Assembly: GCA_001247695.2 (NCBI GenBank)
Contig: LGRX02028782.1
Location: forward strand, 38,258 to 102,257
Length of the DNA stretch: 64,000 nucleotides
Reading direction: 5' to 3'
Source: Cymbomonas tetramitiformis
Lineage: Eukaryota; Chlorophyta; Pyramimonadophyceae; Pyramimonadales; Pyramimonadaceae
Notes under the pieces: generated by a model
The model's database searches: none
Seen by the model: only the letters and a program-made list of their open reading frames with translations
Told to the model about the DNA's origin: nothing
Translations under genes and position numbers: made by a program
In this document: positions 1 through 64,000 of the stretch, piece after piece
How positions within the stretch are numbered: position 1 is the first letter of the stretch
Layout: every line of letters begins with the position of its first letter

Positions 1-91
1 GGCGGCTTTATTGTTATCGTTTGCAGAATATCAAGAAGCATGAAGATGGTCAACGCGCAAAATTAGGTTAAAGTGCAAAAGTCCTCGGTAA

Positions 92-1000
92 GTATGGCCA
101 TACCCCGCCCATACTTGGTAGACAGCATGGATCCGCTGATCTGCGGATACTTCTCCGCCCGCCTTGCAGATCAGGGCCGCAGTGACACGCGCGGCATGTT
201 GTCACCGGTGTACTTGCACAGTCTTCAAAGTCAGTACTTCATGTAAAAACATGAAGTACTGAACTGAACGATATGAAGTACACAAGGACATTACACACGA
301 ATCCCGCGCATATCGATTGAAGTGCTTGCAACCTTCAGCTCCGGCGTCAAAGCATGATGCCATACTAACTCATTATATTGGCAAGATTACATACGCAATT
401 TATGACAATTGTAAGCGAGATGGAGCAATGGTAGCTCAAGCAGCCCGTGTGCTGAAAAATGCTGGTTCGAATCCCGCTCTCGCTGAAATATATAATATTA
501 AATATCGTTTTAATACGGGCATACCGATGCAGTACTTAAACGATGCGTATGGCGAAACTTGTCCCGTACTACATAGAATACGGTTATGATATGGCCGTAC
601 CTACACAGTACATACCATGCACCGTATGGCCATACTTTGGCAATACCTTTGAATAGTATGGCCGTACTAGGTACGGTACAGGTAGGGCCTTTCAAAGCCA
701 ATGTTTATCAAAATATGGCTATATTAATGCAATACTAACGGGCCAGGTACGGCCATATATATCCGGTATTAAACTATGGTATGGCCATACTAATGAAGTA
801 CACAGAGACCGGTACGGCCATACCAGGTAGGGCCATGCCAAGACAATATACATCAATGGTATTGCCAAGGTTCGGCCATACCAGGTACGGCCTAACCTGA
901 ACCCCACTTACCCCGTACTTTTTCGAACACACAAAGGACAGCCCTAACTAGGCCATACCTGGTACAGTACCTAGTATCGCCTAGGTATGGCCTTACCAAC
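92..1000. repeat. Dispersed palindromic GTATGGCCATAC motif cluster
   Basis: About ten copies of a dyad-symmetric motif of the form GGTAYGGCCRTACC occur here. Perfect copies of GTATGGCCATAC lie at 92-103, 624-635 and 779-790; variants occur near 591, 656, 746, 811, 871 and 951-995. No convincing gene is present: the longest reading frame (317-589) has no recognisable domain. The segment lies beyond the 3' end of the CACTA-type transposase gene, so I infer sub-terminal repeats of that element, which in known CACTA elements bind a second protein (TNPA). No terminal CACTA inverted repeat was found in the window. Confidence 0.6.
231..262. repeat. Perfect 14-bp stem, 4-nt loop hairpin
   Basis: Positions 231-244 and 249-262 are exact reverse complements separated by AAAA. 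The arm reads TCAGTACTTCATGT. It would fold into a stable hairpin in single-stranded DNA or RNA. It sits inside the palindrome-rich flank of the CACTA-like element; function unknown. Confidence 0.75.
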
Positions 1001-1023
1001 AAATTCCTGTTTTTGTAGGGGAA

Positions 1024-1361
1024 CTTGCTAGTACGAGGAATGAAGCTCGTACCCGGAGGTTCAACGGCTTGGAACCCCATAGGACCGGTCTCTGCGCAGG
1101 ACGGGCGTGGGTTTCAAAAGATTCCAAGCCCTTGGACCTTGCTAGTACGAGGAATGAAGCTCGAACCCGGAGACTCCACGGCTTGGAACCCCATAGGACC
1201 GCTCATTGCGCAGCACGGGCGTGGGTTTCAAAAGTTTCCAAGCCCTTGGACCTTGCTAGTACGAGGAATGAAGCTCGAACCCGGAGACTCCACGGCTTGG
1301 AACCCCATAGGACCGCTCATTGCGCAGCACGAGCGTGGGTTTGAAGATTGCAAGCCCTTGG
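1024..1361. repeat. 114-bp tandem repeat, three copies
   Basis: The word CTTGCTAGTACGAGGAATGA begins at 1024, 1138 and 1252, giving an exact 114-bp period (38 codons). The multiple of three leaves open frames on both strands, but I see no protein signature and read it as a non-coding tandem repeat. Each unit ends in the dyad motif CCAAGCCCTTGG that also recurs outside the array. Confidence 0.85.
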
Positions 1362-1846
1362 AGCTCTCTGGGTCTGAGATTTGAAGTCTGAAACTGGAAG
1401 GTTCCAAGCCTTTGGAACCCCATAGGTCCAGTCTCTGGGCAACACGGGAGCGTGTTCGGAAATTCCAAGCCCTTGGAACATCCCGATCTGAGAGTGGAAC
1501 GCTCTGAACAAATGCTTGATATATAGACTGACAATTCTCTGGACCCGATCATTCTCGCTACGTACAGTTAAAGACCGTCCAAGCCTTTGGAACACCTTTG
1601 GAAGTGATATCATATAGGGTCCAGGCTTAGTCCAATAGTTTGGACCCCCCTCGGAACTTACGTTTGACGGATTCCAAGCCGCATCCAAACCGTTGGAACC
1701 CCTTTGGAACTCCAGGTAAGTTAGTATTATCTATACAATGCGTGTTATATATTACAGTATATTTACAACTTGTAGGTTCTGGCTTGGCAGCACGTGGTGC
1801 TCAACGAAACCGATACACTACCGCCTCGAGCGAGGCAACAAGTTAG
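1362..1846. repeat. 3' flank of CACTA gene with CCAAGC/CTTGG dyads
   Basis: No gene is visible. Inverted words of the type TTCCAAGCCTTTGGAAC recur (near 1404, 1468, 1578, 1670 and 1695), related in their outer letters to the GC-rich palindromes in the introns of the neighbouring transposase gene. Confidence 0.5.
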
Positions 1847-2261
1847 CTAATCTTCGTCATCAGAACTACTATCGCCGATGTCGCCGACAAAATCGACGTA
1901 GCGGTCAAGCACGACGGCAATCACGTCTGCCCGATGTCGAGTATTTATTGGAACCGTGTTACCGGTATACCGTGAAAACCGCAAAGGCTTCCATGGAATG
2001 GGCGCCACGACCACTTGATTGTTGATGTCCTTCGCTTCGATGAATGCATCTTTGGTCTCCCATGGCATATCGGTGCGCAGGTAGATGTTTTGCGTGACCG
2101 GATCGGAAAGAGCGGCTTCGAGGGGAAACCATCTACACTTCACCAGAATATACGTGTCAGTGTGCACAACAAGCTTGACGATCTTCAGAATTTCGCCATA
2201 CCTGCCATCAGAAGTGAAAGAATCATGAACACCTGCAAATCGAGATCTACAGGGACGCTTT

Positions 2262-5200
2262 AGTCCGGGCGTTTGGAACCGTGTGGTGCCAACGTTCCGG
2301 GCGCCCGGAACATATGCATCAGATTGTTAAATTTAAACAGGATTCGTGAACCGTAGCTTTACCATGGTCCAAACGCCCGGAACCATTACTCCACTCTAAA
2401 ACAGACGTCTGGAACATGTATAGTTAGCATGTCTCACCTGTCCTGGTCGTCTACTTGCTGCTTCTGTACATTCCAGACTTTAAAGACAGACTTGAAATAT
2501 CGATGACAAGTGGCCTTGTTCCTGTCCTTTTCCAGCGATCTGTAATGAAAATTGCGAACTTTGACGTAAGCATACTCTGTCCACCTTCTCGGTGGTGCCA
2601 AGGCGTAACTCCTTTCCATCTCCGTAAACGGAATGACTTCCCCTGTGACGGGACTCTTGCGCCAGGTTTCAGGTTGAAGAAAAGTCGGCCTCATCGAGAT
2701 TTGACCTGGGCCTCTGCCCGTGCCGCGACGAGCCGCCAAGCGACGTCGGTTTTGTCTAATGTTCCTGCATGGTCCAAATGCGGGGAGTTAGTGTTCCGGG
2801 CGCTCGGACGTAGCTTCCGGGCGAGGGGAACACCACTAAACTGAGTATTGAAAGTCAAAAAAGCTTCGGTCAAGCAAACACGAATACCTCGTGTAATGGT
2901 CTTCAGCACGGTGAAATTCTCTGACAATGTTCCCGTACCACTCCACGTTTGTAGCCAGCCAAGCTTGTATCTCCTTCTTATCATCTACGCACAGCGAAAA
3001 GGAAATGTGTTAAACAATGCCTGCTTTTGACGAAACAATTCCAAAAGCCGGGAATGTACCCGGAACCAAGGTTCCGGGGGCTCGGAATGATGTGGATGGA
3101 ACGAGCCCTCTTGGCTTGGGCTTTGTCTAATTAATATTCCAAGCAGGTTCCAATGGGTTGGATCTACGTTTCTAATACGGTTCCAAGCGCCTGGACCAAA
3201 ACTGGACGATCTTCACTAAAGTCTGGACCGTACCTGGCGTCGAATAGAGAAGCTTGCCCTTCCTCTCGTTGCCGGTCGCCAACATCAGGGACACGGTGTT
3301 CTCGCTACGTGGTTGGCTAATGGTTGGTGGCGAACCACTCGCCTGTATCAAGTGGTATAAGCCGCGTACCAGACTTACCATGCGTTTCAACTCCACCCCT
3401 TTCATCATGCTGGCGACGGGGTGCGAGCGAGTCCTGATGATCCGTCTCAGCTCGCCGAAGAAGCTCTCGGGAGCGAACATCCAAAGATCGGGAATTGGCC
3501 CTTCGTCACGCATCTGATCTGGAATATGAACGAGCTGGTGCGTTGCAATGACGAAAAGCTCAGGCGAGAGTTCAGCTTCCATGATGTCACGGACTTCCAA
3601 TGCCCTTTTCTTCAAGGCGTCCATGCCAGTTTTATGATGCTGAACCGCACGCCCAAAACGGAAATCAGTATAGCCTGAATGGAAAAGTTCCGTGCGACCG
3701 GAACATTGGTCCAACGTGCATCCTGGCGCCCGGAACCGTTAATCCAATCCGAAGCACATGAACATGAGCAACAACCATAAAGAAAAGTCCGAACGTCCGG
3801 AGTATGGCCTCCAAACGGTTCCAAGCGCCCGGAACATGGGGTAAGCAGTGAATAAGTGTTTATACTCACATCGATATCAATGGTTCTGCTCACAATCTCG
3901 CGGACCACCGTAGTATATTTCCCAACGTATGAAGCGAATTCCGGCTGTAGCACATGGCCATCACTGTTCATCCACGCGCTGACAATCGACATGAGTCCAG
4001 TTGTGATAGCAACTACGCCATGATGTGCTTTTAACTTGCGTGGCGTAGTTTGTGTTCCCGCCTTGATTTGCAGAAACTTCCTCCCAATCGGCCCCGAATC
4101 TCGGGTAAACTTGAGCGCTCTTACCCATGGGATAATCTCCTTCAAGGCCTCCTTAGAAGGGGACCACGGAGAGGGTTTTACTACAAGAGACAGATCCCAC
4201 ACACACGCACACAACCTATCCTGGTTCAATACGAAACCTATACCATCTTAATTCATTCATGAAGAAACGTTCCGGGCGTTCGGAACCCACCCTCCAACGT
4301 GTAACAGGGGTGTGGATTATCTACATTCATTCAGAAAATAATAGCATTCCGGGCGTTTGGAACGCGCCATCCAACGTGTGACAGGGGTGTGGACCATCTA
4401 CATTCATTCAGAAAATAGCATTCCGGGCGTTTGGAACCCTTACACCACCGTCTATCAGGGGTTTGGACCATCATTATATTGGACGGGTGGTGTACTCACA
4501 TCTCAGCCGTTCTGCTGGGCTCCGGTTGTCATTTTCATTCCTCCTTGGTATAGGAATAAGCCACGACCTGTGCATCTGATAGGCCCTTGCAAAGTTTCGG
4601 CACTTTAAATTCCAGTCATCACCGAGAATCGCTGACATAATCCGGCAGGAGTTGTTGGACAAGATGTGCATGACGTCGAAAAGCAAGTCGCGTGGCAAAT
4701 TAAACTTCTCAATCTTGGTAAAAGCACTCGATCCTTTGATCCCACTCCGTGCCATTTTGTCCTTAATGACTTCCGGATGCATACCCGCTTCGATCATCCC
4801 GTCGTGCAGGTGCTGCAACTCCCTCACTTCTTTGTCCGTTCTCATCGCTGGCTCTTCACCTGCAAACATCATAAAAAACACGATACAGTTGAAAGATTAT
4901 TGTGTAAAACCACGAGTACACAGGTCCGGCCGTGGGTTGCATGGGTTCCGGGCGTGTGGAATTACTAGCTTTGATCTCTCCATATTTTCCCTATAATGGT
5001 CCGACCGGCCGGAACCGGGGTTCCCGACGGCTGGAAGTACAGTCAGAAATATTTTGAAATCTGTCCAACCGTCCGAATACATACTAGGAAGAATGCAGCA
5101 GGGATCAGACTTACTTGGATTTTGTTGTAGCATCTGCGCGTAAATCGTCTTCTGCATGCAAGACTCTGCATTTGTTGTCCCGACAATCCAACATTTGGAA

Positions 5201-6930
5201 CATCCCATCCTCGCGTTTGTTCCATACACGTTCCCCGCTTCGGTCAATCCGACATAATCCTCGAGCACCTTGTACAACTTGACTCGAACGGTGAAAGGCT
5301 TGTTTTCGATAACGTCCCACACCCGGCAACCGTTCTTTTCGATGTCAATAATCTCGTCCACGAACTTGTGGTAGAAGAGTTGGGCATCTTTGGGTTTGCC
5401 ATCAATAATGCCCCAAAGCACAATGAACTCGCTTTTGCCTCGAAGATGTGCAGGGTAATTCACCACTTAGCAGGTTATAGGTGTCACAGATCCCAGTTTA
5501 TCTTTGAATTTCTTGATGCCGTCCGCGCATAACACCACAGAGAGGTTGCGCTTGTCCTTGAAGAACTCCGGGTCCTCGAGCATGGTCCTCTGCCAGCTTC
5601 GTGAATCTACACCCGCACTAACATGTCTTACTCCAACCGGTCGGATTAGGTATTCCACACGCTCGGACTATGCTAAGACAACAAAACAGGTTGTTGTAAC
5701 ATATCCATACGACCAGACGCATATTCCACACAGATAAAACGCCGTTCCGGGCGCCCGGAACGTGCCATCCATGCAGATTTACTCGCAATTATCTTTGTTA
5801 ATCTACATCCGCAAAATTCCAAACGGCCGGAATTCCCGGTCCAAACGTTTGGACTATACCAAGACAACCAAAATGGGTGTTGTGACATATCCAAACGGCC
5901 GGACGCATGTTCCATCCGGGTGGAGGCATGGATCCGGGCGCCCGGAATAGGCAATCCATGCAGTCTAATTGACAGTGTTTACTCACCTAATATTCCAGTG
6001 CTTCTGACGATCGGCTCATCCAAGTCAACTTTCTCCCATGAACGTGCCATCTGTGCCTGCACCGGATCCATGAAAAGGGCCTCCAGTATCCTTGTCCACG
6101 GCCACCAGCGGAAAACGCACTTGGCCCTTCCGGGTTCCCACTTGCCATCGACCATTGATGGCTCCTTGAACCGGCCGTGGTTGCATTTCGGACACGTCGG
6201 TGCCTCTTCGGGAAGCAGATCTTTGAAAAGAAAATTGCACTTCTGGCACACATCGATCTCGTTGTACTTCATGAGGAAATCCTTGAAAAACCGCAGGCAC
6301 GCTTGGTAGGTATGAGGTAGTGCTACCTCGTCATCGGTCGAGATTGATTCATCTTCGACCTCCAAGCCGCATACTCGACGTCGCAGGATTTCCAGGATTG
6401 TGTCAAAGTACGTCTGGGTCGAGTTATGGTTGGAGTGGGCCTCAAGTAGATCCAGTATGAAGCGGTTTGCAAGGGTAGTCGATTTGTCATACACATCTCC
6501 TCCCTCCTGCAATTTAGTCACACAGCATCTGATTGATTTTGGTCCAGAGGGGTTCCACACGTAGGGACGCACCGTTCCAATGTGTTGGAATAGTGATATA
6601 GTGCAGTTTTCGGAAGGCATTCAATCTGCGCGTATTGAACTTACCATGCTGAATTCCGGGTCCCTTGTTCGGTCGTTTTCACGTTGCTCGCGCGCATCAC
6701 TTTCCTCCTCCTAGAATACGGCGGGCATCCACTCCCATCAACCCAGCAATCCTGAACTAATAAGATGCGATGTAAGAATCTGGCTTACAGTGATGGCTCT
6801 AAAGGTGTTCCAAAGGCTTGGACGATGCTTGGACTCTTCTTCGCGGGGGAATCCAAGGGTGTTCCAAAGGCTTGGACGGAGCTTGGATATTGTTAAACAA
6901 TGGTTCCAACGGCTTGGACGGGATTTAGAA
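2262..6930. repeat. GC-rich palindromes TTCCGGGCGCCCGGAA, confined to introns
   Basis: More than twenty copies of a dyad motif with outer letters GTTCC...GGAAC occur between exons. Examples: perfect 18-mer at 2294-2311, perfect 20-mer CGTTCCGGGCGCCCGGAACG at 5743-5762, and variants near 2271, 2370, 2795, 3070, 3735, 3819, 4268, 4349, 4421, 4947, 5005, 5825, 5935, 6558, 6805, 6858 and 6900. All nine introns of the TNP2-like gene hold at least one, and I found none inside its exons. Copies also lie 5' of the gene (7636, 7760). Likely protein-binding or self-spreading repeats of the element. Confidence 0.75.
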
Positions 6931-7151
6931 CTCACCGAGTCGGACGATGCATACTCAATCGGGCTGAAGAAGTTTTCACGGATCTTCCGGAGCATCCGTT
7001 CGGCATGGTCATGAAGATATGTGTCATCCTCGTGTTCTTCCTCTTCGTCCGTCTCTGATGGTGGATCCGTTTCACCGTCATCATTCACACTTTCGGCACC
7101 GTCAAAAGAGTCGTTTTCTTCATGATCTCGGTCATTGGAGAGGCGTGCGAC

Positions 7152-7429
7152 CAGGGAAGAAGGCTTACCGTGAGAGGCCGGCCCGGGGCCGTTTGAAGTC
7201 AGCCCGGGCCGGTTGCGGGCCGCTCGATTGTTGGATGCGGGCCGTCTCTCAAGGGTCCCGATTATGAAAATTTTCGTGAAAATTGTGCGATTTTTATGAT
7301 CTTGCCATAGTTAAAATTAAAATTTTGCGCCTGCGGCGGGCAAATTTGAAGATTGGCCGGGCTGGCCGAAAGTGGGCCAGTAAAAATTCAAATGCGGGCC
7401 GCTTCGAAAAAAGAAAGCCTTCTTCACTG
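7152..7429. mobile_element. hAT-type MITE, copy 1 (278 bp)
   Basis: The left end is CAGGGAAGAAGGCTT and the right end is its reverse complement with one mismatch (AAGCCTTCTTCACTG at 7415-7429). An 8-bp target duplication CGTGCGAC flanks it at 7144-7151 and 7430-7437. An 8-bp duplication and CAG-starting inverted repeats are the hAT signature. The interior is GGCC-rich around an AT-rich core with no coding capacity. It sits inside exon 1 of the TNP2-like gene; removing it with one duplication restores the reading frame. A second copy lies at 53735-54005. Confidence 0.92.
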
Positions 7430-7832
7430 CGTGCGACGGGTGGATGTAGGATCAAATGCCGCTTAATCTGTTTTTTGGAGTAGCAAAATCGGAGTCTGCA
7501 TTGATCGCATGGGCATGGAGTGCCTTCCGCGTTCTCGTTTCGAGCTAGTCCACGCCTTTGCCCAGCCATTATTCCTGCGAATCCATGTAAGAAGTGTGAG
7601 TTGTCTGACCGGACTTGTAAGGTTTTCATATGCATTCCGGGCGCCCGGACTCGTGGTCCGGCGCGTGGGAACGTGATTCCGGGCGGCTGGAATTAAATAC
7701 CTTCAAAATTCGGCAAAAGTCCGTTTTGTCACTTTTATCTCAGGGTTTCTACGTTTTAGGCTTATTCCGGGCGCTCGGACAGGCCATGGAACACTGTGTC
7801 CATCGGTTTGGAAAAGCTATCTTAAAAATCGA

Positions 7833-8590
7833 CTATGAGGTGTCTCTCGTCACCCTTCCTCGTTCTCCCGGTTGCGTGGCCGTTTCTTCATTAGTCGCTT
7901 CATTATTTTGTGCCGGGTTCTCATTGGTTCCCGCGGCCATCATTTCATTGTCTTCGGTGTTCACGTTGTTTTCTTCAGTGGTCTGCTCGAGTTGCTCCGG
8001 TTGTTCAGGGGGGTGTTGAGTATACCATGCTTTCGTGTGTCTTGTTCAGTTTCCTTGTTGTTGGTTTCAGTTTCTTCCGCCAGCTTGTTAATTTCAGCCA
8101 TGAATTCTTGGGCTGCCTTCTGCTCGTCGCTTGTTGTGGGTTCCATTTCTTCGTTTTTGGTTCCACTCGTGTTTGTTGTGTTCTGTTTGAATATTTCCAG
8201 TTGCCCCAAGAAGAATCCATGTATGCCTTGTTGTTGTTTGGGCTGCTCAGTTGCCCTCCTCTCTGTTTTCACTCTCTTTGCAATTCTGTTGACCTCTAAC
8301 ATGAATTCATGTGCCTCCTCCTGAACGCTGTTGTTCGCACCGCCCGTGGGTTCGGGTTCCTCTTCGGGCCCCACTTTTTGAGCTGCTTGTTCATCTAGAG
8401 TCGTCGGTTTGGAAATTCCTTGGTTGGTGTCTGTTGCATGTTGTTCCCGTGGGTTTTGTGGCATTACTTCTGTTGCTTTCTGTTGTTCTTGGTCTATTAT
8501 TGCATGCAGGAGCATTTCTTCCTCTTCATTGCGTTGCTCCTCTTCTTGTTGTATTGTCTGAGTTCGTGCGTCTGTTGTGTCTCCTGTGTC
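7833..8590 (-). CDS. C-terminal low-complexity tail of the Ulp1/RNase H polyprotein
   Basis: Continues the RNase H frame past a TAG at 8591-8593 to about 8025. A run of six C then shifts the frame, and an Asn/Glu/Gln-rich tail continues to a TAG at 7833-7835. It holds two diverged copies of a segment beginning EFMLEVNRIA and EFMAEINKLA. No domain is recognised. The coding end abuts the palindrome-bearing 5' flank of the CACTA gene with essentially no 3' untranslated sequence visible. Confidence 0.5.
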
Positions 8591-9616
8591 CTATATTGTG
8601 TGGGTCATCATTTCTCGGAGTTGCATTTCCTCCTCTTCTAATTGTTGGTCTGCTCTTTGTTGTTGGTTTGTCCTGTCTCGTGTGGTGTTCACATCGGGTT
8701 CTTCGTCTTGTTCTTCGTCTGTCTTCTGGTCTACACTTTCTGTTGTTTGTTCCGTTTGTTGGCCGGCCCCCCATTTCGTCGGGTCTCCTTCTAGTTGCCC
8801 CATTTTCCTGGTGAGCCTGTTTTCTTTCATTTTGGTCGTGTCTTGAATACTTTTGGCGACTTGCTTTTGTACTCCATTGTGCCCTTTAATTTCCTGTTTG
8901 TTACCTTCCTCATTGAGCGACATTGGTTTTATTTGTATTGTATCTTGATTTTCCCAGGCCTCCGTGAGTTCACCCTTTGTGCATGCCTTCTTTGCTGCTT
9001 GGTCTGCTGCCTCGTTTCCCGCAATTCCTATGTGGGCTTTAACTTTTAGTATTCTTACTTTTGTTCCCGTGGCAATTACGCCTTCTATGTTTGTTAATAT
9101 TGCATGGAGCAGGTCTCTGTGTTGGTGCCTTTCCATGTGGTGTGGTTTCCTTCGCATTGTTTCTAGTTGTCTTATGGAGTTTAGGCTGTCTGTGCAAATG
9201 GTGAGTACTTTTTCCTCGGGCTTTTCAGGGAGTGCCGTGGCCGCGTATATTGCTATCAGCTCGGCTTTGTTTACCGACTGGTCCTCTCCTTCCCATCGGT
9301 ACCCATGTGTTTCACCTTCGCCTGTTCTGGGGTCCCAGACTGCCGCGCCCGTTGCCCATTCTTTGGTTCCTTCTTGCGTGTCTACTTCCCTTTTGCTTCC
9401 GTCTGTGTACGTGTATTTGTTTGGGTCGTGCGATCTGTTTAGCGTTGGGTATTGCGTCTGTTGTTGTTCCGCGTTTGGCGGGGTATCCCTTGGGTCCAGT
9501 GTGTTGTGGAGTCTCCATCGTCTACCTTGGCTCCCCGGTTCGTGTTCCGGCCAGAAGTGTGCTGGGTACATTACAGGCGTTTTCATCCCTATTTGGTCCC
9601 ATATGTTTTGTGCCAT
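8591..9616 (-). CDS. RNase HI domain protein (part of Ulp1/RNase H polyprotein)
   Basis: Ribonuclease H that would degrade the RNA strand of RNA-DNA hybrids. All four acidic catalytic positions are visible: TDGS near residue 72, NKAEL, CTDSLNS and GNEAADQAA, in the usual spacing of cellular and non-LTR-element RNase HI. The C-terminal third is Gln/Glu/Asp-rich. It follows the upstream reading frame (9629-10618) in the same phase, divided only by a TGA at 9629-9631. I found no reverse transcriptase before or after it, which is unusual for a transposon RNase H. Confidence 0.8.
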   Translation of the reverse strand: MAQNIWDQIGMKTPVMYPAHFWPEHEPGSQGRRWRLHNTLDPRDTPPNAEQQQTQYPTLNRSHDPNKYTYTDGSKREVDTQEGTKEWATGAAVWDPRTGEGETHGYRWEGEDQSVNKAELIAIYAATALPEKPEEKVLTICTDSLNSIRQLETMRRKPHHMERHQHRDLLHAILTNIEGVIATGTKVRILKVKAHIGIAGNEAADQAAKKACTKGELTEAWENQDTIQIKPMSLNEEGNKQEIKGHNGVQKQVAKSIQDTTKMKENRLTRKMGQLEGDPTKWGAGQQTEQTTESVDQKTDEEQDEEPDVNTTRDRTNQQQRADQQLEEEEMQLREMMTHTI

Positions 9617-9628
9617 TATTTGTCTTCT

Positions 9629-10618
9629 TCATTTGGTCCATTTTGTGTTAGCCAGTATTACCGCGGTGGCGCCCGGCTGAATTATGTCCCACTTCTTTCC
9701 TCGGTTTGCTGGGCCGTATTGGTCCCTGTCCTCTGCTTCGTCGTATCTTAGCTGTGAGTTTTCCAGCCATTGGTTCGCCTCCTCCTGCGCTTTGCTGTAT
9801 TGGTAGCATTTTCTGTTGTCCAGTTTGTTTTCTGTTTCTTGGCATTTTGTGCACATTGTGTTGGTGTGTTCATTGACCAGTTCCTCCATTGACATTACTG
9901 GCAGTTCGTACTTTTGCCACGATCTGGGGTCAATTATGCAGTCAAGTTCCCCCGTCGGTTCTGTGTGTGCATCCATTTCGTCGTTTGGGTTTGCTTCCCT
10001 GGTCGGTTGTCTCTCTATTCCCACTTTACGTACCTTACTTTGTGGGCATGTGGTGAGGGCTTGTCTTATGTATTCAGCCGCTTCATCCGGCCTCGGGCAG
10101 TGGAGCCTCCATCCCGCTTTGTTCGCAACTATTAAAATCCTCAGGTCCGGTTGCGTGTACGCGGGTTTAGGGTATTGTGTCGTTTGTGTGGTGTTTTCCG
10201 TTTCTTTTTCGTGTGTTTGGTCTTGCCGGTCCTTATGCTGCGAGCGGTGGCCGGTGTTCGTTCGAACCTCTTGTTCATCGTTCGTTGCTTCCCTCGTTTG
10301 TTGTGCCGGAGAGTTTGCCTTGTCTCTCCCTTCGTCCTTGTTCGCTATGTTGTTTGTCGGGGGCGTGTCCAGAATTTCCATCTGGTTTTCTTCATCGTCT
10401 GTGTCTTTCGCCCTGGCTGCCTGGGCTTCCATGTTCGTTTTTACCCTTATTTGGAGAGACTTTCTGTACTTGCTGACCGCTTGTCTGTCCGTGGGCCCCC
10501 ATTTGCTTACTTGCTTCGTTTGCGAAGTATGTTGGCCAGTGCCCTTCTGCTCCCTCTTGTTGGAATTGGGCCCATGCCTCCGCTGCCAGGGAGACCCATA
10601 CTCCGCAGCTGTATCCAT
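9629..10618 (-). CDS. Linker region of Ulp1/RNase H polyprotein, unknown
   Basis: Hydrophilic protein overlapping the end of the Ulp1-bearing reading frame in another phase. A one-base frameshift around 10450-10550 probably joins them. The segment starting RKSLQIRVKTN looks genuinely coding, followed by a Gln/Asn/Thr-rich stretch and a short cysteine cluster (CTKCQ, then KCYQY) near residue 260. No RT or endonuclease motif (no YxDD, no FADD) was found. It ends at a TGA in phase with the RNase H frame. Function unknown. Confidence 0.5.
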   Translation of the reverse strand: MDTAAEYGSPWQRRHGPNSNKREQKGTGQHTSQTKQVSKWGPTDRQAVSKYRKSLQIRVKTNMEAQAARAKDTDDEENQMEILDTPPTNNIANKDEGRDKANSPAQQTREATNDEQEVRTNTGHRSQHKDRQDQTHEKETENTTQTTQYPKPAYTQPDLRILIVANKAGWRLHCPRPDEAAEYIRQALTTCPQSKVRKVGIERQPTREANPNDEMDAHTEPTGELDCIIDPRSWQKYELPVMSMEELVNEHTNTMCTKCQETENKLDNRKCYQYSKAQEEANQWLENSQLRYDEAEDRDQYGPANRGKKWDIIQPGATAVILANTKWTK

Positions 10619-12331
10619 CCTGTTTGCTCTGTTGGCTTGAGTCCATTTGTCTTACAGTGACTTGTTTTCCTAGCATGTTTGACAGTCCTGCAGCCCATAT
10701 TTTCATTTCGTTGAGCATTCTTTTCGCCGCTCTGTCCCCTTTGGTATATTTGCCTTTTAGCGAATCGTAGGCCCACAGTACTAGTCCATCTTCTTTGGTT
10801 GGACCGGCTAGCATCATCCGCCAGTGTGCTCCATCTCCGACCGCTAGTCCGAAGTGTTTGTTTTGCCCCAGTTTTTCAATTGCCCTTTTCGTGACCGGTG
10901 AGCACGGTTCTTGGGTTCCGAGTCTTTCTCTCAGTTGGCCAAGTACCAGTGTTGAAAGCGGTTTTGTTTCGTGTAGCAGTTGTGCTTGGTATATTTGGTA
11001 TGAGTTTAATTTGCCTTTTTCCGCAAACAGCCCTGCCGTCGTGGTGTTGAATACGTATTCTTCGTTCGTGGGTTCCGTTCCTCCCCCCGTCATGTCCGGT
11101 TGGACATCGCTCTGTTTTCGTGTTAATTTCAGTTGTTTGTATTTTTGTTGGGCTCGCGCTTTCGCGTCGGTTTCGTGTCGTTCGTTCCAGAGGAGTTTCT
11201 TTATCTGTTTGCCGTTGGTTGGTGTGCCTTCCCTTATCGTTACTATCATTTCCGTCCATTTTCTGGTCCTGACGAATTTAATTCTCCTGCCTTGTGTAAT
11301 CATTTTGAGGCCTTTCCGTCTTTCATTTCTAGCCTTTCTCGTATCTAGGTTTGTCTTTCCGCCTTTGTTCTTTGTGTGCTGTTTTCTTTCGGTCTGCTGC
11401 TCGGTTTTTGCTTCGGTTTCTCTCGGCTTGGCTTTGATGTTTTGGTTGTCGTAGTTTTTGTCGCCTTTCGTTGTTCTGCTGAGCCGTCTCTTTTGCTTCC
11501 TTCTTTCCTCCCTTTTGCACTTCGTATTGCTTTTGCCTTTTCTAATTCTGTTGCCGGCAGTACATTCTCCATTACTTTCTACAGCTGTCAGGGTTTCAGG
11601 GGTTGGGTTAGGGTTTGTCGTGGTTGTCGTATTATTTTGCGTTACTGTGTTACATGCGCTTGTTTCGCCCGTGACGGGCTCAGCTCCAGTTTCTATCCTT
11701 TTTCCTGCTTGCTTTTCATATGTTTGGGTTGTTTTCTCTCTTTTTTCGTGGTTTTTTGCCATTTCCCGGCTGGTCGGTGCCACAAGCGTGAGCTCGCTGG
11801 AGGTTTCGGCTTCTCTGGTGGGTGCTCGGAATTCGCTCAAATTTGTTCCATGTGTTGTTGTTTGTTCATACTTGGGTACTGTGGAGTATTTACGGTCGGT
11901 TCCACTCACACTTGTCTTGGTAACTTGTTTAGTACTTTCGGTCATTAGGGTTTCGGGGCTTGGGTTAGGGTTTGTCGTGGCTGTCAGTCGTTTATTATGC
12001 GTTACTGTGTTACATGTGCATGTTTTGTCCGTGACGGGCGCAGCTGCAGTTTCTAGCTTATTTTCTGCTCGTTTCTCATATGTTTGGGCTGTTTCCTCAC
12101 CCTTTTCGTGTTTTTTTGTTATTTTCCGGTTGGTCGGTGCCACAAGCGTGAGCTCGCTGGAGGTTTCGGCCCCTCTGGTGGGTGCTCGGAATTCTCCCAA
12201 ATTGGTTCCAGGTGTTGTTGCTTGTTCATACTTGGGTGCTGTGGAGTATTTTTTGTCGGTTCCACTCACATTTGTCTCGGCAGCTTGTTTAGTACTTGTA
12301 GTTATTAGGGTTTCGGGGTTTGGGTTAGGGT

Positions 12332-12382
<51 letters not shown>

Positions 12383-14093
12383 TGCCTATCCGTGTTCCGT
12401 TATTAGTTGTTGCTGCGTGTTCGCTACACCACTTTTCGAGCCCCGAATCTTTGAGTAGTCTTCTTGCTGAATACTCTGTTGTTGCATCCTCTCCACTGGT
12501 GGGGGGGTGCTTGTGGTTATCGTATTTGTAATCATAATTATTTTTACTTGGTGTCGTTCTGTGGTTAGGGTTTTCTTTCATGTCCGCCGTTCTGTTTGGT
12601 ATGTTTATTGCTTTCTCATCATCGCCACACTTGTTAATAACATTCAGGACATATACCCTATTCGTCTTGCTGAGTTTGAATTCATCTCGGCCGTAATTAT
12701 TACTTGGATATTCATTATCGCCATGCTGTGTTGTGCTCGAGTTGTGCCGAGTGTACGGGCCGTTTGCTCTCTGTGTAATATTTCCTCGTGCATCAAGTAC
12801 TATGTCAGCATTACAGTGGTGTTGGCAGTGGCAGTGTGTTACTGCTGTAGAAGTGGTTGGCTCGAATGCGAAACCTTGGGTGTGTGGAGTTCTTGACGAG
12901 GTACGTTCCGTGTGTGAAATAATTTGTACCACAGTGGCTAACAGTGTGAATAACTTTGCAGTGGCCGTCGGTTCGAATGCAAAGTTATTAGTGTTGCCGG
13001 TAGTGCTATTCTCGGCTGCTGGCAGGCCGTGCTCCGGTGAGTTAACGTGGTTTGGGTGTGCTCGGTTGCGGTTATTACGGAGGGTACGTCGGTTAATGCA
13101 ACTCGGTGCAGTTTCAGGCAGGACGTGCTCAGGCAAGGAGTGTGTGCTGTTCGGGTGAATGTGGCTCAAATAAAATGACCTGCAGTTATTTATTGATGGT
13201 CCTACGGCTCTTGGCCGGTCGGTGCTGTCCTCACTCTTTTCTAATGGGGTCAAGCATACTTCGTCTTTTCCTACTCGGATTTTGCACTGTGCTGCCGTTC
13301 TCACTCTATCTTGTCCCTGTCCTCTTTCGATCTCTGCACACCCCCTGGTTCCCGTCAGTTCAGATTTCAGTTTTGTAACCGTTGTGCTGTTGTCAAATGC
13401 AGTTGTGTGTGGGAGGGTTTTTCTAGTGCTCACCTTCTGGGGGTTTGACCGAGTTGGTCTGCTGCTGGCGGCTTTCAGGACCAGTGACGTGCTTGGTGCT
13501 GTTGCTTTGGCCGTCCCTCTGGCCACTTTTTCGCCGACCCTCACCTTGGCCGGAGGCTCGTCTACCGGCTTCTCGTTCGGCTGCTTCCGGACGTTAGACG
13601 TTTGCTGGAAGTAGTGCTTCGGGATGTGGAACTTTTTCTTTGCCACTTTGCCGTCCTGTGCCTCCGGGGACCTCTCGATGCTGGCGGTGTCCATGGGGAT
13701 CTGCTTGTCTGCCTCTTCAGCAGCCGCCACAGGTTCAGATTCCGGCAGGTCCGTTTGGCCGAAGGACTTTAGGAGGTGCTGGGCTGTGATTTCCAGGTTC
13801 GTGGTCATAGATTTGAGGGACACCACCATAGCCGCACCCGTCTCGCGGTACGACTCGTGGAAGTTGCCTATTCCCGTGTGCAGGTCACGGTGCCTGTTGG
13901 CGGCTGCTGCCTCCGCTTCTGTCGCCGCCTTCTCGGTCTGCGTCTTGAGCTGCTTGATTTGGTCGTTGATTGCTCGGAGGAGTTGTCGGGACTCCGGGGT
14001 TAGTGATTCCTGTGCCGGCCGCGTTGCCGCCTCGAAAGCTGTCTCGAGTGACTTGGTGACTGCCTGATCTGCCGCAAGATCTCTTTGAGCCAT
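10392..14093 (-). CDS. Gag-like coiled-coil protein with C-terminal Ulp1-type cysteine protease
   Basis: A 1,233-residue protein. Residues 1-130 are Ala/Glu/Gln-rich and helical (probable coiled coil). A basic Lys/Pro region follows, then a long Thr/Asn/Lys-rich part with a tandem repeat and a poly-Thr run. The C-terminus carries a Ulp1/adenain-type (C48) cysteine protease: His in GAHWRMM near residue 1089, Asp in AYDSL near 1110, Gln in QQSKQDG and Cys in GYSCGVW near 1163. This is the His-Asp-Gln-Cys order of the family. Such proteases cleave SUMO-like tails or polyproteins. The start ATG at 14091-14093 is only a few bases from an exon of the + strand DUF7869-like gene, so the unit appears to have landed in or beside that gene. 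Host gene or mobile element cannot be decided here. Confidence 0.75.
11586..12330 (-). repeat. 357-bp tandem repeat within the Ulp1 protein, about two copies
   Basis: Words containing GGGTTAGGGTTTG begin unit boundaries near 11586, 11943 and 12300, a 357-bp (119-codon) period. The repeated protein segments share stretches such as SSELTLVAPT and VSGTD. The boundary encodes an Asn-Pro repeat and happens to resemble the plant telomere word CCCTAAA. Confidence 0.8.
12332..12381 (-). repeat. (GTT)n microsatellite coding poly-Thr
   Basis: About sixteen uninterrupted GTT/ACA triplets inside the Ulp1-protein frame encode a run of threonines. Triplet expansion keeps the frame open. Confidence 0.95.
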
Positions 14094-14099
14094 TAGTAC

Positions 14100-15746
14100 A
14101 AAGTTTTTGAGCGAGAATTCAGCGACTGGCTGAAGATTCCAAAGTGCAATCGTTTCTCCCAGTGTGATACCTGCGCGTCGATCAAGCTTCTGAAAGAAGG
14201 CTTGACAAAATCACAACGAGGTAAGAACAAACATTTATGTTTTGCAATTGTTTGAACACCTTGCTTACATCGATTTTGTACTTACCTTAGATCTTTTTAT
14301 TTTACAGCGCAATACGACGGACCACTGAACAAGCATCTCGCCATCGCCCGAGCTGAGCGTACTAAATTTTACAAACACGGTCGCAAAGCCAACATGAAAA
14401 CGAGTATTAGTATGAACAAGATATGGTGGAAGTACGCGTCCGTTATCATCGATGGCATGACTCAGTGGACTACCAGGTTGCCTCATTTCCGCCGCATCCC
14501 CAAACATCTCGACAAGAAAGACTTTTTGGACGTACACAACATGGGCAGCATGATTGAGAACGTGGGTCGTTTCATGGACTTCAATTATGCCAACTTCAAA
14601 GACGACGCCAACTTCCTCGTCAACGTGCTGCACCGTGACATTCTTCGAATTCAAGAACATCGACGGAATGGAGATGGTGATACCTCGTACCCGATGCCTG
14701 AGGTGTTGTACGTTCAACTTGACAACGTGAGTACGAACAAGAGCAAGCTGATGATCGCCTACGCATCGTGGTTGGTACAGCAAGACATCTTCCGCAAAGT
14801 GAAGATCAATTTTCTGTTGGTGGGCCACACGCACGAGAACATTGACCAAATGTTTTCTCGTTTCTCCGTGCGCCTGCGTCGCAAACAGGCATGGACCCTC
14901 GACGAGATGTTTGAGGTAGCGCGGGAGTGCTTTACCGACGGTGTTCACTGCGAACACACCCAGAAGAACTATGACTTCGAGTCTTGGATGGCTGGGCACC
15001 ACAACGATTTGCATCAAATCTCCCAGCAGCAAACCTTCAAGTTTTTCAAGGACGAGAACGGCAACGTCGTCATGCAACACAAGCAGTATTCCAGCTCGCC
15101 TGTGTGGTTACCTGAGACGCCACTGATCAGGCTCCGGAGCGAGCCAGCGGCGGAAGGTCCTGCCTATATAAAACCGGTGCCTTTCACCGTGAAGGGACTC
15201 GAGAAGTTGGACGAACTGAAGAAGGGGCTTCAAGATATCTTGGGCGCGAAATTCACGGACACGCACGAGGAATTCTGGTCTGAGCAAATCATTGCCACGC
15301 AGCGGAGATTAACTGAAGGCGGAGAATGCCAAGCACCTCCGATGCCTTACGTACATCCCGAGAAGCGATATGTCGAGCGCAACGGTGAGCTTGTTCGACT
15401 TCTAGAGGCTCCGGCTCTCGCGATCGAAGCGGCGAATAGAGCACCGGTTCCAGCTATCCCTGACCGAATCCGGGACAAAATCGATCGTCCTCCGGTTGTC
15501 GTGTATAACGGCAAACGCAAGGCGCATGGCCCCGCCCAAAAACAAGCGGAGAGGTACGTCCAGAACGCTTGTTGGGAGGTCAACTACGAGATGCTGACGG
15601 TCGGCAGCTTTGCGGTGGCTCTGGCGGTGGAGCGTGAAAACGACAAGTACGCTTTCCGTGTGCAGCTGAAGCGTGGCGAATGGTCGGATCCATTGTACTT
15701 GGTTAAAGTGGAGGCCTGCTATCCGGCACAAACCGAGCTGAAATAA
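14100..15746 (+). CDS. DUF7869-like transposase-type protein, 5' truncated
   Basis: Exon 14100-14220 reads on through a clear GT-AG intron (14221-14307, 87 bp) into a long exon ending at 15746. The junction is phase 1 and preserves the frame. The first exon has the Cys pair CDTC after FSQ. The second has acidic LYVQLDNVST and the signature LLVGHTHENIDQMFSRFS, typical of the DUF7869 family, thought to have an RNase-H-fold transposase-like core; that assignment is from family memory. The second half is shared with the copy at 62896-64000, including QTFKFFKDENG and YNGKRKA. The first exon lacks its true start: a stop at 14094-14096 and the ATG of the opposing Ulp1 gene mark an insertion junction. 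The C-terminus ends early compared with the second copy (about 118 residues shorter), apparently at a nonsense TAA. Confidence 0.7.
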
Positions 15747-15844
15747 AGATATTACTTCCCTAGCAAATACACTGTTCCAAAGAAAAAGCACTTAAAGTTA
15801 TCGCGAGCCAACTTGGAGCCTTCTATCTCTGGTATAATAACCGC

Positions 15845-16615
15845 TGCCCGCCCATCATGCAACCATGTTTGCCAAGCATGCAACCGCTTCCAGCCCAACA
15901 TGCAACCGCTGCACGCNNNNNNNNNNNNNNNNNNNNNNNNNNNNNNNNNNNNNNNNNNNNNNNNNNNNNNNNNNNNNNNNNNNNNNNNNNNNNNNNNNNN
16001 NNNNNNNNNNNNNNNNNNNNNNNNNNNNNNNNNNNNNNNNNNNNNNNNNNNNNNNNNNNNNNNNNNNNNNNNNNNNNNNNNNNNNNNNNNNNNNNNNNNN
16101 NNNNNNCCTCTAGCATGCAACCACTGGCGCTCCTAGCAGCAAACTATTTACGCCCAGCATGCTACCGTGTTTGCCCAGCATGCGACCGCTGCCCGCTCAT
16201 CATGCAACCATGTTTGCCCAGCATGCAACCGGTGCCCGCCCAGCATGCGATCATGTTTGCCCCGCATGCAACCACGGTGCCCTCTAGCATGCAACCGGGT
16301 GCCCGCCCAGCATGCGACCATGTTTGCCCCGCATGCAACCAGTGCCCTCTAGCACGCAACCGCTGCACAACCAGCATGCAACCATGTTTGCCCAACATGC
16401 AACCCGTGCCCTCTAACATGCAACCACTGACCTCCTAGCAGCAAACCATTAAAGCCCAGCATGCAACCATGTTTGCCCAGCATGCGACCACTGCCCGCCC
16501 AGCATGCAACCGTTGCCCGCCTAGCATGCAACCAGTGCCGCCCAGCAGGATGCTGGGCGGGCAACGCTTGCATGCTCGGCGGCACTGGTTGCATGCATGG
16601 CGAACATGGTTGCTT
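15845..16615. repeat. 22-bp GCATGC satellite with orientation flip
   Basis: Tandem units of 21-24 bp share the core GCATGCAACC, with alternating spacers such as ATGTTTGCCCA and GCTGCCCGCCCA. Near 16549 the array turns round: the same words continue as their reverse complement, giving a large inverted repeat centred there. No gene is present; open frames across it are artefacts of the period. Confidence 0.85.
15917..16106. other. Assembly gap (190 N)
   Basis: 190 unresolved bases inside the GCATGC satellite. The gap size may be arbitrary, so array length is unknown. Confidence 0.99.
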
Positions 16616-16623
16616 GCGGGGAA

Positions 16624-16849
16624 CTTCCGGAGCCGGATGCAGTGCCCTGCTATGCGGTGTTGTGCTCTGCTGTGGGCGTAACTGTAATATGCTATGATGT
16701 GCAATGCTTTGTGCAGCGAAACAATGCCGCTGAGTCTCGGGGGCACACTCGACTGCGCAATGCCCAGCCGAGTGTGCGCCCGCGACGGGGCTGTCAGGAG
16801 TTCAACCTGAGCTCAGCAGGGGTATATCCCGCTGAGGTTGCAGCCCCTC
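16624..16849. repeat. Long direct repeat, copy 1
   Basis: Begins CTTCCGGAGCCGGATGCAG and ends GTTGCAGCCCCTC. Nearly the same sequence recurs at 17170-17391. Between the pair (16850-17169) is a degenerate TGTGCTATGCATATG microsatellite. No gene is visible. Could be two monomers of a longer satellite. Confidence 0.85.
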
Positions 16850-17169
16850 CCTCACTGCCACGCATAAAAGCATATGCAACAGACATTGCTGTGTTGTGCT
16901 ATGCATATGCAAATGCTGTGCTGTGCTATGTTGCGATATGCATATGATGCCTTGTGCTATGGAGATGCAAATGCTGTGCTATGTAGATGTAAAAGTTGTA
17001 TTTTGCTGTGCTATGCATGTGCATATGCATATGTTGTGCTATGCCATGCAACGGCCCTTGTTGTGCTGTGCTATGCATATGTAATTATTGTGCTGTGCTG
17101 TGCCGTGTTATGCACATGCTCTATGCACATGCTCTGCCGTGCGGTGCAGTGTCGGATCTCCGGAATCCA

Positions 17170-17391
17170 CTTCCGCAGCCGGATGCAGTGCCCTGCTGTG
17201 CGGTGTTGTGCTCTGCTGTGGGCGTAACTGTAATATGCTATGTTGCACAATGCTTTGTGCAGCGAATGCCGCTGAGTCTCAGGCGCACACTCGACTGCGC
17301 AGTGCCCAGCCGAGTGTGCGCCCGCGACGGGGCTGTCAGGAGTTCAACCTGAGCTCAGCAGGGGTATATCCCGCTGAGGTTGCAGCCCCTC
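17170..17391. repeat. Long direct repeat, copy 2
   Basis: About 222 bp, collinear with 16624-16849 apart from a few substitutions and small deletions. See that entry for context. Confidence 0.85.
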
Positions 17392-18260
17392 GTATGGCTC
17401 TAACTACGAACTACAGCGTGCATTGTACCTGAGGGTCTTAATATGCTGTCGGGACTGATATCTGGGGGAAAACCCTGACTCGAAAAGAAAACAGCCACAG
17501 TCTGTGCAGAATGCCCCGCGCCACAGACACCCCGCTAGCGGAACCGTTGAGCTTGATCCCAAGCCGGGAATCAAGTTCCACGGACGACAGCCTTTACAAG
17601 AATGATGCAGCGGGATAGCGGCGCCGTTTTGCAACACACATAAAGTGATAAGCAGAAAACAGTCAAAAGTTGAAGTTGTCACAAAAATACCAATCGAACT
17701 TCACACCAAGCTAGAATAATTGTAATATAACAATATTTGAAGAAATAGCTCGCAACGAGGAAACCTAGGATTCAGCCGCGTACCTGCCACGCTCAGCAAC
17801 CAGAAGCGAAAGAATGAAAAGCGCCTGTCTCGTCAAACCTCGTCGTAAAGGCGGCTCTGATGGTCTTGAGACAGAAACCAACACAGTTCAACGTATCAAT
17901 CTCGAAGATGCTTGGAGCTTCGGGGCTTCCGTTGTGTTTAGTCGCCGTAAATGTTGGAAACCTAAAACCGAGATCTCAAGCACTGGCGCGGCACTGTGCA
18001 TATCTCGGTCTAAACGCCACATTACACGTCACGACAACTCCCAGGAATACACGAACGTGTTTGGCAAGATTCACTTAAATACTGTCACTTAATTTTATTT
18101 CTAGCAATATATCCAGCTCTTTTCTGTGAGGTGTGTAGCGTTATGAAAATGCCTCCAAAATCTGCAGTTAACGTACGACCTCTACTGTACGGGTGAACCC
18201 GTCACGTGTCACTTTATTGCGATGTGATGCGATGTGATTTCACCAGAAATCGCCGGTGAA
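17392..18260. other. Stretch with no recognised gene
   Basis: An 869-bp segment between the direct repeats and the tyrosine-recombinase element. The only sizeable frame (17814-18092, +, 92 residues) is basic and matches nothing I recognise. No strong repeat or RNA gene was seen. Confidence 0.5.
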
Positions 18261-18502
18261 CTGCTGATCCTTGGTGTTCTCCCTAATTTGAGAATGAGGC
18301 GTCACCCGGGAGGCAGATCGTCGGATTCGCTCCCGTCCCCGGACCTGAATCGATCAGGCGCCGGTTCACTGCCTGTGCCGGTTCGTTCGCGAGACACGAG
18401 CAGGACGCTTAAAAGTGAGGAATTCGTGCTTCTTTTCACTCATTTTCCTGCCTGCTGACGAGTCTTCGCATTTTCCCCTGTGTTTCTAGCTAATTTTTTC
18501 TT
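18261..18502 (+). repeat. Split direct repeat A1
   Basis: 242 bp, matching A2 at 26641-26882 with about six differences. It contains the probable promoter region upstream of the Gag-like start at 18511. Confidence 0.9.
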
Positions 18503-18510
18503 TTGCAATC

Positions 18511-19676
18511 ATGAGTTCCGGGCAAAACGCACCCATTGTTTCGACGCGCAGCAGGCGCTCTACTCGTGTCGTCCGTTCTGCGGCTCATGCCGCTGATGCT
18601 CTCGTCCCGACCGACCTCGCGACCGCCGTTGCTCCCCCTGCTGAGGCGATCCCTCCGCAAGATGCTCAACTACTGCGTGAATTGGGTATGAGTCGGAGTC
18701 GGAGGAGGAAGACGGGGACGACCGGCGTTTCTCCCCGGACTTATCGCAGCCTGTTCCCTCAGAACCCCAGGATGAGGAATTTTCCTTCGGCTCACAGCCT
18801 ACCGAGCGTCCTTCGTCGCCTCCTCCGTCTCCGCCTGCGAACATAAACGTTCGTCCGAGATCGTCCTCCGCGATAGACGTTGGTGGTGCGGCTCGCCTTA
18901 TGTTCGGGACGCTGCCTGGCGCGCAAGCAAGTTCGCGCCCGTCTACTTTGCCTGCCTCGGCACCTCTTTCCGTGGCCGACATATGCAATCGCGACTTCAC
19001 CGGCAGCAACCTGAACTTACTCCCGAGCGCGGACGTTTTGTTAATGAAGGGTGTCTTTTCGCTCCAAGTCCTCCATGATATGTGCGCGCGAACCCCTGGC
19101 TTCCCCAAGTCGGAGAACCTGTCGCGGGTAATGTTGGTGAAGCACGTCGAGGCGTTCCGCCAAATCTTCGACTGTGCTGCGACGGAGGGGAGCCACCGGC
19201 AGCCTGCTGCGCCGGCCTTGGCGGTGCCTCAGCATAATTTTGCGGGTGCGGAGGGGCCGGCCCCCCCCGCGATAGGGGACGTACCGTCCCGGTTTGTATT
19301 CCGAGAAGGCTCGGAGCCACAAGCCTCCCCCTCGCCCATTGCTGCGGGGGCTGCAGTTGCTGATGCGACCTCGCTTCCTACCCGACCTGTGCTCCAGCCC
19401 CGTGGGCAATTTCCGTCTCCACCGTCGTCGACGGCGACTCCCGGTGTCGGAGCCCCCCCGGCGCCGAGCCCGGCAGTGGACCCAAGACTTGCCTTCTTCG
19501 CCGGCGTGCACGCCCCCGTGAGCCAACCCTCGGTTCTCCAGCAGCCCGTACAGGTAGTTAATCTCTTTCCTTTCGTCCCTCCTGCCCCTTTTGTTGCGAG
19601 TTTCTCTCCCACCAGCCCGTCCGTTTTGCTCCCTCACGCAATTCGTAAGCCTGTCTCTCGTACGGTCGTTTCGTAG
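18511..19676 (+). CDS. Gag-like N-terminal protein of the YR retrotransposon (frameshifted)
   Basis: The ATG at 18511 opens a frame (MSSGQNAP...) that leaves phase near 18685. The downstream phase then begins with an acidic Glu/Asp/Ser stretch and runs to a stop at 19676. The protein is Pro/Ala/Ser-rich, with a central part (DICNRDFTGSN..., LLMKGVFSLQVLHDM) that looks globular and may be the capsid-like domain. It lies nine bases after repeat A1, as expected for the first ORF of such an element. No zinc knuckle here; that lies at 21585-22076. Identity as Gag is by position and composition. Confidence 0.55.
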
Positions 19677-20246
19677 ATAGTCTTCGGTCGTTCGCTCCTC
19701 GTTTTTCCCTCGACACCTTCGTCTCCGCTCAGACCCACAACGAGGGGGCCGGACGGGAAACTTTCCACCACCGTTTTCTTTTTGTATATACCGACCGTTT
19801 CCCTTCCCAATCGGAATCCGAAAGCTTACTACGTGCACGATATTTCAAAAAAGCAAAATGAACCATATTTCCGTTTGGGCTTTGGTTTTTTCGATGTTTG
19901 TGTTTTGGTGTTTGGTTTGGTTTTGGTGCTGGAGCTTAATCTGCTCCCCCGGAATTGGTATCCCAGAACAGTTCTGTGCTTTCTCCATCCCTTTTGGTTT
20001 ATTCTATGTGTTTGCTTATCTTTGTGTGCTTAATTGTGTTCATGAAAGTTGACAATTCAGATAGGTCCATTGAACCGTCTCTGACCGTATGAAATTCCTC
20101 GATGTTCTGAGGTGTTCCCCTTGGGAGAACAGACGTTTGTAAATCCTCAAACTTTGTGAGGTGTTCTCCGTGGGAGAATCAATGTGAAAATCCTCAAATT
20201 GTGAGGTGTTCTCCTTGGGAGAGCTAATTTTGAAAATCCTCAACTT
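19677..20246 (+). repeat. Non-coding segment with short tandem units
   Basis: 19677-20084 holds no recognised gene; one small frame encodes a very hydrophobic peptide of doubtful reality. From about 20085 to 20275 a 50-60-bp unit recurs four times with the core GTGAGGTGTTCYCCTTGGGAG. The last unit runs into the RING frame. Confidence 0.6.
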
Positions 20247-20705
20247 GTGAGGTGTTCCCCTTGGGAGGAGCATTATCCCTTGGGGTTTATTGTGCTGAGG
20301 ACACTGATCAGTTCCTTATGTTTAGTCCCAATTGTGTTGTGGGAGTTCATTTTTGGTGCACACCTCATTGTGTGTGAGCAGGCTTTCAATGCTGATGATG
20401 ACGATGTGGCAATCACCAAAACTCTGCTTTCCCCGACGGTGGGGGATGACTGCTGCATTTGTTTAAGTCCTTTAATCTGGACAAATTTTGTCACAACCGC
20501 ATGTGGACACCATATTCATCGGAGGTGTTTCGATAGGCTGCCTGCCGAAAGTCGCAGAACCCAAGAGGAACTCATGCAAGCACGTGCTTTCCATTTCAAT
20601 CCACGTGTTGTGACAAAAGTTGTGAGATGCCCCATGTGTAGGACATACCGTATAGTCAAGCATCTCACGTTTGGTTACGAAGTTGTTACGTCTGTCTTAG
20701 CTTAA
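20247..20705 (+). CDS. Membrane-anchored RING-H2 finger protein inside the element
   Basis: A hydrophobic helix (residues about 13-42, LRTLISSLCLVPIVLWEFIF) precedes an acidic linker and a RING-H2 finger: CCIC, then CGHHIHRRC, then, after a long insert of about 43 residues, CPMC. The zinc ligand order is C-x2-C...C-x-H-x2-H-x2-C...C-x2-C. RING fingers are usually E3 ubiquitin ligases, here probably membrane-bound. No in-frame ATG lies ahead of the helix, so the true start must come from an upstream exon or a non-AUG codon. It lies between the two Gag-like parts and is probably a captured gene or an accessory ORF of the element. Confidence 0.6.
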   Translation: MRCSPWEEHYPLGFIVLRTLISSLCLVPIVLWEFIFGAHLIVCEQAFNADDDDVAITKTLLSPTVGDDCCICLSPLIWTNFVTTACGHHIHRRCFDRLPAESRRTQEELMQARAFHFNPRVVTKVVRCPMCRTYRIVKHLTFGYEVVTSVLA

Positions 20706-21584
20706 GAGAAAAGTTGCCCATTTCGGATATGATGTTTAGTCAATGTAAGCTGCGCAATCTTATGTTGGTTCCCCAGCCCCAGCTTTGAATAAGCATTGCT
20801 CACTCTCAAAATGTACAGTTCACATTCGGTCTCCGTTACTCATGTTTCAATTTTGATAATGTTGCTCTATCACTAATCTCAAATAGATGACTTGCTTGCG
20901 GTCCAGTTTGAATTTCCGGATTTGAATTCCGGCTTAATCCTTCACATCTCTTTTGAAATTTGAAATTTGAAATTTGAAATTGAAAATTTGGTTTGAAATT
21001 CACGGGTCTAAGGTTTAAATCTGAATCCCCAGGTTTGAAATTCTGAGATTGACATTTGGTTTGGAATTCCGAACTTGCCTTTTCGAAATCCCATCTGTCG
21101 TATTCGACCAGTAATTCTCCTGACCTGTTGCCCGGGATTATTTCCCGATAGTTTGAAATTCAATGAGTGACAACACTGCCGTTTTCCATTTCGCAAACTG
21201 GATTGGGCATGGAATTTGCTGATTTCAGATTACACATCGGCATGATTATTGCATTCAATGTATCATCAATATCGGATTGAGAAGATGTTACTGCTGCCAT
21301 ACGCTATTTTGTGCATATGCCCCACGACAGAGGACCCTCTGCGAGGTTCTCCTCGGCCTCAATTAAATGTTGCAAGGATGGGTCATGACCTTACAGGTCC
21401 CGCCGTTTTCGTCAGCACCTGAGCTAGCTGGATTCAACATCCAGGCGTATGTCGACTCTGTGCTTCAGAAATCCATGCAAGAAAAACTAAGGGAGTTTCC
21501 AATTGGCTAAAGGCTAACCGCCTTCGCAGTGAACTCTTGGAATGATGCCTGACTCCGGGAAAGGCAGTCTCCGAAATACCCAAG
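20706..21584 (+). other. AT-rich stretch with TTTGAAA repeats
   Basis: No clear gene. 20910-21060 is built from a degenerate TTTGAAATTC word, with four perfect tandem TTTGAAA copies near 20953-20980. The last part (about 21420-21584) may be decayed Gag coding sequence leading into the zinc-knuckle frame. Confidence 0.5.
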
Positions 21585-22076
21585 TTGATGAGGCAGGTAG
21601 CAGCATCGTTCGGGCAGCCTGGTGCCAGTTCACGGGAACCCACAACTGCAAGCGATCTGTACTCCTTGGCCTCGTTGATTGAACGAGAGTTGGCAGGAGG
21701 CACTAGGGATGCAAAACTGCCCGAGAACCACATTGCACTGTTTGCCCACCAGCAGATTAAGGTTACTGTCTCTGAATGTGAAAAGGATGATGCACACGAG
21801 TCTGAGCTGCAGCTTTTCATCAAAAACCAATCCAAGAAAGCATCCCTGGCAGGATCTTCTCGCCAGAACAACAAGCCGACGGCTCCGGCTGACCCGAACA
21901 ATGCAAAGTGCCCGAAATGCCAGGGATCTCATTCACTGCGGGACTGCAAATCCCCATATGCCTTGAACAAGGATGGCTCCATCAACTCATCTTGGGTGGA
22001 CAAACGCAATAAGCACGATAACAAGAATGATCAGGGCCAAGTGCCTCTGCTGCCTCCGCCCCCTGCGAGGGGTTAG
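21585..22076 (+). CDS. Gag-like C-terminal part with CCHC-type zinc knuckle
   Basis: A 163-residue frame, helical and charged in the first half, with the knuckle CPKCQGSHSLRDC (C-x2-C-x3-H-x4-C, one residue shorter than the classical x4) near residue 110. A basic Asn/Lys-rich tail follows. Zinc knuckles of this kind bind element RNA. Its start is internal (ATG-ATG at 21585); the missing N-terminal part probably lies upstream in broken frames. Confidence 0.6.
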   Translation: MMRQVAASFGQPGASSREPTTASDLYSLASLIERELAGGTRDAKLPENHIALFAHQQIKVTVSECEKDDAHESELQLFIKNQSKKASLAGSSRQNNKPTAPADPNNAKCPKCQGSHSLRDCKSPYALNKDGSINSSWVDKRNKHDNKNDQGQVPLLPPPPARG

Positions 22077-22512
22077 TTTTGACAATTCGAAGCATTTACA
22101 TTTCCCTCGGTAATACTTTTTTGTCTATTACAATTGAGGGTGTGGGTATAAGCCTCAAAGCCCGGCAGGCAAGGCTCCCCACTTTTGCAGAAAATCTTGT
22201 GATAAGTTCTCATTTGGTTCCTTGTATTTCTGCTCAACCCCTGCGATAAGCATGGGTCTTGCCGATACGGACTGACTGACAGCCGTCCGTCCGATTAGGC
22301 TCCCCTATTTGGGGTTGCTGGACGGTTAGAGTACTGCCCCGGACGGGTGATTTACTTCACAGAAGTAAAACACCGGAAAGGGTCAGACTCGAAACTCGTC
22401 CATCCTTCTCCACCGAGCTTGGGCCCGGTGAACTCTGGGGTGCGATTTTCGAGAAGCATACGTCTTTACATAGGCGTGCTCTGGTGTGGCTGTTGTTGCA
22501 AACAGGATCCTT
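22077..22512 (+). other. Spacer with two small hairpins before the RT frame
   Basis: No coding signature. Visible are an inverted repeat TTTACTTC-ACA-GAAGTAAA near 22350-22370 and CCCCTATTTGGGG near 22303. A run of eight C near 22520 separates the opening of the RNase H frame from other phases, a likely indel site. Confidence 0.5.
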
Positions 22513-25131
22513 TGATACGCCCCCCCCTCTCCCGGGGGTCGCTTCTACTTCGACGGAGCATGCCGCTTTAATGCTTCAGCAGAACTGAGGCAAGCCTCTT
22601 TCGGAGTAGTATTCTGCTCAAATCTTGGACACCCTGAGACTCAGGATTTTGGACGCCTTGGGGGGAAAGCAAACAATTTCGCAGAATTCGTGAGTGCTGT
22701 CATTGCAATTCAAAGAGCCGTGGAATGGAATATGACATCGGCAGAAATTGTTGGGGATTCAGAACTGGTAATCTCGGCCTTCTCGGGTGCTCGGAAAATC
22801 GTTTCAAAAGATCTCGAGGCTCTTCTTATCATAGGCAGAACACACATGGCATTGCGCCCGGATTGTGCCTTCGTCTTTAAGCATGTAAAGCGGGAATACA
22901 ATAAACTTGCAGACAGCCTAGCAAATTTCGCTCTGGATTCAGGTTTACCCGCTACGACGGAATTGAAGGACCCCCTGCATTTCGTAACCTCGGAAGTCGC
23001 AGCCTTCGGCAGTGTGCGTTCTGTCTTGAAGCTTAACGGGATGCCAACCCCACGAGAGGCTATTGGCCCGAACAAATCAGCTCCGAATGTCTTGGACGCC
23101 CTGTGCGGACGTGTAGTTCCAGATCCGTTTTCTGCCCCAGCCAGAGACCCTAGTAAATTCAGGGTTGGGACTATCCACGAGTGCTCTCATTTCTGGGAAA
23201 CAATTTCAACGCAATCTGAGATGGGATCGCTGGTCAGAAAATGGGCACGGGAGGGAGTCTCGATTTCGGATTTCTTCCAGCATTTCTCAGGTAAATTTGA
23301 ACGTACTCATTACGACTCCCCAACGCCCCCGAGGGCACATTTTTCCAACCACGCAATCCCTGACCATCTGGTACCTTGGACCTCGAACAAAATCCAGGAT
23401 GAGCTCAGATGGGGAGCTGTGAGAATTTGGGGGCGGGAAGGAGAGTGCTCCCCCCCACATCTTGTGATGCCTGTCGGGATTGAGCCTAACAAACCGAGGA
23501 AGATTAACGATGCCCGTTTTCTCAATCTTTGGTGCAAGGACATGCCTTTCATAATGGAGGGAGTTTCGATGATCCCACATATTTTGGAAACAGGGGACCC
23601 TGCATTTGTGATGGACCAAGCGAATGGATTTTTTCATGTTAAAATTACGGCAGCTTCGCAGAAATTCGTGGGTTTCCTTTGGGACGGTGTTTATTACGTC
23701 TATACTGCCCTCAATTTTGGATGGAAACTGGCACCGTTTGTTTACAGCGCATTTGCAGGGGAATTTGCAGGATTTATTCGGCGTCTGGGAATCCCATATC
23801 TTTATTACATCGATGATAACACGGGTGGCCCAGCCCCGGTTGGGACCTCTACTCTGTCAAAGCAAGACCGAGTTGCAATTTCGACATTTGTGGTGTCCTC
23901 GTGTATGACGGCCGCCGGCGGGTATTTCATTCACTTGGAAAAAACACAATTCATCGCTTCTAGAACGTTCATCTGGCTTGGCATCGGCGTGGACCTCGCA
24001 GAGGGTGAGTTCTTTATCCCGGAAAGACAGTGGACAAAGTTTCTGAAATTGGTTGCTGACCTGAAAGCATCACCTGCAATTACAACCAGGGACCTCGAGA
24101 GAGTGGCTGGAAAATTGGTTTCTATGTCGGTGGCAGCGCCGGGTATTCTCATTGCGTGCAGAAAACTTTACTCCTTTCTGGGCCAAAGGGATAACTTCTC
24201 CAGATTCGGTCTTTACCTTAATGCGAAACAGGTGGCGACGTTTAAAGCCTTCCTTAAGCAGCTTGATCTTTTCCCACTGGTAACAACGTCCAAGTTCAGA
24301 ATTCAAGCCCACTGCTCGATCCTCGTTGAAGCAAACGAGCCCCTCGATACTGTATCTGCCTCTATCAATGCAGGGAATTTCCACACCACACTCGTGCGGC
24401 ATACCGATCTCAAGAACCTTTCTTCCACGGACCAGTCATTTCTTATTGCAGACATCCTCTTCGACATTCCCTTATGCAAGGTCCCGCAGCGCTGGGACCT
24501 GATCCTCGACAGAAATTTCTGGGATTGCCCAAGAGTGCTCTCGTCCAATTTGGGTAAAACAGTTTGCAAGGACCTGGCAAAACAACTCTACACCTTCGTT
24601 TCACATAACAACTTAGACCTGAAGATCGTCTCGTTCAAAAGAGCTCCAGATGGGTCGGTCATCATCCCCGACGAAGAATCACACTATTCGCTGCTCCCAA
24701 AATTCTCTCCCCTTCTCTCTCAGGAATTCGGTGCTCATCATTTCGACTGCTTCGCAACAACAGCTAATGTCCGAGGATCCCCCAGGATGAGATTGTGCTC
24801 TAGACTTCCGGAGACCGAAGCAGCTGGCATCAACATTTTCTCCTTCCCCCTGGCAGGGCTCAACTGCTACGCTAACCCGCCGTTTGCTTTGATGGGACCT
24901 TTTCTTACGTACCTTAGAGAGCAAAAGGCCACGGCCTCTGTCATTGCCCCACAATGGGACGGGTTTCTCCCAGATGGGTTTTGGTGGACAGCTTACAACA
25001 GATGGTGTAAACAGAAACTCAGAATCGCCCGTCCTGGGGAGACCTGTTTTCAACAAATCAAAAATGGGAAATGGATAGACGCAGGCCCGCTCCCTTGGGC
25101 AGTCTGGATTTTTAGATTTGATTTTTCTTGA
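22513..25131 (+). CDS. RNase H - reverse transcriptase - Dam-like methylase polyprotein
   Basis: Copies element RNA to DNA. Coding is open from about 22513; the first ATG-like position is downstream of the RNase H start, so the frame probably continues from upstream. Domains in order: a plant/archaeal-type RNase H (RVT_3 class; FYFDGACRFN at 22543, NNFAEFV, IVGDSEL, then YNKLADSLAN); an RT with YIDD at 23806-23817 and the preceding ALNFGWKLAPF block; a degenerate region where DIRS elements carry their usual RNase H; and a Dam-like adenine methylase segment with HHFDCFA and NPPF at 24874-24885. The stop is TGA at 25129. An RNase H ahead of the RT is not the usual DIRS-order layout. Confidence 0.85.
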
Positions 25132-25244
25132 CTTCACATCGTAACTCGTTTGCTAACTTTCGTGATTTTATTTTACCCTAACTCTCTTGTCCTTCGTACC
25201 TGCCTTGGAAATTACCTTTTGCTTCGCTGTCAAATAAAGGTCGT

Positions 25245-26423
25245 ATGGACCCCTCGGGGACACGGCAGGGTGCTCGCAGGGGTCTGCTCAGGAAAACCCC
25301 TGATTGGGATGCTATTCAACGAAGAGCAGATCAGCTTCAAGAGGCCAGGGCGCGGGATGTCTATCAATCTGCGAAGCTCCGTAACCTGCGAACGTTGGGG
25401 GAATTCCTTGCATCCATGACCCCGCCCGAATCACTTGATTCTTGCAAAGCCCAGCACGTCTTCCTGTTCCTTGTCTATTTGGAACAATTGGGAAAAACAG
25501 TGATTCATTCTGCGACCTGTGCCCAAACTGGACGTTGTGACTGCCCGATCAGACAAGCATGGAGCTCGGTAAACTCGCTCATCGGCAGACTTTCCAGTTC
25601 CTTTCAAGATTTCGGGAGAGTTAATTTCGATAACCCGTGCAACGGTAGGATTGTGAAAGTCTACGAGACCATGATCCGGAATGAACAACTGCAAGCAAGA
25701 ATCACTCCGAATCAAGCATCTCCCCTTTTCAGCCATACAATTGACCAACTCCTTGTTTTCATGAATTCCGAGGCAGGTAAAGCAGTTACGTTCCAGGATT
25801 GGATCCAATTATTCCTCATCCTCAGGACCAAGGCACTCATCCTCATGGACCTTTATGCTCTGAAGAGACCGACTGAGCTTGGGGCTACCAGGGTGGAGGG
25901 GATCATCAGGTTCCCAGATAACTCCGGTTTCCTCTTTAACTATCAATGGGGCAAAACCCTTCGGGCAGGCGATGCTCATGTGTTCGGCATCAGGAGACTG
26001 CAGGATAAACCCAAGTGCCCCATCTCTGCGTTGGAAGATTACCTCAAAGTCATGAAACTGCTGAAGCCAACCTTGTCTGAAGGTTTTTTGTTCAGACCCG
26101 TCAGGTCTGGCATCGTTGAAAACCGTCCGCTCACTCGCAAGCAAATGAACTCAGACCTGAAGTTCTGGCTGGAAAAGGCGGGTTTGTTCCGAGGTGAAAC
26201 ATTCTTCAGTATCCGTACGGCTGGAGCCATTCAGCTCTTCTTGGAAGGATCAGATCTGAAAAGCGTGATGGGACAAGCTTATTGGAAAACTGAAAGAATT
26301 GCGAGGCACTACATGAAAATTTGGCAGGTCCTCGGAATGTCATCCGGTAGTGTGAAGAATTTCTCGCAGAAGGACTATCTTGAATTGAACGCTGCACAAT
26401 CATTCGTACGTGTATTTGTTTAA
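25245..26423 (+). CDS. Tyrosine recombinase of the YR retrotransposon
   Basis: A 392-residue integrase-like recombinase that joins the circular DNA intermediate to the genome. The catalytic core is visible: first Arg in LKRPTELG near 25868, the second Arg in FSIRTAGAIQ near 26214, and the nucleophile Tyr in IARHYMKIW near 26312. The position normally His in the HxxR motif reads as Phe/Ser, a possible loss. The ATG at 25245 follows 113 bases after the polyprotein stop. The N-terminal part (residues 60-130) is the core-binding-like helical region with paired cysteines (CAQTGRCDC). Confidence 0.88.
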   Translation: MDPSGTRQGARRGLLRKTPDWDAIQRRADQLQEARARDVYQSAKLRNLRTLGEFLASMTPPESLDSCKAQHVFLFLVYLEQLGKTVIHSATCAQTGRCDCPIRQAWSSVNSLIGRLSSSFQDFGRVNFDNPCNGRIVKVYETMIRNEQLQARITPNQASPLFSHTIDQLLVFMNSEAGKAVTFQDWIQLFLILRTKALILMDLYALKRPTELGATRVEGIIRFPDNSGFLFNYQWGKTLRAGDAHVFGIRRLQDKPKCPISALEDYLKVMKLLKPTLSEGFLFRPVRSGIVENRPLTRKQMNSDLKFWLEKAGLFRGETFFSIRTAGAIQLFLEGSDLKSVMGQAYWKTERIARHYMKIWQVLGMSSGSVKNFSQKDYLELNAAQSFVRVFV

Positions 26424-26502
26424 CATTTTTTGTTGGCTCGATTGTTTGAGGGTTGGGAGAGGCGGCAAGAGGCGGCGTGGTTTTAGGTTTGGGCGGAGAA
26501 GC

Positions 26503-26643
26503 GATGCCGGCGTGGTGCCTCGGCATTTTCGCCTTCTTTTCCGCTTCTTTCTCGCCACTCCTACCCAAAGGGAGCGGATCTGAATGGCGAACCCAGCAAT
26601 CATCCCAATTTCGGGAAATCCATTGGTTCAACAGTAGTTACTG
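26503..26643 (+). repeat. Split direct repeat B1
   Basis: Begins GATGCCGGCGTGGTGCCT; matches B2 at 26936-27077 with only a few changes and runs directly into A2. Confidence 0.88.
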
Positions 26644-26882
26644 TTAATCCTTGGTGTTCTCCCTAATTTGGGAATGAGGCGTCACCCGGGAGGCAGATCG
26701 TCGGATTCGCTCCCGTCCCCGGACCTGAATCGATCAGGCGCCGGTTCACTGCCTGTGCCGGTTCGTTCGCGAGACACGAGCAGGACGCTTAAAAGTGAGG
26801 AATTCGTGCTTCTTTTCACTCATTTTCCTGCCTGCTAACGAGTCTTCGCGTTTTCCCCTGTATTTCTGGCTAATTTTTTCTT
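26641..26882 (+). repeat. Split direct repeat A2
   Basis: 242 bp, counterpart of A1 (18261-18502). Confidence 0.9.
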
Positions 26883-26935
26883 CCCTGCCCGCCCGCCCGG
26901 AAAAAATCTTTGCCTCCAGCTCAGGGCTCCGACCC

Positions 26936-27077
26936 GATGCCGGCGTGGTGCCTTGGCTGTTTTCGCCTTCTTTTCCGCTTCTTTCTCGCCACTCCTACCC
27001 AAAGGGAGCGGATCTGAATGGCGAACCCAGCAATCATCCCAATTTCGGGAAATCCATTGGTTCAACAGTAGTTACTG
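26936..27077 (+). repeat. Split direct repeat B2
   Basis: 142 bp, counterpart of B1; its end marks the 3' border of the YR element. Confidence 0.88.
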
Positions 27078-27350
27078 CCACGCGACCTGTGACGACGAAC
27101 TGTCTCACGTCTGATGACGTCTCGATCGCGCGGAACCAGTTCCCACTTCGTGCCCAATACATTTTACCATTGATGCTCATCTCCGGTCTACGGTCGTCTG
27201 CGATGTTCACGTGTGCCCACGCGTGTATCAATCGTCACGGTGTATTGCAATAATGTGCTTATCGTAGTTGTGTGTTTTCGATTTTTTTCGGCGGGACCAT
27301 TTTCCTTGGTTGTGCGTCGTCGTCCTTTGTGTGTATGCTCTGCTTGCGGC

Positions 27351-27515
27351 ATGGCTATACCGGTGCGAGATCTGTGGGAGTTCAAGCCATTGATACATTC
27401 GTCGCTTATAGCTAATCTAGAAAACTATCCGGGCGACGGTCAATTTTGGTATCCCTTTGCGGATAACGCGCCTTCAGAGCATGAATCGGATGACGACGGA
27501 AACGACGACGAATAG
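27351..27515 (+). CDS. 54-residue acidic leader microprotein
   Basis: Starts MAIPVRDLWEFKPLI and ends in an Asp/Glu-rich tail. A second copy, inverted, is at 48300-48482. Comparing the two, most nucleotide differences are synonymous third-base changes (about ten) against about four amino-acid changes (His/Tyr, Tyr/Phe, His/Ser, Asn/Ser) over the shared 54 residues. That is the pattern of purifying selection on a real product. No known domain. It lies at the 5' end of both related elements, so it may be a conserved first ORF, for example a regulatory or packaging peptide. Function unknown. Confidence 0.65.
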   Translation: MAIPVRDLWEFKPLIHSSLIANLENYPGDGQFWYPFADNAPSEHESDDDGNDDE

Positions 27516-27519
27516 ATTG

Positions 27520-27830
27520 ATGATCGTCGGTGGTCTGTGAGATTCGTACATAGCACTTGAAAATCGTGTTGCGGAGCCCTGCACAAATTTTCCAAATTCC
27601 AGTACGCGCTGATGAGATCGACATTCCGGGAATACTACGACGTCGATATGCGCTCTTCGTGCTGATCATCAGTGGTCTGTGAGATTCGTACATGGCACTT
27701 GAAAATCGTGTTGCGGAGCCCTGCGCAAATTTTCCAAATTCCGATACGCGATGATGGGATCGTCATTCAGGGAATACTACTATATCGGTATGCGCTCTTC
27801 GTGCTGATCGTCGGTGGTCTTGTTCCTGTA
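27520..27830 (+). repeat. 142-bp tandem repeat, two copies plus a start
   Basis: TGGTCTGTGAGATTCG recurs at 27531 and 27673, and TGGTCT again at 27815, an exact 142-bp period. One copy of part of this unit (AAAATCGTGTTGCGGAGCCC) is present, inverted, near 48205 in the related element. Probably a 5' regulatory or untranslated leader repeat. Confidence 0.85.
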
Positions 27831-28046
27831 TCCTGTGGGTGATCGGCGTGCGTCAGGGGTTAGCGTCCTGCCGAAAATTCGATACACCATAACGGCATGC
27901 CACGATAAATAGTACGTTGTTGTCGTATATCTGATGCTTTATATAACGTGCTGGGGGGGAACACGTATACACCGTCATACATCGGTGGAACACGTATACA
28001 CAGCCATATAGTACGACGATCTACGATATATAGATATAGATACACC

Positions 28047-29694
28047 ATGACGAATACTCGAGCACCTCACGAACGTGGACATCGTCAACGTCAACAGCAT
28101 CCACGTGCATACACATCTCCTGTCGGGGGAATGACGGGTGAATATGCACACACACATCCACGTGCACACACATCTCCGGTCGGCGGGATGACGGGTGAAT
28201 CATATAATACACACCCGTATTCGGATGTGGGCACACCGGCGGCGCTGGTCGCATCTTCCCCATATGGGTGGCCACGGAATCTTTCCTATTTGGCAGCCCT
28301 TCCACCGGCATATTCGCCGTTGCCAACAGTTGCGCAACCCATGCCACCCACATATATGCCGTCACCGGATAGTGCGCAGCCCATGCCACCAGTGTATTTG
28401 CCGTCATCGACTGCTGCGCAACCCATGCCGCCAACATATATGCCGTCACCGGATAGTGCGCAGCCCATGCCACCAGTGTATTTGCCGTCATCGACTGCTG
28501 CGCAACCCATGCCGCCCACATATATGCCGTCACCGAATAGTGCGCAGCACATGCCACCAGTATATTCGCCGTCATCGACTGCTGCACATCCCATGCCGGC
28601 CGTATATATGCCGACAGTTGCGCACGCAGGCACGCCAGCCCCTTTGCCCTCAGTTGCGCAAGCCGGCTCGCCAGCATATTCCCCGTCGCCACCAATGGTA
28701 GCGGCACAGAATGTGACGGAAGAGGGTACGCCTGCTCTAGCACACACTATGGATGTGAGTGCTACAGCAAAGGGAGGTGTGCGCGCCCCTTCACGCACAG
28801 TTGCGCTCCCCAATCCGCCCGTATATAATTATGCCGACAGTTGCGCACGCAGGCACGCCAGCCCCTTTGCCCTCAGTTGCGCAAGCCGGCTCGCCAGCAT
28901 ATGCGCCGTCACCAACAGTTGCGCTCCCCAATCCGTCTGTATATACGGATCTGAGGTACGCATCATCGTCCCCGGTGATGTATACCGGGTATCCACCGTC
29001 ACCCGCTGTATATGCTGGATTATCGGCGGCGACAGTACCTATGGCGGCAACCCTGGGTTCGGAGAGTCATGCGGGCGATCACCGGCACACGTCGGGCCTG
29101 GGCACACTGGGCACCTGGCAAGCTCAGCATCATTTTGGGCATCCGGCGGCGGTGGAACGGGAGGAGTCAGACACCAGCGGGTATAGCGAAGGCTCGGTGG
29201 GTGGTAATGCGTCGGAGAATACCCGGCGACGGCGAGCTAGAAGGAGGGAAGTCGCCAAACATCGTGCAAGGTGCAAGGCGGAATTTGCACACGCACCACC
29301 TCCCGTATCGACGCGCGAGGAAATTCCGGCGGAATTTGCACACGCACCACCTCCCGTATCGGCGGAATTTGCACACGCACCACCTTCCGTATCGGTGCAC
29401 GAGGAAATTCCGGCGGAAATATATACTCGCACAATTCCGGTCACCCACACTCACACGGTTCCGGCGGCGACTCGCACACCCACCACTACATCAATGCACG
29501 AGGTGGGGTCCGTGATGATACACACACCGGCGGTCGAGTCCGTGCAGACAGTCCACACCTCCACTTCTGCGCCAACACGAGAGCTTGCGGCGGTTGAAGA
29601 GGAAAGGGGGCGTGTATACACGGTAGACACGCGGACTCGGAGTGCGGAGACGAATATTCGTGCTCCGGAGGCATCGTGTCGGAACGCCAGGTAG
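28047..29694 (+). CDS. Pro/His/Ala-rich protein of the Ty3 element (frameshifted)
   Basis: Starts MTNTRAPHERG at 28047. The N-terminal part has 84-bp repeats (QPMPPTYMPSPDSA and QPMPPVYLPSSTAA units) at 28340-28600. A segment around PTVAHAGTPAPLPSVAQAGS occurs twice, 223 bp apart (28608 and 28831). 223 is not a multiple of three, so the duplication moves the frame; reading continues in the next phase to 29694. The C-terminal part has a basic RRRRARRREVAKHR patch, also seen in the related element (46435-47754), and repeats of EFAHAPPPVS. It may be a structural Gag-associated protein. No enzymatic motif. Confidence 0.5.
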
Positions 29695-29748
29695 AAGGGG
29701 GAATGGATACTGGATAAGGAACGCCGGTCCAGCCGGGGATCCGAGTCC

Positions 29749-30417
29749 ATGATAGATGTATCTAGGGCCTCCACGCCTACTGCGCGGAACCTATGGGGCA
29801 CACGGAACACGGACCCTCTTGATGACCCTGGCCGGAATTGGGTCAGCGACATTTCTGGTCAGGCTTGTTCCAGCGGTCCGTCTCCTTCCAATGATCCGAC
29901 ACCACCCGGCGGTCCATCCCCTCCCGACAACCCGCAACCTCCCAGCGATTCATCTCCTCCCAGCAATCAGCCACCACCCGGTGATCCATCCGATGATCCT
30001 GATAAGCCACCCGACTATCCGAGTGGGGGATCTACATGGACATCTGTCCGAGTGATGGTGGTTACCGTAGACGGTGACACCTTGTGGGTGTCCGGTTCAC
30101 GACCGCCACTGGGGTATGTATACACTTCCCGAGTTATCTTCCCCACACAACACCCACCAGACTGCTATGCGGGTCATCGACAGGGTAGGGTTAAGTCCCG
30201 GCATCTATTTCGGCAGCGGGGCTCTGGCATTTCCGGCTCCAACTCTCTTAGCCACCACCACCCATGTCACATATGCCTGGTTGGTAGAGCGTTCGGCAGC
30301 CGACGAATCGAAATGGAGGTGCCAAGGGCAGAGCCAGCTAATTCCGACGAGCTGGAGACGATGCCCCAACAGACCGGTAGTCGGAGCGTACACGGAGACA
30401 GACATCGAGCAATATGA
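29749..30417 (+). CDS. Pro/Asp-rich linker, possible Gag N-terminus
   Basis: Begins MIDVSRAST in the same phase as the preceding frame after a stop at 29692-29694. It has a run of PPS/PPD/PPG repeats, then VVTVDGDTLWVSG. After about 30140 the adjacent phase (Gag frame, 30074 onward) looks the better coding frame, so a frameshift probably joins them. Confidence 0.35.
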   Translation: MIDVSRASTPTARNLWGTRNTDPLDDPGRNWVSDISGQACSSGPSPSNDPTPPGGPSPPDNPQPPSDSSPPSNQPPPGDPSDDPDKPPDYPSGGSTWTSVRVMVVTVDGDTLWVSGSRPPLGYVYTSRVIFPTQHPPDCYAGHRQGRVKSRHLFRQRGSGISGSNSLSHHHPCHICLVGRAFGSRRIEMEVPRAEPANSDELETMPQQTGSRSVHGDRHRAI

Positions 30418-32020
30418 TCTTGATGGCTTGCGGGCATGGTTAGAGATTCGCTCCAGCATATGGTTCCGGCAGGCGGTGGAAGCAGCAGGTTTGCAGGCAA
30501 CACCACCATCGGTAACGCCACCACCAGCTCCACCACCACCATCAGTAACATCACCACCGTCTCAGACGCCACCATCGAGATTTCCGGCGCCGACTGGGGA
30601 CCAGGCAGCTGCGACAGCTGGTATTTTGCGGGGACCTGAGGACCTCAACGCCATGTATACCACCGACCTCCGTGCCCTCAAGAATGAAGGCTATCTTCTC
30701 CGAGATATAGAGAAAATGGTGGAGAAGCTACCCACCTTTCCGAGCAACGAGATGAAAAAGGGTAATGAGATGGAGGAGCTGGAGGTCCTGCGTACAGCCG
30801 TTGTCAAACTCGCGGAGCATGTGTACGTGAAGACGGCGCTGCGCACGGCCACGTGCAGGGAGGAGGTGCTAGGGAGGATGATACTGGATATGCCGACGCT
30901 GCTCTGGATGGTGATGGACAAGAGCTTGGCCAAGCCACAGAAGTTATATCTGGAGGAGCTGGCACCCGGGGGCAGCGAGGGCGAGGAATGGCAGCGGCGT
31001 TTCGTTTCGGTAAATCAGTTCATGGGGGACCTTGCGTTTTCTTGCGGGATCAGCCTGGATGCGCTTAAGCGACTTAAGACGGAGTTGCTGGCCGCGGTGC
31101 AGGGAACTTCGGAGACGGCGTCTGCATATTATACGCGTATGTCTTTGGGGTGGGAGACTGTTAACTTTGTGGCCGATGTGGTGGAACAGTGCCCCAAGAT
31201 GTCTCGGCTGGAGCTGCTGGGAACCTTTTGGGCCGGGCTGACTCACAGCACGCTGGTGGGAACCCGACTACAGAGTCTTGACTTGGACACCAGCTATCCG
31301 GAGATGTGGGAGCAGAAGCAGAGGCAGTTACTGCGTAGGGATACTTCAGCGATTCTGAAGGTGCGGGACGTAGCAACCATGATCGAGGAGGAGAAGATCA
31401 AGGGGGAGGCGGCGCTAGCAGCACTAATATCCCGAAAGGTGACACAGCACATGTCTACACAGTCCAGCCCTCGTATACGTCCGACGGGAGCACGACCATT
31501 TGCATCTGGGCAGGCTCCGGTATGGAAACCTCGTCCTTTTACACCACGGCGACCTGAGATAGCGGCTATCAAATGGAAAGAGGAGGAGGATGAGGACTCT
31601 CAGGTGGCCCTGGCCAACACACAGCCTGCATCGAAGCAAGTACGCTTCTCCCCTCGCCCCGCGAACACACCATCATCATTTACGCCGAGAGAAAGACCTT
31701 GCTTTGCGTGCGGGAAGCTGGATCACATGATCGCCGACTGCAAGGATGAGGCGGCTGTGGCAAAATGGAGGGCTGATGCTCCGGCGAGACTGGCACGACG
31801 GCAAGCACGGGTAGCGGCGTGTGTGGCGGTGCTCGGGGGTGAGGTCGAGGAGAATGTCCTGGACGAGTCGGAATTCGAGATGCTGGATGAGGTTTCGTTG
31901 CTGGCCGCCATGGAACCGGAAGGATTCGCACACCTGTGTGGACTGTGCGATTTGGTGTTGCCAGAGGGGGCTTTTCGGGACGGGGGACGATCGGAGGATG
32001 TCCCCGAGACCCGGAAGTGA
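30074..32020 (+). CDS. Gag polyprotein with CCHC zinc knuckle
   Basis: A 648-residue capsid/nucleocapsid precursor of the Ty3 element. The N-terminal part is of uncertain frame. There is a Pro/Ser/Thr linker near residues 155-190. Residues about 215-480 form the helical retrotransposon-Gag region (MEKLPTFP..., AYYTRM, FWAGL). A basic Arg/Pro region follows, and the knuckle CFACGKLDHMIADC (C-x2-C-x4-H-x4-C) lies at 31702-31743. It ends in a different phase from the protease frame, as usual when Gag and Pol are linked by frameshifting. A similar short sequence (GTTGCCAGAGGGGGCTTTTCGGGAC) recurs near 32294 after the stop. Confidence 0.8.
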   Translation: MTPCGCPVHDRHWGMYTLPELSSPHNTHQTAMRVIDRVGLSPGIYFGSGALAFPAPTLLATTTHVTYAWLVERSAADESKWRCQGQSQLIPTSWRRCPNRPVVGAYTETDIEQYDLDGLRAWLEIRSSIWFRQAVEAAGLQATPPSVTPPPAPPPPSVTSPPSQTPPSRFPAPTGDQAAATAGILRGPEDLNAMYTTDLRALKNEGYLLRDIEKMVEKLPTFPSNEMKKGNEMEELEVLRTAVVKLAEHVYVKTALRTATCREEVLGRMILDMPTLLWMVMDKSLAKPQKLYLEELAPGGSEGEEWQRRFVSVNQFMGDLAFSCGISLDALKRLKTELLAAVQGTSETASAYYTRMSLGWETVNFVADVVEQCPKMSRLELLGTFWAGLTHSTLVGTRLQSLDLDTSYPEMWEQKQRQLLRRDTSAILKVRDVATMIEEEKIKGEAALAALISRKVTQHMSTQSSPRIRPTGARPFASGQAPVWKPRPFTPRRPEIAAIKWKEEEDEDSQVALANTQPASKQVRFSPRPANTPSSFTPRERPCFACGKLDHMIADCKDEAAVAKWRADAPARLARRQARVAACVAVLGGEVEENVLDESEFEMLDEVSLLAAMEPEGFAHLCGLCDLVLPEGAFRDGGRSEDVPETRK

Positions 32021-32270
32021 TTCCCCAGGGGAAGGGTGAACTGCGGCTACCCCCGTCTGGTAGTGAGGCGGCCCGTTCACCATTGTCACAGCCCGTCTTA
32101 ATGTCCCTAAAGACTGTGGCTGAACCGGGGTATGCGGCATCCTTGGGAAAGGACAGCCCTGTAGGGAAACAGGGGGGGGGGATAATTGGCGGTTTCCGTC
32201 CAGCGGGAACACTCGGCCACGTTCGGCGCACATATGTTTCAGTGGTAGGAAGTCCAGGAGGCAGGCGGCA

Positions 32271-33746
32271 GTGCAGACTGGCTTGCGGGAGTTGTTGCCG
32301 GAGGGGCCTTTTCGGGACAGTCGGCTAGTGGTGGACTACCGCCAGCTGAATCAGTTTTTCCTTCAGCCCACAGACTATCGAGACTTGGAGCTGTCACCAC
32401 CCGGGTCATCCCGGATATATCAGGACTCACTAGCCGACCGGCAGAATCGGTTGAAGGCTTGGCAGTGGAGCAGTCCGAAGGGTGCGAGAACGGTGGAGTT
32501 CGTATTCCACAGGATACACAGACTGGCGCGCGGAACAATAACGAAGCCCGTCCGGGCCAAGCTGGTCAAACTGGCTGAGGAGTCACGTCGAGTACACGAG
32601 GGAAGGATACACCAAACGAAGCATCGGCAGCGAAGACGGTATGACCTGGATCAGACCATTGTAAAAGGGTACGCTAATCACCTGGAGAACGAGGCGGCAG
32701 AGGCGTGGGCAGAACTATCTCCGAAGGAACAGCTGCGGGCGGTACGCCGAGAGAGTGGACCCAATGCGAAGGTGTCGAAGGGATCCTGGAAGGCAGTGGG
32801 GATGCAGCGAGTACGTACTCGGCAGCAGCGAGCGGCATCCGTTATCCAAGCGGCATATAGACGATGGAAGCAGCCCCCGATTTCTCCTACCCCAGTAACT
32901 GTTCCCTCACGTTCGATATGGGCACGAGCTCTAGCCACGGTGCGACAGGCAGGGAAGGCAGTATACGCAGCCACAGTGGGACGCTGGACAGCAGCAATCA
33001 GCCCGGTGGCGATAGAGGGCGTTACGCCACCCTGCAAGATGGCGACATTGACAGCAGTCCAGCTCTTGGAGGCAACGGAGCCGCTAGGAACTCCCTCAGT
33101 AGCATCATCTGAGCCAGCGACGGGGAGTGACAGTGCTAGTCCATCTGTAGTGGATTTCGTGAAGGACGTAGATGCAGTGGCGGATAAAGTACTGAAGTGT
33201 GAGCACCTGAGCGTGAAGGGTCACGTACAGTGGGAATTGCGGTCGCTCGGCTCCCAGCTGACAGGCACCCTGGCAGCAGTCAGTGACGAGGAGGGCCCTC
33301 TGCTCTTGGTGTTCTATGCGTACTTGGGAAAACATCTGGTCAAGGTGTTGGTGGATTCCGGGGCCTCGGACAACTTCATATCGGAGAAAAGTGCCCTGAA
33401 GTTTCAGTTGACGACGCGGGCAAGTTCTCCAATGAGGGTCACCCTGGCTGACGGTTCAGTCAAGACAGCGGGAGCAGTGGCGTACACGAAGTTCAAAGCC
33501 CACACCCGAGCAGGAAAGGACTACGTGGAGAACAAGATGGAGCTGCGGGTCCTGCCCTTGGGTATACAGGTGGATGTGGTGCTCGGAGGCAAGTGGCTAC
33601 GCAGCCTGTCGCCGGTGACATTGGATTATGCTGGAAACGGGGCCATCTCCTTCTGTACGAGTAGGAAAGGTGGAGGGTCCCAGTCAGTCACCCTGGAAGG
33701 CTGCACCCCAGGGGTACGCACGTCGGGGAAGAAGGGGCAGAGCTAG
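32271..33746 (+). CDS. Pol N-terminal region with retroviral-type aspartic protease
   Basis: A 491-residue frame. It begins with a displaced copy of an RT motif (RLVVDYRQLNQ at 32322-32354), then a basic Arg-rich region holding an IQ-like helix. The aspartic protease follows: active site VLVDSGASDNFIS near 33345-33380 and the downstream VVLGGKWLRSL block near 33575. The protease matures the polyprotein. The frame ends at a TAG (33744-33746) but is in the same phase as the RT frame that follows, so originally protease and RT were one reading frame. DSGA replaces the commoner DTGA, an accepted variant. Confidence 0.8.
   Translation: MQTGLRELLPEGPFRDSRLVVDYRQLNQFFLQPTDYRDLELSPPGSSRIYQDSLADRQNRLKAWQWSSPKGARTVEFVFHRIHRLARGTITKPVRAKLVKLAEESRRVHEGRIHQTKHRQRRRYDLDQTIVKGYANHLENEAAEAWAELSPKEQLRAVRRESGPNAKVSKGSWKAVGMQRVRTRQQRAASVIQAAYRRWKQPPISPTPVTVPSRSIWARALATVRQAGKAVYAATVGRWTAAISPVAIEGVTPPCKMATLTAVQLLEATEPLGTPSVASSEPATGSDSASPSVVDFVKDVDAVADKVLKCEHLSVKGHVQWELRSLGSQLTGTLAAVSDEEGPLLLVFYAYLGKHLVKVLVDSGASDNFISEKSALKFQLTTRASSPMRVTLADGSVKTAGAVAYTKFKAHTRAGKDYVENKMELRVLPLGIQVDVVLGGKWLRSLSPVTLDYAGNGAISFCTSRKGGGSQSVTLEGCTPGVRTSGKKGQS
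32322..32354 (+). repeat. 33-bp exact duplicate of an RT motif
   Basis: Identical to 34320-34352 and in the same reading phase. Both encode RLVVDYRQLNQ, a conserved RT block. The upstream copy lies outside any RT fold. Confidence 0.95.
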
Positions 33747-33761
33747 GCCCTGATTGACGAG

Positions 33762-36700
33762 GTGTTCCTGACTGCGGTACAGCTGAAACAGCACTTGGTA
33801 CATGCGGAAACGCGGCGACTAGCGGGAGAAGAGGACTGCGACCCTGCATGGCTTATGATGGCAGTACGAGGCAGTGCACCCGAACCTGAGTCCGCGTTTG
33901 CATGTGTGGCCTTTGGAGATGCGGCAGAGGGAGAGTCCGCGGTTATATGTGTGGCCACTGGAGATGTGGCAGAGGGAGAGGTCATCAGCGAGAACCAGGA
34001 TTCACGAGATGCGAAGGTGTCGCAGACCTGGAAGCAGCGATTTGACGCCTTCTTCACAGATTTCCCCCAGCAGTTGACTACCGCGCTACCAGGGATAGCT
34101 GGGCTACGACATGACAAATGTGATGAGGCAGAGGTGAATCTTAAGCCAGATGCCTCGGGACCTCCCTGCAAACGTCCATACAAGCAGTCATCTGAGGCAG
34201 CGAGGCAAATTCGGGATCGTCTCGAGGTGCTCGTGGGGAAAGGATATATACGTCCATCGAGCAGCCCATATGCAGCCCCATGTCTAATGGTACCCAAACC
34301 AGGGGATCCTAAGACGCTGCGGCTAGTGGTGGACTACCGCCAGCTGAATCAGCAGACTGTGCGGGATAGATACCCTTTACCCGACATACAACTGATGTTC
34401 GACGAGATGCAGGGAGCAGCCTACTTCTCCTCTTTCGACGCAGTGGACGGGTTCTGGCAGGTGCCTATGGCGGAGAAGGACATAGAGAAGACGGCGTTCA
34501 CGACACAGATGGGTGCGTATGAGTGGCTAGTCATGCCACAGGGGCTCCAGAACTCCCCGGCGCAGTATCAGCGACGTATGCAACGGGCACTGGGCCACTT
34601 GCCGTTCGTGAGGATCTTCATTGACGACGTGATTATCTTCAGCAAAACCGTCGAGGAACACTACGCAAATGTGAAGCGCTTTCTGGAAACGTGTAAGGAG
34701 AAGGGGGTCTACCTTAAGGCCTCCAAGGCTCAGATAGGGCCGAAGAAAAGCCTGCGATTTCTTGGCCACACCCTCTCTTCCAAGGGTTGTCAGCCGCAGC
34801 ATGACAAGGTGGCATCCATCAGGACCTGGCCTCAGTTGCAGACGGTGACCCAGGTGCGTCAGTTCTTGGGACTGGCAGGGTATTATCGTCGGTTCGTACA
34901 TCACTTCTCGGAGATCGCCAAGCCGCTGACGGCGCTCACGAAGACGGACGAGCCGTGGCAGTGGGGAGAGCAGCAGCAGTGGGCTTTTGACGAGCTCAAG
35001 GAGGCCCTATCTTCGGCACCGGTGTTGGCACTACCTGATGTAAAGAAGGCAGCCGATGGGTCAGCACCATTTCTGGTACAGGCGGACGCGAGCGGTGTAG
35101 CCTTGGGGGGTGTACTTATGCAGGACACGGGCGACGGCATGCAGGTGATAGCCTACGACAGTCGGCAGTTCTCGGCGGCCGAGCAGAACTATCACACCGG
35201 AGAAAGGGAACTGTGTGCACTACATCATTGCACCACAGTAACCTGGCGGCACTATCTCTGTTTTTCTGAGTTTCGACTGCAAGGCGATCACCGACCGCTG
35301 GAGTGGCTGATGTCTCCCGGGAGAGAGCTGAGCAGGCGGCAGGCGAGGTGGTATATGGACCTGGTAGAGGTAGGAGTACCGCGCATGGAGTACGTGAAGG
35401 GTGCATTATTACTGGTATCCGATGCCCTTTCCCGCCGACCGGATTATGTGACCTTATCACCACGAGCAGGCTTGGTAGAGTCAGGGGTAGTAGATGGGAA
35501 GACGGATCGGCCAGCGGGCTTGGTACTGAACGCGGCGGAGGCAGCCGGTGACTTTGGCGATGAGCCACCTGTGCCAGTGCCGGCATGGCTAGCAACGGTG
35601 GAAGCCTGGGTTGACGGAGTCTTGACGCTGCAGATGGCAGAACAGGCTCAGGACAGGGCGTCCCAGCATCGGAGCAAGGGTACCAAGGGAACAATAGCCC
35701 CCATACAGCAGCAGCAGAAGTCATCACAGCAGCAGCAGGGTTTGAGGGTACGCCGCGAGGTGTTCGAGCGCCTGCAACGTCAGTTCGGTGAATTCGATGT
35801 CGATGCGAATTGTGAACAGGGGGGGAGCAATCGTTTGGTGGAACAGTACTGGACGAATTGTCTCGATGAGAAGTGGCGCGGAAGACATGTTCGGTGCAGT
35901 CTATCCAGCTCAGGGGATCATCCCAGTGTGGAGGCAGTACTGCGCAAATATGTTGATGAGTGGCGTGCAAATCCATCACATGCATCGGCGGTATTCCTGT
36001 TGCCGGATGTGCAGGCTCGGCTTCCGCAATGGCGCAGATTTTTTCGGATGACAGGCATGCGTCTAGTAGAAGTGATACCCACGACGGATGATAGTGGGGC
36101 GGCCACCCAGCTGTATGAGAGCACCGGGGGGGTCCTGCAAAACCTATCCGGACCAGTGTTGGTGGTATACGCACCGCCCTCTCGCCAACAGGTGCCCCGC
36201 AACCGCTACCCACGGGTCCTGCCACCAGTGATACGGCAGGGAGAGGTGGCAAAGGTGCGGGATGCAGCGGAGCCGCCCACGGACTCCAAGTTTCTGGAGG
36301 CTCTGCACGACGAGTATGCGCGAGAAGGGCCACTGCGGCAGCTGCGTGAACAAGTTTTGGCGGCACCACACCGGACCACCAAGGACTTCCGCGTCATTGG
36401 AGAGGTGCTTTGGAGGGTGGCGGCAGGGCGCTACCAGCTGGTGCTGGGGGAGGACTCGCCTCTGCGGGAGGTAATTTTCTGGGAAGCACACGACTCAGCG
36501 GCAGCAGGTCACACGGGGCGAGAAAAGACGCTTGAGCGGGTGCTGCGCAGGTTCTGGTGGGAAAACGCGGCGGAAGACGTTGCTGGGTGGGTCACTTCCT
36601 GCCCAACCTGTCAGGCGGTGCGACCACGGGCGGCGTTCCCGGATGGGTTGCTCAACCCGCACTCCATACCCCTCAGGAATTGGCAGGAGGTGGGAGTCGA

Positions 36701-37775
36701 CTTCGTTACAGGTCTACCCCTTACGCAACAGGGGAATGATGCCTTTATCGCCTTCACCTGCAAACTGAGCAAAATGGTGCACGTGGTGCCCATGAACTTC
36801 GGCGACAGCTCGGCGCAGACAGTGGCACGAATCTACTTCGATGTGATCTGGAGACAGCATGGGGTCCCCATGAAGATCGTGTGCGACCGGGATCCGAGAT
36901 TTCAGGATGCATTCTGGAAAGAACTCATGCGGCTGATGGGGGTGCGGGTAGCTTCTACAACTCCCTACAATCCGCGATCGGATGGGCAGGCGGAGCACAC
37001 CAATCGAGTGATTGAAGACATGTTACGTTCTTTCGTGGGGGCGAATCCAGGGGATTGGGACCTGTACGCGACCAACGTGGAGTTCGCCATTAATGACTCC
37101 CGTAGTGATGTCACTGGTTTCACCCCGTTTGAGCTATGTTACGGTGTGTCGCCGATGTTTCAGTTGGACATGTTCCTGGAGGCCGCAGCACACCCCAGCT
37201 CCGCGCGACGGAAAGGGGGGGTAGGCACGGCCCATGAGATGACCTCTCGATTTTCGTCGCAGTTGCGGGACGCACGGAGCAGGCTGGAGCTGGCGCAGCA
37301 ACGGCAGCGGGAGCAGTTCGACAAACGCCATACAGATCGAGAGTACGCGGTAGGCGACTTGGTGTGGGTCGACGCCCGACATCTGACGGAGAAGCTGATG
37401 GACCGACAGCTGTGTCGCAAGCTGGCGAAACGGTGGCATGGACCCCTGGCGGTAACGGAACGGTTCCACAGTGATCTGCAGGCGGCACTACCAGAGGCAG
37501 ATCGCGGCGCACCAGTGGCGTACAGGTTGGCACTTCCAGCACATTGGCGGGTGCATGGCGTATTTGCACAGCATCGTCTTAAGCCCTTCGTGCATGGTGC
37601 CAAGGCATTTGCATCCAGGCAACAGGTGCCCATACCCGACCCTGTGGTGGTAGATGGTCAGGCAGAGGCTCACGTAGAGAAGATTCTGGCTCACCGGGTA
37701 CGGCGGGTACGAGGGAAGGCAGTAGAGGAGTGGAAGGTGCGTTGGACAGGGTATTCGGCGGCGCATGATCAGTGA
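33762..37775 (+). CDS. Ty3/gypsy Pol: RT, RNase H, degenerate Dam-like domain, integrase, chromodomain
   Basis: A 1,337-residue polyprotein. RT has RLVVDYRQLNQ and FIDD (34617-34628). RNase H has VQADASGVALGG and the ERELCAL block. Between RNase H and integrase (about 35745-36180) is a segment with FGEFDVDANCEQ...N, the layout of Dam-like methylases, but the expected NPPF reads as CSLSS, so it is probably inactive. Integrase has the His-His-Cys-Cys finger (H...H...CPTC near 36490-36620) and a complete DDE triad (GVDFVTG, VCDRDPRF, DGQAEHTNR). A chromodomain starts near 37665 (VEKILAHRV, WKVRWTGY) and is cut by TGA at 37773-37775, where the conserved Trp is expected. The same phase then continues into the methyltransferase. 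Confidence 0.92.
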   Translation: MFLTAVQLKQHLVHAETRRLAGEEDCDPAWLMMAVRGSAPEPESAFACVAFGDAAEGESAVICVATGDVAEGEVISENQDSRDAKVSQTWKQRFDAFFTDFPQQLTTALPGIAGLRHDKCDEAEVNLKPDASGPPCKRPYKQSSEAARQIRDRLEVLVGKGYIRPSSSPYAAPCLMVPKPGDPKTLRLVVDYRQLNQQTVRDRYPLPDIQLMFDEMQGAAYFSSFDAVDGFWQVPMAEKDIEKTAFTTQMGAYEWLVMPQGLQNSPAQYQRRMQRALGHLPFVRIFIDDVIIFSKTVEEHYANVKRFLETCKEKGVYLKASKAQIGPKKSLRFLGHTLSSKGCQPQHDKVASIRTWPQLQTVTQVRQFLGLAGYYRRFVHHFSEIAKPLTALTKTDEPWQWGEQQQWAFDELKEALSSAPVLALPDVKKAADGSAPFLVQADASGVALGGVLMQDTGDGMQVIAYDSRQFSAAEQNYHTGERELCALHHCTTVTWRHYLCFSEFRLQGDHRPLEWLMSPGRELSRRQARWYMDLVEVGVPRMEYVKGALLLVSDALSRRPDYVTLSPRAGLVESGVVDGKTDRPAGLVLNAAEAAGDFGDEPPVPVPAWLATVEAWVDGVLTLQMAEQAQDRASQHRSKGTKGTIAPIQQQQKSSQQQQGLRVRREVFERLQRQFGEFDVDANCEQGGSNRLVEQYWTNCLDEKWRGRHVRCSLSSSGDHPSVEAVLRKYVDEWRANPSHASAVFLLPDVQARLPQWRRFFRMTGMRLVEVIPTTDDSGAATQLYESTGGVLQNLSGPVLVVYAPPSRQQVPRNRYPRVLPPVIRQGEVAKVRDAAEPPTDSKFLEALHDEYAREGPLRQLREQVLAAPHRTTKDFRVIGEVLWRVAAGRYQLVLGEDSPLREVIFWEAHDSAAAGHTGREKTLERVLRRFWWENAAEDVAGWVTSCPTCQAVRPRAAFPDGLLNPHSIPLRNWQEVGVDFVTGLPLTQQGNDAFIAFTCKLSKMVHVVPMNFGDSSAQTVARIYFDVIWRQHGVPMKIVCDRDPRFQDAFWKELMRLMGVRVASTTPYNPRSDGQAEHTNRVIEDMLRSFVGANPGDWDLYATNVEFAINDSRSDVTGFTPFELCYGVSPMFQLDMFLEAAAHPSSARRKGGVGTAHEMTSRFSSQLRDARSRLELAQQRQREQFDKRHTDREYAVGDLVWVDARHLTEKLMDRQLCRKLAKRWHGPLAVTERFHSDLQAALPEADRGAPVAYRLALPAHWRVHGVFAQHRLKPFVHGAKAFASRQQVPIPDPVVVDGQAEAHVEKILAHRVRRVRGKAVEEWKVRWTGYSAAHDQ

Positions 37776-37790
37776 CGATCACGGGATAAG

Positions 37791-38763
37791 ATGGACAGGG
37801 GTGCAGAGAATCAACAGCTGAAGGAGTTCGAGACGCGAAGGCTGAAACAGCAGGCTGAGGTAATGGATGCGGCTAGACACGGGATTCAGAGGCGCGAGCG
37901 CAGAGACCCTACACCGGCTGAGTTGCAGGCATTAGAAGGCGTTACTCTAGCACAGCTGATGGAACACCCTTGTGACGCCCCGGAACCGGAGACCCCGGAA
38001 ATGTGCTGTCTGCCGTGGGAACGCTTGGAACTAATGGAGGACGGAAGCCTAGCGATAGTCACACAGTTGCAGGATGACAAGGAGGGGCGACCTGTGAGGA
38101 TGTTGGTTCTGTTCAACGGCACTGGATCAGTGGAGGGAGGATTTACACAATGCTTCCCGGAGGCGTCAGTAGTGACTTTAGATCTTGATCCGCGGTGGCA
38201 ACCTACACACTTGACTGCTATAGAGGACTGGGATCCCACACAGTATCCACCAGGGTTTTTCGACGTCATATGGGCCAGCCCCCCATGCACCCAGTACAGT
38301 CAGGCGCGAACCACAGGAGGACCGCCGGATTTGGCGGCTGCCGATCGGTGTGTACAGCGAACGCTCGACATCATAGAGTATCTGAAGCCGGAACACTGGT
38401 TCCTGGAAAACCCCACAGGACGCTACCCTAACGCCTTGCGCATGCGACCCCTGATGAGTGAATTGCCACCACCATTGTTCTGTACATATTGCAAATACGG
38501 GAAACAGTATAGGAAGCCTACCTGTATCTGGACCAGTTCCCCACCGGAGCAACCCCTCTTGCAATGTACCTCAGAAACTCCCTGCATCTGTAAATGGGCT
38601 ATCTACTGACGGGCATCCTGATACTGCTGAGATAGGGCCCCATCCCGGACAGGAAGGTGCGAGCAATGCACGGGCAGTATACCCAATACCAACCCCCTTG
38701 CTACACCATCTGTTCCATCATCTGACCTTCGCCACTCCGACGACCAATAAGGACCCGCAGTAG
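37791..38763 (+). CDS. Phage-like cytosine-C5 DNA methyltransferase domain at the end of Pol
   Basis: In the same phase as Pol, separated only by TGA at 37773-37775. It begins with the rest of the chromodomain helix, then a C5-methyltransferase-like fold: SAM-binding motif LVLFNGTGSVEGGF, acidic LDLDPRW, catalytic motif ASPPCTQYS at 38274-38297 with the nucleophile Cys, and motif VI FLENPTGR. The spacing and the ASPPCT.YS/ENP pairing resemble methyltransferases of bacteriophages and large DNA viruses more than plant DNMTs. The first phase stops at 38607-38609. The adjacent phase carries a fitting C-terminus (NARAVYPIPTPLLHHLFHHL) to 38763, so one indel near 38570-38600 is likely. It may methylate the element's own DNA; that is inference. 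Confidence 0.85.
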
Positions 38764-38975
38764 CGGAAAGGGACCGACCCGAGGACGAAGGGGCGCCGAA
38801 CCCGAGAACCGTGCATCATAAAATAACTCTGTCACGATTGTGCTCAAGGGGAGACGCAGCCTGCCGCGAAGCAATAGGAAGCTGCGGAGCAGAAACGAAG
38901 AGAAGACCCGCGAATGCGGAAGGGGACCGACCCGAGGACGAAGGGGCGCCAACCCGAGAACCGCGCATCATAACT
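38764..38975 (+). repeat. Direct repeats in the 3' untranslated region
   Basis: GGGACCGACCCGAGGACGAA and its flanks occur twice (about 38764-38822 and 38918-38972), separated by some 95 bases. No gene. A polypurine tract follows at 39028. Confidence 0.85.
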
Positions 38976-39027
38976 GCATACAATAGAATCATATGTAACT
39001 CGGTGGATCAGGCGATAGCCACCGCTT

Positions 39028-39425
39028 AAGGGGGGAGGAGTTGTGCCAGGAGGTATTTATAGATCCTACATGACATGATGACGAACCGATTCGAATGTAC
39101 ATTAGGCGGGAATATACAGACGAATCGAATATCGACGTCTGTTGAAGCAACGATAAAAGGGAAGCCGACGGCTGTCGGCTTAGCCAGTTTACTCTTGATA
39201 CAGACCTACAGTTCTAACACAACTAACACCGATTATCGTACATTACCCTATGTATACATTCTCAAGTATAGCCCATAATACACAATGATATGCTCCTATC
39301 TCATCCATAGACACTATATCCATCCACTCTCGTAATCTGATAGATGCATGTACCGTCATCAGTGTCCTCACGGATAAGCTAGTACATATTCAGTGTAATC
39401 ATAATACCCGACCGTCATTCAGTAG
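39028..39425 (+). repeat. Polypurine tract and probable 3' LTR
   Basis: AAGGGGGGAGGAG at 39028-39040 is a typical plus-strand primer. TGTGCCAGG at 39042 would be the LTR start. About 380 bases of AT-rich sequence without genes follow up to the inverted neighbour. The other LTR was not found, so the call rests on position. Confidence 0.5.
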
Positions 39426-40526
39426 CTATGCCTTGTACCGACCCGGTGCACAGCACGCCGCCGTGGGCTGCAGCTCAGCGCTGCTGGGGCAGCACGCCGC
39501 CGTGAGCTGCAGCTCAGCGCTGCTGGGGTAGCACGCCGCCGTGGGCTGCAGCTCAGCGCTGCTGGGGCAGCACGCCGCCGTGGGCTGCAGCTCAGCGCTG
39601 CTGGGGCAGCACGCCGCAATGGGCTGCAGATCAGCGCTGCTGGGGCAGCACGCCGCCGTGGGCTGCAGCTCAGCGCTGCTGGGGCAGCATGCCGCCGTGG
39701 GCTGCAGCTCAGCGCTGCTGGGGTAGCACGCCGCCGTGGGCTGCAGCTCAGCGCTGCTGGGGTAGCACGCCGCCGTGGGCTGCAGCTCAGCGCTGCTGGG
39801 ACAGCACGCCGCTGTGGGCTGTAGCTCAGCGCTGCTGGGGCAGCACGCCGCCGTGGGCTGCAGCTCAGCGCTGCTGGGGCAGCACGCCGCCGTGGACTGC
39901 AGCTCAGCGCTGCTGGGGCAGCACGCCGCTGTGGGCTGCAGCTCAGCGCTGCTGGGGCAGCACGCCGCCGTGGGCTGCAGCTCAGCGCTCACCAGCTTGT
40001 GCCACAACTGTTTGTTCAACAAGAGGTCAAACCGCTCCCGCTGCCGCTGCCGCATCAGCTCCAGTCTCATTTGTGCGTCCCGCAATTGCGACGAAAACCG
40101 GGAGGTCATCTCATGAGCCGTACTCACCCCCCCTTTCCGTCGCGTGGAGTCGGGATGTGCTGCTACCTCTAGAAACATACCCTGACGCGGCATAGCTGAC
40201 ACCCCATAACAGATCTCGCGGCATACCTTCGAACCCTGCGGCTGCTGTAGCCACTCATGTTGATGTTGCTGTTGTTGCTGCTGCTGCCGCCGCTGCTGTT
40301 GCGGTTGTTGTGACTGCTGCTGCGGCTGCGAAGACTGCTGCTGTCGAAGAGGTCTTTGTCCGTTACAGGCTAAACTGTGGGGTCGATGCTGCTGATGCTG
40401 CTGTTGCGGCTGCTCCTGCTCCTGCCGCCACTGCCACTGTGCCGCCTCTTGCTGCTGCTGCTTCACCATATGCGATACCACTTCCGCGCAATGTCGAAGT
40501 ACTGCCACACACGACTCTCCTCTCAC
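39426..40526 (-). CDS. Gln-rich / 13-residue-repeat protein with integrase remnant
   Basis: A chimera. The N-terminal part is Gln-rich (CAG/CTG runs at 40260-40460). The middle (about 40009-40215) is a clear copy of the Ty3 integrase C-terminal segment: RRKGGV.TAHEMTSRFSSQL is shared with 37205-37265. The C-terminal half is about 13 tandem copies of a 39-bp unit encoding SSAELQPTAACCP. The fusion is probably produced by repeat growth inside a dead element. It is unlikely to be a working protein. Confidence 0.5.
   Translation of the reverse strand: MRGESCVAVLRHCAEVVSHMVKQQQQEAAQWQWRQEQEQPQQQHQQHRPHSLACNGQRPLRQQQSSQPQQQSQQPQQQRRQQQQQQQHQHEWLQQPQGSKVCREICYGVSAMPRQGMFLEVAAHPDSTRRKGGVSTAHEMTSRFSSQLRDAQMRLELMRQRQRERFDLLLNKQLWHKLVSAELQPTAACCPSSAELQPTAACCPSSAELQSTAACCPSSAELQPTAACCPSSAELQPTAACCPSSAELQPTAACYPSSAELQPTAACYPSSAELQPTAACCPSSAELQPTAACCPSSADLQPIAACCPSSAELQPTAACCPSSAELQPTAACYPSSAELQLTAACCPSSAELQPTAACCAPGRYKA
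39470..39990 (-). repeat. 39-bp minisatellite
   Basis: About 13 near-identical units with the core GCTGCTGGGGCAGCACGCCG, period 39 bp, in frame. Not a CRISPR: units abut with no unique spacers. Confidence 0.95.
40009..40215 (-). pseudogene. Integrase C-terminal fragment of the Ty3 family
   Basis: Collinear with the region coding YGVSPM...QREQFD at 37138-37322 of the complete element, with about 80 percent amino-acid agreement by eye. It is flanked by Gln-rich and 39-bp repeat sequence. Confidence 0.85.
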
Positions 40527-40794
40527 TTACACATCTGCAGTGGCATCCAAGGTCTTGCAACGGCCTGCAGTCCGACTGCCACATGACAATTGTGTGCCTA
40601 CCGGCGGGGTCGAGCTTGCAGTGTCTACACTCGGTGTTGGACCCCAAGCCCAATAGATGTACCAGAGCCGGTCAACATCTACGCTTGGGAATCCTCCGAT
40701 CGCAGTATGCTGTTGTGCGTCTATGAGCTCCGTCTCTGATGTCAACAACCGTAACTGCAGGTATCAAATATATCCGTATCCGCCAAGATCCCGC

Positions 40795-41290
40795 TGGGTG
40801 TGTGGGTGTGGGCCACTGCTGCCTCACCAAGCGTGTGCATGTGAGCCACTGCCGCCTTACCGGGCGTGTGCACGCGGGCCATTGCTGGCTTGCCGGGCGT
40901 GTGCACACGGGATACTGCTGCCTCACCAAGTGTGTGCATGTGCGCCACTGCCGCCTTATCGGGTGTGTGCGTGTGAACTGCTGCCTCACCAAGCGCGTGC
41001 ATGAGAGCCACCGCTACCTCACCGGGCGTGTGCGTGTGGGCTACTACCGTCTCGCCAGGCGTGTACATGTGAGCCACTGCTGCCTCGCCAGGCGTGTGCA
41101 TGCGAGCCACTGCTGCCTCACCGGGCGTGTGCGTGTGGGCTACTACCGTCTCGCCAGGCGTGTGTATGTGAGCCACTACTGCCTTGCCGGGCGTGTGCAC
41201 ACGGAATGCTGCTGCCTCACCAAGTGTATGCATGAGAGCCACTGCCGCTTCGCCGGGCGCGTGCGTGTGGGCTATTGCTGCATCAGCCAA
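40795..41290 (-). repeat. 33-bp minisatellite
   Basis: About 15 units encoding variants of HTPGEAAVAHM on the minus strand (period 33 bp); the minus frame 40742-41290 is open throughout. No function evident. Confidence 0.85.
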
Positions 41291-41538
41291 CGCAAAGATA
41301 AAGCTTATTCAATACCAGGTGGGAAGGATGTCATGACAAGATCGCGTCATTGTGACCTGAAATCGCGACCTGACCTCATCAAGGCGTGACACAGGCGTTG
41401 CCACGCTCGTGTCGCCGGCGATTTCTGGCGAAGTCCTGTCCTTCGCTCCCCAGATTCGCTTTTTCCCGCGAAATGCTCTTAAATGCATAAACTGTACTAA
41501 ACTGCTTCCAAAAAAACAACCGCAATCATTTTTTGCGC
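41291..41538. other. Short non-coding stretch before + strand genes
   Basis: No gene seen. The sequence changes here from minisatellite to ordinary composition, probably the left border of a separate insertion. It would contain the promoter of the + gene at 41539. Confidence 0.4.
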
Positions 41539-41847
41539 ATGGCTGTACCGGTGCGTGCCCCCAATCCTGAAGCTGAAGCGGCTCGCCCAGAAAATCCTTT
41601 TACTATTAGACAAACCAGAAATTACGCCGTTCCGCGCATGCGTCATTGGCGCTTAGAGTTTTACTCATTGCGTGAGGCGGACGGTTCACTAGATCTCCCG
41701 GTTGCTTTCAGAGCGCGGCTTCGCCGCTGGATCCCACCCAACAAAGACTGCGGATTCTTTTGGGTCTTTTACAACGCGCATGGTGTACCTAAGTGGACTG
41801 TTCCTGTTGAGAACGACGCCAGCGTGGGGCTCTGGGTTACCGATTAG
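41539..41847 (+). CDS. Small protein of unknown function
   Basis: A 102-residue frame from ATG at 41539 (MAVPVRAPNP). It is aromatic-rich and looks globular (MRHWRLEFYSLREADG, CGFFWVFYNAHGVPKW). No family recognised. Its start resembles that of the leader microproteins at 27351 and 48482 (MAIPVR), including a similar nucleotide context, but the rest differs. Lying upstream of another unknown + frame inside a minisatellite-rich element, it may be the first ORF of an unrecognised transposon. Confidence 0.45.
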   Translation: MAVPVRAPNPEAEAARPENPFTIRQTRNYAVPRMRHWRLEFYSLREADGSLDLPVAFRARLRRWIPPNKDCGFFWVFYNAHGVPKWTVPVENDASVGLWVTD

Positions 41848-41902
41848 CGAGCAGGGTTACGCTTGTACCTAGTCTGTTTTTTTATTTTCCTACTTCAGAG
41901 GC

Positions 41903-42550
41903 ATGTCCTTTTATTCACGCTTAACCCTTCGTGGGCATGCGCGCGCGATGTTCGGCATTGCGTCGCATCTGGTTGCGTCCCATGCGACCACCGCGGTTGC
42001 TCCTACAGAACCTCCGGTTTTTAAACCTGCATGCCCCATCCTACAGCCCGCCGACGCTGCCAAGCTCCTTGACGAAACCTTGTTCACCCTTGGCACCGCT
42101 GGCTCTCATGAATACCGGATCCCTTGGGGTCCGCTTAATCGCCACGATCTTGACTGGTCCTGGGAAACCATACCGCGATCGCCAGTTCCAAAACTACTCC
42201 CAACGACGTATCTTCCAGTTTCTCGCGTACAGGATTTTATTCGGGGCGAAGGAAACTATGGATCCCCTTCAAATCAACCTAATCCGGAACAGTTTAACAT
42301 TGTGCGCCAAAGAAACGACGCCAAGGAAAAGAAACGCATACCTCCCAAAACTGACCGCACTCTCGCTAAACCTCGTCCCGCGCATGATGGTTGGCCCTAC
42401 AAACTGCCCATCCACTTCCCAACGTACGGTGGGCACACGACCACGCCCATCATGGATAGTGTTGCCATCTGTCTGCGGCAGCTGGGGTTGCAAGTGGTGT
42501 GGCAGCGAGGCCGCCGCAAGCTGCTGAGACGTGGTCAGCTTCGTAGTTAA
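41903..42550 (+). CDS. Protein of unknown function, 3' end probably chimeric
   Basis: Starts MSFYSRLTLRGH. Balanced composition with Trp/Pro-rich segments (WDWSW-like DLDWSWETIP, HDGWPYKLPIHFP) makes coding likely as far as about 42450. Beyond that the frame runs into the QP-repeat region of the opposite strand and is probably junction sequence. No domain recognised. It follows the small + gene by 55 bases, suggesting one transcription unit. Confidence 0.4.
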   Translation: MSFYSRLTLRGHARAMFGIASHLVASHATTAVAPTEPPVFKPACPILQPADAAKLLDETLFTLGTAGSHEYRIPWGPLNRHDLDWSWETIPRSPVPKLLPTTYLPVSRVQDFIRGEGNYGSPSNQPNPEQFNIVRQRNDAKEKKRIPPKTDRTLAKPRPAHDGWPYKLPIHFPTYGGHTTTPIMDSVAICLRQLGLQVVWQRGRRKLLRRGQLRS

Positions 42551-45500
42551 ATTTTGTTGGTACAGGTCCTGCATGGGCTGCTGATTAGCCTTAGGCTGCT
42601 GTGACCGCAAGGTCATGGGTTGTTGCAGGGCTGTAGGAAGCTCACCATTCATTAAAGCTGCTGGCTCGTCATGAGACCAAGGTGCCGGCCGCATTCCTGC
42701 AGCACTCAATTGCTTATGCTGATCACCTTGCTCAGCCTCGACCGGCTGTGTTTCATCACATTGGACCAACATGGGTTGTTGGAACAGCACCGGCATGGGC
42801 TGCTCGTGGGGCAGCACCGGCGTGAGCTGCCCGTGCTGCAGCTCCGGCGTGGGCTGCTCGTGGGGCAGCTCCGGCGTGAGCTGCTCGTGGGGCAGCACCG
42901 GCGTGGACTGCTCGTGGGGCAGCACCGGCGTGGGCTGCTCGTGGGGCAGCACCGGCGTGGGCTGCTCGTGCGGCAGCACCGGCATGGGCTGCTCGTGAGG
43001 CAGCACCGGCGTGGGCTGACGGGAAGCACCTGCGTCGGCTGCTGGGTCAGCACCGGCGTGGGCCGCCGGCAGCACCGGCGTGGGCTGCTCGTGGGGCAGC
43101 ACCGGCGTGGGCCGCTCGTGCGGCAACACCATCGTGGGCTGCTCGTGAGGCAGCACCGGCGTGGGCTGCTCGTGAGGCAGCACCTGCGTGGGCTGCTGGG
43201 TCAGCTCCGAAGTGGGCTGCTGGGGCAGCACCGGCGTGGGCTGACGGGGCAGCTTCGGCGTGGGCTGCTCGTGGGCAGCACCGGCGTGGCTGCTCGTGCG
43301 GCAGCACCGGCGTGGCTGTCGTGCGGCAGCACCATCGTGGGCCGCTCGTGAGGCAGCATCGGCGTGGGCTGACGGGGCAGCAACTGCGTGGGCTGCTGGG
43401 TCAGCTCTGAAGTGGGCTGCGGGGGCAGCTCCGGCGTGGGCTGCTGGGACAGCACCGGTGTGGGCTGACGAGGCAGCTCCGGCGTGGGCTGCTGGGTCAG
43501 CACGGGCGTGGGCTGCTGAGGCAGCTCCGGCGTGGGCTGCTGGGTCAGCACCGGCGTGGGCTGAGAGACGGGGCAGCACCGGCGTGCGCTGCTGGGTCAG
43601 CACGGGCGTGGGCTGCTGAGGCAGCTCCGGCGTGGGCTGCTGGGTCAGCACCGGCGTGGGCTGACGGGGCAGCACTGCGTGGGCTGCTGGGTCAGCTCTG
43701 AAGTGGGCTGCGGGGGCAGCTCCGGCGTGGGCTGCTGGGACAGCACCGGTGTGGGCTGACGAGGCAGCTCCGGCGTGGGCTGCTGGGTCAGCACGGGCGT
43801 GGGCTGCTGAGGCAGCTCCGGCGTGGGCTGCTGGGTCAGCACCGGCGTGGGCTGAGAGACGGGGCAGCACCGGCGTGGGCTGCTGGGTCAGCTCTGTTGC
43901 AAGCGGCTGAGGCAGCGCGGCTGTAGAAGGATGCCCTTCGACCGTTGAGCCGCTGGGCACCGTGTCGGCTGCCCATTCTCTTCCCCCCTTAGGCAGCTCC
44001 GGCGTGGGCTGCTGGGTCAGCGTCGGCGTGAGATGTTGGGTCAGCTCCGGCGTGGGCTGCTCGTGGGGCAGCACCGGTGTGGGCTGACGGGGCTGCGCCG
44101 GCGTGGGCTGACGGGGCTGCGCCGGCGTGGGCTGCTGGGTCAGCACCGGTATGGGCCGCCGGGGCAGCACCGGCGTGAGCTGCTGGGTCAGCTCCGAAGT
44201 GGGCTGACGGGGCGGCACCGAAGTGGGCTGCTGGGTCAGCTCCGGCGTGAGCTGCTGGGTCAGCTCCGAAGTATGTAACTGGGTCAGCTTCGAAGTGGGC
44301 TGACAGGGCAGCATCGCCGTGGGCTGACGGGGCAGCACCGACGTGGACTGACGGGGCAGCTCCGGCGTGGGCTGCTGGGTCAGCTCCAGTGTGGGCTGCT
44401 GGGTCAGCACCGTTGTAAGCGGCTGAGGCGCACGGCTGTGGAAGGGTGCCCCTCGACCGTGGAGCCGCTGGACACCGTGTCGGCTGCCCATCCCCCCCCC
44501 CTTAGGCAGCTCCGGCGTGGGCTGCTGGGTCAGCTCCGGCGTGAGCTGTTGGGTCAGCTCTGGCGTGGGCTGCTCGTGGGGCAGCACCGGTGTGGGCTGA
44601 CGGGGCTGCGCCGGCGTGGGCTGCTGGGTCAGCACCGGTATGGGCTGACAGGGCAGCATCGCCGTAGGCTGACGGGGCAGCACCGACGTGGACTGACGGG
44701 GCAGCTCCGGCGTGGGCTGCTGGGTCAGCTCCAGCGTGGGCTGCTGGGTCAGCACCGTTGCAAGCGGCTGAGGCAGCGCGGCTGTAGAAGGATGCCCCTC
44801 GACCGTGGAGCCACTGGGCACCGTGGCGGCTGCCCATTTTCTTCCCCCCCTAGTGTGGCCTGTCTTGAGCGTTGCACTGGTTTCATGTTGCTGTTGTGCA
44901 TGCTCCTCTCGCACAAGCTGGCCAACACTATTATATGCTTGCTGCCGCTGCACGTTACATGCCCGTAACTTCTCCCGTTGCTGATGCTGATGACCCTTTT
45001 TCCGCCGCAGCCGATCCGCATCATATCTGCCGATGACGCACTGTTGATGCTGCCGCTGCCGCTGATGATGATGTTGCGTACCAAAAACATAATTACTAGC
45101 GCTCACGGTGGTATAAAAAATCGAATCACCAGCGCTCACGGCTGCACCGTCAGCAAGAATCGATGGAAATGGTGACGATGATTCAACATTGTCAATATAT
45201 GGCTGCCGATGCTGATGATATGACGACGTTGTATCCGGCAACATATTCATGTTATACGTATGCATGTCCATGCAGCCGCCAGGTACCGTGCCGGACTGTG
45301 GAGGCTGCGCCTCGGCCGTGCGGCCTCTGGGCACCATGCCGGGCTGCGGAGACTGAGCCTCGGCCGTGCAGTCGCTGGGCATTGTGCCGGGCTGCGGAGG
45401 CTGTGCATCGGCCGTGCAGCCGCTGGGCACCGTATCGGGCTGCGGAGGCTGAGCCTCGGACGTGCAGTCGCTGGGCACCGTGCCGGGATGCGGAGGCTGT

Positions 45501-45859
45501 GCGTCGGCCGTGCAGATCGTACGTGTATATGATAAAGACTCCATAGGCGTACACGCTGAAGACGATGATAGCCGATGATAGCCGATGATCCCTGCCGACG
45601 ACATACCGCCGATGCAGACACTGCGATTCCCAAGCAGTGTATCATCGGAAACAGATGGCAACAACAACGCATGCTTGGCCGTTGGCAATGATTCATTACT
45701 GCCGACGATGATCCGCCGACGCTGCCGCCGACGCCGCTGTCGCTGCCGATGGTGACGATGTGTATAACCAGCAGAATTTTCAGCACTCGCAGTTGTACCA
45801 TCAGAAAGCGGTGATGGCGATGGTGATGAATTATATGCATATGACCACATCGGAGCCAC
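42269..45859 (-). CDS. Gln/Pro/Thr-rich repeat protein
   Basis: A 1,196-residue frame. The N-terminal part has a His/Gln/Arg region and five 16-residue repeats (CTADAQPPQPGTVPSD type, 48-bp units at 45290-45530). From about 44790 down to 42770 it is built of 24-27-bp units encoding QQPTPELP or EQPTPVLPH. The last part (below 42450) is antisense to the + strand gene. It is in the same phase as 45929-46717, separated by a TGA. Probably an expanded Gag-like region of a dead or non-autonomous element. Confidence 0.4.
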   Translation of the reverse strand: MAPMWSYAYNSSPSPSPLSDGTTASAENSAGYTHRHHRQRQRRRRQRRRIIVGSNESLPTAKHALLLPSVSDDTLLGNRSVCIGGMSSAGIIGYHRLSSSSACTPMESLSYTRTICTADAQPPHPGTVPSDCTSEAQPPQPDTVPSGCTADAQPPQPGTMPSDCTAEAQSPQPGMVPRGRTAEAQPPQSGTVPGGCMDMHTYNMNMLPDTTSSYHQHRQPYIDNVESSSPFPSILADGAAVSAGDSIFYTTVSASNYVFGTQHHHQRQRQHQQCVIGRYDADRLRRKKGHQHQQREKLRACNVQRQQAYNSVGQLVREEHAQQQHETSATLKTGHTRGGRKWAAATVPSGSTVEGHPSTAALPQPLATVLTQQPTLELTQQPTPELPRQSTSVLPRQPTAMLPCQPIPVLTQQPTPAQPRQPTPVLPHEQPTPELTQQLTPELTQQPTPELPKGGGMGSRHGVQRLHGRGAPFHSRAPQPLTTVLTQQPTLELTQQPTPELPRQSTSVLPRQPTAMLPCQPTSKLTQLHTSELTQQLTPELTQQPTSVPPRQPTSELTQQLTPVLPRRPIPVLTQQPTPAQPRQPTPAQPRQPTPVLPHEQPTPELTQHLTPTLTQQPTPELPKGGREWAADTVPSGSTVEGHPSTAALPQPLATELTQQPTPVLPRLSAHAGADPAAHAGAASAAHARADPAAHAGAASSAHTGAVPAAHAGAAPAAHFRADPAAHAVLPRQPTPVLTQQPTPELPQQPTPVLTQQRTPVLPRLSAHAGADPAAHAGAASAAHARADPAAHAGAASSAHTGAVPAAHAGAAPAAHFRADPAAHAVAAPSAHADAASRAAHDGAAARQPRRCCRTSSHAGAAHEQPTPKLPRQPTPVLPQQPTSELTQQPTQVLPHEQPTPVLPHEQPTMVLPHERPTPVLPHEQPTPVLPAAHAGADPAADAGASRQPTPVLPHEQPMPVLPHEQPTPVLPHEQPTPVLPHEQSTPVLPHEQLTPELPHEQPTPELQHGQLTPVLPHEQPMPVLFQQPMLVQCDETQPVEAEQGDQHKQLSAAGMRPAPWSHDEPAALMNGELPTALQQPMTLRSQQPKANQQPMQDLYQQNLTTKLTTSQQLAAASLPHHLQPQLPQTDGNTIHDGRGRVPTVRWEVDGQFVGPTIMRGTRFSESAVSFGRYAFLFLGVVSLAHNVKLFRIRLI
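42770..44790. repeat. 24-27-bp minisatellite array (about 2 kb)
   Basis: Cores GGCGTGGGCTGCTGGGTCAGC and GGCGTGGGCTGCTCGTGGGGC alternate in higher-order blocks. For example, a block of about 260 bp is repeated near 43360 and 43660, and another near 44000 and 44500. Confidence 0.9.
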
Positions 45860-45928
45860 CGGACAACCATATGCTGACGGCAGAATCTGTATTGCGGATG
45901 ATTCAGGATTGCCTGGATGACATGGGTT

Positions 45929-46717
45929 TCAACACGACTGCCCGGAATCGTGGACACTCTCTTCACCGATCTGGACTCGTGTGTCCGCTGCATGCGTGTG
46001 GACACGCACACTCTCCTCCTTATCCCGAACACATGCGCCCGCAGCAAGTGTGTGTGTACACTCACGATTGTGCACATCCTCCTCGACCGGAACAAATGCA
46101 CCCGCAACAAGCGTGTGCGTATACGCATGATCATATACATTCTTCTCAGCCGGAACAAATGCACCCACAACAAGTGTGTGTGTATAAGCATGATTGTGCG
46201 CATTCTTCTCAGCCGGAACAAATGCACCCGCAGCAAGTGTGTGTGTATACGCATAGTTGTGCGTATCCTTCTCAGCCGGAACAACTGCACCCGCAGCAAG
46301 TGTGTGCGTATACACATCATCGTGTGTATTCACCCTGATCGGAACACACGCGTCCTCAGCGAGCGTGTGTATGTTTTCCTCAGCCGAAACCCTTTTATGC
46401 GTTGGCGTGTGTGCCACAGCCGGTATACGACCATCTACAGTGATCGTGTGCATAGGGACGTGCATATTCCCCCCAGCCGACATCCGCACATCCGCGGTGC
46501 ACACCAACGTGTGTATAAGGGCAGGCGCATCCCACTTAGCCGGTGTATGCACATCCGTGGTGTGCGCTGATGTGTATGCAAGGGTAGACGCATCCCCCTC
46601 AGCCGGTGTATGCACATCCGCGGTGTGCGCTGATGTGTGTGCAAGGGTAGACGCATCCCCCTCAGCCGGTGTATGCACATCCGTGGTGTGCGCCGATGTG
46701 TGTGCAAGGGTAGACAC
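45929..46717 (-). CDS. Thr/His/Ala-rich 21-residue-repeat region
   Basis: Two arrays of 63-bp units: THTLAAGAFVPAEK-type (about five, 45990-46330) and AHTSAHTADVHTPAEGDAST-type (about four, 46480-46720). The open frame extends the Gag-like protein of 46435-47754 in a neighbouring phase. No enzymatic motif. Confidence 0.4.
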   Translation of the reverse strand: MSTLAHTSAHTTDVHTPAEGDASTLAHTSAHTADVHTPAEGDASTLAYTSAHTTDVHTPAKWDAPALIHTLVCTADVRMSAGGNMHVPMHTITVDGRIPAVAHTPTHKRVSAEENIHTLAEDACVPIRVNTHDDVYTHTLAAGAVVPAEKDTHNYAYTHTLAAGAFVPAEKNAHNHAYTHTLVVGAFVPAEKNVYDHAYTHTLVAGAFVPVEEDVHNRECTHTLAAGACVRDKEESVRVHTHAADTRVQIGEESVHDSGQSC

Positions 46718-47754
46718 ATCCGGAACCCGAGTAACCGCATCAACCGTGTGGATTTGTGTGTGTGAGGGTGTTCATTCCCTTCATTAACCCGCTCATACAC
46801 CCCTGTGTATACCGGCGCTGCTGATTTAGAGCGGCACCTAGCAAGCTCTTTCCTCCGCGCCCGTCGCCGCTGGATATATTCTGACCCACAACTACCGAAT
46901 GATATCTCGTTGTGGTCAGCGTCGCCCACCCTGATGTCGGCTCCCTCTCGTGCTGCGTCCGCCGAACTTCCCGGATCCGGATGAGATTGGGCTACGGAGC
47001 CCCGCAGAGCATTCGAACCCGTCGCCGGCCGTCGATGATGTTGCTGATCGACATTTGCAGCACCCTGTGATGTATATACATTGGTACCACCATGTGTATA
47101 CGGCGTATACATATTCATGTATGATCCATCCACATCATTGCATGATGGCGCAGCCATCCGCACCGTGGCTGCCGATAATCCAGCGTGCGTCGTTGATGCC
47201 GGATATGCTCCATATGCCGACGATATCATTGGGGCCCCCATACACTGCGTTGACGATATCGGAGAATATCCCGGACATATCACCGGCGACGGTTCCCCCT
47301 CCCGCGGACATGTTTCCCAAGATACACCAACCACTGATGAAGACGGTAACCCTGTAAAATTCGTTGGTGATGTCGAAGGATATCCCGGATAATGCACCGG
47401 TGATGGCAGCTCCACTTGTGAATATATAGTCGATGGAGCTATCGGCACAGAATATGTCGGCGGCAGTACTGATATAGCCGCCGGTTTGTGCAGGATATGA
47501 TTAGCTCGCATATACGGGTGAATGCTCGCCGCCGATGAATACATAGGTGCGTTCGCTGCTGATGATGAATGTATATATGGTGATGGCATCATCGGAGCGG
47601 AATGAGCTTGTAGATGGGCGTATACTTGCGTTGCTGCAAATGACCTCGGAGCACATGCAATACTAGGTGCGTGCCCAACCGGATGAGTATACGTATATGG
47701 ATCCGTCGGTACAGCACCGGACACAACCAGGTTCACACCGGGACGCTGCATCAT
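46435..47754 (-). CDS. Pro/Ser/Tyr-rich Gag-like protein
   Basis: Homologous by position and content to 28047-29694: AGLSAATVRMAA is shared with AGLSAATVPMAA there, and both carry a basic patch (RRRARRKELARCR) before a repeat region. After about residue 320 the frame becomes the 63-bp repeat read in the wrong phase; the phase of 45929-46717 is the better continuation. Confidence 0.5.
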   Translation of the reverse strand: MMQRPGVNLVVSGAVPTDPYTYTHPVGHAPSIACAPRSFAATQVYAHLQAHSAPMMPSPYIHSSSAANAPMYSSAASIHPYMRANHILHKPAAISVLPPTYSVPIAPSTIYSQVELPSPVHYPGYPSTSPTNFTGLPSSSVVGVSWETCPREGEPSPVICPGYSPISSTQCMGAPMISSAYGAYPASTTHAGLSAATVRMAAPSCNDVDGSYMNMYTPYTHGGTNVYTSQGAANVDQQHHRRPATGSNALRGSVAQSHPDPGSSADAAREGADIRVGDADHNEISFGSCGSEYIQRRRARRKELARCRSKSAAPVYTGVYERVNEGNEHPHTHKSTRLMRLLGFRMCLPLHTHRRTPRMCIHRLRGMRLPLHTHQRTPRMCIHRLRGMRLPLHTHQRTPRMCIHRLSGMRLPLYTRWCAPRMCGCRLGGICTSLCTRSL

Positions 47755-48299
47755 GCCTTCCGAGGCCGAAGATCCGATACCATAGGGAAAATGCCTATTG
47801 GTGTATTCTGCAAAGTGCGGGTTCGCATGATCAAAAGCACACCGAGGTCGGACTATATCGTTGGGTCGTATGCGTGTGTGTACGGATAACGAATATTGCT
47901 GATATTGCTGATATTGCTGATGCCTAGATCCGCATTATACACGTACCAATGCGCACATATTTTGTAGACGCTGCCGACGAGTATAGTTGTTTATAAATAT
48001 CTGATAGCCGATCACCGTCGTCGTCTCCCCCCCAGATCTTCGTATAAAGCAACATAAGGATCACCGCAGCATACTAACATGCAACGGAAAACGACGCATC
48101 GCAATCATCGGACGAGGAATCGCCGATGCACACCGTACGACCACACGACAACGTAATAACGCCACAGTACACACATAATTAAAACCCATAGTACGTACAG
48201 AGAAAATTTCGCCAGGGCTCCGCAACACGATTTTGAACCGATACGTACGAACATCGCAGAGTGAAGAATTCGTCGAAAGAACACCCGTCCGCGTCATGA

Positions 48300-48482
48300 T
48301 CACCAGTGAGAGTCTAAGTATTCGTCGTCGCTGCCGTCGTCATCCGATTCACTCTCCGAAGGCGCATTATCCGCAAAGGGAAACCAAAACTGCCCGTCGC
48401 CCGGATAGTTCTCTAAATTAGCGATAAGTGACGAATATATCAAGGGCTTGAATTCCCACAGATCGCGCACCGGTATAGCCAT
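48300..48482 (-). CDS. Acidic leader microprotein, second copy
   Basis: 60 residues from ATG at 48480-48482. Shares its first 54 residues with the copy at 27351-27515 except for about four changes, and has a six-residue extension (YLDSHW). Mostly synonymous differences argue for a functional peptide. It sits at the 5' end of the inverted element, followed by one unit of the leader repeat. Confidence 0.65.
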   Translation of the reverse strand: MAIPVRDLWEFKPLIYSSLIANLENYPGDGQFWFPFADNAPSESESDDDGSDDEYLDSHW

Positions 48483-48542
48483 GCCGCTGATAATGACGCA
48501 AGCAGAGCATACACACACACACACAAAAGGATGACGAATCAC

Positions 48543-49265
48543 CGCCGCGGCACACCGGAATCGTCGTTGCCGTGCAAGTTAACAGGCCGCCGTTACACGC
48601 GCGCCATGGACGACGATGATTGCCGATGAATTAATTTACACCCGCCCGCCGCTGATCGCTCATTCAAATTGCACATTGCTGAATCACACCGATTCAGATA
48701 CCGACTTGAACAAAGCTATGCACAAAACCGCTAAGGTCCGCGAAACGTTGCCACACTGATGCCAATTGCACTGGGGTGCAAGGCATAGCTATTGAGTGAC
48801 TGTCGGGTTAGAGCTGTCGCAAAATTAGGTGCACCAAAATGCATAATGGACCTTAATGGACGATTTTTCGTGTTTTATTTGTGTTCGCACATTTTAGCAA
48901 CATTACGGATGCAAAAAAAGAACCGAACTTGAAATTTTTTATTTCCCCGCTTGAAACTGCTAAAAAATCTGTGTTTTAGGTATGTTAGGAACGTGTTAAC
49001 GCTAGACGCGGCATGTGTGCATGCAAGAATATGGTAATAACATTTTTCCGTGGTTTTTATTTGTTTTTTCTTTTCAGGTTAGGAAGTATGGTGTTCCAAA
49101 ATTGGCATGCCAGGAAGGTCAGGCGCACACCGCACATAGCATCCAAGGGAGAGATGTATCACTGTGGATTGCATAGCTAGCATATCCACGGTGAATACTA
49201 GAAAGTAATCAACATAATAGAATACAAATGAACCATAAAAAACTGAAAAACAAGGGTCCTTTCTC
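48543..49265. other. AT-rich spacer, no gene
   Basis: About 720 bases between the inverted element and the 3' end of the methyltransferase retroelement. No reading frame or repeat of note. It probably holds the 3' untranslated region of the latter and perhaps an LTR remnant. I compared it by eye with 62590-62890 and found no match. Confidence 0.4.
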
Positions 49266-51247
49266 CTACCGAGGGTGCCGGGTCATGTACTCCTGGAGGG
49301 ACATGAACTGCCCTCCAGGCCTCTGCCGGCTTGCCTGACACTGTGCACTCAGAAATTGCATCTCTTGCATGGAAAGCATGACCCCTTGAGGCTCCGGAAA
49401 GCCGCCGCCCATGCCATACCCTCCAGGGTAGGTGGGCAGCACGCCGGTCGGCGGCATGTACCCAGGTGCGCCTGCCTGCTGGGCCATGAACCCAGGTGCG
49501 CCTGCCTGCTGGGGCATGAACCCTGGGAAAATTCCAAGGTTCCCCCCATAGAAGTTCGCCATGGGGGGGGCAGCATATGTGGAGGCTCCAAGCCCTCGGC
49601 CTTTTCGGCCTTCCACAGTCTCCTCTTCGTTGGTGCCTTGCCCCCCTTCCCCCTCCTTGCATGCTTTTAGCTCTGCTGAGAGCTTGGCAACCTCAAGCTC
49701 GGCCTTGAGGATCTGCTTCTGCACTTGTAGTGCAGACAACCTTGCCTCCTCCTGGTTGGTCGCAGACGCCTCCCGCACGGGTTGCGCTGAGCGCAATTCC
49801 TGAGGGTCCTGGTGGACCGGCGGCTGCTGCTGCAGCCCCTGGAATCCTGGCTGCTGCTGCTGGTGCTGGTGCTGGTGCTGCTGCTGGTGTGGTGCTGGTG
49901 TCGCTGTTGCTGCTGCTGCTGCTGCTGCTGTTGTTCTTGGTGGTGGTGGTGGTGGTGCTGCTGCTGCTGCGTCTGCTGCTGTGGCTGCTGCTGCGGCGGC
50001 GGCTGCATTTGCGGTGCCTGCTGTTCTTGTTGTTGCTGCCGCGGCTGTTGCAAATGTTGCGATGGTTGCTGCTGCACGTGCTGCTGTCGCTGCTGGGGCT
50101 CCTCCTGTAAGTGGCTGCTCGCCAGAGCCGATATCGGCGTCGTCCCACCTGTCACGAACTGCCCCAGTTGTTCCAGACCAGCCGCCGCTGAAATGGTTTG
50201 CGACCCCTGCAGGGGGGTTGGCTGCAAATCAGCGAACAGCGCCTGAGGCACAGGGGACCCTGAGGTTCCCCCACTGGAGAAGGCCTGCAGCTCATCGAAC
50301 TCCATCTCCATCTCCTCATCGCGTTCTTCGTCCATGTCCGCGGCCGTCTCCTTCCCACCCCGCACAGCCACAAGGTCACTTCGGCGTTGCTTGGGGATGC
50401 GTGCTGGTGGAGAAGAAGCCTGTGCTGGTACAGAAGAAGCCTTCCTCTTCATCGGCCCCCCGCTCTTCCCCTTGCCCTCCTTCCCACCTCTCGACGATTC
50501 CACGGCCTTCGCCTTCTCACTCACAGCAGCCCCCCTCCCACCGCTGCCTTTCGCAGCCCGCCCGCTTGGGGCAGCAACAGCAGCACGTGCATTCCCTCTT
50601 CGAGGGCCACGAGCGGTGGGAGTGGTGGAAGGGGCGGGGAGGGTTAGGGCGGTTGGGGCGGTTGCGGCGGGGGCAACTGGATGGCCGAAGTAGAACGGCT
50701 TGAGCTCCCCCACATGGCTGTCTGGCAAACATGGCTTGGTAACCGCGGAGTAATACCTCAGCATCCCGATCGTCCCCGCCTGCAGCGCCACCTGGAAGGC
50801 GTCGACTGCCTCGCTCAGCCAGCCGGTCAGCTGCCCTCGCCTTTCGTATTCGGCAGTTCTGGCGCTGGTGAACATCCTGGGCTTGTTGTTCAACTTTGTC
50901 AGGTGGAACAAAGTCACCCTGCGCGGCCCCGTCTGCTCCGTCGACACGTCCCCCACTATGGGCCACGGCCCATATACCCACATCACCATGCCGACCTTGT
51001 TAGAGGTTGGCCTGTGGATGAACCCCCCAATCCATAAGAGGGCAGGGTGTTTCTCATGGACCATGAGCCGCCCAAACCCCTGTTCGTACCGAAAGACGTG
51101 ACGGAGGCTCAGGTTGTCTTTCTCGCTACAACCAAACACCGCGCAGTTGTTCGGTAACAGGTGCTCCAGCTTCGCCTCCTCCCACAGGGTCTTGATGCTG
51201 TACTGCGGGGGGGGCGCCTGGTAGAAGCTGGGAGGAGTCCACGCCAC
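49266..51247 (-). CDS. Continuation of oxygenase ORF with polyGln, unknown function
   Basis: Joined to the oxygenase frame by an indel in a run of seven A (51251-51257). Residues 1-190 look globular (LWEEAKLEHLLPNNCAVFG, MVMWVYGPWPIVGD, TEYERRG-like TAEYERRGQLTG). A basic Ser/Pro/Lys region with a likely nuclear signal (KRKASS) follows, then an acidic stretch and a long Gln/His/Ser run from CAG repeats (49850-50100). A second frameshift near 49790 leads to the C-terminal coiled-coil and Met/Gly/Pro-rich tail (frame 49796-49266, ending HPR). No catalytic motif recognised. Confidence 0.5.
49850..50110 (-). repeat. CAG/CTG triplet repeats coding polyGln
   Basis: Interrupted CTG/CAG runs with one poly-His segment. 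The repeat region coincides with a change of reading phase, a common site of slippage. Confidence 0.9.
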
Positions 51248-52406
51248 GAATTTTTTTATCCAACCCGAACTTCACAAATATCGGGTAGGTGGTGTTCTCC
51301 GGCAATACCACGTCCAACTCGTCCAGGTAGATGTGGGCGGATAAACGCGGCACCCCGCCGCACTTGTACTCCACCGCCCCATGCACCAACCTCCCATCGA
51401 AGAAGACCACCGACTTCTCCGTGAGGTGTAAGGTGACGGACTCCGCCTTCGACATGTCTTCGTCGTTCTCCACCACATGGCTTCCAGGATATACCCGGAA
51501 TTGGTAATCGTTCGTCAAGACGAGGAGCACACCGTACGCCCCCAGGTCGTAGTGGCTGGACTGCCTTTCAGCCCCGCCGATCGTCGTCAGGGCTGTGCGG
51601 CCCATTGACCCCTTTCGCACCTTCAAGCCCTTGCGCCGCAAGGACCGCTGCGTCAATTCGATGACGCTCTCACCAAGACGTACCATCCTCTTCTCCAACG
51701 CGGAGTCCTCCACGAGGTCGTTGATGAAACGCTTCGGGTCCAGTTTGGTCTTGACAGTGTCCGGATGACTCCCTGGTACCGATATCAGTTCCTTGAAGTT
51801 TCGCTGAGTATGCTCCAAGTTGATGGAGTCTTGAAATTCTGTTTCGAGGTCCGTTGCCGAGACAGGATCCTCCAGGTGGCCGACGACGTACCCATCCTCC
51901 TTCATCCTGCGTTCCCAGTCAACAGGCAGTAGCATGCCTGCAGGGGCCGCGGGGAATGGCATCCGGCTTACCTGAGGAACCCCCTTCGCCGCTGCTGCTG
52001 GTGTTGCTGCTGCACATGCTGAGGCCGATGCTGATGCTGCTGCGGCTCCTGCACCTGCTGGTGGTGGTGCTGCTGCTGCTGCTGTGGCTGCTGCTGCTGC
52101 TGCTGCTGCGGCGGCGGCGGCATTTCCAGGGGCTGGGTCTGGACTTGCTGTTGGGCTTGCTGGAGGTGTTGCAGGGGTTGATGAGCTCCGGGCAAGGGCT
52201 GCAACATGCCCTGCAGAGGCTGCTGCCGGGTCTGATGCAGCGTCTGCAGGGACTACTTGAGCGTCTGCAGGGGCTGCTGCTGCTGGAGCTGCACGCGTAC
52301 ACGAGTAACTACTGAGCGGTTCAGTGAACAAGCGCACGTCGCAGACTGCCACGATAAGACAGCTTCCTATTTTCGAAAAAGTTTTTATGTTCTGCAAAGT
52401 TATCAC
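51126..52406 (-). CDS. 2-oxoglutarate/Fe(II)-dependent oxygenase-like protein
   Basis: After an Ala/Pro-rich low-complexity N-terminus, the part from MLLPVDWERRMKEDGY onward reads as a double-stranded beta-helix oxygenase. Iron ligands HYD at 51554-51546 and a distal His in LVHGAVEY at 51383-51381 (55 residues on); the 2-oxoglutarate-binding Arg in VPRLSAHIY is twelve residues after it. The VYPGSH segment between them fits the phytanoyl/AlkB/TET superfamily; I cannot choose a subfamily. It is in the same phase as the upstream methyltransferase-like domain and leaves phase at an A7 run near 51254. Substrate unknown; oxidation of methylated bases is attractive given the neighbours, but unproven. 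Confidence 0.6.
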   Translation of the reverse strand: MITLQNIKTFSKIGSCLIVAVCDVRLFTEPLSSYSCTRAAPAAAAPADAQVVPADAASDPAAASAGHVAALARSSSTPATPPASPTASPDPAPGNAAAAAAAAAAAATAAAAAPPPAGAGAAAASASASACAAATPAAAAKGVPQVSRMPFPAAPAGMLLPVDWERRMKEDGYVVGHLEDPVSATDLETEFQDSINLEHTQRNFKELISVPGSHPDTVKTKLDPKRFINDLVEDSALEKRMVRLGESVIELTQRSLRRKGLKVRKGSMGRTALTTIGGAERQSSHYDLGAYGVLLVLTNDYQFRVYPGSHVVENDEDMSKAESVTLHLTEKSVVFFDGRLVHGAVEYKCGGVPRLSAHIYLDELDVVLPENTTYPIFVKFGLDKKIRGVDSSQLLPGAPPAVQHQDPVGGGEAGAPVTEQLRGVWL

Positions 52407-52490
52407 CTCGATACAAGCCCGAAATTCCTAACATCCCCCCTCTGTAGCTTTCAGCAATGACGGCACAGATTTGACCAATGAGGGCTGCAG

Positions 52491-53027
52491 TCATGTCACA
52501 TCCTCGGAGGTGATGTCATCCGGCGCGAACTTGCCCATACTGAAGGTGAACATTCCCACTCCACTCAGCTCCCCAGTCCGTAGCATCCTGGCGCGCAGCA
52601 AAGGGTTCTTGAAGACCAAGACCCACATACATCGTCGTCCAATAGGTCCATGCTCCAGATGCCCCAGCACGTGAAGTCTCCCAGCATGGCACAGCTCTCG
52701 GAAGTAGCGTGCCCGGCTCTCCGTCATGTCGGTCATGTAGTGCGATGGCACATGCACACAAGCCACCACACGGCTTGCAGCAACTACAAGTGGTAGTGCA
52801 ATGTCCAACACTGCAAACCAGGGTGACGTAACAACGGCGTCACACACCCCGTATTTCTCCTTCCACCTTCGATAATTACCTGGCTGCAAAGCATTCATGG
52901 CCTCCGGCCACTTCAGCTGCGGGTTCCAGTCATTGTTCATGACGTTCAGGTGATCTCAGTTGCCTGTCAACACACTGCCAATCACTCCAGTGCCAGCCCA
53001 AGGGCCCCACACCCGAGTCACCCGACT
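52491..53027 (-). pseudogene. Second methyltransferase-like domain (N4C/N6A type)
   Basis: A SAM-binding-like motif WGPWAGTGVIGSVL (usual form DPFAGTG) is followed by NND and then VVTSPWF, close to the (S/N/D)PP(Y/F/W) catalytic motif of N4-cytosine and N6-adenine methyltransferases but lacking one Pro. The rest (ACVHVPSHY, GPIGRRCMWVLVF) looks like an intact fold. The frame is broken by TGA at 52956-52958 between the two motifs, TAA at 53028-53030 upstream, and ends with TGA at 52491. Immediately upstream in the same phase is 53294-53031, helical and unrecognised. Possible alternatives are an RNA or protein methyltransferase. Confidence 0.5.
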
Positions 53028-53309
53028 TTAGTTGACCTCTTTGGCAAGCCGGTCTACCTCCTTCGGCACAGTCATCACTAGCTCCAAGCCCCAGTGTAGC
53101 ATGCTGGCGTTCTTGACTTGCACCCTCGTCATCTTCGCCACGTCTCCCCTCTTCTCAACCTCGTCCTGCTGCATCGCTGGCACCAAGTCTGCTCCCTTCA
53201 GCATCCTTGCCTTGACCTGCTGTTCAGCGCATTTCCTGCTCAGAATGGTCATGTGGCCTTCGTGCCATTGCCCCGGCATCAGCCTTTGCACCATCTCCGT
53301 GAGTACCTC

Positions 53310-53734
53310 CTAGTCACCCCAATCAATGCGGTCAGGCCAGTCACCCATGCTGCCTTCACTCCTGCCAATCTCTTCCTTTGACAAGGCTTGCCACGGCTCG
53401 GCAGCCCCTCCACGCAGCGCGCGCTTCGGCCCCACGTCGAACTCGAGCAGCCTCATTCCTTTCCCCAGCGCCTCCTTAAGCTTACCTTCAGCCTGAAGCA
53501 GCTTCTCCGAAAGCTCCGACTTGACCTCCACGAAAGAGGCAGTCACCTCCTGTGGCAAGCAGCTCGGGCATTGCCAGTCCCCTTCTGGCACGCTGTCCAG
53601 TGCAGGCTCCAAACACCACGTGTGGTAGCCCTTGTTGCACGTGTCACACAGCAACATGAACGCCTCCCCGTCCATCCTCTTACAGTACTCACATGCCAGA
53701 TGCTTGCTGGGCCTGGACCTGGTCAAGTCGTACT
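53310..53734 (-). CDS. PHD zinc finger domain fused behind integrase
   Basis: A complete Cys4-His-Cys3 PHD finger: CEYC, then CDTC, HTWC and CPSC, with the usual hydrophobic LLC before the third cysteine and GDW before the last pair. PHD fingers read histone H3 tails, so this could steer integration, the role played by chromodomains in chromoviruses. A coiled-coil-like Glu/Lys/Leu helix follows. If the MITE and one target copy are removed, the finger follows the integrase C-terminus in frame (279 bp is a multiple of three). It ends at TAG 53310-53312; the phase goes on into the next domain. Confidence 0.85.
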
Positions 53735-54005
53735 CAGGGAAGATATCTTACCGCAATTGGCCGGCCGCAGGCCGAACGGGAAGGCTGCTGGCCGAGGTGC
53801 GGCCGATGTTCCGCATTGGCTGCGGCCGAACTGAGTGGGCGAAAAATCTACAAAATTTCATGAAAATTTCACGATTTTTGATAATTATCATACTTAAAAT
53901 TAAAATTTCGCGCTTGCGGCGGGCGTCTGGCCGGTCTGGCCGAAACCTGGCCGATGGACAAAATCCGTGTTGGCCGAACGACATTTCAAGAAGATATCTT
54001 CCCTG
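53735..54005. mobile_element. hAT-type MITE, copy 2 (271 bp)
   Basis: Perfect 15-bp terminal inverted repeats: CAGGGAAGATATCTT at 53735-53749 and its reverse complement at 53991-54005. An 8-bp target duplication GTCGTACT lies at 53727-53734 and 54006-54013. The core shares AAAATTAAAATTT and CGGCGGGC words with the copy at 7152-7429, and both are GGCC-rich near the ends. It has no coding capacity and splits integrase from PHD finger. Confidence 0.95.
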
Positions 54006-55058
54006 GTCGTACTCGTCCTTGACCTGCAGATGGCATGGTGCAATGTTCTGCACCGTGCTCTTCTCCCTCGTCCGAGCACTGTCCTCCAGGACCACCACTC
54101 CGTCTCGTTGTATCTTCACCAACTTCAGGATGGCGGGCTTGGTGGCCACCTCTATGCCCGTGCGTGGCCTCTGGCGGATGTACACGAAGTCTCCCACCTG
54201 AAAGTTGTGCGGCTTGGGCACCTGCCCTCCACCTCTCCTTCCTTCATATAGCAACGTGTCTCGATGCTGAGCAACCTCCAAGTTGCAACCCGCCGTCACC
54301 ATGAGCTCCTTCACCACCTTGGCCCTGTGCACCAGGTCACGGACCCTCGTGTCGTACTCATTCTTCACCTCCTTGACGTCGAAGTCCAGAGGAGGTCGGC
54401 TCCTCAAGGCTGGCGGCACCGTGGCCTCCTGTGCGAAAAGAAGCGTGAAGGGTGCCACCTTGAGTGACTCCTGCACAGCGGCGTTGTAGCTCAGCACCAG
54501 TGACCACAGCAGCTCGTCCCACGCAACGCCCAAGCCCTGGTCGAGCGCTATCTTCTTGAGGCAGTACTTGATTGTTCTGACCACCCTCTCCGTCAGCCCA
54601 TTGCCTTCTGGTGAGTTGGGAGAAGTCACCCTGCGGTCTATGAGACAGGCTCGACACAACTCCTTGAATTCCCCTTCAAACTCCGTACCTCCATCCACCA
54701 GGCACTCTGCCGGTGCTCCGAAGACCGACAACACGTGATTCCGGAACGCGTTGGCAATGGTCACGGCTTCCTTGTTGGGTATAGGAACACAGATGATGAA
54801 GCGGGTGTAGTGCTCCGTCATGATGAGCACCCTGGTGTTCCCGGACTTTGTAGGATCCCGTGTCGGCCGCGCCAAGCCCAGTGACCATCGGTACATGAAG
54901 GACTTGATCTCCAGAGGGGTCAGCACTGCGGCCTCCCTTGCGTAGTGGGTCTTCACTCTCGAGCACGTCTTGCACTGCGTGACTACCGCCACCACGTCTT
55001 TCTTCATGTTCACCCACCAATTGCGCTGCCACAAGAGGTTCAAGGTCCGCCGAATTCC
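54006..55058 (-). pseudogene. Retroviral-type integrase of the methyltransferase element
   Basis: The zinc-binding region is HDRTGH (before the TAG at 55059) then CKTC. In the core, the first catalytic Asp appears replaced by Gly (YRWSLGLARP where W-x-x-D is expected). The second is present in VDGGTEF, and the Glu in NGLTERVVRT. The C-terminal part has the FQVGDFVYIRQR block common to gypsy integrases. It is cut from its C-terminal PHD region by the MITE and from the upstream part by a stop. The substitution and stop make it inactive in this copy. Confidence 0.8.
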
Positions 55059-56534
55059 CTAATGCCCCGTCCTGTCATGGTAGGTGCGGACCAACTCCAA
55101 GCGGTCAGCGGGTTTGGGAACCCTCAGCTTCTTGCCGGCGTATGTGATTAAGTATATCTCGTCCGTGGCCTCGTCCCACCGGTGACGCGCAGCCCGTTTC
55201 TTGATTCGGTTGGCCATCTCCGCTGGCGGCTCGACAGTGCCCCGGGATTTGAGCCACCTAAGGCACCATTCACCATCATGAATGTCCTCGAAGTCCTCGC
55301 GCTGCTCCTGCTGCTGCGCAACACTGGCAATCAGCTCCACGAGGCGAGTGGTGTCCTTCAGCGCCGGGAGTCTCGTGGGCTTCTCCTGAACTGGCGGCCT
55401 CCAAGTAGGCACCTCTGTCACCGAAGGTTCCGTCTGCGTCGTCGGCGCCGCCTTCCTGAACCCCGTAGCACTGCGACCTCTGTACTGTGCCGCGCTGAAC
55501 GGTTGCATCTCCCACCGTTTCTTCCTCTGCTGGAACTTCGCCCCCAGCCCGTGAGTGCCCTTGTGCGCCCGCTTGTGCATCTCCTGCAGCTTGGCGTCCA
55601 CATGCTCTCTCCCAACTTGCAACTCCGATTTGGCGACATGCTGAGTGTACTGGTTGGATCCTGAGACCCACTCTGCTGCACTAGCCTGTTCCGGCTGTCG
55701 TGCTGTCCCCCCAGCACTGACCCAATCTCCCTCCTCGGGCTCCCAAGCTGGTGAGTCACATGTCTCCTCGGCTTGGTGCTGCTCCTTGCTGTAGGGCAAG
55801 CCCAATCTGCTGGCTTCTGCGGCTGCGTACATTAACTCCACTGCTCGGCGATCCATCGCCAAGCCCAGAACCCTCGCCAGCTTCCCATCGTCCAGCCTGT
55901 CAGCTGAGCGCAACTCTGTGACAGAGTAGCCCATGGCGTGCGCTTTCTCATCGAGGTTCGGCTCCCGGCACTTGGGCAGCTCCTTGCTCTCCACACTCCT
56001 GACCAATGACCCCATGCGAGGCTCACGGAAAGCGAAGGAGTTCTGTGTGGCCATGATTGTCGGGAGAGCGCGCATTGGTTCCCCCTTGACGTTCGCGACA
56101 TGATACGGCGCCTCGTCAGTGGTGACCACCTCCCTGGGCTGCCACCCATCCTCCAGGATGTCGGTCACGTAGCGCTGTGGCCTCTCCACACGTGCCATCA
56201 CTGAGTTAAACTGGTTGTTCTGGAACAGGTTGCTCCAGAAAGCTCGGAGCCGATGTGCGTACGAACCAGCCTGCGCGGCGTCGAATGACACTGGCTGCCC
56301 CACGAACTCCATGATGCGAGGAAAGACTTCCTCCCTCATCCTCGTCCCTGGTCCATGTGCCAGAAGTGAGACGTTCTCCAGTATATACCCTGGAGGCCTC
56401 TGTGGCTGCAGCTGCTGCAGCGCCGACAATGCCCTCACGGCATGGTAGAACAGGCGGCTGTGCCTGCCATCCAGGCCAGCCTGATTTCCTGCCGGAGACA
56501 AGTCTTGGCAGAAAATCCACAAACCATGATCCAC
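55059..56534 (-). pseudogene. C-terminal half of DNMT domain plus linker to integrase
   Basis: Continues the cytosine methyltransferase in the phase one base off from the upstream frame. Visible: CQDLSPAG (end of motif IV), YILENVS (motif VI), QAGSYAHRLRAFWSNLF (motif VIII, DNMT3/DRM-like), a target-recognition stretch with LPTIMATQNS, EKAHAMGY and VLGLAMDRRAVELM (motif X-like). A hydrophilic linker and the first part of the integrase zinc finger follow, ending at TAG 55059-55061. The indel lies in GAAAATCC at 56511-56518, exactly at the Pro of the PCQ motif. Confidence 0.85.
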
Positions 56535-59500
56535 CTCTCTCCAGCAAGCGCCCCAGCGTCAACGAAGTGCTGTGCCGTAATCTGCTCCAGGTCAGCTGGT
56601 AGTTGCTCCAGCTTGGTGGCAGATGTGGGGAAAAGCTCCGGGTAGCGCCTGCTGAGTGCAAAGCAACGAGCCCTAGCCACCGCCCGTGCCGCAGGTGAGA
56701 TGTCCTGGTACAAGTACTGGTTCACCTTGACACCATTGCGCAAAAGCATTTCCAGCCCTGCACACAACCCACCACATGGTTCGTAGCAGGTGACTCCTTC
56801 CTTCCTGGCTTCGCGAAAGAATGACTTGGCCACCACCCTGGTGTCAATCTTCTTGGGCTTCTTCAGCACGCCATCCTCCATCACCTCCTCATAGTACAGC
56901 GCTGGAGAGCCCTCTCCCTGCATTCCCGTTGCGGGTTGCACCTGACTGAGTGCTTTCCAAGCCGCGTACTGCAGCCTACCAGTGTCACCGTACGAGTCCG
57001 GGAGGTCAGTGTCGAACAAGGTCCCCACATTGCACTCCAGCTCTTCTCGGTGGTGTACGTCGAACAGCCGATGCACAGGCCCCGTGCCCAACTGCTCACG
57101 TGCTTGTAGCAGGCAGTAATTCGCAATCTGCAGTTCAGGGTCCACCTCATCACCGATGGGTGGGTCTTCAGTCAGCAGCTTGCACCAGGAGTCGCAAAAG
57201 CCCCTCTCGCAGTGCTCGAGGTAGCTGGCCTCTATGGGTTCTCCATGGGAGCGCTCCAACCTGGCGCCTGTCTCGTCAGTGGTTGACGGCAGCTGGTACC
57301 GCGACGGCACCTCAGCGTTCTCGTTCTGGGGCCCAGGTCGATACCGGACCGTGAAGTCGAACTCCTGAAGGCTGATGGCACATCTGAGGTGCTGGCCCTG
57401 AAGGTCCGTCCTCTCCATGAGTGTGGTGAGTGGCGAGTGATCTGTCACCAGCGTGAAGTGCACCCCGTGCAAGTACTGCCTCATTGTGCGCACCGCCCAC
57501 ACCACTGCCAGCATATCACCTTGGTAGCTGGCGTACTGCCTCTCAGTCTTCCCCAAGGATCGGCTGATGGCAACACAGATGTGCTCAACACCGTCTTCGT
57601 CCTTCTGCCCGAGCACCGCACCGATTCCGTACTTGCTCCAATCAGTGTACAGGATGATGGGCTTGTCGTAGTCTATGGGCCTCAGGCATCTCCCCGAACA
57701 GAGAGCATCTTTCAGCTTCTGCAGCGACTCATCCTGCTCAGGACCCCAAGCTGCCTTGATGTCCGTGACCTCCTTCCTCAGCAGGTCATTGAGAGGCCTA
57801 GCCAGCTCCGAGTAGTTAGGGCCTCCAATCTCCCCAACCAAGCCTTTGTAGTAGTTCATGAGCCCAAGAATAGAGCGCAGACCCGTCTTGTCATCCGGCT
57901 TCGGCAGCTCCTGGATCGCCTTGGACTTCGCCTCCTGGGCCCCGATGGTGTTGTGACCGATTCTGTACCCGAGGAAGTCTACGGTGCTTGCGCCAAAGGT
58001 AGACTTCCCTGAATGCAGCCTGATCCCCGCGTCCCCAAGTGTACGGAGCACCTTCTCGACGTCCTTGATGTGCTGTGCGGCGGTGTCTGAGTACACCACC
58101 ACATCATCAACATAGCACACAGTGCAATATTGAAGCATCCTGAGCTCGTAGTCCATGATCCTGACGAACGCTGCCGTAGCCCCCGCTGCCCCGAATGGCA
58201 TGGAGGTGTACCGATATAGCCGATTGCCCCACCAGAAGGCTGTCTTGTCCCGGTCCTCGTCGGTGGTCATGGGGATCTGGTGGAAGGCCTTGGTGGCGTC
58301 AAGAGTGGTTTTGAACTTGGCCTTGGCTGCCTTCTGGTACAGCTCCTCCGGCCGGTGCGGAACCGTCTTGTCTTTGAGAGACAGACGGTTGCACCGTCGG
58401 AGGTCCACGCAGAAGCGCGTGGATGTCCACAAACCGGTCTCGTGGTCCTTCTTGCCCGCCACCACAACGTTGCTGGCGTGCTTGCAGTGTATCGAAGCGG
58501 GCTCAATGAAACCGTACTCCAACAACTCCCTGCAGTGAATGTTGATGATCTCCGTCTCCCCCGGGCTGTACTTCCTGGGCCTCTCGTAAGCGACCTTGCT
58601 CTCGTCCTCGAAAGGGATGGAGAAGGTGCCGTGCTCCGCTTTGCCATGGTAGCCCTTGAGATCCTGGGGCTTGTTGGCGAAGCAGTAGCTGCACCTCCGG
58701 ATGACGTCGCGCATCTGGTCCCAGTTCTCGTCGGTGAAGTCCGGGTGTCCACCAAACGTGGCGTTCAACTCGGTGTCTAGCCATGCAGCTTCGTCCTTGG
58801 TCACAGAAGTCTTCCCCCCAGGCTGTAGCTCCTCGATCACCGTGTACGGCAGCACCTCCTGCTCAGCCATTGAGCATTCCCAACCGGTGTCCCACTGTGC
58901 GGAAGACCGATGCACGTCCCAAGTCACCGCGTGAGACTGCTGCTGCGAATGTGCCCTGCCAAGTCCACCACCGCCGGGTGCGCCCTGGAACATGCACGCC
59001 ATGGCCACCCACAGGATGCCAAGCAACAATGCGAAAAACCGAAAAAATCGTGTTAGTCCGCTTCTTGGGGCTGGTGGATGAGCCGCTGTTATGCACGTCA
59101 ACAACCTCCACCCCCCGTGCAGTAAGCGGAGCTTTCCACCAGCTGCAAAGAACACCACCATGATGGTCGTCATGATGACGTACAACGTCTGTGCGGCCCG
59201 ATAATGCCTGACCAAGTTCCCCACCTGCTGTAGCCGCTGGGCGAACCTCGGCCTGTGCATGTACTTCGGTGTTGCACTTAGCTCTGCTCGACCTCGTGCC
59301 ACCACGTTATGAAGTGTACTGACGGTCCGATTGAAGAAGCTCACCTCTTCTTCCCGTGTTGATGTCACACCAGGCTCCGCAGCGTTGCCTGTGGTGTGGC
59401 CATTGGTGGCTTCGCCCACCCATAACAGCTTGCAGTAGATGGCAGCTGTCCTCAAATACCGAACTTCCGAAGATAACGCGACCAACAGTGAAAAGGTTGC

Positions 59501-59872
59501 GCTGTAAGGTTGCCACCAGCACCCGATCAGTGCCAATATTACCCGTAGAATGAAGGCGCTCGTGGTGCCCTGCATGGCGTGGTGACCACCCATCACCCTC
59601 CAAGCAGCGCACAGGGTTAGCATGATGCCATCCGCCATTGCCCGTGTGCGTGATCGTGATGTCTGGGCACCAGTGCTGTGCCACACTATTCTCGTCACCG
59701 TTCTCTGGCACTCACACAGGAGCCACCTGTACGTGAGTGCTGTTAGGCACCATAGAGAGTGCCCGATTAGCTCTCCTAAGGCCCATGCTGGCAACAGCAT
59801 GTGGCGCCCCAGGGATGGTGAGGTGATTACCACCAGTGCTGCCAGCAGCAGTGTCACCACGTACCCCCACAC
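56435..59872 (-). CDS. Polyprotein: membrane region, RT, RNase H, N-terminal half of C5 DNMT
   Basis: 1,145 residues. Residues 1-290 contain about five hydrophobic segments long enough to span a membrane (for example VVTLLLAALVVITS, FILRVILALIGCWW, LYVIMTTIMVVFFAAGG, FALLLGILWVAMACMF). The gypsy-type RT follows, with FCVDLRRCNRLS and YVDD near residue 587 (about 58110). RNase H has ILYTDWSKYGIGAVLG and TLVTDHSPL. From residue about 1020 comes DNMT motif I (CYEPCGGLCAGLE) and YQDISPAA, up to VCGF where the frame breaks. An RNase H-DNMT-integrase order means the methyltransferase is built into the polyprotein, not carried behind it. The first 290 residues match no family I know. Confidence 0.85.
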   Translation of the reverse strand: MWGYVVTLLLAALVVITSPSLGRHMLLPAWALGELIGHSLWCLTALTYRWLLCECQRTVTRIVWHSTGAQTSRSRTRAMADGIMLTLCAAWRVMGGHHAMQGTTSAFILRVILALIGCWWQPYSATFSLLVALSSEVRYLRTAAIYCKLLWVGEATNGHTTGNAAEPGVTSTREEEVSFFNRTVSTLHNVVARGRAELSATPKYMHRPRFAQRLQQVGNLVRHYRAAQTLYVIMTTIMVVFFAAGGKLRLLHGGWRLLTCITAAHPPAPRSGLTRFFRFFALLLGILWVAMACMFQGAPGGGGLGRAHSQQQSHAVTWDVHRSSAQWDTGWECSMAEQEVLPYTVIEELQPGGKTSVTKDEAAWLDTELNATFGGHPDFTDENWDQMRDVIRRCSYCFANKPQDLKGYHGKAEHGTFSIPFEDESKVAYERPRKYSPGETEIINIHCRELLEYGFIEPASIHCKHASNVVVAGKKDHETGLWTSTRFCVDLRRCNRLSLKDKTVPHRPEELYQKAAKAKFKTTLDATKAFHQIPMTTDEDRDKTAFWWGNRLYRYTSMPFGAAGATAAFVRIMDYELRMLQYCTVCYVDDVVVYSDTAAQHIKDVEKVLRTLGDAGIRLHSGKSTFGASTVDFLGYRIGHNTIGAQEAKSKAIQELPKPDDKTGLRSILGLMNYYKGLVGEIGGPNYSELARPLNDLLRKEVTDIKAAWGPEQDESLQKLKDALCSGRCLRPIDYDKPIILYTDWSKYGIGAVLGQKDEDGVEHICVAISRSLGKTERQYASYQGDMLAVVWAVRTMRQYLHGVHFTLVTDHSPLTTLMERTDLQGQHLRCAISLQEFDFTVRYRPGPQNENAEVPSRYQLPSTTDETGARLERSHGEPIEASYLEHCERGFCDSWCKLLTEDPPIGDEVDPELQIANYCLLQAREQLGTGPVHRLFDVHHREELECNVGTLFDTDLPDSYGDTGRLQYAAWKALSQVQPATGMQGEGSPALYYEEVMEDGVLKKPKKIDTRVVAKSFFREARKEGVTCYEPCGGLCAGLEMLLRNGVKVNQYLYQDISPAARAVARARCFALSRRYPELFPTSATKLEQLPADLEQITAQHFVDAGALAGERWIMVCGFSAKTCLRQEIRLAWMAGTAACSTMP

Positions 59873-59922
59873 CAGCTGTCTATGCCGAACAACCGGCTTA
59901 CCTGGTTCCAGGCCAGGGCAGC

Positions 59923-62511
59923 TTACTGGTCTGAGCCTCCGGGCGCTGCGGTCCGTCGGCTCTGGTGAAAATCCGTCTTCTTGTTGGTGTCAACCACTAC
60001 TGAGGGTTGCACCCGCTTCTTGCTCACGGCTGAAGCACTACGCTGGCCAGTTTTCTGTTTTCTGACGTCCTGTGGTGGGAACGATAGGTCACCGCTGTCG
60101 GCCGTCTCCTCCAAATCAGGGTACGTGAAGCAGATGCCAGTCTCTTCCACTTGCTGTCCGTTCTGCGCCTGCCCGCGCAACTTCTTGTTCTCCTCATTCA
60201 ACTCGTCCGCATTCTTCAACACGGCCTCGAGTTTTCCCTCCAGGATGCTGCGTGTAGCTTGGAGATCCTTCTGTTGCTCCACTGCCTTCGCGCGGTGTCT
60301 CTTCAGGTCCCACTCCAGGAGCGTGGCTCGTTCTAGAGCACAGTTCTTCTGCTTCATGAATTTGAGCTTCTCGTTGATGGATTTTCGCATCACCTCGTTG
60401 CGAGCTTCAACTTTCCTCTCAAGCCTGACCACCATGTCCCTGAGCTCCCCCACATCCTCATCGTCCTTTGCAAGCGTCTCCTCGAGCTCCTTGGCCTTGT
60501 CCTCTGCTTTTGCCAGTGCCCCCTCGAGCTCCTCCACCTTCTCCTCGGCTATCTCGGCCCTCTCCTCGAGCTCCACCAAGAGCTGCACCGTGTCACTGAC
60601 AGGTGGTGAGGGTTGAGTTCGACTCTCCACTTCGGGTTCTTCGCGTAGCAGCTGTGCGAAGAGGGAGAGTGGCTCTCTGTGGATGGTCGTGACCTCGAGA
60701 TGGCTTACCCAGCGAAGTGCGTTGAACTTTCTGTGGTTCTCCAGGAGGTAAAGTTCGTTGAAGGACAGATCCACGATCTTCCCTTCCTGTCGGCAGTACT
60801 CCTCGTCCTCGAAGATGTAGTACAAGTTCTTAACGTTTGGGTGTGCGCGCATCTTGAGCACGTGCACGGTGTTGCCCACCTTCCTGGAACCATCTGTGTA
60901 GATGTGCTCCATGATGTCCTGCGCCACTTTCTCGCCATCCTGGATGTCCTCGAAGTGCTGTTCGAGTGTGTGAGGCAGTCCCAGGTGGCCACCACTGTTT
61001 CTTTGTGCTCGACTCTGGCCTCCCAGGCACAGGTAGCCTGCCATCGAGTGAGCGACGGACCTGATGTACTTCTGCTTGACCTTGTTGTCGATGAACATCA
61101 TGCCGACCCCCCGCAGTGTGTTCCCTTCGCCAGCGAGAATCTTCAGGTTGCCATCGGTGGTCTTCCGATACCTGACCACCAACACCGTCTGGTTTGGTTG
61201 GATCTTGAGCCATCTTAACCCCCTGATGTCCAGCCATTGGTTTCCTGCCTCCTCCCTCTCGTGACCACAGCTGGCGTGCTGAAGATCAAGTGGGCTGTAG
61301 ACGAGCTGTGCAGGCTCTCTCGGGTCAAAAGGCTTGTCGGTCGTGGTCATGGTCTCAGGGACGAGGTGTCGTACTAGCTGAGCAGGTACCACCGGCTTCA
61401 GGCTGTCCTTCCAGACCGTCACCATGGTGTCCATGTCGTCATCCTCCAAGTCCACCGGTGTCTTGGACTTCACCAGCTTGATGTCCTTCGCGTTCACCCG
61501 TGCAGGTGTCTTCCGTTTCGCTGATCTTGGCGGTGCCGGAGCCCTCCTCTCGGAGTAACCGGCCAATGTCTCCTGGGCTGCAATCTCGGAGTTGCAGGCC
61601 TTCAGCATTGAAGAGCCATCCCATATCCCAAGATACTCCCGTGCTGCGTGGTAGTTGTCGAACACCACTCCTGAGCCACCCTCCCCGTCTGTGACAGGAT
61701 AGAACTTCTGAGTACCCCTTGCCTTGTTGTTGCGGATGATGAGCTTGGGTGCCTTGTCGTGTCCTTGCTCCACCTCCTGGTACTGGTCATAAATCAGTTG
61801 CCTGAGGAAGTTGAGGTCAACCTTCCTCGACACCCTCAAGTGCTGGTACATCCAGCACCCCGCGCCCTCGTAGTAGTGGGGCAGCTGCAACTCTGACTCC
61901 AGCTTGGCTGCAAAGCTGCAATCGGCAGGTGAATGGTTCAGAGTGGCCTGCGCGATGCTCAGGGCGTCATCTGCTGGCTTCGTCCTGACACAGAACTTGT
62001 GCACCTTCTGGTCCCACATTAGTGTGCCAACTATGGGGCCAGAAGGATAAACCTGCCCCTCACACAACGAGCGCTGGAGCTCTTCCAGCTTCTCGTCGTG
62101 TGCCTCATGGAGCGCTTCGTAGTCGGGCTCGACCACCGTGAATTCACTGCCTAGGTTAGGCACCACCGAATGCCACCACTCCATGGTGCACTTGGTGTAT
62201 GGATCCCACTTCTGGTCCACCGAGGAAAAGTCAGGCCACCTGAGTCTCTCGTTCGGGACCACCTTCTCCTGTTGGCAGCGAGCGAACTTGACCTTGGTCT
62301 CCTTCTCGTTTACCTTCTCCACAATGTCGCACAGCCTCTGGTAACCATCCCCGGAGGTGTACAACCTCTGTTGCCTCCACGAGCCACCCTCATCACTGAA
62401 CTCCTCCTCGAGGTCACCCCAGCAGTGCACCATGCACCCCTTCCATGGGCGGTGTGCAGTGATTAGGAATTCTGGGTCTAATTCCGCTATCTGCTTCTCC
62501 GTCAAAGGCAC
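59923..62511 (-). CDS. ORF1 of the methyltransferase retroelement, unknown with coiled coil
   Basis: 862 residues upstream of and in the same direction as the polyprotein, 50 bp apart. The N-terminal two-thirds are globular and unfamiliar (WGDLEEEF, PYTKCTMEWWHSVVP, GTLMWDQKVHKFCVRTK, QWLDIRGLRWLKIQPNQ). The C-terminal third (about residues 620-800) is a Glu/Lys/Leu heptad coiled coil, ending in a basic tail. The 62509-62511 codon is GTG, and the frame stays open upstream to about 62600, so the real start lies further 5' or on another exon. By position it should be Gag-like, but there is no zinc knuckle. Confidence 0.5.
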   Translation of the reverse strand: MPLTEKQIAELDPEFLITAHRPWKGCMVHCWGDLEEEFSDEGGSWRQQRLYTSGDGYQRLCDIVEKVNEKETKVKFARCQQEKVVPNERLRWPDFSSVDQKWDPYTKCTMEWWHSVVPNLGSEFTVVEPDYEALHEAHDEKLEELQRSLCEGQVYPSGPIVGTLMWDQKVHKFCVRTKPADDALSIAQATLNHSPADCSFAAKLESELQLPHYYEGAGCWMYQHLRVSRKVDLNFLRQLIYDQYQEVEQGHDKAPKLIIRNNKARGTQKFYPVTDGEGGSGVVFDNYHAAREYLGIWDGSSMLKACNSEIAAQETLAGYSERRAPAPPRSAKRKTPARVNAKDIKLVKSKTPVDLEDDDMDTMVTVWKDSLKPVVPAQLVRHLVPETMTTTDKPFDPREPAQLVYSPLDLQHASCGHEREEAGNQWLDIRGLRWLKIQPNQTVLVVRYRKTTDGNLKILAGEGNTLRGVGMMFIDNKVKQKYIRSVAHSMAGYLCLGGQSRAQRNSGGHLGLPHTLEQHFEDIQDGEKVAQDIMEHIYTDGSRKVGNTVHVLKMRAHPNVKNLYYIFEDEEYCRQEGKIVDLSFNELYLLENHRKFNALRWVSHLEVTTIHREPLSLFAQLLREEPEVESRTQPSPPVSDTVQLLVELEERAEIAEEKVEELEGALAKAEDKAKELEETLAKDDEDVGELRDMVVRLERKVEARNEVMRKSINEKLKFMKQKNCALERATLLEWDLKRHRAKAVEQQKDLQATRSILEGKLEAVLKNADELNEENKKLRGQAQNGQQVEETGICFTYPDLEETADSGDLSFPPQDVRKQKTGQRSASAVSKKRVQPSVVVDTNKKTDFHQSRRTAAPGGSDQ

Positions 62512-62600
62512 ACACCGTGTACGTGGGAGAAGGTCCAGCCATTCTGTCCTGGTCTCCTCCTCCAGGAGCTTCTGCGTGTAACACGCTATTCGGTGAAAAT

Positions 62601-62895
62601 GACATTATGGTAAATAAATGACATTAGTTGTTTTTTGCAATATTCAGGAATTATATTCGTGGAAATTTTAATTGTTTGAAATATTTTTGCTTGCAGGCCA
62701 CCGCGATCGTAAAATTTCAAGACATGTACCAAAATTTTTTCCAAGACATGGTCAAGCATGCAATTTGTTTTCGGTGCGGACAATGGACGTGCACATGACA
62801 TGTGAAAGCAATATGCAATTGACAAACATTATTTTTCTAATAATTGCATTTACATTATGTACATTGATCTTTGCGTCTAAGCAAGCTATTTTTAT
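62601..62895. other. AT-rich spacer
   Basis: No gene recognised; strongly AT-rich compared with the flanking coding sequence. It separates the retroelement from the DUF7869-like gene. No LTR or target duplication was recognised. Confidence 0.4.
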
Positions 62896-64000
62896 TCACA
62901 CCTCGACATCGCTGCCATCGTCTTCCTCATTTTCATCGTTTTCGCTAATTTCTAGATCGCCTTCCGTTTCTAGCATTTGCCCGTTATCAATTCGTCTTTT
63001 TTTGGCACGTTGCGCAAGCAGTGCGATTACGAGCTGTCCATACTGCTTTTCTGGGATACAGCCTTTCACTTCGCCAACAGCGATGTTCCAGGACAGCAAT
63101 ATCTCCTCACTATTGAAGGCTTCTGTTGACGGCGCGTCGGATGGGTTCTCCCAGAAGGCTCCCGCTTTACCCGCTAAAACTTTTCCGAGTCTTCTCTCGT
63201 CCGTGTCCGTGTATTTCTTCACTTTCAGGTACTTGTACTTCAACTGCTTCGCGTAGGCAATCCGTGCATGCACTCGGACAAGCATCAGGGGATCCGACCA
63301 TTCTTTGGCATTGAGCTTGACGCGGAATTGGCATACGTCGTTAGCCTTCACGCCCGTGATTTGTCCAAGGCAAACTGCATAGCTGTTGACGGTCATTTGC
63401 TCGTACGAAACCTCCCATTGTGGGTCAGCCACGTACGCTTCAGCTTTCCTAGAGGCGCGATTCGCCGCCTTGCGTTTGCCCGTGTACATGGCAACCGGTG
63501 CACGCTCTACGCGTTCTTGAATTCGTGCTGGAATCTCTGCTGCTGCTGGTAGCTGAGTTTCAGCGAGTCTGAGAGGTGCTTCAAGAGCATGCACCAAAGG
63601 AGCATTGAGACGGTGGTGTAATTTGCTCGGCAACACGAAAGGAACATCGGGTTCTTCAAACACGTTCTCCTCGGTCAGCTTTCGTTGCTTCCTCAACAAC
63701 TCCGTCCACCACGCCTCGTGGGTAGGTGAAAAAGTCGTACTCAAAATGCTCCGCAATCCTTGCACCAGATCTTCCAGCTTCGCAAGACCTTCGGTGGAGA
63801 ACGCTTTCGGGTCGACAAATTCAGGAAGCTCCTCAGGCATAGAATTCAACACCTTCAGGCCCTCCTCGGGCAACCACTTGATGTCGGTAGAATACATCTT
63901 GTATTGCACAACCACATCGCCGTCCTCGTTCTTGTACGCCTTGAAGGTTTGTTGAGTTGAGATGCCACAAACGTTCTCGTAGCGCCCACTGAACCAGCTC
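62896..64000 (-). CDS. DUF7869-like transposase-type protein, partial at window edge
   Basis: The open frame runs off the right edge (5' end missing). It aligns with the second half of the gene at 14100-15746: WFSGRYENVCGISTQQTFKA with WMAGHHNDLHQISQQQTFKF, then GKRKA, WEVSYEQMTVNSYAV and EWSDPLMLVRVHA. It extends about 118 residues further than the first copy, with a lysine-rich patch (KKRRIDN) and an acidic tail, probably the native C-terminus. The catalytic-like core with the GHTHE motif would lie beyond the window. The two copies are roughly half identical, so they are old relatives. Confidence 0.7.
   Translation of the reverse strand, partial: SWFSGRYENVCGISTQQTFKAYKNEDGDVVVQYKMYSTDIKWLPEEGLKVLNSMPEELPEFVDPKAFSTEGLAKLEDLVQGLRSILSTTFSPTHEAWWTELLRKQRKLTEENVFEEPDVPFVLPSKLHHRLNAPLVHALEAPLRLAETQLPAAAEIPARIQERVERAPVAMYTGKRKAANRASRKAEAYVADPQWEVSYEQMTVNSYAVCLGQITGVKANDVCQFRVKLNAKEWSDPLMLVRVHARIAYAKQLKYKYLKVKKYTDTDERRLGKVLAGKAGAFWENPSDAPSTEAFNSEEILLSWNIAVGEVKGCIPEKQYGQLVIALLAQRAKKRRIDNGQMLETEGDLEISENDENEEDDGSDVEV

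Follow-up and report, generated by a model that had tools for sequence, protein, structure and literature searches.

A Gypsy-type retroelement of the green alga Cymbomonas tetramitiformis carries a DNMT3-type methyltransferase, a PHD finger and a second methyltransferase-like domain in one polyprotein

Introduction

Why should a parasitic retroelement encode a DNA methyltransferase, the very enzyme that silences it? This open puzzle is raised again by a 64-kb window (the whole stretch of DNA analysed here) from the prasinophyte alga Cymbomonas tetramitiformis, in which the initial annotation read positions 49266-62600 as a single minus-strand retroelement furnished with a C5 DNA methyltransferase (DNMT), a PHD finger, a second methyltransferase (MTase) and a 2OG oxygenase-like domain, that is, with a write/read/possible-erase set.

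Mobile elements bearing such enzymes have precedents. KnitGypsy-Dnmt3 of Klebsormidium nitens is described as having a Gypsy Pol with a Dnmt3-type methyltransferase and repeats in the order A-coding-B-A-B (de Mendoza et al. 2018, PMC5890265); its DNMT is reported to be under purifying selection and produced no methylation in yeast, a result its authors regard as inconclusive since human DNMT3B failed too (PMC5890265). Isolated DNMT domains of SymbioDIRS-Dnmt3 methylated CG in yeast (PMC5890265), Gypsy and DIRS elements encoding DAM and DCM are recorded from green algae, charophytes and further groups (PMC6338049), and Sola1-1_Ec32 and its green and red algal relatives carry a ParB plus N4C/N6A methyltransferase accessory gene (PMC12477816).

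Results

The stretch from 62580 to 52293 on the minus strand is a decayed retroelement copy of Gypsy type truncated at both ends, within ORF1 on the 5' side and within the repeat B1 on the 3' side (Table 1). These limits, corresponding to query positions q921 and q11208, come from a DNA search that retrieved the related copies C3701, C19528 and C16527 and scored 18 of 8206 candidates; the duplicate of the window, C18478, was not included in that set, and absence from it is not proof. Pfam matches on this strand followed each other as RVT_1 (2.5e-21), RNase H (1.4e-30), DNA_methylase (2.2e-5) and Integrase_H2C2 (2.5e-9), with an additional rve match (1.4e-6) under its curated cut-off, which bears out the order first proposed, with the C5 DNMT placed between RNase H and integrase. 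The copy shows several signs of decay: the DNMT is spread over two frames, the integrase shares an in-frame stop with C3701 and has its first catalytic D changed to G where relatives keep intact residues, the second MTase is interrupted by three in-frame stops, and the insert between integrase and PHD finger is bounded by 12-bp terminal inverted repeats and an 8-bp direct repeat.

Table 1. Features of the retroelement copy and of the adjoining repeat, in window coordinates
Feature	Position	Strand	Basis or remark
Separate repeat of 3.48 kb, outside the element	48811..52293	-	DNA search for further copies
2OG-oxygenase-like ORF within the separate repeat	51126..51992	-	HxD...H...R pattern, by eye
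Truncated, decayed retroelement copy	52293..62580	-	Comparison with C3701, C19528, C16527
B1 repeat, first 142 nt, then junction	52293..52434	-	q11067-11208; polypurine tract GAGGGGGGA directly before
C-terminal linker and second methyltransferase-like domain	52491..53479	-	Three in-frame stops; alignment; phrog_799 in relatives
PHD finger (C4HC3)	53562..53690	-	Related Cymbomonas protein P0012: Pfam PHD 2.8e-10
MITE-like insert, 271 bp	53735..54005	-	Not in C3701, C16527; in identical duplicate C18478
Integrase (H2C2 and DDE core)	54000..55120	-	In-frame stop at 55058/55059 boundary
DNMT3-type C5 methyltransferase	55830..56790 (limits approximate, by eye)	-	Split by frame change near 56435-56558
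ORF2 first part: hydrophobic N-terminus, RT, RNase H, DNMT start	56435..59989	-	Pfam; hydropathy
RNase H	about 57359-57748	-	Pfam
RT	about 57959-58345	-	Pfam
ORF1 3' part (Gag/protease ORF)	59923..62580	-	Window open frame 62604-59923

The oxygenase belongs to a different repeat. This 3.48-kb sequence recurs at seven places with 87-96% identity, almost the entire query 1-3483 being covered; C18478 is among the seven, and further partial copies exist besides. Pfam gave no hit to the oxygenase-like ORF at thresholds up to E 10, and its alignment retrieved nothing better from the PDB than a weak hit to a putative oxygenase (E 1.1). That the whole of 49266-62600 is one element including the oxygenase is hardly credible. 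The two parts do share a strand and lie close together, the same junction is found in C18478, and C16105 has an element MTase and, 7.3 kb downstream of it on the same strand, an oxygenase repeat, though not joined as in the window. However, C18478 and the window agree at every position over 3201 bp (100% identity), the 271-bp insert included, so that one insertion is seen twice and provides no independent support; the five element copies with a fetched 3' side continue into B1-A2-B2; and, of the 69 fetched loci, the oxygenase ORF was present only in that of the window (L024) and in the duplicate of this locus (L065). Moreover, no element or B1 match lies upstream of five other copies of the oxygenase repeat, as judged from about 1.5 kb in C17090, 300 nt each in C25734, C8858 and C5494, and 62 nt up to the contig end in C18479; a single 18-bp antisense stretch is the sole exception among the five. 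Therefore, the joint origin that had been argued for the oxygenase from strand and spacing does not hold, and the possible-erase part of the set falls with it: of the proposed unit, 52293-62580 stands as the element and the part downstream of the junction does not.

The domains on the element's side of that junction do belong together. In intact copies ORF2 is a single frame of 2398 aa comprising RT, RNase H, a DNMT3-type methyltransferase, integrase, PHD finger and the second methyltransferase-like domain; it was full-length in 20 of 20 scored copies and stop-free in 19, and C273 and C9638, which are close to the window subfamily, have open frames of 2405 and 2402 aa that include the last two domains. 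Intact copies thus do not end before 53310 or 52491 but span both domains in one ORF, as the claim of a joint origin for PHD finger and second MTase had it, and these domains are excluded as neighbouring host genes. ORF1 of C1905 encodes 2168 aa, in which a protease-like motif, DTGA, was recognized by eye (Pfam Asp_protease_2 0.013, under cut-off), and no canonical slippery heptamer was found at the ORF1/ORF2 overlap of the four copies scanned. Every ORF2 domain is under purifying selection, with dN/dS between C24634 and C20827 of 0.02 for RT-RNase H, 0.08 for DNMT, 0.05 for integrase, 0.04 for PHD (67 codons, dS 1.43) and 0.03 for the second MTase. Mantel tests against RT distances in 47 proteins gave r of 0.89 for DNMT, 0.91 for integrase and 0.85 for PHD (p 0.001 each), the corresponding values in the 36 non-Cymbomonas proteins being 0.69, 0.74 and 0.55. 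The NCBIfam matches (dcm, transposase-type and group II RT) all fell short of their cut-offs.

The C5 domain is, by its sequence, of DNMT3 type: the solved structures nearest to the intact-copy domain are DNMT3A, 3B and 3C (best DNMT3A, E 1.4e-4), and in a comparison of motifs IV, VI and VIII across 60 sequences the motif IV Cys was present in 54, the motif VI EN in 57 and RxR in 58, motif IV reading ECQ instead of PCQ in 25. The PHD ligands were complete in 50 of 60. The nature of the C-terminal domain is less straightforward, and it might be a degenerate, non-catalytic methyltransferase fold that only binds DNA or RNA, in which case the element would write 5mC at most. Motif IV is the non-canonical TSPWF in Cymbomonas and is lost (SCPDP) in the Haematococcus relative P0039, and BLAST detected the domain in 29 of 59 relatives, some of which are fragments, leaving 30 in which it was undetected. 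The Cymbomonas sequences tried had no methyltransferase match in Pfam or PHROGs, and PDB searches with the alignment and with one member yielded no useful match. We nevertheless regard a non-catalytic fold as rather unlikely, given a dN/dS roughly as low as that of RT, the motif DPFAGSG accompanied by TSPPF or SSPPF in the relatives P0050 and P0052, and the matches of relatives to the phage DNA methyltransferase phrog_799 (best 1e-10) and to MethyltransfD12 (2.5e-4, under its cut-off).

Intact copies are arranged as A1-ORF1-ORF2-B1-A2-B2. The expectation that several copies would show the same domain order between LTRs was thus borne out for the order but not for full LTRs: with A1 at the 5' end and B1-A2-B2 at the 3' end, standard LTRs identical at both ends are excluded. 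B1-A2-B2 was seen in all five copies examined, A1 being fetched for four. The termini are TG...CA and 4-bp target duplications flank six of the eight copies with both ends visible, the other two having none; the predicted 3' end was absent from 6 of the 17 regions fetched, and the predicted 5' end from 3 of 10. Termini and duplications fit Ty3/Gypsy, for which a duplication of 4-6 bp is expected, as do the order RT-RNase H-integrase and the Gypsy-type RT_RNaseH, H2C2 and rve domains. The traits of the KnitGypsy-Dnmt3 group, a Dnmt3 in a Gypsy Pol and a DIRS-like repeat order, are likewise present, and no Klebsormidium-named protein stood among the 59 listed relatives (best 7999 candidates scored, many rows without organism name). 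Since the A-coding-B-A-B layout is typical of DIRS (PMC5890265), the split repeats could alternatively derive from insertion by a tyrosine recombinase supplied in trans, as in DIRS/Ngaro; two copies without target duplication and an ORF elsewhere in the window with a weak Phage_integrase match would agree with it. We find this origin quite improbable, because the 4-bp duplications of the other six copies and the TG...CA ends fit a DDE integrase, whose D, D and E are intact in the element's own ORF2, and the element proteins scanned contained no Phage_integrase match.

Immediately 3' of A1 lies an 11-nt site complementary to a site within A1, in two diverged subfamilies. A1 is perfectly complementary in C1905, C1237 and the C19528 sister, as is A2 in C20827; A2 of the C19528 sister has one mismatch and that of C3701 two. 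The 11-mer arose in 1 of 20000 A1 shuffles (mononucleotide, dinucleotides not kept). A tRNA primer site was rejected, no TGG occurring within 20 nt 3' of A1 in C1905. The retrotransposon Tf1 uses a self-primer of about 11 nt, the 5' end of its RNA being complementary to a primer site adjoining the 5' repeat. The recurrence of the complementarity in two diverged subfamilies suggests that reverse transcription of the Cymbomonas element may be self-primed as well.

Discussion

Most probably, the window holds an old copy of a Gypsy-type LTR element whose one-ORF Pol combines RT, RNase H and a DDE integrase with a DNMT3-type methyltransferase, a PHD finger and a putative adenine-type (N6A/N4C-like) MTase domain, and which would multiply as follows. 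Transcription would start at about position 204 of A1, and the initial 11 nt of the transcript may fold back onto the site right after A1 and prime reverse transcription by analogy with Tf1. With the polypurine tract before B1, the predicted cDNA LTR is B-GC-A; the cDNA ends would join at an A|B junction into a circle, which would then be opened again, with loss of GC, at the palindrome GACAGCTGTC that lies between B and A, and the integrase would insert A-...-B-GC-A-B. Split repeats together with 4-bp duplications would also offer a testable route by which an element with a DDE integrase acquires a DIRS-like look. During or after synthesis the Pol-bound methyltransferases could mark the cDNA, which would then be tolerated as self or brought into a particular state of chromatin; the PHD finger, in the position of a chromodomain, might steer the intasome via the H3 tail.

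The element seems equipped for the chemical marking of its own DNA copies. A published hypothesis on element-borne methylases, with an antiviral idea, would instead direct these enzymes outward, onto host, rival-element or viral DNA (PMC6338049). This seems unlikely to us here, since both domains reside within Pol beside RT and integrase and the cDNA is their nearest substrate, as has also been argued in PMC5890265. Since one alga contains numerous intact copies that are almost identical, the family's methylation marks should be directly readable by nanopore sequencing.

Chromoviruses and Tf1/sushi place a reader domain behind the integrase and have LTRs that are not split; they are not known to carry methyltransferases. 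Their reader is a chromodomain, whereas that of the Cymbomonas element is a PHD finger. Chromodomain Gypsy elements are also mentioned in PMC12477816, where the Sola1-1_Ec32 group resembles our element in being an algal mobile element with an N4C/N6A-type methyltransferase thought to act on the element's own sequence, but is a DNA transposon that bears it as a separate opposite-strand gene, without RT or DNMT. SymbioDIRS-Dnmt3 shares a Pol with a Dnmt3-type domain and split repeats, but has a tyrosine recombinase in place of the DDE integrase, and neither a PHD finger nor an adenine-type MTase is described in the text covered (PMC5890265). The Dam-type and Dcm-type methylases of DIRS and Gypsy polyproteins include adenine-type domains, as here (PMC5890265; PMC6338049), both kinds in one element or a PHD finger not being described in the passages covered. 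The closest precedent is KnitGypsy-Dnmt3, with the same Gypsy Pol plus Dnmt3-type domain, DIRS-like repeat order and selection on the DNMT. A Gypsy-Dnmt3 with this arrangement is thus already known (PMC5890265). The 4-bp duplications, the candidate self-primer and the prasinophyte host distinguish our element, as do a PHD finger and a second MTase in one ORF; the main text on KnitGypsy-Dnmt3 contains neither 'PHD' nor 'primer binding' and mentions site duplication for LINE elements only, and the parts of it covered describe no second methyltransferase (PMC5890265). The literature listings and passages covered by our search contained no report of a single retroelement with DNMT, PHD finger and second MTase. 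The Cymbomonas family joins to the DNMT, within one polyprotein, a putative second modification-type enzyme and a histone reader, all under selection.

It is tempting to speculate, although we advance the joint reading only tentatively, that green-algal retroelements assemble in Pol a two-mark kit (5mC plus 6mA or 4mC) together with a reader, that two unrelated Gypsy lineages of Cymbomonas reached it separately, one with DNMT3, PHD finger and adenine-type MTase, the other with Dam, chromodomain and bacterial-type C5 MTase, and that the DNMT3 lineage primes itself and integrates as a reopened circle. If so, each new copy would carry both kinds of methylation from the start and be guided to its place by the reader, and the silencing mark of the host would become a passport. 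The second of these families, with Dam, chromodomain and C5 methyltransferase, lies in the same 64-kb window, and the presence there of an unrelated family with a comparable set of domains points to a use for the combination as such.

Results

The minus-strand order of RT, RNase H, C5 methyltransferase (DNMT) and integrase given in the initial annotation was confirmed by six-frame translation and Pfam searches, and the PHD-like and methyltransferase-like segments were present in the frames assigned to them. The proposed joint origin of the PHD finger and the second methyltransferase (MTase) with Pol is borne out by intact copies in the same assembly (851.7 Mb, 25,745 contigs), since contigs C1905, C1237, C17782 and C24634 carry all domains in one frame of a 2398-aa Pol ORF (ORF2). 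A protein search with ORF2 scored at least 20 copies, every one of them full-length (98-100% identity) and 19 of the 20 stop-free. These copies form a subfamily related, not identical, to that of the window, whose own subfamily has two MTase-fragment copies (95%) lying in open frames, one of 2405 aa and the other of 2402 aa. ORF1 (Gag/protease; 2168 aa in C1905) shares an 85-nt overlap with ORF2 in the -1 frame. By eye it has a stretch resembling a zinc knuckle and the protease motif DTGA, the Pfam protease match (0.013) being below the cut-off. A scan of the ORF1/ORF2 overlap in four copies showed no canonical slippery heptamer.

Nei-Gojobori dN/dS ratios between C24634 and C20827 were 0.02 for RT-RNase H, 0.08 for the DNMT, 0.05 for integrase, 0.04 for PHD, 0.03 for the second MTase and 0.25 for the ORF2 N-terminus. 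Between the window copy and its near twin C3701 they were 0.81 for the DNMT, 0.34 for both integrase and second MTase, 0.00 for PHD (67 codons), and 0.48 and 1.05 for the first and second linkers, a mixture as expected of recently dead copies. Stop codons were removed before counting, and saturated pairs gave neither dS nor ratio. In both subfamilies the part of ORF2 that precedes RT contains hydrophobic stretches resembling membrane helices around residues 260 and 310, even though its sequence is poorly conserved.

The layout of complete copies is A1 (384 bp in C1905), ORFs, polypurine tract, B1 (225 bp), GC, A2 and B2, where A and B denote the parts of split repeats; the same repeat order occurs in the window's diverged subfamily, in C3701 (3' part only) and in the sister copy on C19528, the contig carrying the window. 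A1 starts with TGTCAC and B2 ends with GCGACA. Among the eight copies with both outer ends seen, six are flanked by a 4-bp target duplication (CCCT in C1905 and GCTC in C19528, both by eye; GCAA in C1224, ATTG in C466, ACCC in C386, AGGC in C10018), C1237 and C20827 showing none. Of the fetched windows, 11 of 17 on the 3' side and 7 of 10 on the 5' side show the element end where predicted; seven further 5' windows lay beyond the contig end and are outside this count. C1905, C1237, C20827 and C19528 carry AAACAAAAATG immediately behind A1. A perfect complement of this site occurs within A1 of C1905 and C1237 (position 204) and of the C19528 sister, and within A2 of C20827, with one mismatch in A2 of that sister and two in A2 of C3701; beyond these 11 nt the sequence differs between subfamilies. 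The arrangement is that of Tf1 self-priming, which makes the site a candidate primer site.

The borders of the window copy were mapped by a DNA search with window 63500-49000. With 18 of 8206 candidates scored, both borders were sharp, and copies of the stretch between them, at 83-98% identity, lay on C3701, C16527, C21128 and elsewhere on C19528. The oxygenase-like ORF, previously taken as part of the element, falls instead within a separate 3.48-kb repeat. Upstream of other copies of this repeat, no element or B1 sequence was found in C17090 (about 1.5 kb), in C25734, C8858 and C5494 (300 nt each) or in C18479 (62 nt, to the contig end), save a single 18-bp antisense match across the five. 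Apart from the window's own locus and its duplicate, the 69 fetched loci likewise lack the ORF. Element and oxygenase repeat do occur together on two contigs. C18478 shares the window junction, and because it is 100% identical over 3201 bp, insert included, we count it as the same event, be it a haplotype, a recent duplication or an assembly effect; after the junction its oxygenase repeat is 96% like that of the window. On C16105 the element MTase lies in a 1472-aa open frame, an oxygenase repeat follows on that strand after 7.3 kb, and B1 is succeeded by sequence unlike A2 of C3701 or C19528. Since the five oxygenase repeats read upstream lack the element there, the other fetched loci lack the ORF and C18478 is regarded as a duplicate, the oxygenase-like ORF is a neighbour of the element.

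Coordinates of the features discussed (window positions unless a contig or locus is named)
Feature	Position (strand)	Remark
Decayed copy of the element	62580-52293 (-)	truncated at both ends
ORF2 N-terminus before RT	59989-58900 (-); L017:1085-2200	
Part of another repeat	63500-62580	97-99% in four places
Third repeat, 3.48 kb	52293-48811	contains oxygenase-like ORF
Oxygenase-like ORF	51126-51992 (-)	
Duplicate of the window junction	C18478:15500-18700	locus L065
Element MTase and oxygenase repeat	C16105:70705-80138	
Sister copy	C19528:17080-30417	loci L067, L029, L027; about 8 kb before window start; both ends and 4-bp duplication
Second Gypsy family	30071-38609 (+)	copy on C174 (L036/L037)
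DIRS-like element	22516-26423 (+)	
ORFs of short repeats	40200-46800	24-, 27-, 33- and 63-nt repeats; no Pfam match in 42269-45928 and 46435-47934

A search with the DNMT region returned at least 59 proteins among the best 7999 candidates scored; Cymbomonas and Haematococcus lacustris are the named hosts, the remainder (sources jgi, ena, lgn, ncbi and eukprot) being probably mostly metagenomic. BLAST detected the DNMT in all 59 proteins, some of which are fragments; RT-RNase H was detected in 55, the integrase in 54, the PHD finger in 52 and the second MTase in 29. Distances for DNMT, integrase and PHD track those of RT (r 0.89, 0.91 and 0.85 in 47 proteins; 0.69, 0.74 and 0.55 in 36 non-Cymbomonas proteins); the test covered these three domains, only five non-Cymbomonas proteins having qualified for the second MTase. 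We assign the DNMT by homology to the DNMT3 type because all of its 25 PDB matches are DNMT3A, 3C or 3B, except one entry titled only DNA methyltransferase. Its motif-IV cysteine is kept in 54 of 60 proteins (PCQ in 18, ECQ in 25), and all eight PHD ligands in 50 of 60. In Cymbomonas the C-terminal domain carries the motifs DPWAGTG, ND and TSPWF; its relatives P0050 and P0052 show DPFAGSG together with TSPPF or SSPPF. The cut domain of P0052 matched the phage DNA methyltransferase phrog_799 (1e-10), as did full-length P0053, P0050, P0031, P0036 and P0035 (3.6e-7 to 2e-4), and P0052 gave a MethyltransfD12 match below cut-off (2.5e-4); neither profile matched the sequences closest to the window (P0012 fragment, P0066, window ORF), and Haematococcus P0039 has lost the motifs. 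Homology to methyltransferases is well supported by these motifs and matches in relatives, the domain being a putative enzyme.

Discussion

The arrangement of the split repeats suggests a replication route. Given a polypurine tract in front of B1 and a putative primer site behind A1, the LTRs made by ordinary reverse transcription would have the form B-GC-A, starting with TG and ending with CA; end joining of the cDNA would then create A|B, the joint found between A2 and B2, and reopening one LTR at GACAGCTGTC would give exactly the genomic layout. The methyltransferases would be placed to act on cDNA within the Pol complex, an argument made in the text of PMC5890265 for its own elements. The PHD finger occupies the position where chromodomains sit. 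Both complete copies have a CpG observed/expected ratio of 0.74, compared with 0.87 and 0.74 for their flanks; the window copy has 0.71, compared with 0.91 for window 1-48000. These differences are mild and not decisive.

KnitGypsy-Dnmt3, described in the text of PMC5890265 as a Dnmt3 inside Gypsy Pol with DIRS-like repeats, resembles the Cymbomonas element in its Gypsy Pol with a DNMT3-type domain and split repeats, and appears its nearest relative among those assayed there in yeast. Isolated DIRS-borne DNMT domains produced CG methylation in that assay, and the KnitGypsy-Dnmt3 domain none, a result its authors call inconclusive (PMC5890265). For such elements, searches of open-access texts yielded no description of a PHD finger, second methyltransferase, target duplications or primer site.

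The window holds a second Gypsy family, unrelated to the DNMT3 element. In one frame its C174 copy has protease, RT, RNase H, Dam (1.2e-11, above cut-off), integrase, chromodomain and, at the Pol C-terminus, a bacterial-type C5 methyltransferase, with NPPY and SPPC motifs by eye. PF00145 matches of the C5 domain are below cut-off in C174 (0.0085) and in the window copy (1.7e-4), where the domain matches phrog_757 (1.8e-14) and is set apart by a stop; the Dam match there is weak (0.036). The C5 domain gave 140 scored matches; of 17 candidates scored for the C174 protein, six matched nearly end to end and stop-free, C174 itself being one of them. In general terms, green algae are stated to have Gypsy and DIRS elements that encode DAM and DCM (PMC6338049, text).

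The DIRS-like element of the window comprises an RVT_3/RVT_1 ORF and, behind it, an ORF that matches both an ALOG-type domain (3.3e-26) and, below cut-off, Phage_integrase (7.4e-4). Seven places (C25294, C20845, C8, C6, C2041, C154 and C16883) have a nearly full-length DNA_methylase match within an open frame of 383-401 aa and represent a C5 methyltransferase gene that is free-standing and repeated.
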